Below are positions 1 to 64,000 of a DNA stretch of 64,000 nt, piece after piece. How positions within the stretch are numbered: the stretch's first letter is position 1; each line of letters begins with the position of its first letter. Under the pieces are notes generated by a model. That model made no database searches, was not told where the DNA came from, and worked only from the letters and a program-made list of their open reading frames with translations. Source of the stretch: Bathymodiolus brooksi (lineage: Eukaryota; Mollusca; Bivalvia; Mytilida; Modiolidae); the NCBI GenBank assembly GCA_963680875.1, contig OY804579.1, positions 31,667,804-31,731,803 on the forward strand, written 5' to 3'. A program made the position numbers and the translations under genes.

Positions 1-3000
1 GTAAGAGTCTCGGTGTAATGTAGGAGAGTCTCGGTGTAATGTAGGAGAGTCTCGGTGTAATGCAAGATAATCGCTGTGTAATGTAATGTGAAGGAGTCTA
101 TGTGAAATATAAGATAGTCTCTGTGTAATGTATGAGAGACTTTGTGTAATGTAAGAGAGTCTCTGTGTAATGTAAGAGAGTCTCGGTGTAATGCAAGAGA
201 GTCTCTGTGAAATGTAAGAGAGTCTCAATGTAATGTAAGAGAGTCTCTGTGTAATGTAAGAGTCTCGGTGTAATGTAGGAGAGTCTCGGTGTAATGCAAG
301 AGAGTTTCTGTGTAATGTAGGAGAGTTTCGGTGTAATGTAAGAGAGTCTCTGTGTAATGTAAGAGAGTCTCGGTGTAATGTAGGAGAGTCTCTATGTAAT
401 GTAGGAGAGTCTCTGTGTAATGTAGGAGTGTCTCGGTGTAATGTAAGAGAGTCTCTGTGTAATGTAATGTGAAAGAGTCTATGTGAAATGTAAGATAGTC
501 TCTGTGTAATGTAGGAGAGTATTAATGTAATGTATGAGAGTCTCTGTGTAATGTAGAAGAGTCTCTGTGTAATGTAGAAAAGTCTCGGTGTAATGTAAGA
601 GAGTCTCTGTGTAATGCAGGAGAGTCTCGGTGTAATGTAAGAGAGTCTCTGTGTAATGTAAGAGAGTCTCGGTGTAATGTAAGAGAGTCTCTGTGTAATG
701 TAGGAGAGTCTCTGTGTAATGTAGGAGAGTCTCGGTGTAATGTAAGAGAGTCTCTGTGTAATGTAGGAGAGTCTCGGTGTAATGTAAGAGAGTCTCTGTG
801 TAATGTAATGTGAAAGAGTCTATGTGAAATGTAAGATATTCTCTGTGTAATGTAGGAGAGTATTAATGTAATATAGGAGAGTTTCTGTGTAATGTAGGAG
901 AGTCTCAGTATAATGTAGGAGAGTCTCTGTGTAATGTAGGAGAGTTTCTGTGTAATGTAGAAGAGTCTCTGTGTAATGTAGGAGAGTATTAAAGCAATGT
1001 AGGAGAGTCTCTGTGTAATGTGGGAGAGTCTCAGTGTAATGTAAGAGAGTCTCCGTGTAATGTAGGAAAGTCTCTGTGTAATGTAAGAGAGTCTCCGTGT
1101 AATGTAGGAAAGTCTCTGTGTAATGTAGGAGAGTCTCGATGTAATGTAAGAGAGTTTCTGTGTAATGTAGGAGAGTCTCGGTGCAATGTAAGAGAGTCTC
1201 TGTGTAATGTAATGTGAAAGAGTCTATGTGAAATGTAAGATAGTCTCTGTGTAATGTAGGAGAGTATTAATGTAATGTAGGAGAGTTTCTGTGTAATGTA
1301 GGAGAGTCTCAGTGTAATGTAGGAGAGTCTCTGTGTAATGTAGGAGAGTCTCTGTGTAATGTAGGAGAGTATTAATGCAATGTAGGAGAGTCTCTGTGTA
1401 ATGTAGGAGAGTCTCTGTGTAATGTAAGAGAGTCTCCGTGTAATGTAGAAAAGTCTCTGTGTAATGTAAGATAGTATCTGTGTAGTGTAGGAGAGTATTA
1501 ATGTAATATAGGAGAGTCTCGGTGTAATGTAGGAGAGTCTCAGTGTAATGTAAGATAGTCTCTGTGTAATGTAAGATAGTCTCTGTGTAATGTAAGATAG
1601 TATCTGTGTAGTTTAGGAGAGTATTAATGTAATATAGGAGAGTCTCGGTGTAATGTAGGAGAGTCTCAGTGTAATGTAAGATAGTCTCTGTGTAATGTAA
1701 GATAGTCTCTGTGTAATGTAGGAGAGTATCAGTGTAATGTAAAAGAGTCTCCGTGTAATGTAGGAAAGTCTCTGTGTAATGTAAGATAGTATCTGTGTAG
1801 TGTAGGAGAGTATTAATGTAATATAGGAGAGTCTCGGTGTAATATAGGAGAGTCTCAGTATAATGTAAGATAGTCTCTGTGTAATGTAAGATAGTCTCTG
1901 TGTAATGTAAGATAGTATCTGTGTAGTGTAGGAGAGTATTAATGTAAGATAGGAGAGTCTCAGTGTAATGTAGGAGAGTCTCAGTGTAATGTAAGATATT
2001 CTCTGTGTAATGTAAGATAGTCTCTGTGTAATGTAAGAGAGTCTCCGTGTAATGTAGGAAAGCCTCTGTGTAATGTAAGATAGTATCTGAGTAGTGTAGG
2101 AGAGTATTAATGTAATATAGGAGAGTCTCGGTGTAATGTAGGAGAGTCTCAGTGTAATGTAAGATAGTCTCTGTGTAATGTAAGAGAGTCTCTGTGTAAT
2201 GCAGGAGAGTCTCGGTGTAATGTAAGAGAGCCTCTGTGTAATGTAAGAGAGTCTCGGTGTAATGTAAGAGAGTCTCTGTGTAATGCAGGAGAGTCTCGGT
2301 GTAATGTAAGAGAGTCTCTGTGTAATGTAAGAGAGTCTCGGTGTAATGTAAGAGAGTATCTGTGTAATGTAGGAGAGTCTCTGTGTAATGTAGGAGAGTC
2401 TATGTGTAATGTAAGAGAGTTTCTGTGCAATGTAGGAGAGTCTCGGTGTAATGTAAGAGAGTTTCTGTGCAATGTAAGATAGTCTCTGTGTAATGTAGGA
2501 GAGCATTAATGTAGTGTAGGAGAGTCTCTGTGTAATGTAGGAGAGTCTCAGTATAATGTAGGTGAGTCTCTGTGTAATGTATGAGAGTCTCTGTGTAATG
2601 TAGGGAAGTCTCTGTGTAATGTAGGAGAGTATTAATGCAGTGTAGGAGAGTCTCGGTGTAATGTAAGAGAGTCTCTGGGTTATGTAGGAGAGTATTAATG
2701 TAATGTAGGAGAGTCTCTGTGTAATGTAGGAGAGTCTCAGTATAATGTAGGAGAGTCTCTGTGTAATGTAGGAGAGTCTCTGTGTAATGTAGGGGAGTCT
2801 CTGTGTAATGTAGGAGAGTATTAATGCAGTGTAGGAGAGTCTCTGTGTAATGTGGGAGAGTCTCAGTGTAATGTAAGAGAGTCTCCGTGTAATGTAGGAA
2901 AGGCTCTGTGTAATGTAAGATAGTATCTGTGTAGTGTAGGAGAGTATTAATGTAATATAGGAGAGTCTCGGTGTAATGTAAGATAGTCGCTGTGTAATGT

Positions 3001-5369
3001 AAGATAGTCTCTGTGTAATGTAAGATAGTATCTGTGTAGTGTAGGAGAGTATTAATGTAATATAGGAGAGTCTCGGTGTAATGTAAGATAGTCGCTGTGT
3101 AATGTAAGATAGTCTCTGTGTAATGTAAGATAGTATCTGTGTAGTGTAGGAGAGTATTAATGTAATATAGGAGAGTCTCGGTGTAATGTAAGATAGTCGC
3201 TGTGTAATGTAAGATAGTCTCTGTGTAATGTAAGATAGTATCTGTGTAGTGTAGGAGAGTATTAATGTAATATAGGAGAGTCTCGGTGTAATGTAAGATA
3301 GTCGCTGTGTAATGTAAGATAGTCTCTGTGTAATGTAAGATAGTATCTGTGTAGTGTAGGAGAGTATTAATGTAATATAGGAGAGTCTCGGTGTAATGTA
3401 AGATAGTCGCTGTGTAATGTAAGATAGTCTCTGTGTAATGTAAGATAGTATCTGTGTAGTGTAGGAGAGTATTAATGTAATATAGGAGAGTCTCGGTGTA
3501 ATGTAAGATAGTCGCTGTGTAATGTAAGATAGTCTCTGTGTAATGTAAGATAGTATCTGTGTAGTGTAGGAGAGTATTAATGTAATATAGGAGAGTCTCG
3601 GTGTAATGTAAGATAGTATCTGTGTAGTGTAGGAGAGTATTAATGTAATATAGGAGAGTCTCGGTATAATGTAAGAGAGTCTCTGTGTAATGTAAGATAG
3701 TATCTGTGTAGTGTAGGAGAGTATTAATGTAATATAGGAGAGTCTCGGTGTAATGTAAGATAGTCGCTGTGTAATGTAAGATAGTCTCTGTGTAATGTAA
3801 GATAGTATCTGTGTAGTGTAGGAGAGTATTAATGTAATATAGGAGAGTCTCGGTGTAATGTAAGATAGTCGCTGTGTAATGTAAGATAGTCTCTGTGTAA
3901 TGTAAGATAGTATCTGTGTAATGTAGGAGAGTATTAATGTAATATAGGAGAGTCTCGGTGTAATGTAAGATAGTCGCTGTGTAATGTAAGATAGTCTCTG
4001 TGTAATGTAAGATAGTATCTGTGTAGTGTAGGAGAGTATTAATGTAATATAGGAGAGTCTCGGTGTAATGTAAGATAGTCGCTGTGTAATGTAAGATAGT
4101 CTCTGTGTAATGTAAGATAGTATCTGTGTAGTGTAGGAGAGTATTAATGTAATATAGGAGAGTCTCGGTGTAATGTAAGATAGTCGCTGTGTAATGTAAG
4201 ATAGTCTCTGTGTAATGTAAGATAGTATCTGTGTAGTGTAGGAGAGTATTAATGTAATATAGGAGAGTCTCGGTGTAATGTAAGATAGTCGCTGTGTAAT
4301 GTAAGATAGTCTCTGTGTAATGTAAGATAGTATCTGTGTAGTGTAGGAGAGTATTAATGTAATATAGGAGAGTCTCGGTGTAATGTAAGATAGTCGCTGT
4401 GTAATGTAAGATAGTCTCTGTGTAATGTAAGATAGTATCTGTGTAGTGTAGGAGAGTATTAATGTAATATAGGAGAGTCTCGGTGTAATGTAAGATAGTC
4501 GCTGTGTAATGTAAGATAGTCTCTGTGTAATGTAAGATAGTATCTGTGTAGTGTAGGAGAGTATTAATGTAATATAGGAGAGTCTCGGTGTAATGTAAGA
4601 TAGTCTCTGTGTAATGTAAGATAGTCTCTGTGTAATGTAAGATAGTATCTGTGTAATGTAGGAGATTATTAATGTAATATAGGAGAGTCTCGGTGTAATG
4701 TAAGATAGTCTCTGTGTAATGTAAGATAGTCTCTGTGTAATGTAAGATAGTATCTGTGTAGTGTAGGAGAGTATTGATGTAATATAGGAGAGTCTCTGTG
4801 TAATGTAAGATAGTCTCTGTGTAATGTAAGATAGTATCTGTGTAGTGTAGGAGAGTATTAATGTAATATAGGAGAGTCTCGGTGTAATGTAAGATAGTCT
4901 CTGTGTAGTGTAGGAGAGTATTAATGTAATATAGGAGAGTCTCGGTGTAATGTAAGATAGTATCTGTGTAGTGTAGGAGAGTATTAATGTAATATAGGAG
5001 AGTCTCGGTGTAATGTAAGAGAGTCTCTGTGTAATGTAAGATAGTATCTGTGTAATGTAGGAGAGTATTAATGTAATATAGGAGAGTCTCGGTGTAATGT
5101 AAGATAGTCTCTGTGTAATGTAAGATAGTCTCTGTGTAATGTAAGATAGTATCTGTGTAGTGTAGGAGAGTATTAATGTAATATAGGAGAGTCTCTGTGT
5201 AATGTAAGATAGTCTCTGTGTAATGTAAGATAGTATCTGTGTAGTGTAGGAGAGTATTAATGTAATATAGGAGAGTCTCGGTGTAATGTAAGATAGTCTC
5301 TGTGTAGTGTAGGAGAGTATTAATGTAATATAGGAGAGTCTCGGTGTAATGTTAGAGAGTCTCAATGTA
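1..5369. repeat. 21-bp minisatellite array, about 255 copies, running off the left edge
   Basis: Tandem copies of a 21-bp unit built around 'gtaatgtaagagagtctctg', with variants at the central positions (agagtctcgg, agatagtatc, ggagagtatt). Because 21 is a multiple of three and one reverse frame lacks stops, a 1,250-codon open frame (1613-5365, minus) appears. It encodes only a 7-residue repeat of the ITQRLSY type with no start context or domain, so I treat it as an artefact. From about 2,940 to 4,560 the units are organised into a 105-bp higher-order repeat of five monomers. The array ends sharply near 5369 in unique AT-rich DNA. Confidence 0.95.
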
Positions 5370-6680
5370 ATCCAAGACGGTCTCTTATACCCGGTATTAC
5401 ATAGATATATGATCTTCGTAGGATATCCTGATTTGTCCTAGTAGAAATTGGAATTCCAATTTGTACTAGTAGGATTCTGGATCCTACTGTATTCCAATTT
5501 GTATTGTAACATATATATATATATATATACAAAAATGTGTGGTTACCCCAAAATAAGCCGCCAATAACAGGAACGATATATTGTCGTAATATCGTCAAAA
5601 TTATTTCCATCACTTCTAGGTAACGTTTGATTAGATACCTCGAGTAACATGGGCTAAAATGAACCGTGTTCAATATTCGTAATACAAATTGTTGTTAATG
5701 TATACTCCAAGCTTATGTAGGATCACCGGTGTTAAAGAGTGTCCATTCAGTTTTCTGGAATATTCTATTACATCAAAACTAATAAAACATTGAAATATTT
5801 TGATACGATGCACAACAATATATAGTGTAGAAAGTGAAATAATTGACATCAAAGCTACCGTTAGCCGGTATTGATAATGCACATTTTCATCTATTAAGCA
5901 GACAACATACATTTTTAGTGTCAAATAAGAAGAGACAGGGATTAATATATGCAAATAGCGGGTTCACGTTTATTTTGTGAGTACGTCCTAAATAGCAACA
6001 CTATGTCAGTGTCGTCCATATTGTTTTGTTCTAACTGTTCGATATTTGCGCATGCTCAAATTTGATACTAGAGTGAAACGTGTTATTTTAATCGTACGAT
6101 ATCCTAAATTAACATGATCGATAATCAGCGGATAATATACGTCTATCTTAGTTATGTTTGCAAAGAAGATTTGAAGATTATTGCTTAAGAAATGTGTTTA
6201 TTGTTCATATTTCCTTTTAATTAAACAGGATTTCTTGTTATTTAGGGATCAACAGTTTTTGATATTAAAAGGAGCAATCTTATTATACAGTTGACAAACT
6301 ATACTATGATTTATAATTGAATTACCCCACAATTACGTGGTAGATATTGAATTTGTAAAGACGAGGTCTTTGGGAGTAACGAACGAGAATTTAATATGCA
6401 ATGAATAAATATAAAGTCACAATTGCTGATTATGCTTTTGATAAATGAAAGCTACAAATTGTCTTTGCTGATTAATTGAAAAAAAAGGTCAAATAATGAA
6501 AAATAAATTGTAAAAAAAACCCCAATTTATTCCGAACAATATCAGTCTGAATTATCAACAATAAATTGTTTCTTTGGACATGAACTGAATGCATTGAAAT
6601 GAATGATTTAAATGTTGTTATAAAATAGGATTCTTACACAACTATTAAATAAATAAAGGGGCCATCATGATCGTGATCTT
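5370..6680. other. Unique AT-rich DNA without recognised gene
   Basis: No open frame with a recognisable domain. Contains a short (TA)n run at about 5511-5528. Two minus-strand open frames of about 100 codons (5362-5673, 5670-5954) have no recognisable motif and look like chance. Confidence 0.5.
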
Positions 6681-6689
6681 ATGGTAGTT

Positions 6690-6755
6690 GGATTCACATC
6701 ACCGCCACGATATGACTGAAATATTGTTGAAAGTGGCGTTAAACACCATAAACCT
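6690..6755 (+). repeat. Truncated SINE 3' tail copy
   Basis: Contains the 'gaaatattgttgaaagtggc' and 'gttaaacaccata' motif shared with the copies at 6790-6965, 11277-11551 and 23925-24172. Only the conserved 3' part is present, with no tRNA-like head. Confidence 0.7.
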
Positions 6756-6789
6756 ACATATGCAATCAGTGTATTCAGTGACTATCACC

Positions 6790-6965
6790 ACGATTCTCGC
6801 TCAGGCGAGGTTTGTTCGTTACAACATTATGCGATAAAATTTGGCAGTGACTTGCGACAGATTTTCTCCGGGTACCCCTGTTTCCTCCACCAATAAAACT
6901 GACCGCCACGATATAACTGAAATATTGTTGAATGTGGCGTTAAGCACCATAACCCAAACCCTAAA
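6790..6965 (+). repeat. SINE 3' body and tail, plus orientation
   Basis: Shows the molluscan SINE body signature 'gtttcctccacc', then the conserved tail motif ('gaaatattgttgaatgtggc', 'gttaagcaccataaccc'), and finishes in an (AAAT)n-like simple tail. The copy is diverged and its 5' tRNA-like head is not evident. Family naming would need a repeat library. Confidence 0.7.
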
Positions 6966-7312
6966 TAAATAAATATTATTTTACTTGTAAATGTGCTCTA
7001 TATCTAAAAAAAGAAGAAGATTTATGAAGTATGCAGTGCCAGTTGTTTTGTTAAATGTTATATTTATTTCTAACGTGAACATATAATTAAATGTGATATT
7101 TTCCTTGTGGCTTTATATGATTGCATATCATATTTCTAATTTGAGACAGGTTTATCATAATAAGACATTTTTTACAACATTTACGTATATTTATTTATAA
7201 GAAAATCTTACCCGCAAATAGGAAACATTCATGTATACTACACTAATATATAATCTTTACGCTTGTCCACGTCTAACAATGATAAAGTGTAACAATAATA
7301 AAACAACGGCTA
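6966..7312. other. No recognised feature
   Basis: AT-rich DNA between a SINE tail and a dispersed repeat. I see nothing codeable or structured here. Confidence 0.4.
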
Positions 7313-7500
7313 ATCAAATGAAAAGTCTAAAAATACCACACTGTTGGAGCAATTCCAAAATCAAATATCAAAATCGTAGAAAGAGACAAAAGCGATAGCT
7401 GCACACAAATACATGACTGCCCGCTCTCCTAGCCTGACACGGGCACTTCAATAAAAAGTGGCGGGTTTAAACTCGCTTTATGGGCCCGAACCCCCAAACA
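7313..7500 (+). repeat. Dispersed repeat, copy 1 (uninterrupted)
   Basis: Shares an ordered series of blocks with 21523-21668: 'caattccaaaatc', 'gacaaaa..cgcta', 'ctctcct', 'cacttcaataaa', 'ggcgggtt', and a 'gggcccgaaccccc'/'gggctcaaacctc' end. The element resembles a repeat class abundant in mytilid genomes (established knowledge of those genomes, not a search result). Copy 2 is broken by the Harbinger element, so this copy shows the undisturbed structure. Confidence 0.75.
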
Positions 7501-7767
7501 GGTCAACTCGCTTCTGAATTACCAATTATAGACAATAAAGAAGTTCATCAAGTAAAGTCAATCCACTGTACACCCGACGGAATGTGCATTGAATACGCAC
7601 TCGAAAGCATTGACAATTATCTTGGAGATAGCGAAATATTAGAAAACATATCACATATAGACACTGGCCATTTGTACCGTAACGAAGTACACATCATTGC
7701 AGTAAATGTGCCGCTAACTGAAAGCAGATCTGCAGGAAACAAACTTGTTTACCGAAAACCAAAATGA
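7480..7767 (+). CDS. Unrecognised 95-codon open frame
   Basis: An ATG-initiated frame of 95 codons whose first few residues lie in the end of the dispersed repeat. The rest does not look low-complexity: two Cys near residues 29-34, an acidic stretch, and a Tyr/Val/Ile-rich segment near residues 65-80 that faintly resembles the last strands of an immunoglobulin-like beta domain. No upstream splice acceptor or downstream partner was found. It could be a chance frame or a captured gene fragment. I assign no function. Confidence 0.25.
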   Translation: MGPNPQTGQLASELPIIDNKEVHQVKSIHCTPDGMCIEYALESIDNYLGDSEILENISHIDTGHLYRNEVHIIAVNVPLTESRSAGNKLVYRKPK

Positions 7768-8033
7768 ATATTTAACAAATAGTTCATGGTACTGAGGACC
7801 ATATGGCAGCTTTTGGACCGGGATGTCACACACAAACTATTATATGGATCAAAGCCTCCAAAAACAAGCCCAATTTTCTCCAGAAAATAAGGCTCAGACA
7901 TTACGCACGATAATGCGTCTTTAACGGTAACGTCAAATTTCGACGTTTTAGCACGAAAATTCGGGTATCAAAGGCAACGTCGCTTAAATGCGTTTTATTT
8001 AGCTCAACGTATATTTTATCAATTTGTATGCCA

Positions 8034-8142
8034 ATCTAATTAAAATTAGATATCTGCACTTGCTCCCTATTTTCTATCGGTGTTTTGTAGTCGCCGCGTG
8101 GAAATAGGAAGAAAGTGCGGAGATCTAATTTTAATTATATTG
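8034..8142. repeat. Fold-back (MITE-like) element, about 110 bp
   Basis: Arms of about 45 bp are inverted repeats of each other. The left arm runs 'taattaaaattagatatctg' then 'cacttgctccctattt', and the right arm is its imperfect reverse complement ending 'gatctaattttaatta'. A central loop of about 20 bp contains 'gtagtcgccgcg'. No coding capacity. Confidence 0.75.
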
Positions 8143-10654
8143 TTTGTATGCCTGTCTCTATTTTGGTCTTATGGTTTTTATTGATACGATCTAAGGGATG
8201 AACAAACGAACGAACGGCCCAACGAACCGACAGACAGCTATTCCTAATACTGCATACCCATCGCTTTGAGAGAGGGTATGGTATTATCATCACAATAATC
8301 AAGGTGTAGCATTTATGATAACATTTCTTTTATTTATTATATACATGTATATAAAGACTGAAGAATGTCAAGATGTAATTCTTCCGGAACAAGAATTTCA
8401 TCTTCTTTTAATTCTGCACAAATGAAACATGCGGCAGAATAACACGCGGCAGTTTTCCGGGAAATCAGTTTGAATAAAAATGGCTTGCTTTGTACCCTGT
8501 AATACAATCCTCTGACAATTTTTGAACGAACAAAAGTGCCACCCCAACTATCAGAAAATCTCCTTTCAATTGTTTCTGGACCTGTTGTCAGTTTTTGAGG
8601 GTAGTACTCATAATTCGGACCGTCAGCTAAAACTGCAACCATCATACAATATTTTCGATTGTATCGGAATCAAAATCTATACGTTCGTTATTGTTTTTAC
8701 ATGCAGTTTCTACCATTTTAACGCTCCTATGGTTACCAATGAATTCTATTTTTTCGCAGCTTCAAATTTTGCCAATAAAGCAATCACCAAAGTTGTAACA
8801 AGACAATTCTCGGACCAAAAGATCGTCTGAATTTGAAGAAATTATTTGGTGAATATTTCTATTTTGACGGACAGGTTTTAAGTTTTTGTTTTGGAGACGT
8901 GAAATTTCTTCAATGTGTATATACTACTGCGATAGTTCTGGAGATTTCTGTGGGCATATCGTCTGTTAATTAACATTTTAAAATTTATCTTTATATTTAA
9001 TGACCAATTATTATTTCTAAATTTATACGGATATCAAACAATTATTTCTTCCTCTCATACAATTTTATCTAAATTAGTAATTTTTTGTTAAAGGCATACA
9101 GTCGCTCAGATTTTTTTTTTTTTTATATTGAAAGTTGCCAATATTCGATGTTTTATTCTAATTGCAGTTGAAATTTTTCATAATATCATACGTATTTAAC
9201 CTGGAACGAAGGAAATATGTCGCTGTTTGATTTTCTTAGGTCCCGTAATTAAAGAATTCAATGTTTACCAGCATGATATTCATATATTCATGAATATGCT
9301 CATTTGACCATTGATGACCTACACAGTGACCTCATTCGGTAAAGCGTTTGCGCATGTGCGAAATTGTTTGCTGAGAAAAGCACATGTTATAAATAAAATT
9401 ATTGACGGATTCTACGCGAAAACGACACAGGAGGATTCAGCAAGATTTGTGTAAAAATTAAAGAAAAGATGTTAAACCGACCTACTCCATTTTTCAACAC
9501 GTAAGCATAATTTATATATATCTTTTTTCGGCTGAATCGTATTTTGACAGAATTGCATCGTAGTTTTTTTTATATATCTTTTTTTTTTCAGGAGAAAACG
9601 CTAGGTGAATCACCTGGTGATATCTCTTTTAAATTAGAGACTAAAATAATGAACTTCATGTCTGGTTTTTTTCTAAAAAAATATAATCATGACAACTCAA
9701 GTGTTGTCAATAATATGCAATATAATTTGTTTACAATTTTCCCTTTATCGGGCCCCTTTGCAGAGTTTGGGTTCGTTTTTATTGATTTCATGACGTATTT
9801 TCGATTTTAAGTGTCATTCTTACTAAATACCATTATATAATATTAACTGATTACTCCGGGATCCAATTTCATATATATATTTCTTAAATTATATTAATTT
9901 TAACCAATATTTACCTGCAACATGCTTTCTGGTTATTCATAGCAGTTATCAGTGTCCGGTAAACTTCGGAAAAGACAGCCAACTTATAATTAGGTGTGTT
10001 AATGGCGATTTCACCAACAAACATTCGAATTCTTTTCGCTAATTACGACATTATTTAGCGGTTGAAAATCAGCAACGTACATAATGGTTGTAAATGTATA
10101 ACGTTAAAAACGTAAAAATCGCTAAGTGGACAAAATTGCAAGACATTCGGCTTTGCTCCAAAAGACGTTTTAAGAGTGGATACATTTTTAGAAACTATGC
10201 TCTGTGTCTCATTCAGTATAGGTACTTTTACAATTAACCACAATTTTTCCCAATTGAAACATTTATCTTACAATATGACGTCTTACTATGACTGTTTCGG
10301 TACTTTGAATTGTAAAACTTCGACGTTGGACATTTTTGCAAGACATCCGAAAACAGATGTGTCACTTTTATGCTTTGGTCCAAAGCTGTGAAAATTTTGT
10401 ATTTTTTATAAACGATTCTTAGTACTTTTATGTGGTAAAATATCAAAATTGACTGTTTCCTTATTTTATAATTATTATAAGTCTAACTTGAAGAGACTTA
10501 CCAATCCTTAGAATCTTACAGAAGCAAGTGAATTCGGAATTTTCGAAAATATTCTCTTTTTGTTCAACACAGCGTATTTTTTTATATGACATCAAAAAGA
10601 AAATATGACGTAAAATTGTCATGCAAAATTTCACTCCTGTTTTTTCTTTAGGTA
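8143..10654. other. Unique AT-rich DNA without recognised gene
   Basis: Holds several open frames of 60-100 codons (8337-8645 minus, 8522-8830 plus, 9544-9810 plus, 10055-10446 both strands). None has a recognisable domain, and they overlap each other on opposite strands. I saw no convincing exon with splice sites. Confidence 0.4.
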
Positions 10655-10805
10655 AAATGCATATGTATACAATACTTGTGCACTGTCGAAGCATATAGGT
10701 AATATGTGAATGAGGCTTAGAAACGGGGGAAAAGGCGAGGCTTCGCCGAGCCTTTTCCCGCGTTTCGCGCCGAATACACATGTGCACATGTATTGTATTT
10801 ATCCT
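10655..10805. repeat. Fold-back element with GC-rich central palindrome
   Basis: A near-perfect palindrome around 'aaggcgaggcttcgcc' (about 10728-10765) is flanked by weaker inverted arms containing 'tacaatacttgtgcac' on the left and its imperfect complement 'gtgcacatgtattgta' on the right. The structure is compatible with a short non-autonomous DNA element. Confidence 0.6.
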
Positions 10806-11276
10806 GCAATTTTAAATCGTAAATAAACGTTTACTGGACGATGATAAAAGTATTTGAAATAATTTTGTGTATGTATTTGAAAACAATATCCCCCGATGTG
10901 CCCCGATGTGGGCAGAGCTTATATTTGTATGTTCTATTTATAACTGAGCAATATCAAAAAAAATATTGGGCAGGCTATATTGGTCGGTAAATGCTGTCAT
11001 TGCAGGATAAAAATCTTTATACAGGGCACATGCCCTGTATAAATCTGTATTGGTTCTGTATAAATGTCAGGTTAAAGAACGTGCTGTCATATTAAATGGT
11101 CAATTTCTATTGTATTTTAAGTCATTGGTTAATAAACTGTTATATGGAACGGCTGGCTAAAAAGACAAATAGGGAAAATATAAACATAAAGTATAATATT
11201 TGTAGATGTTTGCAGCTAGCGGCGTCCTTAAGCTTTCTGCAAACATTGCCGCAAATGCGAAGAAGAATCAGTGTTT

Positions 11277-11551
11277 GATTTGATTGATTTGATTTATTCT
11301 GCTTAATGCCACTTTTAGCAATATTTCAGCTATATCATGGCAACCAGTTTTAGTGGTGGAAGAAGCCGGAGTACCATGAGAGAACCACCGACCATGGGCA
11401 AGTAACTGGTAATCTTTATCACTTGCGGCTGCGAGTCGAGTGGACCCTTTTTGTAATTTACAAAGCCGGACGCGAACCTACGCCGTATTGGTGATAGGCT
11501 TGTATGAGTTGTTAGGTAATCCAACTACCTAACTTATTGAGCCACCCGGGC
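11277..11551 (-). repeat. tRNA-derived SINE, full-length-like, minus orientation
   Basis: Read on the minus strand it begins with a 'gcccgggtggctcaataag' head that contains an A-box-like segment. A B-box-like 'ggttcgcgtcc' follows, then a body with 'ctccggcttcttccacc', the conserved tail motif, and an (ATCA)n-like 3' tail. It is about 85% alike by eye to 23925-24172, also on the minus strand. The pol III box arrangement and simple tail are typical of tRNA-derived SINEs. Confidence 0.85.
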
Positions 11552-11592
11552 TTTTCATCAATGTTTCAACAAACATTACAGGAACATCTAAA

Positions 11593-11692
11593 TGAGATGT
11601 AGTCGAGTGGTCTAGGGCGCTGGACGTAAGGTTAAGCGAATGGTGCTGCAGTGTAACAATGGTGTGGGTTCAAATCCCGTCGAGGGAAGAAC
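11593..11692 (+). repeat. Type II tRNA-like sequence (SINE head or tRNA pseudogene)
   Basis: Contains an A-box-like 'tagtcgagtggtctagg', a 'gcgctggacgtaag' segment resembling a Leu/Ser-type anticodon arm, a long variable region and a B box 'ggttcaaatcc'. The expected acceptor-stem ends do not pair and the T stem is weak. I therefore call it a tRNA-derived repeat or pseudogene, not a functional tRNA. Confidence 0.6.
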
Positions 11693-11751
11693 AAAAATTT
11701 AACAGCTCTAAAATCTAATTCTAACACTGTTTGGTTTAATTTTCAGACGTA

Positions 11752-11774
11752 TATATATATATATATATATATAC
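11752..11774. repeat. (TA)n microsatellite
   Basis: Alternating TA run of about 11 dinucleotides. Confidence 0.9.
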
Positions 11775-12274
11775 ATGTAGTATACACTTATTGACTGGAT
11801 ATGAGGGTAATAGCACTTTTATTGTCCTCAATGTGCCAACTATTGTCCGAGGCAACGTTATATTATACATTCATTATTAACAAGTTTAATAAACTTTGCA
11901 AGATGTTAACTAGATTATAGGTCTGCTCATCGACTCGGATTGACAGTTAACTTTCTTTGAAATTAACTTGATTGTCAGTCCATTTTATTTCAGAAGAGCT
12001 TACCCATATATGTATATAGGTATATACTATTTTAAGTCATATATCATGTTTTTTTCAGATAAAATGTTATTGAAGAAGATACATTTAGTTTTATCAGTAT
12101 TTACTGAAAGTTTCTACCTCTATTTTAGCAAAATTCTACTAAAATCCCCCAGCGTAATAGTTTGTAAATATATCAGTATTGTCACCATACAGTAATTCAG
12201 ATATTTCTAAATAGATATGGGATAGACTATGACATATCTCCATAGCCAATGTTAATAGGAAACCGTTCAATTAT

Positions 12275-13183
12275 AGTCAAACCTGTATCAAGAGATCACC
12301 TTTGGGACAAAGAAAAAGTGGTCTGACAAGACGTGACTTCTTAAAAGAAGAGGTCCAATTCATATGAAATTTTCTATGACAGGACAAGAAAAAGGCGACA
12401 ACTGGCTGTTTAATAGAGGTGACCGCTGACTGTTTAATAGAGGTGACCACTGACTGTTTAATATAGGTGACCGCTGACTGTTTAATAGAGGTGACCGCTG
12501 ACTGCTTAATAGAGGCGACAACTGACTGTTTAATAGAGGTGACTGCTGACTGTTTAATAGAGGCGACAACTGACTGTTTAATAGAGGTGACCGCTGACTG
12601 TTTAATAGAGGCGACAACTGACTGTTTAATAGAGGTGACCGCTGGCTGTTTAATAGAGGCGACAACTGACTGTTTAATAGAGGTGACCGCTGACTGTTTA
12701 ATAGAGGCGACAACTGACTGTTTAATAGAGGTGACCGCTGACTGTTTAAGAGGTGACCGCTGACTGCTTAATAGAGGTGATCGCTGACTGTTTAATAGAG
12801 GCGACAACTGACTGTTTAATAGAGGTGATCGCTGACTGTTTAATAGAAGTGACCGCTGACTGTTTAATAGAGGTGACCGCTGACTGTTTAATAGAGGCGA
12901 CAACTGACTGTTTAATAGAGGTGGCCGCTGACTGTTTAATAGAGGCGACAACTGACTGTTTAATAAAGGTGACCACTGACTGCTTAATAGAGGTGACCGC
13001 TGACTGTTTAATAGAGGGACAACTGACTGTTTAATAGAGGTGATCGCTGACTGTTTAATAGAGGCGACAACTGACTGTTTAATAGAGGTGACCGGTGACT
13101 GTTAAATAGAGGTGACCGTTGACTGTTTAATAGAGGTAACCGCTGACTGTTTAATAGAGGTGACCGCATGGACAGGTTTGACT
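12275..13183. mobile_element. Fold-back element carrying an internal 24-bp minisatellite
   Basis: A left terminus 'agtcaaacctgt' (12275-12286) is the exact reverse complement of 'acaggtttgact' at 13172-13183. Between them, from about 12390 to 13170, lie about 32 copies of a 24-bp unit ('tgactgtttaatagaggtga' plus four bases). The copies partly alternate between 'gtgaccgc' and 'gcgacaac' endings to form 48-bp dimers. Open frames of 75-224 codons arise only because 24 is a multiple of three. Non-autonomous elements with internal tandem repeats are known in bivalves. Assignment to a named family is not attempted. Confidence 0.75.
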
Positions 13184-13597
13184 GTACTTAAGATCTTCAT
13201 CTAAATCTTTTTAAAAATAATTGAAAATGGCTGAATGATTTCCCTCTTACATTGTCCTTGTATACATGGGAACCTTCCGACAGGTCATTATTGTACAAAC
13301 CACAAGATTTAACATTATATATAACTTGGAAACATTTTTTATTTAATATTACTTTTCAGAATCCATCCACCATTTTGCCAATTTGTATGAAGCGCCGTTC
13401 TAACATCAATAAATGTAGGGACTAATTTGTTACTAATAGAAGTATCAAGTGTAATAAGAACGTGTATTACAATAATAGTGACAGTGGTTTTTTATCATTG
13501 GTTTTACCTAATGACTGTTTGTTTGTCATCTTGTTAAAATTGATTGACATAGTATTTGGTAATCGTCAAGATATTTCATCTTGAGAATTTATAGATC

Positions 13598-13727
13598 AGG
13601 ACTGTGCTGCACAAACCATAATTAAATTGTCAATTGAACCTTAATTGACGCTTAAAATTACTAGAAATGTTACACTTAAGGCTTTATTAACACTTAAATT
13701 TAATTGTCGTTTGTGCAACCATGTCCT
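13598..13727. mobile_element. Small MITE-like inverted-repeat element, 130 bp
   Basis: Termini 'aggactgtgctgcacaaacc' and, on the opposite strand, 'aggacatggttgcacaaacg' give inverted arms of roughly 50 bp. These continue through AT-rich 'aattaaat' blocks to a short centre. No coding capacity. Confidence 0.75.
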
Positions 13728-13984
13728 GGAGAGGAATATAAAGTTGTAGAACTCTTCCTCTCTCATCAAAGAACTTGATACTAGTGTTTATAGGTGGCAA
13801 CATTCACGATTAGTCAGTCATGCTAATTTAAATGGATTATAACCAAAAGAGATATTACATTGTTCTTATCATACGTATTTTGATATTATATATATATTTG
13901 TTTGTTTTACCAATTATTGATATAATTTACAGCGTTGAACACAGGAAATAAGATAAATTGATTTTGTTTAAATTCTGTCAATAG

Positions 13985-14080
13985 ATTTAGCGGTGAATAA
14001 CACAAAAAGCTTTGTACCAATGAAAGTATTGACCACAACACAAGACGTAGAAACAACAACAGCAGATGTATTTATTACTG
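13985..14080 (+). CDS. Candidate Thr-rich linker exon (weak)
   Basis: A T-rich tract ending 'ctgtcaatag' precedes a 96-base open segment with phase 1 at both ends, matching the phase of the TSP1 exons downstream. The segment ends at 'attactg' before a 'gtgtaa' donor. It would encode about 32 residues including TTTQDVETTTADV, a threonine-rich linker of the kind found between extracellular modules. The donor is weak and no homology is recognised. It could equally be chance. Confidence 0.3.
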
Positions 14081-14318
14081 GTGTAAATACGACCGACGAT
14101 CCATTGAATGGCAAGAGACTTCACAAATCTGTTTCCTTCTCTTATATGTATTGTAATATATTGTTTGCATGCAGCCATTATAACATCAGTTGATTTTGTT
14201 ATTGTATATTACAAAAAATATTAAAAAGTAAAAATAAATTAAAAGTAAAAATAAAACAAAGAGAACTGTCAATCATGTAAGTATTGTCTTTGTTGTAAAG
14301 AAAAAATACCTAGAGTTT

Positions 14319-14852
14319 CCCATGCCAACATACGTAAGTATTATACCCACTGTATGTTATCTTGTATTCCAAAACTTCCGCATGCCCAAAACATGTATGT
14401 ATTATACCCACTATATGTCATCTTATATTCCAAAACTTTCGTATGCCCAAAACATGTATGTATTATACCCACTATATGTCATCTTATATTCCAAAACTTT
14501 CGTATGCCCAAAACATGTATGTATTATACCCACTATATGTGATCTTATATTCCAAAACTTTCGTATGCCCAAAACATGTATGTATTATACCCACTATATG
14601 TCATCTTATATTCCAAAACTTCCGCATGCCCAAAACATGTATGTATTATACCCACTATATGTCATCTTATATCCCAAAACTTCCGCATGCCCAAAACATG
14701 TATGTATTATACCCACTATATGTCATCTTATATTCCAAAACTTTCGTATGCCCAAAACATGTATGTATTATACCCACTATATGTCATCTTATATCCCAAA
14801 ACTTTCGCATGCCCAAAACATGTATGTATTATACCCACTGTATGTTATCTTA
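14319..14852. repeat. 61-bp minisatellite, block 1 (about 8.5 copies)
   Basis: Tandem 61-bp units with landmarks 'ccaaaactttcgtatgccc', 'acatgtatgtattataccc' and 'tatgtcatcttata'. Copies differ mainly at ttcgta/tccgca and tattcc/tatccc. Open frames of up to 218 codons on the plus strand cycle through the three frames because 61 is not a multiple of three. They are repeat translations, not genes. Confidence 0.95.
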
Positions 14853-15075
14853 TATTACGAATTTAGTTTGTTACACATATTTTCATTGGTTCTTCAGCCC
14901 TGAATGTCAGCATATATTCGGAAAACAGACGGGGTATATATTTCAGTCCCCAAAAACGATTATTACATGCACGACAAAACATTACGCTTCACTGAATCAA
15001 TGGTATAATACGGAATAATAAATGTATTTTTACCAAATTAAATGCTGTTTTTATACTCAAAACGGCTGCATGAAC
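14853..15075 (+). repeat. Dispersed repeat, about 220 bp (copy 1)
   Basis: Closely matches the reverse complement of 36422-36642: 'gaatttagtttgttacacat', 'ggttcttcagccctgaatgt', 'ttcggaaaacagacggggta', 'aaaacattacgcttcactga' and 'actcaaaacggctgcatga' all occur in both, in order. The sequence starts abruptly where the 61-bp array stops, and copy 2 has no array beside it. Confidence 0.85.
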
Positions 15076-15542
15076 AAAAAATTATTACAACGGTTAATTC
15101 CGTCACAAATACCTGATCGATTCAGCAGACTCCTATGTTCCACGGCTTTACCATAACAAATAAACAAAACGTTGAGCCTTGAAAACTTTCGACGTCATGG
15201 GGCCACACCAAGGTTTTATTTACATGTTGTTAACATTTAAATTATTGAAACTGTTTCGCAAACCCGTTGTTTTGTTATGTGATATATTAATGTTATATTT
15301 ATAAAGTTTATAAAATTTACTACATATGAAACTGTATTGATTTAGAAATTTAGTACAGTATTTTCCTTCATGAGACACCCTATACATGAAATATGACGTG
15401 GCACATATTTTGACGTCATTGAAGAATGACGTCAAAGGTACGGAAACGGATATCTAGAGATACGAAAAATGAAAATAAAAGAGGCAAATTTATTTAATAC
15501 AGTTGGATGTTGTATTTAAAAAAAAAGGTTAAATCCGTAATA
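15076..15542. other. No recognised feature
   Basis: AT-rich DNA with a minus-strand open frame of 71 codons (15220-15435) that has no recognisable motif. I see nothing else. Confidence 0.4.
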
Positions 15543-15689
15543 TATCTGTTATTCAGCTATCAGACAGGGTATATAATGTGACATTCCCGGCTTAGGATTT
15601 ATATTCCCTTCGGCTGCGCCTCAGAGAATATAGATCCTAAGACGGGAATGTCACATTATATACCCTGTCTGATAGCTGAATAACATATA
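15543..15689. repeat. Near-perfect hairpin (fold-back) element, 147 bp
   Basis: Arms of about 64 bp with very few mismatches. The left arm includes 'ttattcagctatcagacagg' and 'gtgacattcccg', and the right arm carries the reverse complements. A loop of about 18 bp contains 'cttcggctgcgcc'. The hairpin directly abuts block 2 of the 61-bp minisatellite. Confidence 0.9.
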
Positions 15690-16015
15690 ATATCCCAAAA
15701 CTTTCCCATGCCAACACATGTATGTATTATACCCACTGTATGTTATCTTATATCCCAAAACTTTCCCATGCCAACACATGTATATATTATACCCACTGTA
15801 TGTCATCTTATATTCCAAAACTTTCGTATGCCTAAAACAGGTATGTATTATACCCACTATATGTCATCTTATATTCCAAAACTTTCGCATGCCCAACACA
15901 TGTATGTATTATACCCACTATATGTCATCTTATAGTATAAACCTTTATTATAGCCATCATATGTATGTATTATAACCCAGTGTATGTCATCTTATATTGC
16001 AAAACTTCCTCATAA
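15690..16015. repeat. 61-bp minisatellite, block 2 (about 5 copies)
   Basis: Same unit as 14319-14852, here with 'ttcccatgccaacacatgta' variants in the first two copies. The last copies are degenerate. Confidence 0.9.
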
Positions 16016-16252
16016 CATATATTAATTGTATAGATATATATATTTTATATATATAATTATATACTGTCATAAAGGTATAATATTGTATGCATTTTAACGA
16101 GAGAAAAAATTAAACATATGTTCTTTTAATATTGAATACAAGTACTACTTTCGTAATAGAGAACAATATAACGATTCCTTCAGTCACTGTATATTAACTT
16201 TTTGCATGGCATGACGACATGAGAAACTTATATAAGGGATTCTGTTGGTATT

Positions 16253-16631
16253 CCACTCCGTGTTTATGAATAGACCTATGCGCATTTCCGACTTTGATTC
16301 TAAGCTTATACGTTTAACAGGAGTTATTTCCCTTTAAGGCGGCCAAAGCGGTCTCCTTCTGCAAAGCTCAACATACATTTAATAACTTTAAGGTTGTAGC
16401 AACTTGTGAATTTTCTATTTCTAGAAAATTATCCTCTAATTTTTTTGACAAGGTTCAGATATCTTCAATTTCGTTGTCTTTTCCATTGCTCTTACTATCT
16501 AGACCGGGTACCATTTTGCGCATCGTCAGGGAAATAACTCGTATAGAAAGGGTATTAAAACGTATAATTTTAGAATCAAATCGAGCATGTTCAAAAGGTC
16601 TTTCCTGACCTAATTTATAAACATGAGGTGG
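16253..16631. mobile_element. MITE-like element, about 380 bp, with inverted arms of about 75 bp
   Basis: The left arm holds 'ccactccgtgtttatgaa', 'tttgattctaagcttatacg' and 'gagttatttcccttt'. The right arm holds the reverse complements ('aaagggtatt..cgtataa', 'agggaaataactc', 'ttataaacatgaggtgg'). The internal sequence is non-coding. The 'gttatttccct' signature is common in bivalve repeats. Confidence 0.75.
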
Positions 16632-17122
16632 ATTATCGATTTATTCTCTATGAAATATTTAGTACATTTCTGAACAAAATTTATATATAAACTGTCAGAA
16701 TATCTGTTAAAAACCTTTTACATGATCCAATTTCTGTTGTCCCATAACGAAGTGTTATTTGCTATTTGCTATTTGCGATTGGTTTCATATGATGATATGT
16801 GGAAACCACACTTCATGTTTGCTGAAACTATTACTGCAAGGGCAAGGAAGCAAGATATTTTGTAGGAATAGATGACTGTGGAATGTAACAAAATGGTTTC
16901 CAAATTTTACTTCAAGGCAACGAAAATTATTAGAAATTTGTTACTTATAAATAAAAAAATACAGATAATATCAGATATCTACCTTGATAGCATTATTTAC
17001 AAATTATAGCAGTGAGCAAAGGTATGTATCAAAATGACGACCAGGCTTAATTCTGAGGGTCCTTATCCAAGAGAACTTTAAATTACTGTTGTAAAGTGAA
17101 AATCAAAGACAAATATCACACA
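16632..17122. other. No recognised gene; flank of the Harbinger element
   Basis: AT-rich unique DNA. The last 40 bases resemble the left part of the dispersed repeat at 7313, interrupted here by the Harbinger element. Confidence 0.4.
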
Positions 17123-17144
17123 GACTGGGTTGCTCAAAACATTG

Positions 17145-17305
17145 GTTAGTGTTATCCACTGGTTAAATCTAGTTATCAAATGGATAAATTTTAACCATCG
17201 GTTAATTTTTGTTGCTCAACTTTTATCCACTCAAATGACTTATCCAGTGGATAAAGTTAACCCCTCAATGTTTGCCGGATAAATATTTAACCATTGGTTG
17301 AATAT
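17145..17305. promoter_or_regulatory. Left subterminal motif cluster of the Harbinger element
   Basis: At least five copies of a motif of the form 'ttatccactggttaa' or its complement occur within 160 bp, spaced by 15-30 bp. A matching cluster sits at the other end. Harbinger Myb-like proteins are known to bind near element ends, so these are candidate recognition sites (inference). Confidence 0.55.
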
Positions 17306-17325
17306 GGCAAAAGGACAGCAAAAAG

Positions 17326-17812
17326 AACGTGTATCGGCATATTGAGTTGGATTTTGATGATAGAGAATTCCGGGATAGATTTAGATTTTCTATTGAAAAT
17401 CTTCAATTCATAACTAATCTTATAGAGCGACAATTGATTGTGCAGACCAACTCTTAGGTCTCATGTCATACTAGTAGACATACAAGTAAAGCTTGCCCTG
17501 ATATACCTTGCATCAGGGAGTCCGATGAGAGTGATTGGTGATACAATGGGATATCATATATCAAGTGTCTCGAGTAAGAAATGTGTGTGATATAACTGGA
17601 CAATATATCACCTGGCTCTCTACAGATGTTCAGAGAAACAGAATTAAAACAGGGTTTTATGACATTGTCTATTTTCCTGGCATTGTAGGGGCAATTGATT
17701 GCATACATGTTAGAATACAGGCACCACCCACCACCCATAGACTACGAATACGCCTTTGTTAATAGGAAGGGGTACTATTCTAAAAATGTACAGGGTGTCT
17801 GTGATCACACAG
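17326..17812 (+). pseudogene. HARBI1-like DDE transposase remnant
   Basis: Fragments in different frames match the HARBI1 order. An N-terminal segment with DDREFRDRFRFSIENLQFI is broken by an in-frame stop at 17455-17457. An HTH-like stretch 'ASGSPMRVIGDTMGYHISS' follows after a frameshift, and then 'FPGIVGAIDCIHVRIQAP', which holds the first catalytic Asp. After a second frameshift comes 'YEYAFVNRKGYYSKNVQGVC' plus Asp, the second catalytic residue. The segment ends at 'cacacag' followed by a 'gtaattt' donor-like sequence. The catalytic Glu region is not found downstream. Nonsense and frameshift changes mean it cannot make an active enzyme. Confidence 0.85.
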
Positions 17813-18689
17813 GTAATTTGTAATCTTAAGTTATATAAGCCCCTTTTCCGTTCGATACCTATTCCATGAAATATATAGATCTTCAAATATAATTAACAGG
17901 AATGTTAACGTATAAGATAGCTGGCAACCGACTCCACTTTTTGTTTTCCTGTGGTTTAACTAACGTGATGTTATTTTAGGATTCCACTTTTATTAGAAAA
18001 TACATTGTAAATTGGATTAGAAAAAAAAGGTGTAATTCACCAGAAAATGAAAACTAGCCGAAACAAGATTATGCCTAGAAATTGCTACGTCTTCTGGTTC
18101 AAAAATAATCAAAATCCGTTTAAAAACGCCTTCGTTTTTTTTCTTTGAAACCATGTACCCTATATAGACGGACCGACGGTAATAACCATTCTTGTTAATT
18201 AACTATGCACTTTTTTATTGGTCTAAATATAATGATAAGAAATTGCAAGCCGCAGCTACATATAGACTTCAAAAACCAATAAGGAGGGATCAACACATAT
18301 CCTTATAGTAGTGAATCTGTATCCCGTATTTGAAAAATGCATACATAATTTTGAACGGGTGTATATAGTTGGCTAGAAAGGGATGCAACATACATTCATT
18401 ATTTTGTTTACCTGTGTTTTCTGAATATTGAAGAATGAAAGAAATGGTGTCATGCACCATTGATGGTATATCCATGACTGACATTAATTTCTTGGAAAGT
18501 ACAGAGAAAATGTTTAAAACTATCCCTTTCCTTTTCTGATATGTCTTTAGTGCATCGGCGTGAAATTCTATAATTTTTTGTGTCACTTCACTTTCACTAC
18601 CTGTAAACTACCTCAAAGATCTTAGTGATTTGGAACTTGACAAAGGAGGCGTAGATCCTTTTTCTCCTAAGTACAGATTGTCCAGTATT
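17813..18689. other. Transposon interior without recognised gene
   Basis: Lies between the Harbinger transposase remnant and the reverse transcriptase. A minus-strand open frame of 98 codons (18290-18586) is predicted but has no recognisable domain. The remaining transposase exon might have been here, but I could not find it. Confidence 0.4.
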
Positions 18690-20636
18690 ATATGTGACGT
18701 GGCGTCTTTTCAAACCAGTTCGATCTGAACCTCTTCATGATAATAACAGAAAATTCCTCCATATTCCGTTTGCTAACAAAGGAATCGATGCTTTTAACAT
18801 CAGCAACATTCTTAATAGAAAAGAGGTCGTAAAAGAAATTCCACCATATTTCAAAAATCAATCTGTTCCCATTGTCTCCAAAAGCTACACTAACAGCATT
18901 GGCCGTAAAATTGTCAACTACAAAGAAGCATTGCAAGATATTAACATAGAAGAGTACCTTAAGAACCCTCTGACTTGTGACTGCTCCCACTCTCCTTTTC
19001 AATACAACCCATCTGGACATGTAATCACTGGTGATCTAAAATCATTCAACATGAGAGTCTCCGAAAGGTGATTTCTCATGGTCCTAAATTCAGGGAACCT
19101 CAACACATCAATTGGAAACATAATTTCAAGATAATTATGGATGCTGTTGAAAATTATGCCAGAAGGTGGATAAAGAGAGAAGTAGACCAAGATCCTTGTC
19201 AGACTGGGTTAGAACAATCAGGTGTCTAGTACAAGGTCGGATTCGCAAACTCAAAAATTGTGTTAATAGTCGACCTAAGTCTGCATTTAAAGACCAAGAA
19301 GCTGTTAAGTGTCTTTCCTCTCTTCATGACAAAATATGTTATCGTTCCTGCGGACAAGGCTTCCAACAACATCGTGTTTGTATGTAAATCATATTACTAC
19401 GAATGCCTAATCAAGGAATTAGGCATAAATAACAACACCTCTGGTAATACCACATACAAACCAACTTCGTTCGACAAAGATAAAATCCTAGCTAACCACA
19501 GATCCTTCATGACCTCTTTAAGCATTCCCTCTGGTAAAGAGTGTGAGGATCTATTCTATTTGCATTGGATACCTATGCTCCATAAGACACCATACAAAGA
19601 AAAGTACATACCGGGATCATCAACTTGTTCGACGAAATAACTGTCTATTCACCTGACAAAGATTCTGTCTGCAGTAAAAGAGGGACAACAGAAATATTGT
19701 GAAACTGTTTACTCGCGTAGTGGCATAAATCACATGTGGATTTTGAAAAACTCTAAAGATCTTTTGGATAACCTTAAATCAAGATCTTTCTCTCAGGTAT
19801 CCTCCATCAAAACTTTTGAATTTTCAACTCTATATACCACCCTACCGCACGACAAACTAAAAACCCGCTTAAAAGAAACCATTCACAAAGCTTTCAGTCA
19901 TAGAAACTATGGCTCAAAATTTGTTGTATTAGGCTACAATTCCACATATTTTTCAAACAAAATTCAAAAAGGTAAAACATGATACTCCGAGGAACAAGTG
20001 ATCAGTATGCTGGAGTTCCTCATCGATAATATATTTGTACCGATGGGTTAGAATTGTGCTCTTCTAGCCGATTTATTTTTATACTCATATGAGTCGGAGT
20101 TTCTTCAAAATATTGTAAAAGATAAGAAGATTCATGAAGCTATAGCCTTTAATTTCACATACAGGTATATTGATGATGTTTTATCTATCAATAATCCTAG
20201 ATTTGCAGAATTTCTTCCATTGATATATCCTCCAGATCTGGAAGTTAAAGAGACCACAGATACAGCTTCGTCCGCATCATTTTTGGACTTATACCTCGCA
20301 TTTGACGACAGTGGTCAACTCAGTACTAAAATTTATGATAAACGGGATGACTTCAATTTCAAAATCATAAATTTTCCAAATATGTGCAGCAATATACCAG
20401 CTTCTCCTGCATATGGTGTTTACATCTCGCAATTGATTCGTTATGCATGGGCCAGTAGCAATTATTATGATTTCTTGAAACGTCATCTTTATCTGAGAAA
20501 CAGGCTACTGGACCAGGGCTATAAAAAGATTCGCCTTATTCGATCTCTTAAAAAGTTTATATACCGATACCAAGATCTTGTCGGAAAATATTCGGTCTCT
20601 GCAGAGACGATAGTAAGCGATGGATTTTCATAAATT
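18690..20636 (+). pseudogene. Penelope-like reverse transcriptase, decayed
   Basis: A roughly 640-residue coding remnant in the order expected for the Penelope-like family of aquatic invertebrates: 'RKFLHIPFANKGIDAFNI' near the start, 'GPKFREPQHINWK', 'YVIVPADKASNNIVFVCKSY', 'PMLHKTPYKEKYIPGSSTCS', motif A, the YIDD box at 20166-20177, then 'LYLAFDD' and 'YDKRDDFNF'. It is dead. The frame shifts near 19070 and again before 19260, and three in-frame stops lie at 19638, 19980 and 20049. Motif A reads FEFSTLYTT, with Glu where a catalytic Asp is expected, and a short deletion precedes 'PMG'. No GIY-YIG endonuclease was seen. Assignment to Penelope-like rather than another retroelement rests on motif recall. 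Confidence 0.75.
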
Positions 20637-20790
20637 AAATATGGAAAATGTATAAGGATAAGGATTAAGTAATCGTGGTTTAGACATGACGTCATTCAAC
20701 ATCTCATTTGAAATCAAATTCTGTAAGAAGATGACCGTTTAGTTAAACCGTTCTGCAGAGACGATAATAAACGACAGATTTTCATACAGT
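20598..20790 (+). repeat. Short direct repeat at the end of the retroelement
   Basis: A block of about 37 bp ('tctgcagagacgata' ... 'gattttcata') occurs at about 20598 and again near 20751, about 150 bp apart. The first copy contains the end of the reverse transcriptase frame. It may be a local duplication of the element tail. Confidence 0.6.
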
Positions 20791-21067
20791 ACTGCGTTGA
20801 CTACTATTATACCTAATTTGTCTCAGTATTGTTAAAAATGCTGTTATAGTGACAACCGGAACATTTTAACCGTAATGGAAGCAAAGGGTTTGGCGCCGTA
20901 AAATCTGATTCAACCCACCATTTCTTTGGAAATGCCTGTACCAAGTCAGGGTCATTGCGGTTTTCCCAGTTTTCCGGTTGTTGACTGATTTTGTCTGTTT
21001 GTTGACTGATGAGTTTTGCCTTTCCCTTTGGAAGATTGCTCGGTGTTCGGTAATTTTGTTATTACCC

Positions 21068-21310
21068 TTATTTCCTCCACTTTTCCTTGATTTGGTCTAC
21101 CGATCTTTTTTGCCCACCCGTCCTTGCATTCACAGAGTCTGTGATCTCTTTCCACACTTTTGCCTTCTCTGCATTTGTTATGACATTCGTTTGTTTTGAC
21201 CTAATAATGGTTATGTTTTTCTCCACAAGTTCACATAAGAAAACCAAGTCAGCCTTGGAGAAATTTTCACCTTTCCGTCTTTTTTCTTTTGAACAGACGA
21301 TTTCTGACAT
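21068..21310 (-). CDS. Myb/SANT-like DNA-binding protein of the Harbinger element
   Basis: An 80-codon frame starting at an ATG on the minus strand. It has the tri-helical Myb/SANT-like pattern typical of Harbinger accessory proteins: 'NFSKADLVFLCELVEKN' (helix 1), 'NVITNAEKAKVWKEITDSVN' (helix 2), and 'RSVDQIKEKWRK' (helix 3, with the conserved Trp). A stop follows the WRK motif at once. Related proteins continue beyond it, so the frame is probably truncated or frameshifted; open sequence continues in another frame to 20952. It faces the transposase remnant. In active elements this protein brings the transposase to the DNA ends and the nucleus. Confidence 0.75.
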   Translation of the reverse strand: MSEIVCSKEKRRKGENFSKADLVFLCELVEKNITIIRSKQTNVITNAEKAKVWKEITDSVNARTGGQKRSVDQIKEKWRK

Positions 21311-21348
21311 TTTTATTTTACAAAGAATACTATGGAATTATGGGATAC

Positions 21349-21500
21349 TATCCACTGGTTAAGCTACTTACCCACTGGTTACTTATCCACAGCACTATCC
21401 AGAGGTTGAGCAACGTAACATTATCCAGCGGATACGGTACCACTGGTTAGCAATTTTATCCATCGGTTAACCTAACCAATGGCAATGGATAAAATTAACC
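21349..21500. promoter_or_regulatory. Right subterminal motif cluster of the Harbinger element
   Basis: Repeated 'ttatccactggtta'-type motifs in both orientations, for example 'tatccactggttaag', 'ttatccatcggttaacc' and 'aatggataaaattaacc', mirroring the left cluster. Confidence 0.55.
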
Positions 21501-21522
21501 AGTGTTTTGAGCAACCCAGTCC

Positions 21523-21668
21523 TGCAGAACAATTCCAAAATCTAATCGGAAGAAGACAAAATCGCTACCCCTAACATACATATACACGAACGCCCACTCT
21601 CCTGACTTGATACAGGCCCTTCAATAAACAAGGCGGGTTAAAATTAGCTTGATGGGCTCAAACCTCTT
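21523..21668 (+). repeat. Dispersed repeat, copy 2, interrupted by Harbinger
   Basis: Same block order as 7313-7500 ('caattccaaaatc', 'ctctcct', 'cttcaataaa', 'ggcgggtt'). It begins immediately at the right end of the Harbinger element. The bases left of the element ('aaatatcacaca') match what precedes this point in copy 1 ('aaataccacac'). Confidence 0.75.
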
Positions 21669-22866
21669 CTCTTAATGGATTTATGTCGTCACACGTCCAA
21701 ACGTAAATAAATGATACATGATGTTTTTATAATATCACAAAACTTATATTTTAATATTGAATAAATGACAAGTTATTGGTATACCAACCAAATAATATAA
21801 AATATTTTAATTTGATTTGAGTACTGCAATCTGATTGGTTGATCCACGTGGAGAAATTTTTGGTTATACTTGATAACCTGGGTTGGTATTGTGACGTCAC
21901 CAGCATATTCATTCGCCAACGACAAATTCAAATAATCACATGAAATAATCGTAATTAAAATCGAGGAATCATTAAATTTTGTTGTAAAAATTAAATTATA
22001 AGGAATATTTGAAATTTTTTAACAGATTATACTTGTGAAAGCTGGTTTGGTACAGCCTACGCTTTTCATATACTCAGGGCCGGATTAAAGCTAATTTATG
22101 CCGAAAGTACAGGCAATTTTCCTACATTTTTTTTTTTTAATTTTGAGTGTGTATTTTAGCCTAATATCTGGCTGATGAAATAAATTGCCTTGTGGTCGGA
22201 TTTTGGTGATTCCCCCTTGCCCCTTGATGCCCTAAGCTTCGCGGTTTATTAAGCGTGAACAACCCCAAGCTAGGTTATATCGTATATTCCTTGAATATTT
22301 GAATTTTAAAATTAATGATGATCATTTTGATGTCGATAACACTAACTGAAAAATAATAAAAAGATTAAAACGAATATATTTCATTTGCAGATCTTCATAA
22401 ATGTCTGCATTTCTATATGATTATGTTTCACTGTCGCCCCAGTCGAAATATGACAAGTTGTAAACGAAAAGAGACTATTCCTTTTTTAAATGAATATTTT
22501 CATAAATAGTTAGTATTGAAATCAGGAACAAACTAATGGAATATACGAAGCAAATAGTTGAAGTTCATTAATGTATAATTTTATGACCTTCGTTTGTGCA
22601 TTCATTTTACATCATGCCCAAAAATAATTTACTTATAATGTTCAGCATTTAAGGTCACAATTTGTATTTTTTGAAATTTGTAAATGTTTGCTATTTATTC
22701 ACCGGGTTCAATTAAAAAGTATATGTTTTGTGAATTTGTTTAAGAATTAATCGTTTTAAAATATTGTTGGCGATCTTAATGATATATCACAAGTATTAGG
22801 TACGACTTACAACTTGAATGATGTCATAAGACAAATATCCTAGTAATTCAAATACTCGTTTCACAG
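21669..22866. other. Intron or upstream DNA of the TSP1/REJ gene; no feature recognised
   Basis: AT-rich, with no open frame of note. It ends in a splice acceptor (tcgtttcacag) for the first TSP1 exon. Whether it is intron depends on upstream exons I could not identify. Confidence 0.45.
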
Positions 22867-23037
22867 GCACTGGTTATACTGGTTGGACCTTCTGGACTGT
22901 TTGGGGACCATGTCTTATCAAAAACAATTCGGCAGACAAGAATTGTGAGGGGTACCAGACCAGGAAGCGAGATCATTACCACCATGGACACTGGGAAAAA
23001 GCACAGGAGCAATCCAAGTCTTGTTTCCTAACAGCAG
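22867..23037 (+). CDS. TSP1-like exon 1
   Basis: A 171-base exon between 'tcgtttcacag' and 'cagcag' plus a 'gtattt' donor, phase 1 at both ends, as usual for shuffled extracellular modules. It encodes TGYTGWTFWTVWGPC, with the W-x-x-W-x-x-W ladder of TSP1 modules (the Trp that are often C-mannosylated). 'CEGYQTRKRDH' follows, matching the Arg-layer strand. Only three Cys are present instead of six, so the module is degenerate or its disulphide pattern is reduced. The last 34 bases of the exon are the seed of the 57-bp minisatellite that follows. Confidence 0.8.
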
Positions 23038-23620
23038 GTATTTTATATAGCAGCTGATCACAGGAGCAATCTAAGTCTTGTTTCCTAACAGCAGGTATTT
23101 TATATAGCAGCTGATCACAGGAGCAATCTAAGTCTTGTTACCTAACAGCAGGTATTCTATATAGCAGCTGACCACAAGAACAATCTAAGTCTTGTTTCCT
23201 AACAGCAGGTATTTTATATAGCAGCTGATCACAGGAGCAATCTATGTCTTGTTTCCTAACAGCAGGTATTTTATATAGCAGCTAATCACAAGAGCAATCT
23301 AAGTCTTGTTACCTAACAGCAGGTATCCTATATAGCAGCTGATCACAGAAGCAATCTTAAATCTTGTTTCCTAACAGCAGGTATTCTATATAGCCGCTGA
23401 TCACAGAAGCAATCTATTTCTTGTTTCCTAAAAGCAGGTATTCTATATAGCAGCTGATCACAGGAGCAATCTAAGTCTTGTTTCCTAAAAGCAGGTATTC
23501 TATATAGCAGCTGATCACAGGAGCAATCTAAGTTTTGTTTCAACAGGTATTTTATATTGCAGCTGATCACAGGAGCAATCTAAGTTTTGTTTCAACAGGT
23601 ATTTTATATAGCAGCTGATA
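23004..23620 (+). repeat. 57-bp minisatellite seeded by the exon-1 splice donor (about 10 copies)
   Basis: Each unit contains the last 34 bases of the TSP1-like exon ('aggagcaatctaagtcttgt' ... 'cctaacagcag') followed by the first 23 bases of the intron ('gtattttatatagcagctga' and three more). The real exon end is the first unit. The last two units have lost about eight bases before the donor. So the intron starts with a ladder of copies of the authentic 5' splice site. Reading on from the exon reaches a TGA eight codons after the donor. Confidence 0.95.
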
Positions 23621-23924
23621 ATATTTAATAGCTTTACAGTTTACACTGATAGAGCCAGTTACACCCAGTCAGAGGTCATCCATTCTGTTTTGGCGATCTT
23701 TATAATGTCTTTCATAACTGCAGGCTTTATGGACTTTGAGTATACAAGGGAAATTGATGTAATTGAACACAATAAAAGTAATGGAAGAATGTTTGAGTAC
23801 TGTTCCTGATATCACATTAGCATTGAGATCACCACCAATAAGCATTCCTGATATCCAAAGATGAGCGAGAAAACATATCCTCTAACAGAGGAGTGCTACA
23901 CTCGTCTGTATGAAACGTAGATTG
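23621..23924. other. Intron DNA, no recognised feature
   Basis: Unique intronic sequence between the 57-bp array and a SINE. Confidence 0.5.
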
Positions 23925-24172
23925 ATTGATTTTTGGTGTTTTAACGCCACTTTCAGCAATATTTCAGCTATATCATGGCTATCAGTTTTAATAGTGGAAG
24001 AAGCTGGAGTACCAGAAGAGAACCACCGACTATGAGCAAGCAACCGGTAAACTTTATCACTTGCGGCTGCGAGTCGAGTGCACCCTTTTTGTAATTGAAC
24101 CCACGCCGTATTGGTGAAAGGCTTGTATGAGTTGTTAGGTAATCCAACTACCTAACTCATTGAGCCACCCGG
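23925..24172 (-). repeat. tRNA-derived SINE, minus orientation (copy 2)
   Basis: Same family as 11277-11551. On the minus strand it has a 'cccgggtggctcaatgag' head, the 'ctccagcttcttcca' body and the conserved tail ('gaaatattgctgaaagtggc'). Part of the B-box region is deleted relative to copy 1. It lies in the intron between TSP1 exons 1 and 2. Confidence 0.85.
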
Positions 24173-24472
24173 GTCCTTGTAACGTTGATCTTACCAGCAT
24201 AGTCCTAATATGTAATATCCTGGAGTAAGTTTGAAAACATCAAACAGGTAATCAGAAGTCGTTAATCAAAGGACATACAATACAATGGCCACATGAAAAA
24301 GGACAAAAAGACAAACAAAACAATACACAGAAAACTAATGATTGTCCCACACGAACCCCTTTAAAACCGAGGATGAATCAAGGTTCTTCGGGAGAGTAAG
24401 CAGAAACCACCCCTTTAACAAAATTGCATCTGATATTTTGAATTATCGTTAAAATGCCATTTATGTTTGTAG

Positions 24473-24634
24473 ATGTTGTCAATGGCAACTACACAACATG
24501 GACAGAATGGCAGGACTGTTCGGCCAATTGTTTTGGGAATACAAATAGATATCGATATTGTAATAATCCTACACCTTGTAATGGAGGAAAAGATTGTAGT
24601 GTCATTGGAGTTGATACACTGACAAAGCCATGTG
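24473..24634 (+). CDS. TSP1 exon 2
   Basis: A 162-base phase 1-1 exon between 'tttatgtttgtag' and a strong 'gtaagt' donor. It encodes a full-looking TSP1 module: 'NYTTWTEWQDCSANCFGNTN', then 'RYRYCNNPTPCNGGKDC', ending in 'VDTLTKPCG'. Six Cys are present, as expected for TSP1, with the WxxW motif and the Arg-x-Arg layer. NYT is a potential N-glycosylation site. Its first codon is completed by the last base of exon 1 to give Asp. The last 40 bases are the seed of the 63-bp minisatellite that fills the next intron. Confidence 0.92.
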
Positions 24635-27600
24635 GTAAGTATGTGTTGTAATAAGTATGTAGTGTGATTGGAGGTGATACACTGACAAAGCCATGTGGTA
24701 AGTATGTGTTGTAATAAGTCTGTAGTGTGATTGGAGTTGATACACTGACAAAGCCATGTGGTAAGTATGTGTTGTAATAAGTATGTAGTGTGATTGGAGT
24801 TGATACACTGACAAAGACATGTGGTAAGTATGTGTTGTAATACGTATGTAGTGTGATTGGAGGTGATACACTGACAAAGCCATGTGGTAAGTATGTGTTG
24901 TAATAAGTCTGTAGTGTGATATTTGAGTTGACACACTGACAAAGCCATGTGGTATGTATGTGTTGTAATAAATCTGTAGTGTGATTAGAGTTGATACATT
25001 GACAAAGCCATGTTGTATGTATGTGTTGTACTAAGCATGAAGCGTGATTGGAGGTGATACACTGACAAAGCCATGTGGTAAGTATGTGTTGTAATAAGTG
25101 TGAAGCGTGATTGGAGGTGATACACTGACAAAGCCATGTGGTAAGTATGTGTTGTAATATGTCTGTAGTGTGATTGGAGTTGATACACTGACAAAGCCAT
25201 GTGGTAAGTATGTGTTGTAATAAGTCTGTAGTGTCATTGGAGTTGATACACTGACAAAGCCATGTGGTAAGTATGTGTTGTAATAAGTCTGTAGTGTCAT
25301 TGGAGTTGATACACTGACAAAGTCATGTGGTAAGTATGTATTGTAATACGTCTGTAGTGCCATTGTAGTCGATGCACTGACAAAGCCATGTGGTATGTAT
25401 GTGTTGTAATAGTATGTAGTGCGATTGGAGTTGATACACTGGCAAAACCATGTGGTAACTATGTGTTGTAATAAGTCTGTAGTGTCATTGGAGTTGATAC
25501 ACTGACAAAGACATGTGGTTAGTATGTTTGTAATACGTATGTAGTGTGATTGGAGGTGATACACTGACAAAGACATGTGGTAAGTATGTGTTGTAATAAG
25601 TCTGTAGTGTGATATTTGAGTTGACACACTGACAAAGCCATGTGGTATGTATGTGTTGTAATAAATCTGCAGTGTTATTGGAGTTGATACATTGACAAAG
25701 CCATGCTGTATATATGTGTTGTACTAAGCATGAAGCGTGATTGGAGGTGATACACTGACAAAGCCATGTGGTAAGTATGTGTTGTAATAAGTGTGAAGCA
25801 TGATTGGAGTTGATACACAGACAAAGCCATGTGGTAAGTATGTGTTGTAATAAGTCTGTAGTGTGATTGGAGGTGATACACTGACAAAGACATGTGGTAA
25901 GTATGTGTTGTAATAAGTCTGTAGTGTGATATTTGAGTTGACACACTGACAAAGCCATGTGGTATGTATGTGTTGTAATAAATCTGCAGTGTTATTGGAG
26001 TTGATACATTGACAAAGCCATGCTGTATATATGTGTTGTACTAAGCATGAAGCGTGATTGGAGGTGATACACTGACAAAGCCATGTGGTAAGTATGTGTT
26101 GTAATAAGTGTGAAGCATGATTGGAGTTGATACACAGACAAAGCCATGTGGTAAGTATGTGTTGTAATAAGTCTGTAGTGTCATTGGAGTTGATACACTG
26201 ACAAAGTCATGTGGTAAGTATGTATTGTAATAAGTCTGTAGTGCCATTGGAGTCGATGCACTGACAAAGCCATGTGGTAAGTATGTGTTGTAATACGTAT
26301 GTAGTGTGATTGGAGGTGATACACTGACAAAGCCATGTGGTAAGTATGTGTTGTAATATGTCTGTAGTGTGATTGGAGTTGATACACTGACAAAGCCATG
26401 TGGTAAGTATGTGTTGTAATAAGTCTGTAGTGTCATTGGAGTTGATACACAGACAAAGCCATGTGGTAAGTATGTGTTGTAATAAGTTTGTAGTGTCATT
26501 GGAGTTGATACACTGACAAAGTCATGTGGTAAGTATGTATTGTAATAAGTCTGTAGTGCCATTGGAGTCGATGCACTGACAAAGCCATGTGGTAAGTATG
26601 TGTTGTAATAGTATGTAGTGTGATTGGAGTTGATACACTGACAAAACCATGTGGTAACTATGTGTTGTAATATGTCTGTATTGTCATTGAATTTGATACA
26701 CTGACAAAGCCATGTGATAAGTATGTGTTGTAATAAGTCTGTAGTGTCATTGGAGTTGATACACTGACAAAGACATGTGGTAAGTATGTGTTGTAATACG
26801 TATGTAGTGTGATTGGAGGTGATACACTGAAAAGTCCATGTGGTAAGTATGTGTTGTAATAAGTCTGTAGTGTGATATTTGAGTTGACACACTGACAAAG
26901 CCATGTGGTATGTATGTGTTGTAATAAATATGTAGTGTTATTGGAGTTGATACATTGACAAAGCCATGTTGTATGTATGTGTTGTATTAAGCATGAAGCG
27001 TGATTGGAGGTGATACACTGACAAAGCCATGTGGTAAGTATGTGTTGTAATAAGTGTGAAGCGTGATTGGAGGTGATACACTGACAAAGCCATGTGGTAA
27101 GTATGTGTTGTAATATGTCTGTAGTGTGATTGGAGTTGATACACTGACAAAGCCATGTGGTAAGTATGTGTTGTAATAAGTCTGTAGTGTCATTGGAGTT
27201 GATACACTGACAAAGCCATGTGGTAAGTATGTGTTGTAATAAGTCTGTAGTGTCATTGGAGTTGATACACTGACAAAGTCATGTGGTAAGTATGTATTGT
27301 AATAAGTCTGTAGTGCCATTGGAGTCGATGCACTGACAAAGCAATGTAGTAAGTATGTGTTGTAATAGTATGTAGTGTGATTGGAGTTGATACACTGACA
27401 AAACCATGTGGTAACTATGTGTTGTAATATGTCTGTAGTGTCATTGAAGTTGATACACTGACAAAGCCATGTGATAAGTATGTGTTGTAATAAGTCTGTA
27501 GTGTCATTGGAGTTGATACATTGACAAAGCCATGTTGTATGTATGTGTTGTACTAAGCATGAGGCGTGATTGGAGGTGATACACTGACAAAGCCATGTGG

Positions 27601-30600
27601 TAAGTATGTGTTGTAATAAGTGTGAAGCGTGATTGGAGGTGATACACTGACAAAGCCATGTGGTAAGTATGTGTTGTAATATGTCTGTAGTGTGATTGGA
27701 GTTGATACACTGACAAAGCCATGTGGTAAGTATGTGTTGTAATAAGTCTGTAGTGTCATTGGAGTTGATACACTGACAAAGACATGTGGTAAGTATGTGT
27801 TGTAATACGTATGTAGTGTGATTGGAGGTGATACACTGAAAAAGCCATGTGGTAAGTATGCGTTGTAATAAGTCTGTAGTGTGATATTTGAGTTGACACA
27901 CTGACAAAGCCATGTGGTATGTATGTGTTGTAATAAATCTGTAGTGTTATTGGAGTTGATACATTGACAAAGCCATGTTGTATGTATGTGTTGTACCAAG
28001 CATGAAGCGTGATTGGAGGTGATACACTGACAAAGCCATGTGGTAAGTATGTGTTGTAATAAGTGTGAAGCGTGATTGGAGGTGATACACCGACAAAGCC
28101 ATGTGGTAAGTATGTGTTGTAATAAGTCTGTAGTGTCATTGGAGTTGATACACTGACAAAGTCATGTGGTAAGTATGTATTGTAATAAGTCTGTAGTGCC
28201 ATTGGAGTCGATGCACTGACAAAGCAATGTAGTAAGTATGTGTTGTAATAGTATGTAGTGTGATTGGAGTTGATACACTGACAAAACCATGTGGTAACTA
28301 TGTGTTGTAATATGTCTGTAGTGTCATTGAAGTTGATACACTGACAAAGCCATGTGATAAGTATGTGTTGTAATAAGTCTGTAGTGTCATTGGAGTTGAT
28401 ACATTGACAAAGCCATGTTGTATGTATGTGTTGTACTAAGCATGAGGCGTGATTGGAGGTGATACACTGACAAAGCCATGTGGTAAGTATGTGTTGTAAT
28501 AAGTGTGAAGCGTGATTGGAGGTGATACACTGACAAAGCCATGTGGTAAGTATGTGTTGTAATATGTCTGTAGTGTGATTGGAGTTGATACACTGACAAA
28601 GCCATGTGGTAAGTATGTGTTGTAATAAGTCTGTAGTGTCATTGGAGTTGATACACTGACAAAGACATGTGGTAAGTATGTGTTGTAATACGTATGTAGT
28701 GTGATTGGAGGTGATACACTGAAAAAGCCATGTGGTAAGTATGCGTTGTAATAAGTCTGTAGTGTGATATTTGAGTTGACACACTGACAAAGCCATGTGG
28801 TATGTATGTGTTGTAATAAATCTGTAGTGTTATTGGAGTTGATACATTGACAAAGCCATGTTGTATGTATGTGTTGTACCAAGCATGAAGCGTGATTGGA
28901 GGTGATACACTGACAAAGCCATGTGGTAAGTATGTGTTGTAATAAGTGTGAAGCGTGATTGGAGGTGATACACCGACAAAGCCATGTGGTAAGTATGTGT
29001 TGTAATATGTCTGTAGTGTGATTGGAGTTGATACACTGACAAACCCATTTGGTAGCTATGTGTTGTAATATGTCTGTAGTGTCATTGAAGTTGATACACT
29101 GACAAAGCCATGTGATAAGTATGTGTTGTAATAAGTCTGTAGTGTCATTGGAGTTGATACACTGACAAAGACATGTGGTAAGTATGTGTTGTAATACGTA
29201 TGTAGTGTGATTGGAGGTGATACACTGACAAAGTCATGTGGTAAGTATGTGTTGTAATAAGTCTGTAGTGTGATATTTGAGTTGACACACTGACAAAGCC
29301 ATGTGGTATGTATGTGTTGTAATAAATCTGTAGTGTTATTGGAGTTGATACATTGACAAAGCCATGTTGTATGTATGTGTTGTACTAAGCATGAAGCGTG
29401 ATTGGAGGTGATACGCTGACAAAGCCATGTGGTAAGTATGTGTTGTAATATGTCTGTAGTGTGATTGGAGTTGATACACTGACAAAGCCATGTGGTAAGT
29501 ATGTGTTGTAATAAGTCTGTAGTGTCATTGGAGTTGATACACTGACAAAGCCATGTGGTAAGTATGTGTTGTAATAAGTCTGTAGTGTCATTGGAGTTGA
29601 TACACTGACAAAGTCATGTGGTAAGTATGTATTGTAATACGTCTGTAGTGCCATTGTAGTCGATGCACTGACAAAGCCATGTGGTAAGTATGTGTTGTAA
29701 TAGTATGTAGTGCGATTGGAGTTGATACACTGGCAAAACCATGTGGTAACTATGTGTTGTAATAAGTCTGTAGTGTCATTGGAGTTGATACACTGACAAA
29801 GACATGTGGTTAGTATGTTTGTAATACGTATGTAGTGTGATTGGAGGTGATACACTGACAAAGACATGTGGTAAGTATATGTTGTAATAAGTTTGTAGTG
29901 TGATATTTGAGTTGACACACTGACAAAGCCATGTGGTATGTATGTGTTGTAATAAATCTGCAGTGTTATTGGAGTTGATACATTGACAAAGCCATGCTGT
30001 ATATATGTGTTGTACTAAGCATGAAGCGTGATTGGAGGTGATACACTGACAAAGCCATGTGGTAAGTATGTGTTGTAATAAGTGTGAAGCATGATTGGAG
30101 TTGATACACTGACAGAGCCATGTGGTAAGTATGTGTTGTAATAAGTCTGTAGTGTCATTGGAGTTGATACACAGACAAAGCCATGTGGTAAGTATGTGTT
30201 GTAATAAGTCTGTAGTGTCATTGGAGTTGATACACTGACAAAGTCATGTGGTAAGTATGTATTGTAATAAGTCTGTAGTGCCATTGGAGTCGATGCACTG
30301 ACAAAGCCATGTGGTAAGTATGTGTTGTAATACGTATGTAGTGTGATTGGAGGTGATACACTGACAAAGCCATGTGGTAAGTATGTGTTGTAATATGTCT
30401 GTAGTGTGATTGGAGTTGATACACTAACAAAGCCATGTGGTAAGTATGTGTTGTAATAAGTCTGTAGTGTCATTGGAGTTGATACACAGACAAAGCCATG
30501 TGGTAAGTATGTGTTGTAATAAGTTTGTAGTGTCATTGGAGTTGATACACTGACAAAGTCATGTGGTAAGTATGTATTGTAATAAGTCTGTAGTGCCATT

Positions 30601-33600
30601 GGAGTCGATGCACTGACAAAGCCATGTGGTAAGTATGTGTTGTAATAGTATGTAGTGTGATTGGAGTTGATACACTGACAAAACCATGTGGTAACTATGT
30701 GTTGTAATATGTCTGTATTGTCATTGAATTTGATACACTGACAAAGCCATGTGATAAGTATGTGTTGTAATAAGTCTGTAGTGTCATTGGAGTTGATACA
30801 CTGACAAAGACATGTGGTAAGTATGTGTTGTAATACGTATGTAGTGTGATTGGAGGTGATACACTGAAAAGTCCATGTGGTAAGTATGTGTTGTAATAAG
30901 TCTGTAGTGTGATATTTGAGTTGACACACTGACAAAGCCATGTGGTATGTATGTGTTGTAATAAATATGTAGTGTTATTGGAGTTGATACATTGACAAAG
31001 CCATGTTGTATGTATGTGTTGTATTAAGCATGAAGCGTGATTGGAGGTGATACACTGACAAAGCCATGTGGTAAGTATGTGTTGTAATAAGTGTGAAGCG
31101 TGATTGGAGGTGATACACTGACAAAGCCATGTGGTAAGTATGTGTTGTAATATGTCTGTAGTGTGATTGGAGTTGATACACTGACAAAGCCATGTGGTAA
31201 GTATGTGTTGTAATAAGTCTGTAGTGTCATTGGAGTTGATACACTGACAAAGCCATGTGGTAAGTATGTGTTGTAATAAGTCTGTAGTGTCATTGGAGTT
31301 GATACACTGACAAAGTCATGTGGTAAGTATGTATTGTAATAAGTCTGTAGTGCCATTGGAGTCGATGCACTGACAAAGCAATGTAGTAAGTATGTGTTGT
31401 AATAGTATGTAGTGTGATTGGAGTTGATACACTGACAAAACCATGTGGTAACTATGTGTTGTAATATGTCTGTAGTGTCATTGAAGTTGATACACTGACA
31501 AAGCCATGTGATAAGTATGTGTTGTAATAAGTCTGTAGTGTCATTGGAGTTGATACATTGACAAAGCCATGTTGTATGTATGTGTTGTACTAAGCATGAG
31601 GCGTGATTGGAGGTGATACACTGACAAAGCCATGTGGTAAGTATGTGTTGTAATAAGTGTGAAGCGTGATTGGAGGTGATACACTGACAAAGCCATGTGG
31701 TAAGTATGTGTTGTAATATGTCTGTAGTGTGATTGGAGTTGATACACTGACAAAGCCATGTGGTAAGTATGTGTTGTAATAAGTCTGTAGTGTCATTGGA
31801 GTTGATACACTGACAAAGACATGTGGTAAGTATGTGTTGTAATACGTATGTAGTGTGATTGGAGGTGATACACTGAAAAAGCCATGTGGTAAGTATGCGT
31901 TGTAATAAGTCTGTAGTGTGATATTTGAGTTGACACACTGACAAAGCCATGTGGTATGTATGTGTTGTAATAAATCTGTAGTGTTATTGGAGTTGATACA
32001 TTGACAAAGCCATGTTGTATGTATGTGTTGTACCAAGCATGAAGCGTGATTGGAGGTGATACACTGACAAAGCCATGTGGTAAGTATGTGTTGTAATAAG
32101 TGTGAAGCGTGATTGGAGGTGATACACCGACAAAGCCATGTGGTAAGTATGTGTTGTAATATGTCTGTAGTGTGATTGGAGTTGATACACTGACAAACCC
32201 ATTTGGTAGCTATGTGTTGTAATATGTCTGTAGTGTCATTGAAGTTGATACACTGACAAAGCCATGTGATAAGTATGTGTTGTAATAAGTCTGTAGTGTC
32301 ATTGGAGTTGATACACTGACAAAGACATGTGGTAAGTATGTGTTGTAATACGTATGTAGTGTGATTGGAGGTGATACACTGACAAAGTCATGTGGTAAGT
32401 ATGTGTTGTAATAAGTCTGTAGTGTGATATTTGAGTTGACACACTGACAAAGCCATGTGGTATGTATGTGTTGTAATAAATCTGTAGTGTTATTGGAGTT
32501 GATACATTGACAAAGCCATGTTGTATGTATGTGTTGTACTAAGCATGAAGCGTGATTGGAGGTGATTCGCTGACAAAGCCATGTGGTAAGTATGTGTTGT
32601 AATAAGTGTGACGCCTGACTGGAGGTGATACACTGACAAAGCCATGTGGTAAGTATGTGTTGTAATATGTCTGTAGTGTGATTGGAGTTGATGCACTGAC
32701 AAAGCCATGTGGTAAGTATGTGTTGTAATAAGTCTGTAGTGTCATTGGAGTTGATACACTGACAAAGCCATGTGGTAAGTATGTGTTGTAATAAGTCTGT
32801 AGTGTCATTGGAGTTGATACACTGACAAAGTCATGTGGTAAATATATATTGTAATAAGTCTGTAGTGCCATTGGAGTCGATGCACTGACAAAGCCATGTG
32901 GTAAGTATGTGTTGTAATAGTATGTAGTGTCATGGGAGTTGATGCACTGACAAAACCATGTGGTAACTATGTGTTGTAATATGTCTGTAGTGTCATTTGA
33001 AGTTGATACACTGACAAAACCATGTGATAAGTATGTGTTGTAATAAGTCTGTAGTGTCATTGGAGTTGATACACTGACAAAGCCATGTGGTAAGTATGTG
33101 TTGTAATAAGTCTGTAGTGTCATTGGAGTTAATACACTGACAAAGCCATGTGGTAAATATGTATTGTAATAAGTCTGTAGTGCCATTGGAGTCGATGCAC
33201 TGACAAAGCCATGTGGTAAGTATGTGCTGTAATAGTATGTAGTGTCATGGGAGTTGATACACTGACAAAACCATGTGGTAACTATGTGTTGTAATATGTC
33301 TGTAGTGTCATTGAAGTTGATACACTGACAAAGCCATGTGATAAGTATGTGTTGTAATAAGTCTGTAGTGTCATTGGAGTTGATACACTGACAAAGCCAG
33401 GTGGCAAGTAGGTGTTGTAATAAGTATGTGGTGTCATTGGAGTTGATACCCTGACAAACTTTGTGTTAAATATGTGTTGTAATAAGTATGTAGTGTGATT
33501 GGAGCTAATACGCTGACAAAGCCATGTGGTATGTATGTGTTGTAATAAATAATGTAGTGTGATTGGAGTTGATACACTGATAAAGCCATGTGATAAGTAT

Positions 33601-35033
33601 GTGTTGTAATAAGTCTGTAGTGTTATTGGAGTTGATACACTGACAAAGCAATGTGGTAAGTATGTGTTGTAATAAGTATGTAGTGTGATTGGAGTTGATA
33701 CACTGATAAAGCCATGTGGTAAGTATGTGTTGTAATAAGTCTGTAGTGTCATTGGAGTTGATACACTGACAAAGCCATGTGATAAGTATGTGTTGTAATA
33801 AGTCTGTAGTGTCATTGGAGTTGATACACTGACAAAGCCAGGTGGTAAGTATGTGTTGTAATAAGTATGTGGTGTCATTGGAGTTGATACCCTGACAAAC
33901 CTTGTGTTAAATATGTGTTGTAATAAGTATGCAGTGTGATTAGAGTTGATACACTGGCAAAGACATGTGATAAGTATGCGTTGTAATAAGTATGTAGTGT
34001 GATTGGAGTTGACACACTGACAAAGCCATGTGGTAAGTATGTGTTGTAATAAGTATGTAGTGTGATTGGAGTTGATACACTGACAAAGCCATGTGATAGG
34101 TATGTGTTGTAATAGGTATGTAGTGTCATTGGAGTTGATACACTGATAAAGCCTTATGTTAAATATGTGTCGTAATAAGTATGTAGCGTAATTGGAGCTA
34201 ATACGCTGACAAAGCCATGTGGTATGTATGTGTTGTAATAAGTATGTAGTGTGATTGGAGTTGATACACTGATAAAGCCATGTGGTAAGTATGTGTTGTA
34301 ATAAGTCTGTAGTGTCATTGGAGTTGATACACTGACAAACCTTGTGTTAAATATGTGTTGTAATAAGTATGTAGTGTGATTGGGGCTAATACGCTGACAA
34401 AGCCATGTGGTATGTATGTGTTGTAATAAATATGTAGTGTGATTGGAGTTGATACACTGACAAAGCCATGTGATATGTATGTGTTGTAATAAGTATGTAG
34501 TGTGATTGGAGTTGATACACTGACAAGGCCATGTGGTAAGTATGTGTTGTAATAAGTATGTAGTGTGATTGGAGTTGATACACTGACAAAGACATGTGGT
34601 AAGTATGTGTTGTAATAAATCTGTAGTGTGATTGGAGTTGATGCACTGACAAAGCCATGTGGTAAGTATGTGTTGTAATAAGTATATAGTGTGATTGTAG
34701 TTGATACACTGACAAAGACATGTGGTATGTATGTGTTGTAATAAGTATGTAGTGTGATTGGAGTTGATACACTGACAAAGCCATGTGGTAAGTATGTGTT
34801 GTAATAAATCTATAGTGTGATTGGAGTTGATACACTGACAAAGCCATGTGATAAATAGGTGTTGTAATAAGTATGTAGTGTGATTGGAGTTGATACACTG
34901 ACAAAGCCATGTGATAAATAGGTGTTGTAATAAATCTGTAGTGTGATTGGAGTTGATACACTGACAAAGCCATTTGTTAAATATGTATTGTAATAAGTAT
35001 GTAGTGTGATTAGAGTTGATAAAATGACAACGT
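24595..35033 (+). repeat. 63-bp minisatellite seeded by the exon-2 splice donor (about 165 copies)
   Basis: The unit is 40 bases of exon 2's 3' end ('tgtagtgtcattggagttga' then 'tacactgacaaagccatgtg') plus 23 bases of intron starting 'gtaagtatgtgttgtaata'. The genuine exon end is the first unit. The copy number is array length divided by 63. Most copies keep a strong 'gtg/gtaagt' donor, and others read gtatgt, gtaact or ataagt. Minus-strand open frames of up to 346 codons arise because 63 is a multiple of three and are not genes. Larger blocks are duplicated at spacings of 4,037 bp (for example 26938 and 30975) and 883 bp (27504 and 28387). Confidence 0.97.
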
Positions 35034-35039
35034 CATGTA

Positions 35040-35330
35040 TGAATTATCTGTATTTATTTACGTATACTGGTGTCCAACACGATTTCCATATCAGATGATC
35101 ATCGTCTCGTTTTACACTAACATGACGAGTGTCACATGTGGAGCAGGAACTACTAATCCTTCCGGAGCACTTGAGTTCATCACCTGGTTTTAGTGGGCTT
35201 CGGTTTGCTAGATCGTTGTTTGTTCTTTTGCCCTTTTTCGCTTGACCATTGTATTGTCTGTCCTTATCCGATTTACGACTCTTTATTCTCCCGTTGTTAT
35301 CTTCAAATATTTAATGTCTTGTAGGTGTGT
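35040..35330 (+). repeat. Mussel-type dispersed repeat
   Basis: Contains 'gagtgtcacatgtggagcag', 'cttccggagcacttgag' and 'tttagtgggcttcgg', followed by 'tttgcccttttt' and 'tccgatttacgactc' segments. I recognise this order from a repeat abundant in Mytilus genomes (established knowledge, not a search). It lies directly after the 63-bp array in the same intron. Confidence 0.7.
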
Positions 35331-35613
35331 GTGAGATGAGCTAAAAGTAATGTCTAATAAATAGGTGATGAAAGAAAATAATGTCACATTGATTGGTGAT
35401 GAAATCAAATAATTTGCCCTAGATGCGAGATCAGATAACATAAATTGTTCGTGTTGTCGAATGAAGCAAATCTTCTTGTATAATGGATGCACATCTACTA
35501 TTCGCTGTAATGTATGTTCGGACAACAGCAATCCAATTCAAGTTTCTTTTGTAAATGTTTTTGACTAACTCATGACGTGCATTCCGTGTTATTGTTTCTC
35601 CTGTAACATATAG

Positions 35614-35799
35614 GACCTGTAGATGCCGGTTGGTCAGAATGGGGATGGTGGAGTAACTGTGATATCCCTGAAAATAATAACAAGACATCTATCTATGGAA
35701 CTGGCACTCATAACAGAATTCGAACATGTACCAATCCAGTGGAAATTTGTGGAGGCGCTCATTGTGAAGGGGCTAACAATGAAACTGACCTTTGTAAAG
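35614..35799 (+). CDS. TSP1 exon 3
   Basis: A 186-base phase 1-1 exon between 'ctgtaacatatag' and 'gtaaat'. It encodes 'PVDAGWSEWGWWSNC', a strong TSP1 Trp ladder. An insertion with 'NNNKTSIYGTGTHN' follows, then 'RIRTCTNPVEICGGAHC' and 'NNETDLCKG'. Five Cys are visible. The second of the usual CSxxC pair is replaced by the inserted segment, so the fold is typical but one disulphide is altered. Two N-glycosylation sequons (NKT, NET). It follows the minisatellite-filled intron, so correct splicing requires the true exon-2 donor to be chosen across about 11 kb. Confidence 0.92.
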
Positions 35800-36055
35800 G
35801 TAAATAACCTACACTATTATGCTGTTTTACTACATATCTTCACTACAGCAAACAATAAAAATATCGGAAAGTTTACTAGCATTAGGGTTTAACATATACA
35901 TGTTGTTTAATGCTAAATGCTGCAGATTTGAATGTCCATATTATTTAATAATGATAATAGTTTTTTTCAGATATAATTGTACATTGTCACTTGTCAACTT
36001 CTCATATGAATAATTATTGTACGATATCACGCGCTTGTTCATAGAGCTCTTGTTA

Positions 36056-36373
36056 TTAGATCTTTAGTTTTCTGTGTAATGTTTTTCTTGACAATTGTTT
36101 GTCTTTTTGTCTTTTTTCTGTTGGCCATTGTTTTGTTTTTATCTGTCCTTCGAATTGAAGCTTTTGATTACACTTTTCTTCGCATCCATTCTCCAACACG
36201 ATAACAGTATTAGCCTTTTTGTATGCCCAATTGCACCTTGAGATAACATTTGTGCGCGATTTGACAATGTTATATAGGGTGTTGATTGGTCCACACCGGC
36301 AACAACCTGTTTGTGTTGGTGTCAATGTCAGTTCTTGCTGGACCAGACAATGTGGAAATACTAAAAAAATCAT
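36056..36373 (-). CDS. Cys-rich open frame, unrecognised
   Basis: A 105-codon minus-strand frame inside the intron of the TSP1/REJ gene. The first ~70 residues hold seven Cys (PHC, CCRC, SRCN, GCEEKC) and do not look random. A T-rich tract ending 'gatttttttag' precedes 'tatttccacattg' on that strand, so it might be an exon of a nested or captured gene. The last ~30 residues run into the mussel-type repeat and are probably not coding. No family is recognised. Confidence 0.25.
   Translation of the reverse strand: MIFLVFPHCLVQQELTLTPTQTGCCRCGPINTLYNIVKSRTNVISRCNWAYKKANTVIVLENGCEEKCNQKLQFEGQIKTKQWPTEKRQKDKQLSRKTLHRKLKI
36060..36170 (+). repeat. Fragment of mussel-type dispersed repeat
   Basis: 'ttagttttctgtgtaatgt', 'caattgtttgtctttttgt' and 'ttggccattgttttg' follow the order of the 3' part of the repeat at 35040. 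Confidence 0.6.
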
Positions 36374-36421
36374 TAAACAGACAACAATAAATTTTTGAAG
36401 TTAACAGGTTGATGCTTCTTC

Positions 36422-36642
36422 ATGCAGCCGTTTTGAGTATTGAAAACAGCATTTAATTTGGTAAAAATACATTTATTATTCCGTATTATACCATTGATTC
36501 AGTGAAGCGTAATGTTTTGTCGTCCATGTTTTAATCGTTTTTGGGGACTGAAATATATACCCCGTCTGTTTTCCGAATATATGCTGACATTCAGGGTTGA
36601 AGAACCAATGAAAATATGTGTAACAAACTAAATTCGTAATAT
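36422..36642 (-). repeat. Dispersed repeat, about 220 bp (copy 2, inverted)
   Basis: Near-identical reverse complement of 14853-15075 along its whole length. Located in the intron between TSP1 exon 3 and the REJ exon. No terminal inverted repeats or coding capacity were noticed, so the element class is unknown. Confidence 0.85.
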
Positions 36643-37405
36643 ATTTTTACATTCAATTTGTGTATTTTGCTTTTTCAATGTACACAGAGAATGTAACATC
36701 CACGATTGTTAGCCAGTTTAACAGTTTATCAGTGTTGGCATTACTATGCGCTCAACTAAATCTAGAACAATTATTATTTCTTCATTGCTAGCTTAACATG
36801 TACAGCCAACCCTGTATATAAAAGGCACTCAATCGAACCTGAATATCTGCCCTTTATGAGCAGTTGCCTTTTATATGCAGATTAAAATTATATATGCACT
36901 ATTCATTAATGGGGAATATTAAGCTGCCCTTTATAGACAGTGATGTGCTATATAGAGATTTGACTGTAAATCATAAGAGAGAAAACAATCACAATTTGTG
37001 TAAATTGTTATCCAATATCAATTATGATAAATTCGATAATGGTTATGTATTATTATTTGATATCAAATATCACGACTCGATTAACCAGCGATCTCAACTC
37101 AAACTCATTGTGAAGTCACGTGTTCCACGTATTAAGACCACTACATTACAGATGCACTTTTTGTTCCTCTATAAAATACTCTTTTTCTGTTCATGCGGAA
37201 TCAAAAGACTCCCACGTGATATCTGGAGTTTTGATGTAGAAATTTTATTGCACGATTGCTAGTTGTAGCAATAATAAGCCATTCTTGAAATTGATGTGAT
37301 GCCTTATACCGATCTGGAGTTATGGGCCCTGCGAAAGTAAAACAAAAACTTACTGTTACGGTATTTATCAACAATAAAGCTAACATATTAGAATTATTTT
37401 TACAG
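36643..37405. other. Intron DNA, no recognised feature
   Basis: AT-rich intron. A plus-strand open frame of 132 codons (36864-37262) has no recognisable motif. Ends with a good acceptor, 'attatttttacag'. Confidence 0.45.
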
Positions 37406-38987
37406 TTACGCCTCAATGTCTTACAAGTGAAATATTTGATTCACACTACTTATCATCTACCAATCCTATGGTTGTTTATACTTCTGCCAAGGTGGATGTA
37501 GAAACCCAGACACAGAATCTTTGTATAAAGAATACAACGGTATACTACTATTGGGAGCTATATGTACGACACATTAATGGTACTGTTACAGAAACTAAAA
37601 CTAACCACACTAACGACAAATTATATTTCAAGTTACATCCTGATGAACTGGACCCAGGTTTGTATCGTTTATATGTTAAAATTGGATATCCGTCAGATTT
37701 CATCCACTGGATGGAAGAATCCATGTATCTTAAAATTGAGCACCCTCCGCCCAATACTTTTATTAAAGGGGGTACAGGCAGAATTATAGGTAAAGGCCTT
37801 ATTGACTTTGATGGTCGTTCGGGATCATACAGTCTGAAAAATGGACCCGGAGATCCATCAGGACTTGTGTTTGATTGGATATGTATGAACTTTGTTACTC
37901 AATCAATATACAAACTATTAGAATTCAACATAGATCCCCGGTATGTGTTCCGTGATGATCTAGTTCTCGGTAAATGGTATGATACAGATTTTCTGTCACA
38001 AGTTCAAGAAAAAGTTATTCGGATAAATGCGTCAACGCTCTACACCCACGTTCAACAGATACAGAACAAGACAGGGACTAAGGCCAAACATTTAAGTGTT
38101 GCGTTTAATGATGTTCTTTTAACTGAGTATGATGCGAGCAACCCAGATAATTCTACCGGATACAGTAAGTTTGTTAGTAATAACTTTACCAATTATAATT
38201 ATACTGTGAATGACACTTTGCCGTTGACTGATTTTTTTTCTATCACATGTATGGAAGATATGTCAATAAATAACGTGCCACAAATAACCAAAAATAATAT
38301 AATTCTTCAGAGTAATAATGAACTTCTAAGGAATGAATTCATTACATTTGTCCACACATTGTTCAGTACCAATTCAACTTTTGCTGATGCGTTAGTCGAC
38401 TTTCTAGAGCAACTTTCTGAAAGTTACCTGATGCTAAACAGTGTCAAAAATGTGAAAACATTACCAGGGATGGATAACATGTCATTCTTTGATAACCTTG
38501 AGGACTGGTTAGATATCGTCGGTGAGATAAGAAATGATTTAGGCGCCCTCAATACCAGTATCGGTATTTACCGCAATTATCTTCCTGTGATGGATGAAGC
38601 TATAAGTCTTTCTAATTACATCGGCATGGATGGTTTTCTACGCCTGAAAATCGACAAAGTCAAGAAAGGATGTGCATATCATTTTCTGGATTTTTTGCAA
38701 GATATATATGATATGTTATTTAAGATTCAAAACACCGATTGGGAAAGTATAAAAAATAACGAGTTGAATTATACAACATGGATAACGGACGAACTCATTG
38801 GTAATCATATGTGTGACAACTTTACTGGTACTTCTGATGGCTATGCTCAGATGAATGTTACAAGTGATGATGTTGATGCTGGGATGGGGTATATGGTGTA
38901 TCTCAGAGCAGACAACGAAGGTTCTGTTGGTTACTTTCTACAGTATACACAGACAATAGATGGAGACCCTCCAGAGCTCGAAATTGA
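37406..38987 (+). CDS. REJ-module exon 1 (large, with about 330-residue insert)
   Basis: A 1,582-base exon encoding about 527 residues, entering at phase 1 and leaving at phase 2 through 'gtatgt'. The REJ pattern is clear: 'YYYWELYVRHINGT' near residue 45, 'LDPGLYRLYVKI' near 85, 'FIKGGTGRIIGKGLIDFDG' near 120, and 'GLVFDWICM' near 155. These are the GG-x-x-R and WxC signatures of polycystin/REJ proteins. The REJ pattern resumes only near residue 490 with 'MGYMVYLRADNEGS' and 'DGDPPELEIE'. The roughly 330 residues between are Asn-rich and unfamiliar. About sixteen N-glycosylation sequons mark the exon as extracellular. Confidence 0.88.
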
Positions 38988-39186
38988 GTATGTATTGTCA
39001 TCTGTATATTTGTTTCGTTTCGTTCTATATATTTACTACAAGCTATATCATTTATGTCGTCTGATGTTTACAAAGGCACACGTGAGACATTTCTCATTTC
39101 AGTGCTTTCGGAACTGATATGGTTTATTAGGTACTAGTATATATTTATTGAAATTTACAGTTCTTAAAGAATGTAATTATTATCAA

Positions 39187-39345
39187 AACTAGGGTTCTTC
39201 CCCCTCAGGCATAGGTGATCATAGCCGATTTTGGCTATTTAGTTTTATTGCTCCCAAACACATTTAAATTATTTGGCCTACCAATCTTTCGGCTTTGAGT
39301 GTACCTGATGAAGGTTCTTCCAGAAATACGTTGTGCGAATTAAAA
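39187..39345 (+). repeat. Mussel-type dispersed repeat ('caggcatagg' family), copy 1
   Basis: Ordered blocks 'ctcaggcataggtgatcata', 'ccgattttggc', 'tttgagtgtacctgatgaag' and 'gttcttccagaaatacgttg' match 40165-40345. They also match a repeat I know to be common in Mytilus, which ends in a 'tgatga...gaaacgcg' signature. Confidence 0.75.
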
Positions 39346-39894
39346 TACCACACTACTTACATGAACGACAAAAATGGTTGTAATTTCATTCTATAAAAGG
39401 TTTGTCTTCCTATAGTCTAAGGATGTAAAGGAGAACGTATTGATTACAACTTTTCAATAATGTTATGTCTCAATTTGTGGCCATTGTAAATTTCAGTATA
39501 AAAGTTAATAATTTCTTCCAAAACGATATCAAAAATCGATCACAAGAATAAAATTTATCTTAATTGAATTAATCGATAAAACTATTTACAACACTGTTGT
39601 CTGAAGTATATATTATATTGATATTTTAAAAGAGGAAATTGTCAACTCAAAAATCTTTCAAAACCAACGGAACTCGTTGGTAGACATAATGTGTCCACCA
39701 CATCACTGAATCACCAGATTGCTACATGTACTATGTATTGACTCCTTAAATGACCAGAAAGTTTTGTTTGTTTCACTTGTTTCTTAAGTAACTGTTCTCC
39801 TCACAACTTCTTTGTAAACTTTTGCTTAAAGAAAATGAAGACAGTAATTTTCTGCTGAGGGTTCATGTGTTATTTATGTTATTTGTGTTTGTTT

Positions 39895-40015
39895 ACGTAG
39901 AGTGGTGTCCAACACATATTGTGTTTTGATTTGTTTGTCTTCGTCGTATCTGGTGTACCATATGTTGCCAGTTTCTCTTGATTTTCCATTTTTGATTGCC
40001 CCTTAGGTATTCTTT
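39895..40015 (+). repeat. Mussel-type dispersed repeat fragment
   Basis: Begins 'gtagagtggtgtccaacaca', like 35060 ('tactggtgtccaacacg'), and ends 'tttttgattgccccttaggt', a typical end of the same repeat class. Confidence 0.55.
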
Positions 40016-40164
40016 AACGTTTTTTTTTACTCAAAACCTCTGTTTGATATCCTGATAAAGTTCATTCAATACTTGATTATAAATTGTTTACTACTGTTGA
40101 CATTTAATAATTTTCTCTCTTGTATACTACTCTTTAGAGATATATCTTATTGTAATTGTTAACT

Positions 40165-40345
40165 AAGGTTCTCCTCTCTCAGGCATAGGTGACCGTGGTC
40201 GATTTTGCTATTCTGTTTAGGCCCTTTGATTCACTTTGTCCCCAAGACTTTTGAATTATTTAGCTTTCCAATCTTTTGATTATGAGCGTACATGATGAAG
40301 GTTATTCCAGAAACGCGTCGCGTGCACTAACTTCGATATATACGA
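40165..40345 (+). repeat. Mussel-type dispersed repeat ('caggcatagg' family), copy 2
   Basis: Same blocks as copy 1 ('ctcaggcataggtgaccgtg', 'tgagcgtacatgatgaagg', 'tccagaaacgcgtcgcg') in the same orientation about 980 bp away. The mariner fragment begins just after it. Confidence 0.75.
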
Positions 40346-40352
40346 AGGCTGT

Positions 40353-40797
40353 CCGTAAAGTTCGTGGACAATCTCTGTAATTTTGTTATTTAATTTGTTG
40401 AAAAAAAGAAATTGCAATTTTCATTTATAGTAGAGTTTACTCGATAAGTGAACAAAATTTTGTAAATAAAAAAGAACTACAAGTATGAATTTTTCTCGAT
40501 CTTATAAATAAGCATACTCACACCCGGAGCACAGCGGTAAAAAAAATTGACGTTAAACGACGTCAACGCTCAAACCAATTTAACTTTTTTCGACGTAGTC
40601 ACCTTTAAGTTCCACACATTTCTTGTGTCGTCTTACCCAGTCATCAAAAATTTGCACAAACTGATCAGTTTTCATGTGAAATATTACATTCATTACGGCT
40701 TGTCTTAATTCACTTAAATTGTCAAACCTCATTCCCCGTAAGAAGGATTTGATGTAGAGGAAAACTGCAAAGTCCATTGGTGCTAAGTACGTACGTT
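40353..40797 (-). mobile_element. Mariner element, 3' part only
   Basis: On the minus strand the fragment runs from a truncated transposase to an end, 'ttgtccacgaactttacgga', of the type expected for a mariner terminal repeat. The 5' two-thirds is missing, so the element cannot move by itself. Confidence 0.75.
40580..40795 (-). pseudogene. Mariner transposase C-terminal fragment
   Basis: An open frame encoding 'LAPMDFAVFLYIKSFLRGMR' and continuing with 'AVMNVIFHMKTDQFVQIFDD', 'WVRRHKKCVELKGDYVEK' and a stop, the classic mariner C terminus. The sequence is cut off just after the position where the last catalytic Asp motif (SPDLAP) would be, so all catalytic residues are missing. The ATG-initiated frame (40580-40777) starts inside this motif and is not a real start. 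Confidence 0.8.
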
Positions 40798-41255
40798 TTT
40801 ATTGAAGTGATTCACTACATTTTATTACCATTTTATTACATATATATTAAACAGAGATATGATAAGAATAAAAATCGAATTTGCAAAGACTATTATTTGC
40901 CAACAATATTTACATCTTTAAGACCGGTTTTTAGTTTCTTTATATACAGTTAAAAGGTCCAACCTTAAATGAAATAAATTAGAACTGCTTGATGTTGTAG
41001 ATCTGTTTTTTTTTATCTTGTTAATTGAATTAATTATTTTCAACCATCTGATGATCTTTAATACATCTGATCTCTCACAATTAACCATTAATTCTTATGA
41101 CTTATCGATATTAATCTAGGAGAAATATAATTTGCTTTTTTATCTGTACATTATTGTACTGGTAGTATCCATGTTAATTTCGTAATGATTTGTTTGTTGT
41201 TTTGTTGAGTTGTTGTTTGTTCATATTTAATTGGTTGTTTTGGATCCATTGATGA
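40798..41255. other. Intron DNA, no recognised feature
   Basis: AT-rich unique sequence. Confidence 0.45.
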
Positions 41256-41397
41256 AGAGAGAAGGTTATGATCCCATTATAACGGTTGCTATCCTTATTC
41301 TAAGAGAGAAGGCTATGATCCCATTATAACGGTTGCTATCCTTATTCTAAGAGAGAAGGTTATGATCCCATTATAACGGTTGCTATCCTTATTCTCA
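41256..41397. repeat. 47-bp tandem repeat, 3 copies
   Basis: Three near-identical 47-bp units ('gagagaaggttatgatccca' ... 'ggttgctatccttattct') in the same intron. Confidence 0.9.
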
Positions 41398-42055
41398 GAA
41401 AATGATTAAATAATGGAACACAAATATTGGAAAACGGCAGAAGGAAGACGACCGCCATTGTTATCAAACCAATCAATTATCGGACAGCAAACTTGAATGG
41501 AATGTTCATTGTGTTGTCCTGTAAGCAGTATGCGTGTTGATCAGGAATCCAAGATGATCATCATTGTCGACAATAATTTAACAAAATGTGTCCAAAAAAC
41601 TAATGAGAAATTCGGTGATAAAAACAATCAATCTCACTTGCTGAGATAAACATTGTGGATAAGTCTTCCATGTATGCTTCGTTTTTACCTGAACCGGATT
41701 TCGTGTCCATTTAGCAATGAATATATGAACCTTTTATGACTGCCTCGTTGTATTCTTTGGTTTATAATAAACATGAAATGTACTAGTAAGGTCGCTGTCA
41801 AATAGCATATGCTTCATTGATTTGTAATGATGACAATAAAAAAACGATATGGACAAACAATGTGATAACTTTGTACTAAGACAAGCTAATATCCATGTAT
41901 TTTGCCACAAATTGTGAGACAAGATTATCGAGAGGAACAAACTTTATATCAAACACACAAGTACCTTATGTTGAGTTCTCTCTCGTATTGACTTTAAATA
42001 GAGTAGATCAATCATAAGCAGTAATGATCGACTATATAATATAGGATCGTCCCTG
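41398..42055. other. Intron DNA, no recognised feature
   Basis: No open frame or repeat that I can support. Confidence 0.45.
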
Positions 42056-42059
42056 TACC

Positions 42060-42365
42060 TGAATATTTGTACCGTGATATCTGTATACGGATTTCCCTTT
42101 TACCTGAGTATCTGTATACGGATTCTCCCTTTACCTGAGTATCTTTATACGGATTCTCCCTTTACCTTAGTATGTGTACCGTTGTATCTGTATACGGATT
42201 CTCCCTTTACCTTAGCATGTGTACCGTTGTATCTGTATACGGATTCTCCCTTTACCTTAGTATGTGTACCGTTGCATCTGTATACGGATTCTCCCTTTAC
42301 CTTAGTATGTGTACCGTTGTATCTGTATACGGACCGTCTCTTTATCTTAATATGTGTGTCTGTAT
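42060..42365. repeat. 45-bp minisatellite, about 6-7 copies
   Basis: Units with landmarks 'gtatctgtatacggattctc' and 'cctttaccttagtatgtgta'. The first copies are shorter and diverged. Open frames on both strands (42074-42495) are repeat translations, as 45 is a multiple of three. The array ends 200 bp before the next REJ exon. Confidence 0.9.
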
Positions 42366-42565
42366 ACATCAGTACCTCAAAATATTTGAAAGTCAAATAA
42401 TTAAAAAAAACATTGGGAGCAAAGGGGCTAAGCAGAACAGCCGAAATCTGCTTAAGTCGCCTAGGAGATTATACGTGACTAGAACCAATGTGTAATACTG
42501 TGTAATTAACATATTCAAGAATATGTGTTGCGAAAGCCATCTTATACATGGTAATACATTTGCAG

Positions 42566-42747
42566 GTGTAGATTGAATTGTATGAAGAAAACAGCAGTTA
42601 CATCTATAATGTCTTTGGTAGCTGTCTGTCCGTCATGTACTCTCACAGAATTACTCGACGCTACATTCACATGGGATTTTAAATACTTTCCTTTAGACAC
42701 ACGTATAGCAGAGACGTATCCTGACTGGGAATCATTGATGTTATCAG
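42566..42747 (+). CDS. REJ-module exon 2
   Basis: A 182-base exon between 'acatttgcag' and 'gtaagc', phase 2 in and phase 1 out. With the preceding exon it reads ELEIE-CRLNCMKK, then 'SIMSLVAVCPSCTLTELLDA', then 'FTWDFKYFPL'. The Cys-x-x-x-Cys of 'CRLNC' and the 'CPSC' pair followed by a Trp strand are the central REJ signature. Perfect phase joining over a 3.6-kb intron supports the model. The ATG-initiated frame at 42573 is internal and not a start. Confidence 0.9.
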
Positions 42748-43003
42748 GTAAGCAAACACATGTGGTTAGTGGTAATATGCACTGACTACATAGGTAATCA
42801 TAAATCCATCTACCATACGATCACGACAGTCCCTAGAAAGCAATGGAAGAGTATATACTTGTATAATGCTTTTAATTTACTTAAGGCATCTCGGTATTAA
42901 CATATCCACTCAAAATACCTTGCGCGAGATAAATCTTCAGAACAATGAGTTCTATCCTATGAACTTAGGCATTTTGAGTGGAGAATTCCTACCTAAATGT
43001 TAT

Positions 43004-43145
43004 ACAGATATATCATGTCTGGGAGGGGTATTTGCGAAAAATACCAGTCGAGAAACGAAAAATATCCGGAGCCGAATGGTGAGGGAAATTTAGTCTCAAG
43101 ACTGGTATTTTCGCAAATACCCCTCCCAAACATGATATATCTGTT
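43004..43145. repeat. Fold-back (MITE-like) hairpin, 142 bp
   Basis: Arms of about 46 bp: 'acagatatatcatgtctggg' and 'aggggtatttgcgaaaaata' on the left, their near-exact reverse complements on the right, with a centre of about 50 bp. It lies in the intron between REJ exons 2 and 3. Short open frames across it (42866-43188) are not genes. Confidence 0.88.
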
Positions 43146-43251
43146 TAATTACACCGAATATTATTTAGAACACAGACTAAATAAATAATACCTTTTGTTT
43201 GTCGTTTTCAGGACCTAACATGATGTATCTGTTTAATTCTACCGAATGATG

Positions 43252-43417
43252 TTACATAAAACGCACAACTGATAACGTTTTACAAATTTTGTTACAAGCG
43301 TCTCGGTGAAGGGTAAAAACGGCAAATACGATTGTTACATAAAACGCACAACTGATAACGTTTTACAAATTTTGCTAAAAGCGTCTCGGTGAAGGGTAAA
43401 TACGGCAAATACGATTT
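43252..43417. repeat. 83-bp direct duplication, 2 copies
   Basis: Two near-identical units beginning 'ttacataaaacgcacaactg' and containing 'gcgtctcggtgaagggtaaa'. Just upstream, 'atgatgtatctgtttaatt' echoes the end of the fold-back element, so the local region may have grown by duplication around it. Confidence 0.85.
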
Positions 43418-43998
43418 TGCAAATACCATGAAAAAAGTTAAATCTTATGCAAATACACCTACATGAAGATAAAATTCTGCAAATTCACAATGCAAGGCCT
43501 GAATTTGTAAAAAATATCACGACTATTAACCAATAAGAATCCAGCATTCTTATATAAGGTATAATTAAATTAGAAACAATATATTTCATTACATGAAACC
43601 TAAATAGGACGATCTGTTTGTTTTTCAGCTCATTAACTATAGGCCATATGAGGTTTTGTCATCATTTGACACCAATTTAGTAAAATTTTCACATGTTCAG
43701 CTTTTCAAAAGCCACTTAGTCATTTGAAAACTTAATTTGTTTAAATGAATAGTCAGATAAACAGCCGTACATTAAATATTTGTATTTAAGACAAAACAAA
43801 CCAAAGGTTCATTTTTGGTATTTCAGAATAAGGATAAAGCGTATGTTTATATTCCTTATAGATAACCCCTTTACTCTACATATTCTGTTTTTATTAAGTA
43901 ATGCTAATTTCAACTCTCAATACTTCATACACTTGTACACACTCCATTAAAAGGGCAAATTACAGAACCAAAAGGAAAATTATTTATTTGTATTTCAG
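43418..43998. other. Intron DNA, no recognised feature
   Basis: AT-rich, ending in a good acceptor 'tttgtatttcag'. Confidence 0.5.
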
Positions 43999-44172
43999 AT
44001 ATTACGACCAGAAAATTTGTATTGAAGGCAGGTTTACAACAGAATCAAGGCTATATTGTAGAAGCTAATATACTACTTCAGTCAGGAAGACTAAGTAAAA
44101 GCATCTGGATCGTAAATACAGATTATCTCCCTTATGGGGGAACCTGTTCAACAAAGAAAAGTCGATATTTTG
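43999..44172 (+). CDS. REJ-module exon 3
   Basis: A 174-base phase 1-1 exon ending at a 'ttttg' before a 'gtttgt' donor. It encodes 'FVLKAGLQQNQGYIVEANIL', then 'SKSIWIVNTDYLPYGGTC', then 'STKKSRYFG'. The 'L..G..Y' strand and the closing 'vN..P.GG.C' with a final Gly are hallmarks of REJ/polycystin-1 proteins, where this element precedes further REJ sequence. No exon for the continuation was found; the remaining window is minisatellite. The donor (gtttgt) is weaker than the others. Confidence 0.9.
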
Positions 44173-44488
44173 GTTTGTATTATATATAATATTCTCAGTT
44201 TTCTAATGTCTACCAATCAAATCATTTTATTTACGAATGTTTTTTTTTTCAATTTTAAATGCGTCCCTTCTATCAGTCTATTTTGTCGTATTTCAAAAGC
44301 AAACGTTTAACATGAAATGCAACAATATATTCACCATGATATCAAATTCCATTCCCGGGTTTAGAGGGTCCTTTTCTTTTGTAATAAAATACCAATACTT
44401 GGTAGTCCTCAAACTTTTACTACCAAATTTATTTATCTCATTTCAAGATAAAAAACCTTTTCAGTCTGAAAACACAAAATCAAACAAA
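44173..44488. other. Start of the last intron in view
   Basis: AT-rich sequence between the REJ exon 3 donor and the 39-bp array. An open frame crossing it (44237-44680) merges into the array and is not a gene. Confidence 0.5.
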
Positions 44489-47400
44489 TCAAACGTTTTA
44501 GCATCACAGGGTGGTCTTGATTCAATATCAAACGTTTTAACATCACAGGGTGGTCTTGATTCAATATCAAACGTTTTAACATCACAGGGTGGTCTTGATT
44601 CAATATCAAACGTTTTAGCATCACAGGGTGGTCTTGATTCAATATCAAATGTTTTAACTAACATCACAGGGTGGTCTTGATTCAATATCAAACGTTTTAA
44701 CATCACAGGGTGGTCTTGATTCAATATCAAACGTTTTAACATCACAGGGTGGTCTTGATTCAATATCAAACGTTTTAACATCACAGGGTGGTCTTGATTC
44801 AATATCAAACGTTTTAACATCACAGGGTGGTCTTGATTCAATATCAAACGTTTTACCATCACAGGGAGGTCTTGATTCAATATCAAACGTTTTACCATCA
44901 CACGGAGGTCTTGATTCAATATCAAACGTTTTAACAGCAAAGGGTGGTCTTAATTCAATATCAAACGTTTTAACATCAAAGGGTGGTCTTGATTCAATAT
45001 CAAACGTTTTAACATCACAGGGTGGTCTTGATTCAATATCAAACGTTTTAACATCACAGGGTGGTCTTGATTCAATATCAAACGTTTTAACATCACAGGG
45101 TGGTCTTGATTCAATATCAAACGTTTTAGCATCACAGGGTGGTCTTGATTCAATATCAAACGTTTTAACATCACAGGGTGGTCTTGATTCAATATCAAAC
45201 GTTTTAACATCAAAGGGTGGTCTTGATTCAATATCAAACGTTTTAGCATCACAGGGAGGTCTTGATTCAATATCAAACGTTTTACCATCACAGGGAGGTC
45301 TTGATTCAATATCAAACGTTTTAACAGCAAAGGGTGGTCTTGATTCAATATCAAACGTTTTAACATCACAGGGTGGTCTTGATTCAATATCAAACGTTTT
45401 AACATCACAGGGTGGTCTTGATTCAATATCAAACGTTTTAACATCACAGGGTGGTCTTGATTCAATATCAAACGTTTTAACATCACATGGTAGTCTTGAT
45501 TCAATATCAAACGTTTTAGCATCACAGGGTGGTCTTGATTCAATATCAAACGTTTTAACATCACAGGGTGGTCTTGATTCAATATCAAACGTTATAACAT
45601 CACAGGGTGGTCTTGATTCAATATCAAACGTTTTAACATCAAAAGGTGGTCTTGATTCAATATCAAACGTTTTAACATCACAGGGTGGTCTTGATTCAAT
45701 ATCAAACGTTTTAACATCACAGGGTGGTCTTGATTCAATATCAAACGTTTTAACATCACAGGGTGGTCTTGATTCAATATCAAACGTTTTAACATCACAG
45801 GGTGGTCTTGATTCAATATCAAACGTTTTAACATCACAGGGTGGTCTTGATTCAATATCAAACGTTTTAACATCACAGGGTGGTCTTGATTCAATATCAA
45901 ACGTTTTAACATCACAGGGTGGTCTTGATTCAATATCAAACGTTTTAACATCACATGGTAGTCTTGATTCAATATCAAACGTTTTAGCATCACAGGGTGG
46001 TCTTGATTCAATATCAAACGTTTTAACATCACAGGGTGGTCTTGATTCAATATCAAACGTTATAACATCACAGGGTGGTCTTGATTCAATATCAAACGTT
46101 TTAACATCAAAAGGTGGTCTTGATTCAATATCAAACGTTTTAACATCACAGGGTGGTCTTGATTCAATATCAAACGTTTTAACATCACAGGGTGGTCTTG
46201 ATTCAATATCAAACGTTTTAACATCACAGGGTGGTCTTGATTCAATATCAAACGTTTTAACATCACAGGGTGGTCTTGATTCAATATCAAACGTTTTAAC
46301 ATCACAGGGTGGTCTTGATTCAATATCAAACGTTTTAACATCACAGGGTGGTCTTGATTCAATATCAAACGTTTTAACATCCCAGGGTGGTCTTGATTCA
46401 ATATCAAACGTTTTAACATCACAGGGTGGTCTTGATTCAATATCAAACGTTTTAACATCACAGGGTGGTCTTGATTCAATATCAATCGTTTTAACATCAC
46501 AGGGTGGTCTTGATTCAATATCAAACGTTTTAACATCACATGGTGGTCTTGATTCAATATCAAACGTTTTAGCATCAAAGGGTGGTCTTGATTCAATATC
46601 AAACGTTTTAACATCACAGGGTGGTCTTGATTCAATATCAAACGTTTTAACATCACAGGGTGGTCTTGATTCCATATCGAACGTTTTAACATCACAGGGT
46701 GGTCTTGATTCAATATCAAACGTTTTAACATCACAGGGTGGTCTTGATTCAATATCAAACATTTTAACATCACAGGGTGGTCTTGATTCAATATCAAACG
46801 TTTTAACATCACAGGGTGGTCTTGATTCAATATCAAACGTTTTAATATCACAGGGTGGTCTTGATTCAATATCCAACGTTTTAACATCACAGGGTGGTCT
46901 TGATTCAATATCAAACGTTTTAACATCACAGGGTGGTCTTGATTCAATATCGAACGCTTTAGCATCAAAGGGTGGTCTTGATTCAATATCAAACGTTTTA
47001 GCATCAAAGGGTGGTCTTGATTCAATATCAAACGTTTTAGCATCACAGGGTGGTCTTGATTCAATATCAAACGTTTTAGCATCACAGGGTGGTCTTGATT
47101 CAATATCAAACGTTTTAGCATCAAAGGGTGGTCTTGATTCAATATCAAATGTTATAACATCACAGGGTGGTCTTGATTCAATATCAAACGTTTTACCATC
47201 ACAGGGTGGTCTTGATTCAATATCAAACGTTTTAACAGCAAAGGGTGGTCTTGATTCAATATCAAACGTTTTAGCAACAAAGGGTGGTCTTGATTCAATA
47301 TCAAACGTTTTAGCATCAAAGGGTGGTCTTGATTCAATATCAAACGTTTTAACATCACAGGGTGGTCTTGATTCAATATCAAAGGTTTTAGCATTAAAGG

Positions 47401-50400
47401 GTGGTCTTGATTCAATATCAAACGTTTTAGCATCACAGGGTGGTCTTGATTCAATATCAAACGTTTTAGCATCAAAGGGTGGTCTTGATTCAATATCAAA
47501 CGTTTTAGCATCAAAGGGTGTTCTTGATTCAATATCAAACGTTTTAGCATCAAAGGGTGGTCTTGATTCAATATCAAACGTCTTAACATCACAGGGTGGT
47601 CTTGAATCAATATCAAACGTTTTAGCATCAAAGGGTGGTCTTGATTCAATATCAAACGTTTTAACATCAAAGGGTGGTCTTGATTCAATATCAAACGTTT
47701 TAACATCACAGGGTGGTCGTGATTCAATATCAAACGTTTTAACATCAAAGGGTGGTCTTGGTTCAATATCAAACGTTTTAACATCAAAGGGTGGTCTTGA
47801 TTCAATATCAAACGTTTTAACATCACAAGGTGGTCTTGATTCAATATCAAACGTTTTAACATCAAAGGGTTGTCTTGATTCAATATCAAACGTTTTAACA
47901 TCACAGGGTGGTCTTGATTCAATATCAAACGTTTTAACATCACAGGGTGGTCTTGATTCAATATCAAACGTTTTAACATCACAGGGTGGTCTTGATTCAA
48001 TATCAAACGTTTTAACATCACAGGGTGGTCTTGATTCAATAACAAACGTTTTAGCATCACAGGGTGGTCTTGATTCAATATCAAATGTTTTAACATCACA
48101 GGGTGGTCTTGATTCAATATCAAACGTTTTAACATCCCAGGGTGCTCTTGATTCAATATCAAACGTTTTAACATCACAGGGTTGTCTTGATTCAATATCA
48201 AACGTTTTAACATCAAAGGGTGGTCTTGATTCAATATCAAACGTTTTAGCATCAAAGGGTGGTCTTGATTCAATATCAAACGTTTTAATATTACAGGGTG
48301 GTCTTGATTCAATATCAAACGTTTTAGCATCAATTGGTGGTCTTTCTTGATTCAATATCAAACGTTTTAGCATCAAAGGGTGGTCTTGATCCAATATCAA
48401 ACGTTTTAACATCACAGGGTGGTCTTGATTCAATATCCAACGTTTTAGCATCAAAGGGTGGTCTTGATTCAATATCAAACGTTTTAACATCACAGGGTGG
48501 TCTTGATTCAATATCAAACGTTTTAGCATCAAAAGGTGGTCTTGATTCAATATCAAACGTTTTAGCATCAAAGGGTGGTCTTAATTCAATATCAAACGTT
48601 TTAGCATCAAAGGGTGTTCTTGATTCAATATCAAACGTTTTAGCATCAAAGGGTGGTCTTGATTCAATATCAAACGTTTTAACATCACAGGGTGGTCTTG
48701 ATTCAATATCAAACGTTTTAGCATCAAAGGGTGGTCTTGATTCAATATCAAACGTTTTAACATCAAAGGGTGGTCTTGATTCAATATCAAACGTTTTAAC
48801 ATCACAGGGTGGTCTTGATTCAATATCAAACGTTTTAACATCAAAGGGTGGTCTTGATTCAATATCAAACGTTTTAACATCACAGGGTGGTCTTGATTCA
48901 ATATCAAACGTTTTAACATCACAAGGTGGTCTTGATTCAATATCAAACGTTTTAACATCGCAGGGTGGTCTTGATTCAATATCAAACGTTTTAACATCAC
49001 AGGGTGGTCTTGATTCAATATCAAACGTTTTAACATCACAGGGTGGTCTTGATTCAATATCAAACGTTTTAACATCACAGGGTGGTCTTGATTCAATATC
49101 AAACGTTTTAACATCACAGGGTGGTCTTGATTCAATATCAAACGTTTTAGCATCAAAGGGTGGTCTTGATTCAATATCAAACGTTTTAACATCACAGGGT
49201 GGTCTTGATTCAACATCAAACGTTTTAGCATCACAGGGTGGTCTTGATTCAATATCAAACGTTTTAACATCACAGGGTGGTCTTGATTCAATATCGAACG
49301 TTTTAACATCACAGGGTGGTCTTGATTCAATATCAAACGTTTTAACATCACAGGGTGGTCTTTATTCAATATCAAACGTTTTTAACATCACAGGGTGGTC
49401 TTGATTCAATATCAAACATTTTAACATCACAGGGTGGTCTTGATTCAATATCAAACGTTTTAACATCACAGGGTGGTCTTGATTCAATATCAAACGTTTT
49501 AACATCAAAGGGTGGTCTTGATTCAATATCCAACGTTTTAACATCACAGGGTGGTCTTGATTCAATATCAAACGTTTTAACATCACAGGGTGGTCTTGAT
49601 TCAATATCAAACGTTTTAGCATCACAGGGTGGTCTTGATTCAATATCAAACGTTTTAGCATCAAAGGGTGGTCTTGATTCAATATCAAACGTTTTAATAT
49701 CACAGGGTGGTCTTGATTCAATATCAAACGTTTTAACATCAAAGGGTGGTCTTGATTCAATATCAAACGTTTTAGCATCAAAGGATGGTCTTGATTCAAT
49801 ATCAAATGTTATAACATCACAGGGTGGTCTTGATTCAATATCAAACGTTTTACCATCACAGGGTGGTCGTGATTCAATATCAAACGTTTTAACATCAAAG
49901 GGTGGTCTTGATTCAATATCAAACGTTTTAACATCACAGGGTGGTCTTGATTCAATATCAAACGTTTTAACATCACAAGGTGGTCTTGATTCAATATCAA
50001 ACGTTTTAACATCACAGGGTGGTCTTGATTCAATATCAAACGTTTTAACATCACAGGGTGGTCTTGATTCAATATCAAACGTTTTAACATCACAGGGTGG
50101 TCTTGATTCAATATCAAACGTTTTAACATCACAGGGTGGTCTTGATTCAATATCAAACGTTTTAACATCACAGGGTGGTCTTGATTCAATATCAAACGTT
50201 TTAGCATCAAAGGGTGGTCTTGATTCAATATCAAACGTTTTAACATCACAGGGTGGTCTTGATTCAATATCAAATGTTTTAACATCACAGGGTGGTCTTG
50301 ATTCAATATCAAACGTTTTAACATCCCAGGGTGCTCTTGATTCAATATCAAACGTTTTAACATCACAGGGTTGTCTTGATTCAATATCAAACGTTTTAAC

Positions 50401-53400
50401 ATCAAAGGGTGGTCTTGATTTAATATCAAACGTTTTAGCATCAAAGGGTGGTCTTGATTCAATATCAAACGTTTTAATATTACAGGGTGGTCTTGATTCA
50501 ATATCAAACGTTTTAGCATCAATGGGTGGTCTTTCTTGATTCAATATCAAACGTTTTAGCATCAAAGGGTGGTCTTGATCCAATATCAAACGTTTTAACA
50601 TCACAGGGTGGTCTTGATTCAATATCCAACGTTTTAGCATCAAAGGGTGGTCTTGATTCAATATCAAACGTTTTAACATCACAGGGTGGTCTTGATTCAA
50701 TATCAAACGTTTTAGCATCAAAAGGTGGTCTTGATTCAATATCAAACGTTTTAGCATCAAAGGGTGGTCTTAATTCAATATCAAACGTTTTAGCATCAAA
50801 GGGTGTTCTTGATTCAATATCAAACGTTTTAGCATCAAAGGGTGGTCTTGATTCAATATCAAACGTTTTAACATCACAGGGTGGTCTTGATTCAATATCA
50901 AACGTTTTAGCATCAAAGGGTGGTCTTGATTCAATATCAAACGTTTTAACATCAAAGGGTGGTCTTGATTCAATATCAAACGTTTTAACATCACAGGGTG
51001 GTCTTGATTCAATATCAAACGTTTTAACATCAAAGGGTGGTCTTGATTCAATATCAAACGTTTTAACATCACAGGGTGGTCTTGATTCAATATCAAACGT
51101 TTTAACATCACAAGGTGGTCTTGATTCAATATCAAACGTTTTAACATCACAGGGTGGTCTTGATTCAATATCAAACGTTTTAACATCACAGGGTGGTCTT
51201 GATTCAATATCAAACGTTTTAACATCACAGGGTGGTCTTGATTCAATATCAAACGTTTTAACATCACAGGGTGGTCTTGATTCAATATCAAACGTTTTAA
51301 CATCACAGGGTGGTCTTGATTCAATATCAAACGTTTTAGCATCAAAGGGTGGTCTTGATTCAATATCAAACGTTTTAACATCACAGGGTGGTCTTGATTC
51401 AATATCAAACGTTTTAACATCAAAGGGTGGTCTTGATTCAATATCAAACGTTTTAACATCACAGGGTGGTCTTGATTCAATATCAAACGTTTTAACATCA
51501 CAAGGTGGTCTTGATTCAATATCAAACGTTTTAACATCACAGGGTGGTCTTGATTCAATATCAAACGTTTTAACATCACAGGGTGGTCTTGATTCAATAT
51601 CAAACGTTTTAACATGACAGGGTGGTCTTGATTCAATATCAAACGTTTTAACATCACAGGGTGGTCTTGATTCAATATCAAACGTTTTAACATCACAGGG
51701 TGGTCTTGATTCAATATCAAACGTTTTAGCATCAAAGGGTGGTCTTGATTCAATATCAAACGTTTTAGCATCAAAGGGTGTTCTTGATTCAATATCAAAC
51801 GTTTTAGCATCAAAGGGTGGTCTTGATTCAATATCAAACGTTTTAACATCACAGGGTGGTCTTGATTCAATATCAAACGTTTTACCATCACAGGGTGGTC
51901 GTGATTCAATATCAAACGTTTTAACATCAAAGGGTGGTCTTGATTCAATATCAAACGTTTTAACATCACAGGGTGGTCTTGATTCAATATCAAACGTTTT
52001 AACATCAAAGGGTGGTCTTGATTCAATATCAAACGTTTTAACATCACTGGGTGGTCTTGATTCAATATCAAACGTTTTAACATCACAAGGTGGTCTTGAT
52101 TCAATATCAAACGTTTTAACATCACAGGGTGGTCTTGATTCAATATCAAACGTTTTAACATCACAGGGTGGTCTTGATTCAATATCAAACGTTTTAACAT
52201 CACAGGGTGGTCTTGATTCAATATCAAACGTTTTAACATCACAAGGTGGTCTTGATTCAATATCAAACGTTTTAACATCACAGGGTGGTCTTGATTCAAT
52301 ATCAAACGTTTTAGCATCAAAGGGTGGTCTTGATTCAATATCAAACGTTTTAACATCACAGGGTGGTCTTGATTCAACATCAAACGTTTTAACATCACAG
52401 GGTGGTCTTGATTCAATATCAAACGTTTTAACATCACAGGGTGGTCTTGATTCAATATCGAACGTTTTAACATCACAGGTGGTCTTGATTCAATATCAAA
52501 CGTTTTAACATCACAGGGTGGTCTTTATTCAATATCAAACGTTTTTAACATCACAGGGTGGTCTTGATTCAATATCAAACATTTTAACATCACAGGGTGG
52601 TCTTGATTCAATATCAAACGTTTTAACATCACAGGGTGGTCTTGATTCAATATCAAACGTTTTAACATCAAAGGGTGGTCTTGATTCAATATCCAACGTT
52701 TTAACATCACAGGGTGGTCTTGATTCAATATCAAACGTTTTAACATCACAGGGTGGTCTTGATTCAATATCAAACGTTTTAGCATCACAGGGTGGTCTTG
52801 ATTCAATATCAAACGTTTTAGCATCAAAGGGTGGTCTTGATTCAATATCAAACGTTTTAATATCACAGGGTGGTCTTGATTCAATATCAAACGTTTTAAC
52901 ATCAAAGGGTGGTCTTGATTCAATATCAAACGTTTTAGCATCAAAGGATGGTCTTGATTCAATATCAAATGTTATAACATCACAGGGTGGTCTTGATTCA
53001 ATATCAAACGTTTTACCATCACAGGGTGGTCGTGATTCAATATCAAACGTTTTAACATCAAAGGGTGGTCTTGATTCAATATCAAACGTTTTAACATCAC
53101 AGGGTGGTCTTGATTCAATATCAAACGTTTTAACATCACAAGGTGGTCTTGATTCAATATCAAACGTTTTAACATCACAGGGTGGTCTTGATTCAATATC
53201 AAACGTTTTAACATCACAGGGTGGTCTTGATTCAATATCAAACGTTTTAACATCACAGGGTGGTCTTGATTCAATATCAAACGTTTTAACATCACAGGGT
53301 GGTCTTGATTCAATATCAAACGTTTTAACATCACAGGGTGGTCTTGATTCAATATCAAACGTTTTAGCATCAAAGGGTGGTCTTGATTCAATATCAAACG

Positions 53401-56400
53401 TTTTAACATCACAGGGTGGTCTTGATTCAACATCAAACGTTTTAACATCACAGGGTGGTCTTGATTCAATATCAAACGTTTTAACATCACAGGGTGGTCT
53501 TGATTCAATATCAAACGTTTTAACATCACAGGGTGGTCTTGATTCAATATCGAACGTTTTAACATCACAGGGTGGTCTTGATTCAATATCAAACGTTTTA
53601 ACATCACAGGGTGGTCTTGATTCAATATCAAACGTTTTTAACATCACAGGGTGGTCTTGATTCAATATCAAACATTTTAACATCACAGGGTGGTCTTGAT
53701 TCAATATCAAACGTTTTAACATCACAGGGTGGTCTTGATTCAATATCAAACGTTTTAACATCAAAGGGTGGTCTTGATTCAATATCCAACGCTTTAACAT
53801 CACAGGGTGGTCTTGATTCAATATCAAACGTTTTAACATCACAGGGTGGTCTTGATTCAATATCAAACGTTTTAGCATCACAGGGTGGTCTTGATTCAAT
53901 ATCAAACGTTTTAGCATCAAAGGGTGGTCTTGATTCAATATCAATCGTTTTAACATCACAGGGTGGTCTTGATTCAATATCAAACGTTTTAACATCAAAG
54001 GGTGGTCTTGATTCAATATCAAACGTTTTAGCATCAAAGGGTGGTCTTGATTCAATATCAAATGTTATAACATCACAGGGTGGTCTTGATTCAATATCAA
54101 ACGTTTTACCATCACAGGGTGGTCTTGATTCAATATCAAACGTTTTAACAGCAAAGGGTGGTCTTGATTCAATATCAAACGTTTTAGCATCAAAGGGTGG
54201 TCTTGATTCAATATCAAACGTTTTAACATCACAGGGTGGTCTTGATTCAATATCAAACGTTTTAACATCACAGGGTGGTCTTGATTCAATATCAAACGTT
54301 TTAGCATCAAAGGGTGGTCTTGAATCAATATCAAACGTTTTAGCATCAAAGGGTGGTCTTGATTCAATATCAAACGTTTTAGCATCAAAGGGTGTTCGTG
54401 ATTCAATATCAAACGTTTTAACATCACAGGGTGGTCTTGATTCAATATCAAACGTTTTAACATCACAGGGTGGTCTTGATTCAATATCAAACGTTTTAAC
54501 ATCACAGGGTGGTCTTGATTCAATATCAAACGTTTTAACATCACAGGGTGGTCTTGATTCAATATCAAACGTTTTAACATCACAGGGTGGTCTTGATTCA
54601 ATATCAAACGTTTTAGCATCAAAGGGTGGTCTTGATTCAATATCAAACGTTTTAACATCACAGGGTGGTCTTGATTCAACATCAAACGTTTTAACATCAC
54701 AGGGTGGTCTTGATTCAATATCAAACGTTTTAACATCACAGGGTGGTCTTGATTCAATATCGAACGTTTTAACATCACAGGGTGGTCTTGATTCAATATC
54801 AAACGTTTTAACATCACAGGGTGGTCTTTATTCAATATCAAACGTTTTTAACATCACAGGGTGGTCTTGATTCAATATCAAACATTTTAACATCACAGGG
54901 TGGTCTTGATTCAATATCAAACGTTTTAACATCACAGGGTGGTCTTGATTCAATATCAAACGTTTTAACATCAAAGGGTGGTCTTGATTCAATATCCAAC
55001 GTTTTAACATCACAGGGTGGTCTTGGTTCAATATCAAACGTTTTAACATCACAGGGTGGTCTTGATTCAATATCAAACGTTTTAGCATCACAGGGTGGTC
55101 TTGATTCAATATCAAACGTTTTAGCATCAAAGGGTGGTCTTGATTCAATATCAAACGTTTTAATATCACAGGGTGGTCTTGATTCAATATCAAACGTTTT
55201 AACATCAAAGGGTGGTCTTGATTCAATATCAAACGTTTTAGCATCAAAGGATGGTCTTGATTCAATATCAAATGTTATAACATCACAGGGTGGTCTTGAT
55301 TCAATATCAAACGTTTTACCATCACAGGGTGGTCGTGATTCAATATCAAACGTTTTAACATCAAAGGGTGGTCTTGATTCAATATCAAACGTTTTAACAT
55401 CACAGGGTGGTCTTGATTCAATATCAAACGTTTTAACATCACAAGGTGGTCTTGATTCAATATCAAACGTTTTAACATCACAGGGTGGTCTTGATTCAAT
55501 ATCAAACGTTTTAACATCACAGGGTGGTCTTGATTCAATATCAAACGTTTTAACATCACAGGGTGGTCTTGATTCAATATCAAACGTTTTAACATCACAG
55601 GGTGGTCTTGATTCAATATCAAACGTTTTAACATCACAGGGTGGTCTTGATTCAATATCAAACGTTTTAGCATCAAAGGGTGGTCTTGATTCAATATCAA
55701 ACGTTTTAACATCACAGGGTGGTCTTGATTCAACATCAAACGTTTTAACATCACAGGGTGGTCTTGATTCAATATCAAACGTTTTAACATCACAGGGTGG
55801 TCTTGATTCAATATCAAACGTTTTAACATCACAGGGTGGTCTTGATTCAATATCGAACGTTTTAACATCACAGGGTGGTCTTGATTCAATATCAAACGTT
55901 TTAACATCACAGGGTGGTCTTGATTCAATATCAAACGTTTTTAACATCACAGGGTGGTCTTGATTCAATATCAAACATTTTAACATCACAGGGTGGTCTT
56001 GATTCAATATCAAACGTTTTAACATCACAGGGTGGTCTTGATTCAATATCAAACGTTTTAACATCAAAGGGTGGTCTTGATTCAATATCCAACGCTTTAA
56101 CATCACAGGGTGGTCTTGATTCAATATCAAACGTTTTAACATCACAGGGTGGTCTTGATTCAATATCAAACGTTTTAGCATCACAGGGTGGTCTTGATTC
56201 AATATCAAACGTTTTAGCATCAAAGGGTGGTCTTGATTCAATATCAAACGTTTTAACATCACAGGGTGGTCTTGATTCAATATCAAACGTTTTAACATCA
56301 AAGGGTGGTCTTGATTCAATATCAAACGTTTTAGCATCAAAGGGTGGTCTTGATTCAATATCAAATGTTATAACATCACAGGGTGGTCTTGATTCAATAT

Positions 56401-59400
56401 CAAACGTTTTACCATCACAGGGTGGTCTTGATTCAATATCAAACGTTTTAACAGCAAAGGGTGGTCTTGATTCAATATCAAACGTTTTAGCATCAAAGGG
56501 TGGTCTTGATTCAATATCAAACGTTTTAACATCACAGGGTGGTCTTGATTCAATATCAAACGTTTTAACATCACAGGGTGGTCTTGATTCAATATCAAAC
56601 GTTTTAGCATCAAAGGGTGGTCTTGAATCAATATCAAACGTTTTAGCATCAAAGGGTGGTCTTGATTCAATATCAAACGTTTTAGCATCAAAGGGTGTTC
56701 GTGATTCAATATCAAACGTTTTAGCATCAAAGGGTGGTCTTGATTCAATATCAAACGTTTTAACATCACAGGGTTGTCTTGATTCAATATCAAACGTTTT
56801 AACATCACAGGGTGGTCTTGATTCAATATCAAACGTTTTAACATCACAGGGTGGTCTTGATTCAATATCAAACGTTTTAACATCACAGGGTGGTCTTGAT
56901 TCAATATCAAACGTTTTAACATCACAGGGTGGTCTTGATTCAATATCAAGCGTTTTAACATCACAGGGTGGTCTTGATTCAATAACAAACGTTTTAGCAT
57001 CACAGGGTGGTCTTGATTCAATATCAAATGTTTTAACATCACAGGGTGGTCTTGATTCAATATCAAACGTTTTAACATCCCAGGGTGCTCTTGGTTCAAT
57101 ATCAAACGTTTTAACATCACAGGGTTGTCTTGATTCAATATCAAACGTTTTAACATCAAAGGGTGGTCTTGATTCAATATCAAACGTTTTAGCATCAAAG
57201 GGTGGTCTTGATTCAATATCAAACGTTTTAATATTACAGGGTGGTCTTGATTCAATATCAAACGTTTTAGCATCAATGGGTGGTCTTTCTTGATTCAATA
57301 TCAAACGTTTTAGCATCAAAGGGTGGTCTTGATCCAATATCAAACGTTTTAACATCACAGGGTGGTCTTGATTCAATATCCAACGTTTTAGCAACAAAGG
57401 GTGGTCTTGATTCAATATCAAACGTTTTAACATCACAGGGTGGTCTTGATTCAATATCAAACGTTTTAGCATCAAAAGGTGGTCTTGATTCAATATCAAA
57501 CGTTTTAGCATCAAAGGGTGGTCTTATTTCAATATCAAACGTTTTAGCATCAAAGGGTGTTCTTGATTCAATATCAAACGTTTTAGCATCAAAGGGTGGT
57601 CTTGATTCAATATCAAACGTTTTAACATCAAAGGGTGGTCTTGATTCAATATCAAACGTTTTAACATCACAGGGTGGTCGTGATTCAATATCAAACGTTT
57701 TAACATCAAAGGGTGGTCTTGATTCAATATCAAACGTTTTAACATCACAGGGTGGTCTTGATTCAATATCAAACGTTTTAACATCACAAGGTGGTCTTGA
57801 TTCAATATCAAACGTTTTAACATCACAGGGTGGTCTTGATTCAATATCAAACGTTTTAACATCACAGGGTGGTCTTGATTCAATATCAAACGTTTTAACA
57901 TCACAGGGTGGTCTTGATTCAATATCAAACGTTTTAACATCACAGGGTGGTCTTGATTCAATATCAAACGTTTTAACATCACAGGGTGGTCTTGATTCAA
58001 TATCAAACGTTTTAGCATCAAAGGGTGGTCTTGATTCAATATCAAACGTTTTAACATCACAGGGTGGTCTTGAATCAACATCAAACGTTTTAACATCACA
58101 GGGTGGTCTTGATTCAATATCAAACGTTTTAACATCACAGGGTGGTCTTGATTCAATATCGAACGTTTTAACATCACAGGGTGGACTTGATTCAATATCA
58201 AACGTTTTAACATCACAGGGTGGTATTTATTCAATATCAAACGTTTTTAACATCACAGGGTGGTCTTGATTCAATATCAAACAATTTTACATCACAGGGT
58301 GGTCTTGATTCAATATCAAACGTTTTAACATCACAGGGTGGTCTTGATTCAATATCAAACGTTTTAACATCAAAGGGTGGTCTTGATTCAATATCCAACG
58401 TTTTAACATCACAGGGTGGTCTTGATTCAATATCAAACGTTTTAACATCACAGGGTGGTCTTGATTCAATATCAAACGTTTTAGCATCACAGGGTGGTCT
58501 TGATTCAATATCAAACGTTTTAGCATCAAAGGGTGGTCTTGATTCAATATCAAACGTTTTAATATCACAGGGTGGTCTTGATTCAATATCAAACGTTTTA
58601 ACATCAAAGGGTGGTCTTGATTCAATATCAAACGTTTTAGCATCAAAGGGTGGTCTTGATTCAATATCAAATGTTATAACATCACAGGGTGGTCTTGATT
58701 CAATATCAAACGTTTTACCATCACAGGGTGGTCGTGATTCAATATCAAACGTTTTAACATCAAAGGGTGGTCTTGATTCAATATCAAACGTTTTAACATC
58801 ACAGGGTGGTCTTGATTCAATATCAAACGTTTTAACATCACAGGGTGGTCTTGATTCAATATCAAACGTTTTAGCATCACAGGGTGGTCTTGATTCAATA
58901 TCAAACGTTTTAGCATCAAAGGGTGGTCTTGATTCAATATCAAACGTTTTAATATCACAGGGTGGTCTTGATTCAATATCAAACGTTTTAACATCAAAGG
59001 GTGGTCTTGATTCAATATCAAACGTTTTAGCATCAAAGGGTGGTCTTGATTCAATATCAAATGTTATAACATCACAGGGTGGTCTTGATTCAATATCAAA
59101 CGTTTTACCATCACAGGGTGGTCGTGATTCAATATCAAACGTTTTAACATCAAAGGGTGGTCTTGATTCAATATCAAACGTTTTAACATCACAGGGTGGT
59201 CTTGATTCAATATCAAACGTTTTAACATCACAAGGTGGTCTTGATTCAATATCAAACGTTTTAACATCAAAGGGTGGTCTTGATTCAATATCAAACGTTT
59301 TAACATCACAGGGTGGTCTTGATTCAATATCAAACGTTTTAACATCACAGGGTGGTCTTGATTCAATATCAAACGTTTTAACATCACAGGGTGGTCTTGA

Positions 59401-62400
59401 TTCAATATCAAACGTTTTAACATCACAGGGTGGTCTTGATTCAATATCAAACGTTTTAGCATCAAAGGGTGGTCTTGATTCAATATCAAACGTTTTAACA
59501 TCACAGGGTGGTCTTGATTCAACATCAAACGTTTTAACATCACAGGGTGGTCTTGATTCAATATCAAACGTTTTTAACATCACAGGGTGGTCTTGATTCA
59601 ATATCAAACATTTTAACATCACAGGGTGGTCTTGATTCAATATCAAACGTTTTAACATCACAGGGTGGTCTTGATTCAATATCAAACGTTTTAACATCAA
59701 AGGGTGGTCTTGATTCAATATCCAACGCTTTAACATCACAGGGTGGTCTTGATTCAATATCAAACGTTTTAACATCACAGGGTGGTCTTGATTCAATATC
59801 AAACGTTTTAGCATCACAGGGTGGTCTTGATTCAATATCAAACGTTTTAGCATCAAAGGGTGGTCTTGATTCAATATCAAACGTTTTAACATCACAGGGT
59901 GGTCTTGATTCAATATCAAACGTTTTAGCATCAAAGGATGGTCTTGATTCAATATCAAATGTTATAACATCACAGGGTGGTCTTGATTCAATATCAAACG
60001 TTTTACCATCACAGGGTGGTCGTGATTCAATATCAAACGTTTTAACATCAAAGGGTGGTCTTGATTCAATATCAAACGTTTTAACATCACAGGGTGGTCT
60101 TGATTCAATATCAAACGTTTTAACATCACAAGGTGGTCTTGATTCAATATCAAACGTTTTAACATCACAGGGTGGTCTTGATTCAATATCAAACGTTTTA
60201 ACATCACAGGGTGGTCTTGATTCAATATCAAACGTTTTAACATCACAGGGTGGTCTTGATTCAATATCAAACGTTTTAACATCACAGGGTGGTCTTGATT
60301 CAATATCAAACGTTTTAACATCACAGGGTGGTCTTGATTCAATATCAAACGTTTTAGCATCAAAGGGTGGTCTTGATTCAATATCAAACGTTTTAACATC
60401 ACAGGGTGGTCTTGATTCAACATCAAACGTTTTAACATCACAGGGTGGTCTTGATTCAATATCAAACGTTTTAACATCACAGGGTGGTCTTGATTCAATA
60501 TCAAACGTTTTAACATCACAGGGTGGTCTTGATTCAATATCGAACGTTTTAACATCACAGGGTGGTCTTGATTCAATATCAAACGTTTTAACATCACAGG
60601 GTGGTCTTGATTCAATATCAAACGTTTTTAACATCACAGGGTGGTCTTGATTCAATATCAAACATTTTAACATCACAGGGTGGTCTTGATTCAATATCAA
60701 ACGTTTTAACATCACAGGGTGGTCTTGATTCAATATCAAACGTTTTAACATCAAAGGGTGGTCTTGATTCAATATCCAACGCTTTAACATCACAGGGTGG
60801 TCTTGATTCAATATCAAACGTTTTAACATCACAGGGTGGTCTTGATTCAATATCAAACGTTTTAGCATCACAGGGTGGTCTTGATTCAATATCAAACGTT
60901 TTAGCATCAAAGGGTGGTCTTGATTCAATATCAAACGTTTTAACATCACAGGGTGGTCTTGATTCAATATCAAACGTTTTAACATCAAAGGGTGGTCTTG
61001 ATTCAATATCAAACGTTTTAGCATCAAAGGGTGGTCTTGATTCAATATCAAATGTTATAACATCACAGGGTGGTCTTGATTCAATATCAAACGTTTTACC
61101 ATCACAGGGTGGTCTTGATTCAATATCAAACGTTTTAACAGCAAAGGGTGGTCTTGATTCAATATCAAACGTTTTAGCATCAAAGGGTGGTCTTGATTCA
61201 ATATCAAACGTTTTAACATCACAGGGTGGTCTTGATTCAATATCAAACGTTTTAACATCACAGGGTGGTCTTGATTCAATATCAAACGTTTTAGCATCAA
61301 AGGGTGGTCTTGAATCAATATCAAACGTTTTAGCATCAAAGGGTGGTCTTGATTCAATATCAAACGTTTTAGCATCAAAGGGTGTTCGTGATTCAATATC
61401 AAACGTTTTAGCATCAAAGGGTGGTCTTGATTCAATATCAAACGTTTTAACATCACAGGGTTGTCTTGATTCAATATCAAACGTTTTAACATCACAGGGT
61501 GGTCTTGATTCAATATCAAACGTTTTAACATCACAGGGTGGTCTTGATTCAATATCAAACGTTTTAACATCACAGGGTGGTCTTGATTCAATATCAAACG
61601 TTTTAACATCACAGGGTGGTCTTGATTCAATATCAAGCGTTTTAACATCACAGGGTGGTCTTGATTCAATAACAAACGTTTTAGCATCACAGGGTGGTCT
61701 TGATTCAATATCAAATGTTTTAACATCACAGGGTGGTCTTGATTCAATATCAAACGTTTTAACATCCCAGGGTGCTCTTGGTTCAATATCAAACGTTTTA
61801 ACATCACAGGGTTGTCTTGATTCAATATCAAACGTTTTAACATCAAAGGGTGGTCTTGATTCAATATCAAACGTTTTAGCATCAAAGGGTGGTCTTGATT
61901 CAATATCAAACGTTTTAATATTACAGGGTGGTCTTGATTCAATATCAAACGTTTTAGCATCAATGGGTGGTCTTTCTTGATTCAATATCAAACGTTTTAG
62001 CATCAAAGGGTGGTCTTGATCCAATATCAAACGTTTTAACATCACAGGGTGGTCTTGATTCAATATCCAACGTTTTAGCAACAAAGGGTGGTCTTGATTC
62101 AATATCAAACGTTTTAACATCACAGGGTGGTCTTGATTCAATATCAAACGTTTTAGCATCAAAAGGTGGTCTTGATTCAATATCAAACGTTTTAGCATCA
62201 AAGGGTGGTCTTATTTCAATATCAAACGTTTTAGCATCAAAGGGTGTTCTTGATTCAATATCAAACGTTTTAGCATCAAAGGGTGGTCTTGATTCAATAT
62301 CAAACGTTTTAACATCAAAGGGTGGTCTTGATTCAATATCAAACGTTTTAACATCACAGGGTGGTCGTGATTCAATATCAAACGTTTTAACATCAAAGGG

Positions 62401-64000
62401 TGGTCTTGATTCAATATCAAACGTTTTAACATCACAGGGTGGTCTTGATTCAATATCAAACGTTTTAACATCACAAGGTGGTCTTGATTCAATATCAAAC
62501 GTTTTAACATCACAGGGTGGTCTTGATTCAATATCAAACGTTTTAACATCACAGGGTGGTCTTGATTCAATATCAAACGTTTTAACATCACAGGGTGGTC
62601 TTGATTCAATATCAAACGTTTTAACATCACAGGGTGGTCTTGATTCAATATCAAACGTTTTAACATCACAGGGTGGTCTTGATTCAATATCAAACGTTTT
62701 AGCATCAAAGGGTGGTCTTGATTCAATATCAAACGTTTTAACATCACAGGGTGGTCTTGAATCAACATCAAACGTTTTAACATCACAGGGTGGTCTTGAT
62801 TCAATATCAAACGTTTTAACATCACAGGGTGGTCTTGATTCAATATCGAACGTTTTAACATCACAGGGTGGACTTGATTCAATATCAAACGTTTTAACAT
62901 CACAGGGTGGTATTTATTCAATATCAAACGTTTTTAACATCACAGGGTGGTCTTGATTCAATATCAAACAATTTTACATCACAGGGTGGTCTTGATTCAA
63001 TATCAAACGTTTTAACATCACAGGGTGGTCTTGATTCAATATCAAACGTTTTAACATCAAAGGGTGGTCTTGATTCAATATCCAACGTTTTAACATCACA
63101 GGGTGGTCTTGATTCAATATCAAACGTTTTAACATCACAGGGTGGTCTTGATTCAATATCAAACGTTTTAGCATCACAGGGTGGTCTTGATTCAATATCA
63201 AACGTTTTAGCATCAAAGGGTGGTCTTGATTCAATATCAAACGTTTTAATATCACAGGGTGGTCTTGATTCAATATCAAACGTTTTAACATCAAAGGGTG
63301 GTCTTGATTCAATATCAAACGTTTTAGCATCAAAGGGTGGTCTTGATTCAATATCAAATGTTATAACATCACAGGGTGGTCTTGATTCAATATCAAACGT
63401 TTTACCATCACAGGGTGGTCGTGATTCAATATCAAACGTTTTAACATCAAAGGGTGGTCTTGATTCAATATCAAACGTTTTAACATCACAGGGTGGTCTT
63501 GATTCAATATCAAACGTTTTAACATCACAGGGTGGTCTTGATTCAATATCAAACGTTTTAGCATCACAGGGTGGTCTTGATTCAATATCAAACGTTTTAG
63601 CATCAAAGGGTGGTCTTGATTCAATATCAAACGTTTTAATATCACAGGGTGGTCTTGATTCAATATCAAACGTTTTAACATCAAAGGGTGGTCTTGATTC
63701 AATATCAAACGTTTTAGCATCAAAGGGTGGTCTTGATTCAATATCAAATGTTATAACATCACAGGGTGGTCTTGATTCAATATCAAACGTTTTACCATCA
63801 CAGGGTGGTCGTGATTCAATATCAAACGTTTTAACATCAAAGGGTGGTCTTGATTCAATATCAAACGTTTTAACATCACAGGGTGGTCTTGATTCAATAT
63901 CAAACGTTTTAACATCACAAGGTGGTCTTGATTCAATATCAAACGTTTTAACATCAAAGGGTGGTCTTGATTCAATATCAAACGTTTTAACATCACAGGG
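44489..64000. repeat. 39-bp minisatellite, about 500 copies, running off the right edge
   Basis: Units with landmarks 'ggtggtcttgattcaatatc' and 'aaacgttttaacatcacag'. The main variants are aacatca/agcatca and cacaggg/caaaggg. Because 39 is a multiple of three, at least three frames stay open: SNVLTSQGGLDSI on the plus strand, KTFDIESRPPCDV and LKRLILNQDHPVM on the minus strand. Apparent proteins of up to 1,305 residues result. One-base insertions ('cgtttttaacatc', 'ggtctttcttga') break the plus frame every 1-2 kb, which argues against coding. Higher-order copies occur at spacings of 2,303 bp (52518 to 54821) and 4,687 bp (57284 to 61971). Probably intronic. Confidence 0.95.

Follow-up and report, generated by a model that had tools for sequence, protein, structure and literature searches.

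In the bivalve Bathymodiolus brooksi, the end of a TSP1-coding exon is the first unit of a tandem array which carries the exon-intron boundary, splice donor included, 166 times over more than 10 kb of the following intron. The array is very probably a tolerated, unstable boundary minisatellite, in which the first donor is the productive one, some splicing leaks to the next units and the most likely role of the repeated copies is none. A smaller array spans the donor of the preceding exon. Both were found in a window of 64,000 nucleotides, the whole stretch of DNA analysed here, and the exons and the two boundary arrays lie on its plus strand.

The arrangement amounts to a natural donor-choice experiment, with 95 donors identical in nine bases, ordered behind one exon and before one acceptor. 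Donor choice in relation to distance, be it first-come, governed by exon definition or nearest to the acceptor, could be read from it without an engineered construct. It also extends boundary minisatellites from the few units in the lancelet reports consulted to more than 10 kb in a mollusc, puts to the test the amount of duplicated splice signal that an intron can accommodate, and is of value for asking why exon ends become arrays.

The host gene

Coding exons E1 to E6 were placed in the window. E1 (22867..23037) is in phase 1 on both sides and TSP1-like by eye (GYTGWTFWTVWGPC...SKSCFLTAG); it is based on its reading frame and AG/GT borders and aligns with P0002, a protein of Mytilus coruscus, and with proteins of M. 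edulis. E2 (24473..24634), with phase 1-1, encodes a TSP1 domain (VVNGNYTTWTEWQDC...GGKDCSVIGVDTLTKPC) conserved in Mytilus proteins, and its authentic donor GTG/GTAAGT (24635..24640) gives a phase-1 E2-E3 junction matching the predicted M. coruscus protein (...GVDTLTKDCGPVDGGW). E3 (35614..35799), also phase 1-1 and TSP1-like, follows an acceptor AG at 35612-35613. The gene continues past E3, since E4 (37406..38987), placed by its exon borders, bears a REJ domain (Pfam PF02010, E 1.1e-08). E5 (42566..42747; CRLNCMKKTAVTSIMSLVAVCPSC...) resembles P0002 by eye, and E6 (43999..44160), whose start is set by its acceptor and whose end is approximate, resembles the proteins P0003 and P0005 by eye.

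The joined E1-E3 protein matched Pfam TSP_1 (PF00090, E 2e-05), with the best stretch in the E2 part and not in E1. A protein search with the joined 701 aa returned 16 proteins at E ≤0.001, the nearest named relatives being Mytilus sequences, which are predicted proteins and not transcripts. P0002 shares 54% identity over 99% of the query and is continuous over the E2-E3 junction (...NCSVLGVDTLTKDCGPVDGGW), whereas P0004, from M. edulis, jumps from the end of E2 to the start of E4 without E3, which counts against a continuous E2-E3. P0001 matches 72% of the query at 99% identity and passes the E4 donor into intron sequence; it therefore looks genomic and is uninformative on splicing.

In an alignment of nine proteins, the positions corresponding to G102, L106, K108 and C110, at the end of E2, are invariant. 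On this sequence evidence the E2 end is ancestral coding sequence, and because it is conserved in the Mytilus proteins the array was made from the exon and not the reverse. The claim of the first-pass annotation that 24473-24634 is a TSP1 exon is thus borne out by the phase 1-1 frame, the PF00090 match and the conserved Mytilus proteins. Its label of exon 2 denotes the second exon found in the window, a number which is not proven gene-wide.

An array built from the E2 boundary

The E2 array (24595..35051) consists of 63 bp x 166 with higher-order repeats, as delimited by TRF, a unit parse and BLAST. TRF reports a period of 63 at 24595-35038 with 165.6 copies and 89% matches; the parse gives 166 units, the last one degenerate, with the exact length of 63 bp in 139 of 167 parsed segments (the last segment being flank). 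When the 63-base E2 donor boundary is used as a BLAST query, 166 forward matches of at least 40 bp are returned between 24595 and 35051. These figures, from one assembly, agree with the roughly 165 copies counted from the letters alone in the first-pass annotation.

Unit 1 (24595-24657) comprises the last 40 bases of E2 (24595-24634) and the first 23 bases of the intron (24635-24657), and it differs from the array consensus at 2 of 63 sites. The exonic part of the consensus translates as CSVIGVDTLTKPC, the residues at the end of E2. Parse and BLAST accordingly uphold the earlier description of both the unit composition and the exon end as the first unit. A boundary-spanning exact 30-mer occurs 41 times against 0.00 expected, so a chance likeness between unit and exon end, which had been named as an outcome that would overturn that description, is excluded. 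The same 30-mer had 0 exact matches in viral contigs, none being expected for an animal gene.

The GT at the donor position is kept in 143 of the 165 full units and lost in 22. The earlier statement that most copies keep "gtg/gtaagt" therefore stands for the GT, while the whole donor 9-mer (GTGGTAAGT) is present in only 95/165.

The array would have started as a tandem duplication of the 3' boundary of the exon, taking in the 40 exon bases, the donor and the 23 intron bases, and its growth to about 166 units, in part through steps on the kilobase scale, may have been due to unequal exchange or copy-slippage. The new copies would be intronic because they are located downstream of the original donor.

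Turnover and variation among units

The array appears to turn over in large steps. Its longest exact internal repeat, with copies 4037 bp apart, is 1735 bp long and forms part of a block (26111..28171) that recurs 4037 bp downstream (30148-32208) with 99.5% identity over 2061 bp. Blocks of about 99 to 100% identity are found at 4037-, 3154- and 883-bp spacing, and with such near-identical kilobase blocks the large growth steps look recent; the blocks themselves are probably recent. Part of this pattern could be assembly duplication, in which case a shorter repeat was misassembled and its copy number inflated. We consider this highly unlikely, as the 165 units fall into 79 distinct types, the last unit is degenerate, and the array at the E1 donor shows that boundary amplification does occur in this gene.

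Divergence from the consensus, taken in blocks of 11 units, is 4.3% in units 1-11 and 5.6 to 8.2% elsewhere, the block at the 3' end having 6.1%. Unit 166 is degenerate, yet divergence does not rise across the 11-unit blocks at the 3' end. With divergence this fairly flat, the usual pattern of a homogenised core and diverged edges does not come out clearly, which counts against the reading of the array as an unstable minisatellite.

Variation within the array looks neutral. The exonic part carries 15 synonymous, 35 non-synonymous and 2 stop changes, against a neutral expectation of 14.8, 36.0 and 1.2. The donor 9-mer ranks 44th in conservation out of 63 nine-base windows, and it carries 1.44 variants per site compared with 1.22 elsewhere (P 0.83). 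Across the 165 units, neither variant counts nor window ranking gave a signal of selection on the array donors or on a peptide. The first-pass annotation had offered three roles: the neutral variants and near-identical blocks favour tolerated, unstable sequence, and the rank of the donor 9-mer lends no support to a splicing-control device.

Coding functions of the array were considered as well. A protein-coding repeat is ruled out by stops in all plus-strand frames (338 to 345 per frame) together with the neutral substitution counts; the array is not open in the frame of the exon with amino-acid constraint, two stops being present already in unit 1. On the minus strand of 24635-35038 the three frames are mostly open, with 34 to 41 stops in about 3468 codons and a longest frame of 357 aa. 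This frame, the only one searched, had no match at E ≤0.001 among 4242 candidates, and being without relatives it was taken as a by-product of composition rather than as an antisense gene.

Splice signals and the probable use of the first donor

The ladder of donors ahead of the next acceptor, proposed in the first-pass annotation, is real, with a correction of the coordinate: 35613 is the last intron base, and the next exon runs from 35614. Strong donor-like sites number 9.3 per kb in the array; three control stretches have 0 to 0.45 per kb, and none of them holds a site reaching the score of the E2 donor. Scores were taken from a position table and the U1 5' end; the same table rates the E1 donor as weak (1.6) and that of E4 as poor (-1.46), and therefore does not place all real donors high.

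The first donor does not stand out from those behind it. Its 9-mer is shared by 94 other array donors and its predicted accessibility ranks 51 of 95; being neither stronger nor more accessible, it would have to be favoured by position if it is the main site. Through exon definition and co-transcriptional recognition, the spliceosome would most likely pick this first donor, with which the exon is completed at the shortest distance from its acceptor, and the whole array would then be removed together with the intron. In classical tests with duplicated donors, the one nearest the acceptor was often favoured, and on that pattern the order would be reversed. The reported use of two downstream repeat units as donors in human IFI6 (PMC4526556) also counts against a preference for the first donor.

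Some splicing probably reaches the next few donors. Past the first donor the frame reads KPCGKYVL and then TAA TAA within unit 1, and with these two in-frame stops any donor after the first extends the exon into a stop. Leaked transcripts would thus meet the in-frame TAA of unit 1 and would be truncated or degraded. It is possible to see a function in this leak, namely a splicing rheostat in which a fixed share of transcripts uses array donors, to be degraded at the in-frame TAA or to yield a short secreted TSP1 protein, with the length of the array setting the productive fraction and being kept for that purpose. The identity of so many donors to the real one, the fact that every later donor reads into the same stop, and the stops at the consensus stop positions in 162/165 units would all suit such a device, for which the reported alternative use of repeat donors in IFI6 offers a precedent (PMC4526556). 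This function is nonetheless unlikely, given that conservation is no higher at the donors than elsewhere in the unit, that 22 of the 165 units have lost the GT, and that the near-identical kilobase blocks suggest an unstable array length.

The density of strong donor-like sites, as scored with the position table, speaks for a further role as a U1 decoy or in telescripting, whereby about 95 strong U1 sites would guard the long intron from premature polyadenylation or slow splicing. The array contains 16 AATAAA motifs, between 24967 and 34929, which is within the control range of about 11 to 27 for equal length; no special need for protection is therefore visible, and a role in intronic polyadenylation is rejected on the same count. 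As the full donor is missing from 14 of the 16 units which bear an AATAAA, and the array donors are without conservation, a guarding function has very little chance of being the explanation. In eleven of the 16 cases the AATAAA follows the closest full donor 9-mer on its upstream side by exactly 83 bases, apparently since these motifs belong to a single unit type that recurs.

Acceptor signals are scarce inside the array. None of its 717 AGs combines a YAG with at least 11 of 17 pyrimidines, and two reach at least 10, while control DNA holds 4.5 acceptor-like sites per kb at the cut-off of 11. This count, which covers the array and stops approximately 570 bases short of E3, is crude, since three of the six real acceptors of the gene miss the cut-off (E2 10, E4 10, E5 8). 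Microexons inside the array were rejected by this crude count, its AGs reaching a maximum of 10. Folding of units 1-4 was no better than that of shuffled sequences (z 0.17), and Rfam at gathering thresholds gave no match in the whole window.

A second array at the E1 donor

An array absent from the first-pass annotation, and hence a new observation, spans the E1 boundary at 23002..23619 with 11 units, as found by TRF, unit parsing and BLAST of the E1 donor boundary (11 matches). The standard unit is 57 bp long and consists of 36 exonic bases, which are the last 36 of E1, and 21 intronic bases; eight units measure 57 bp, one 58 and the last two 52. CAG/GTAT is kept in all 11, and the E1 frame past its donor reads FLTAGILYSS, followed by a stop within the first unit.

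Among the 11 boundaries of E1-E6 tested (5 donors and 6 acceptors, the E6 donor being left out as unplaced), the E1 donor boundary occurs 11 times and that of E2 166 times, and the other nine occur once. When 13 arrays were placed at random, at least two clean donor-straddling arrays arose in 0.5% of trials and at least one in 11%. This placement test is post hoc and draws on a single window with a single list of exons.

The two arrays extend to similar distances around their donors, -40/+23 at E2 and -36/+21 at E1, in two cases only. If two consecutive exon ends were turned into arrays independently, with such similar geometry, this would point to a cause coupled to splicing or transcription. 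Active 5' splice sites of this gene might in that case be amplification hotspots, the cause being for example an R-loop, pausing or boundary template switching, and the larger ladder a length-variable leak tuning output; we hold this combined reading to be improbable.

Both arrays start just after a purine run in the exon, at 22993-23001 (GGGAAAAAG) and 24583-24594 (GGAGGAAAAGAT). The runs end 36 and 40 bases before the ends of E1 and E2, respectively, which may be coincidence.

Comparison with known boundary repeats

Repeats of this kind are known; the E2 array is a very large one and is accompanied by a second. The original account of the amphioxus Adh case is reportedly that of Canestro in 2002. 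Tandem repeats across exon-intron boundaries of amphioxus genes are called "mirages" (PMC3087553, PMC3902484); the genes named are the globins BflGb6 and BflGb9, with an account of Adh3 (PMC3087553), and PGBD5, Adh and TnC (PMC3902484), and splicing is reported to be left undisturbed. In the mussel array, as in what is reported of mirages, a tandem unit within a gene crosses an authentic boundary and the real exon end forms one of the units, the splice signal is kept by many units and not by all, and minisatellite-like turnover leaves near-identical, internally homogenised copies within the cluster. The copy numbers given for amphioxus are 6 and 3 units in two haplotypes of BflGb6, one duplicate in BflGb9 and three units of 108 bp in PGBD5, in contrast to 166 units and more than 10 kb in a mollusc. 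Moreover, two consecutive donors of one gene are amplified in the mussel, and while the available descriptions place mirages at both 5' and 3' boundaries, the mussel gene has arrays at donors only (2/5), with 0/6 at acceptors.

Tandem repeats at exon-intron boundaries are also described as altering gene structure and forming introns (PMC2812944); unlike in those cases, no new intron was made here as far as seen, and an existing phase-1 intron was lengthened. Introns of earthworm metallothionein genes hold minisatellites, for which boundary crossing is not stated in the accessible text (PMC12783039). In human IFI6, two downstream repeat units are reported to serve as donors (PMC4526556), a likeness to the mussel gene in that a tandem repeat at an exon end carries splice donors.

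The literature searched, from which subscription papers were mostly absent and of which parts were available, held no boundary array of such length, nor any in a bivalve. The remark in the first-pass annotation that it knew of no described case on this scale thus survives for the size, which goes beyond the copy numbers in the available reports; the kind itself is known from mirages and IFI6. The IFI6 (6-16, G1P3) donor minisatellite, said to have been described by Turri et al. in 1995, has a unit of about 12 bp in about 26 copies and adds extra residues in frame, in contrast to 63 bp and 166 copies in the mussel, where each extension hits the stop of unit 1.

Other repeats in the window

Open stretches at 19230-20630 resemble, on visual inspection, a decayed reverse transcriptase element; the three stretches tried had no Pfam match above the cut-off. 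After E6 of the gene, a 39-bp array of about 500 copies extends from 44488 to 64000, the end of the window; it leaves 1230 codons open in a plus frame (SNVLTSQGGLDSI repeat) and 1308 in a minus frame, coding being unproven. Arrays of period 61 occur at 14316-14856 and 15690-16007, about 800 bp apart, and their units look alike. The left end of the window is filled by a 21-bp array of about 255 copies (4-5371), where stops are very rare in two of the three frames on the minus strand (5 and 8 in about 1790 codons).
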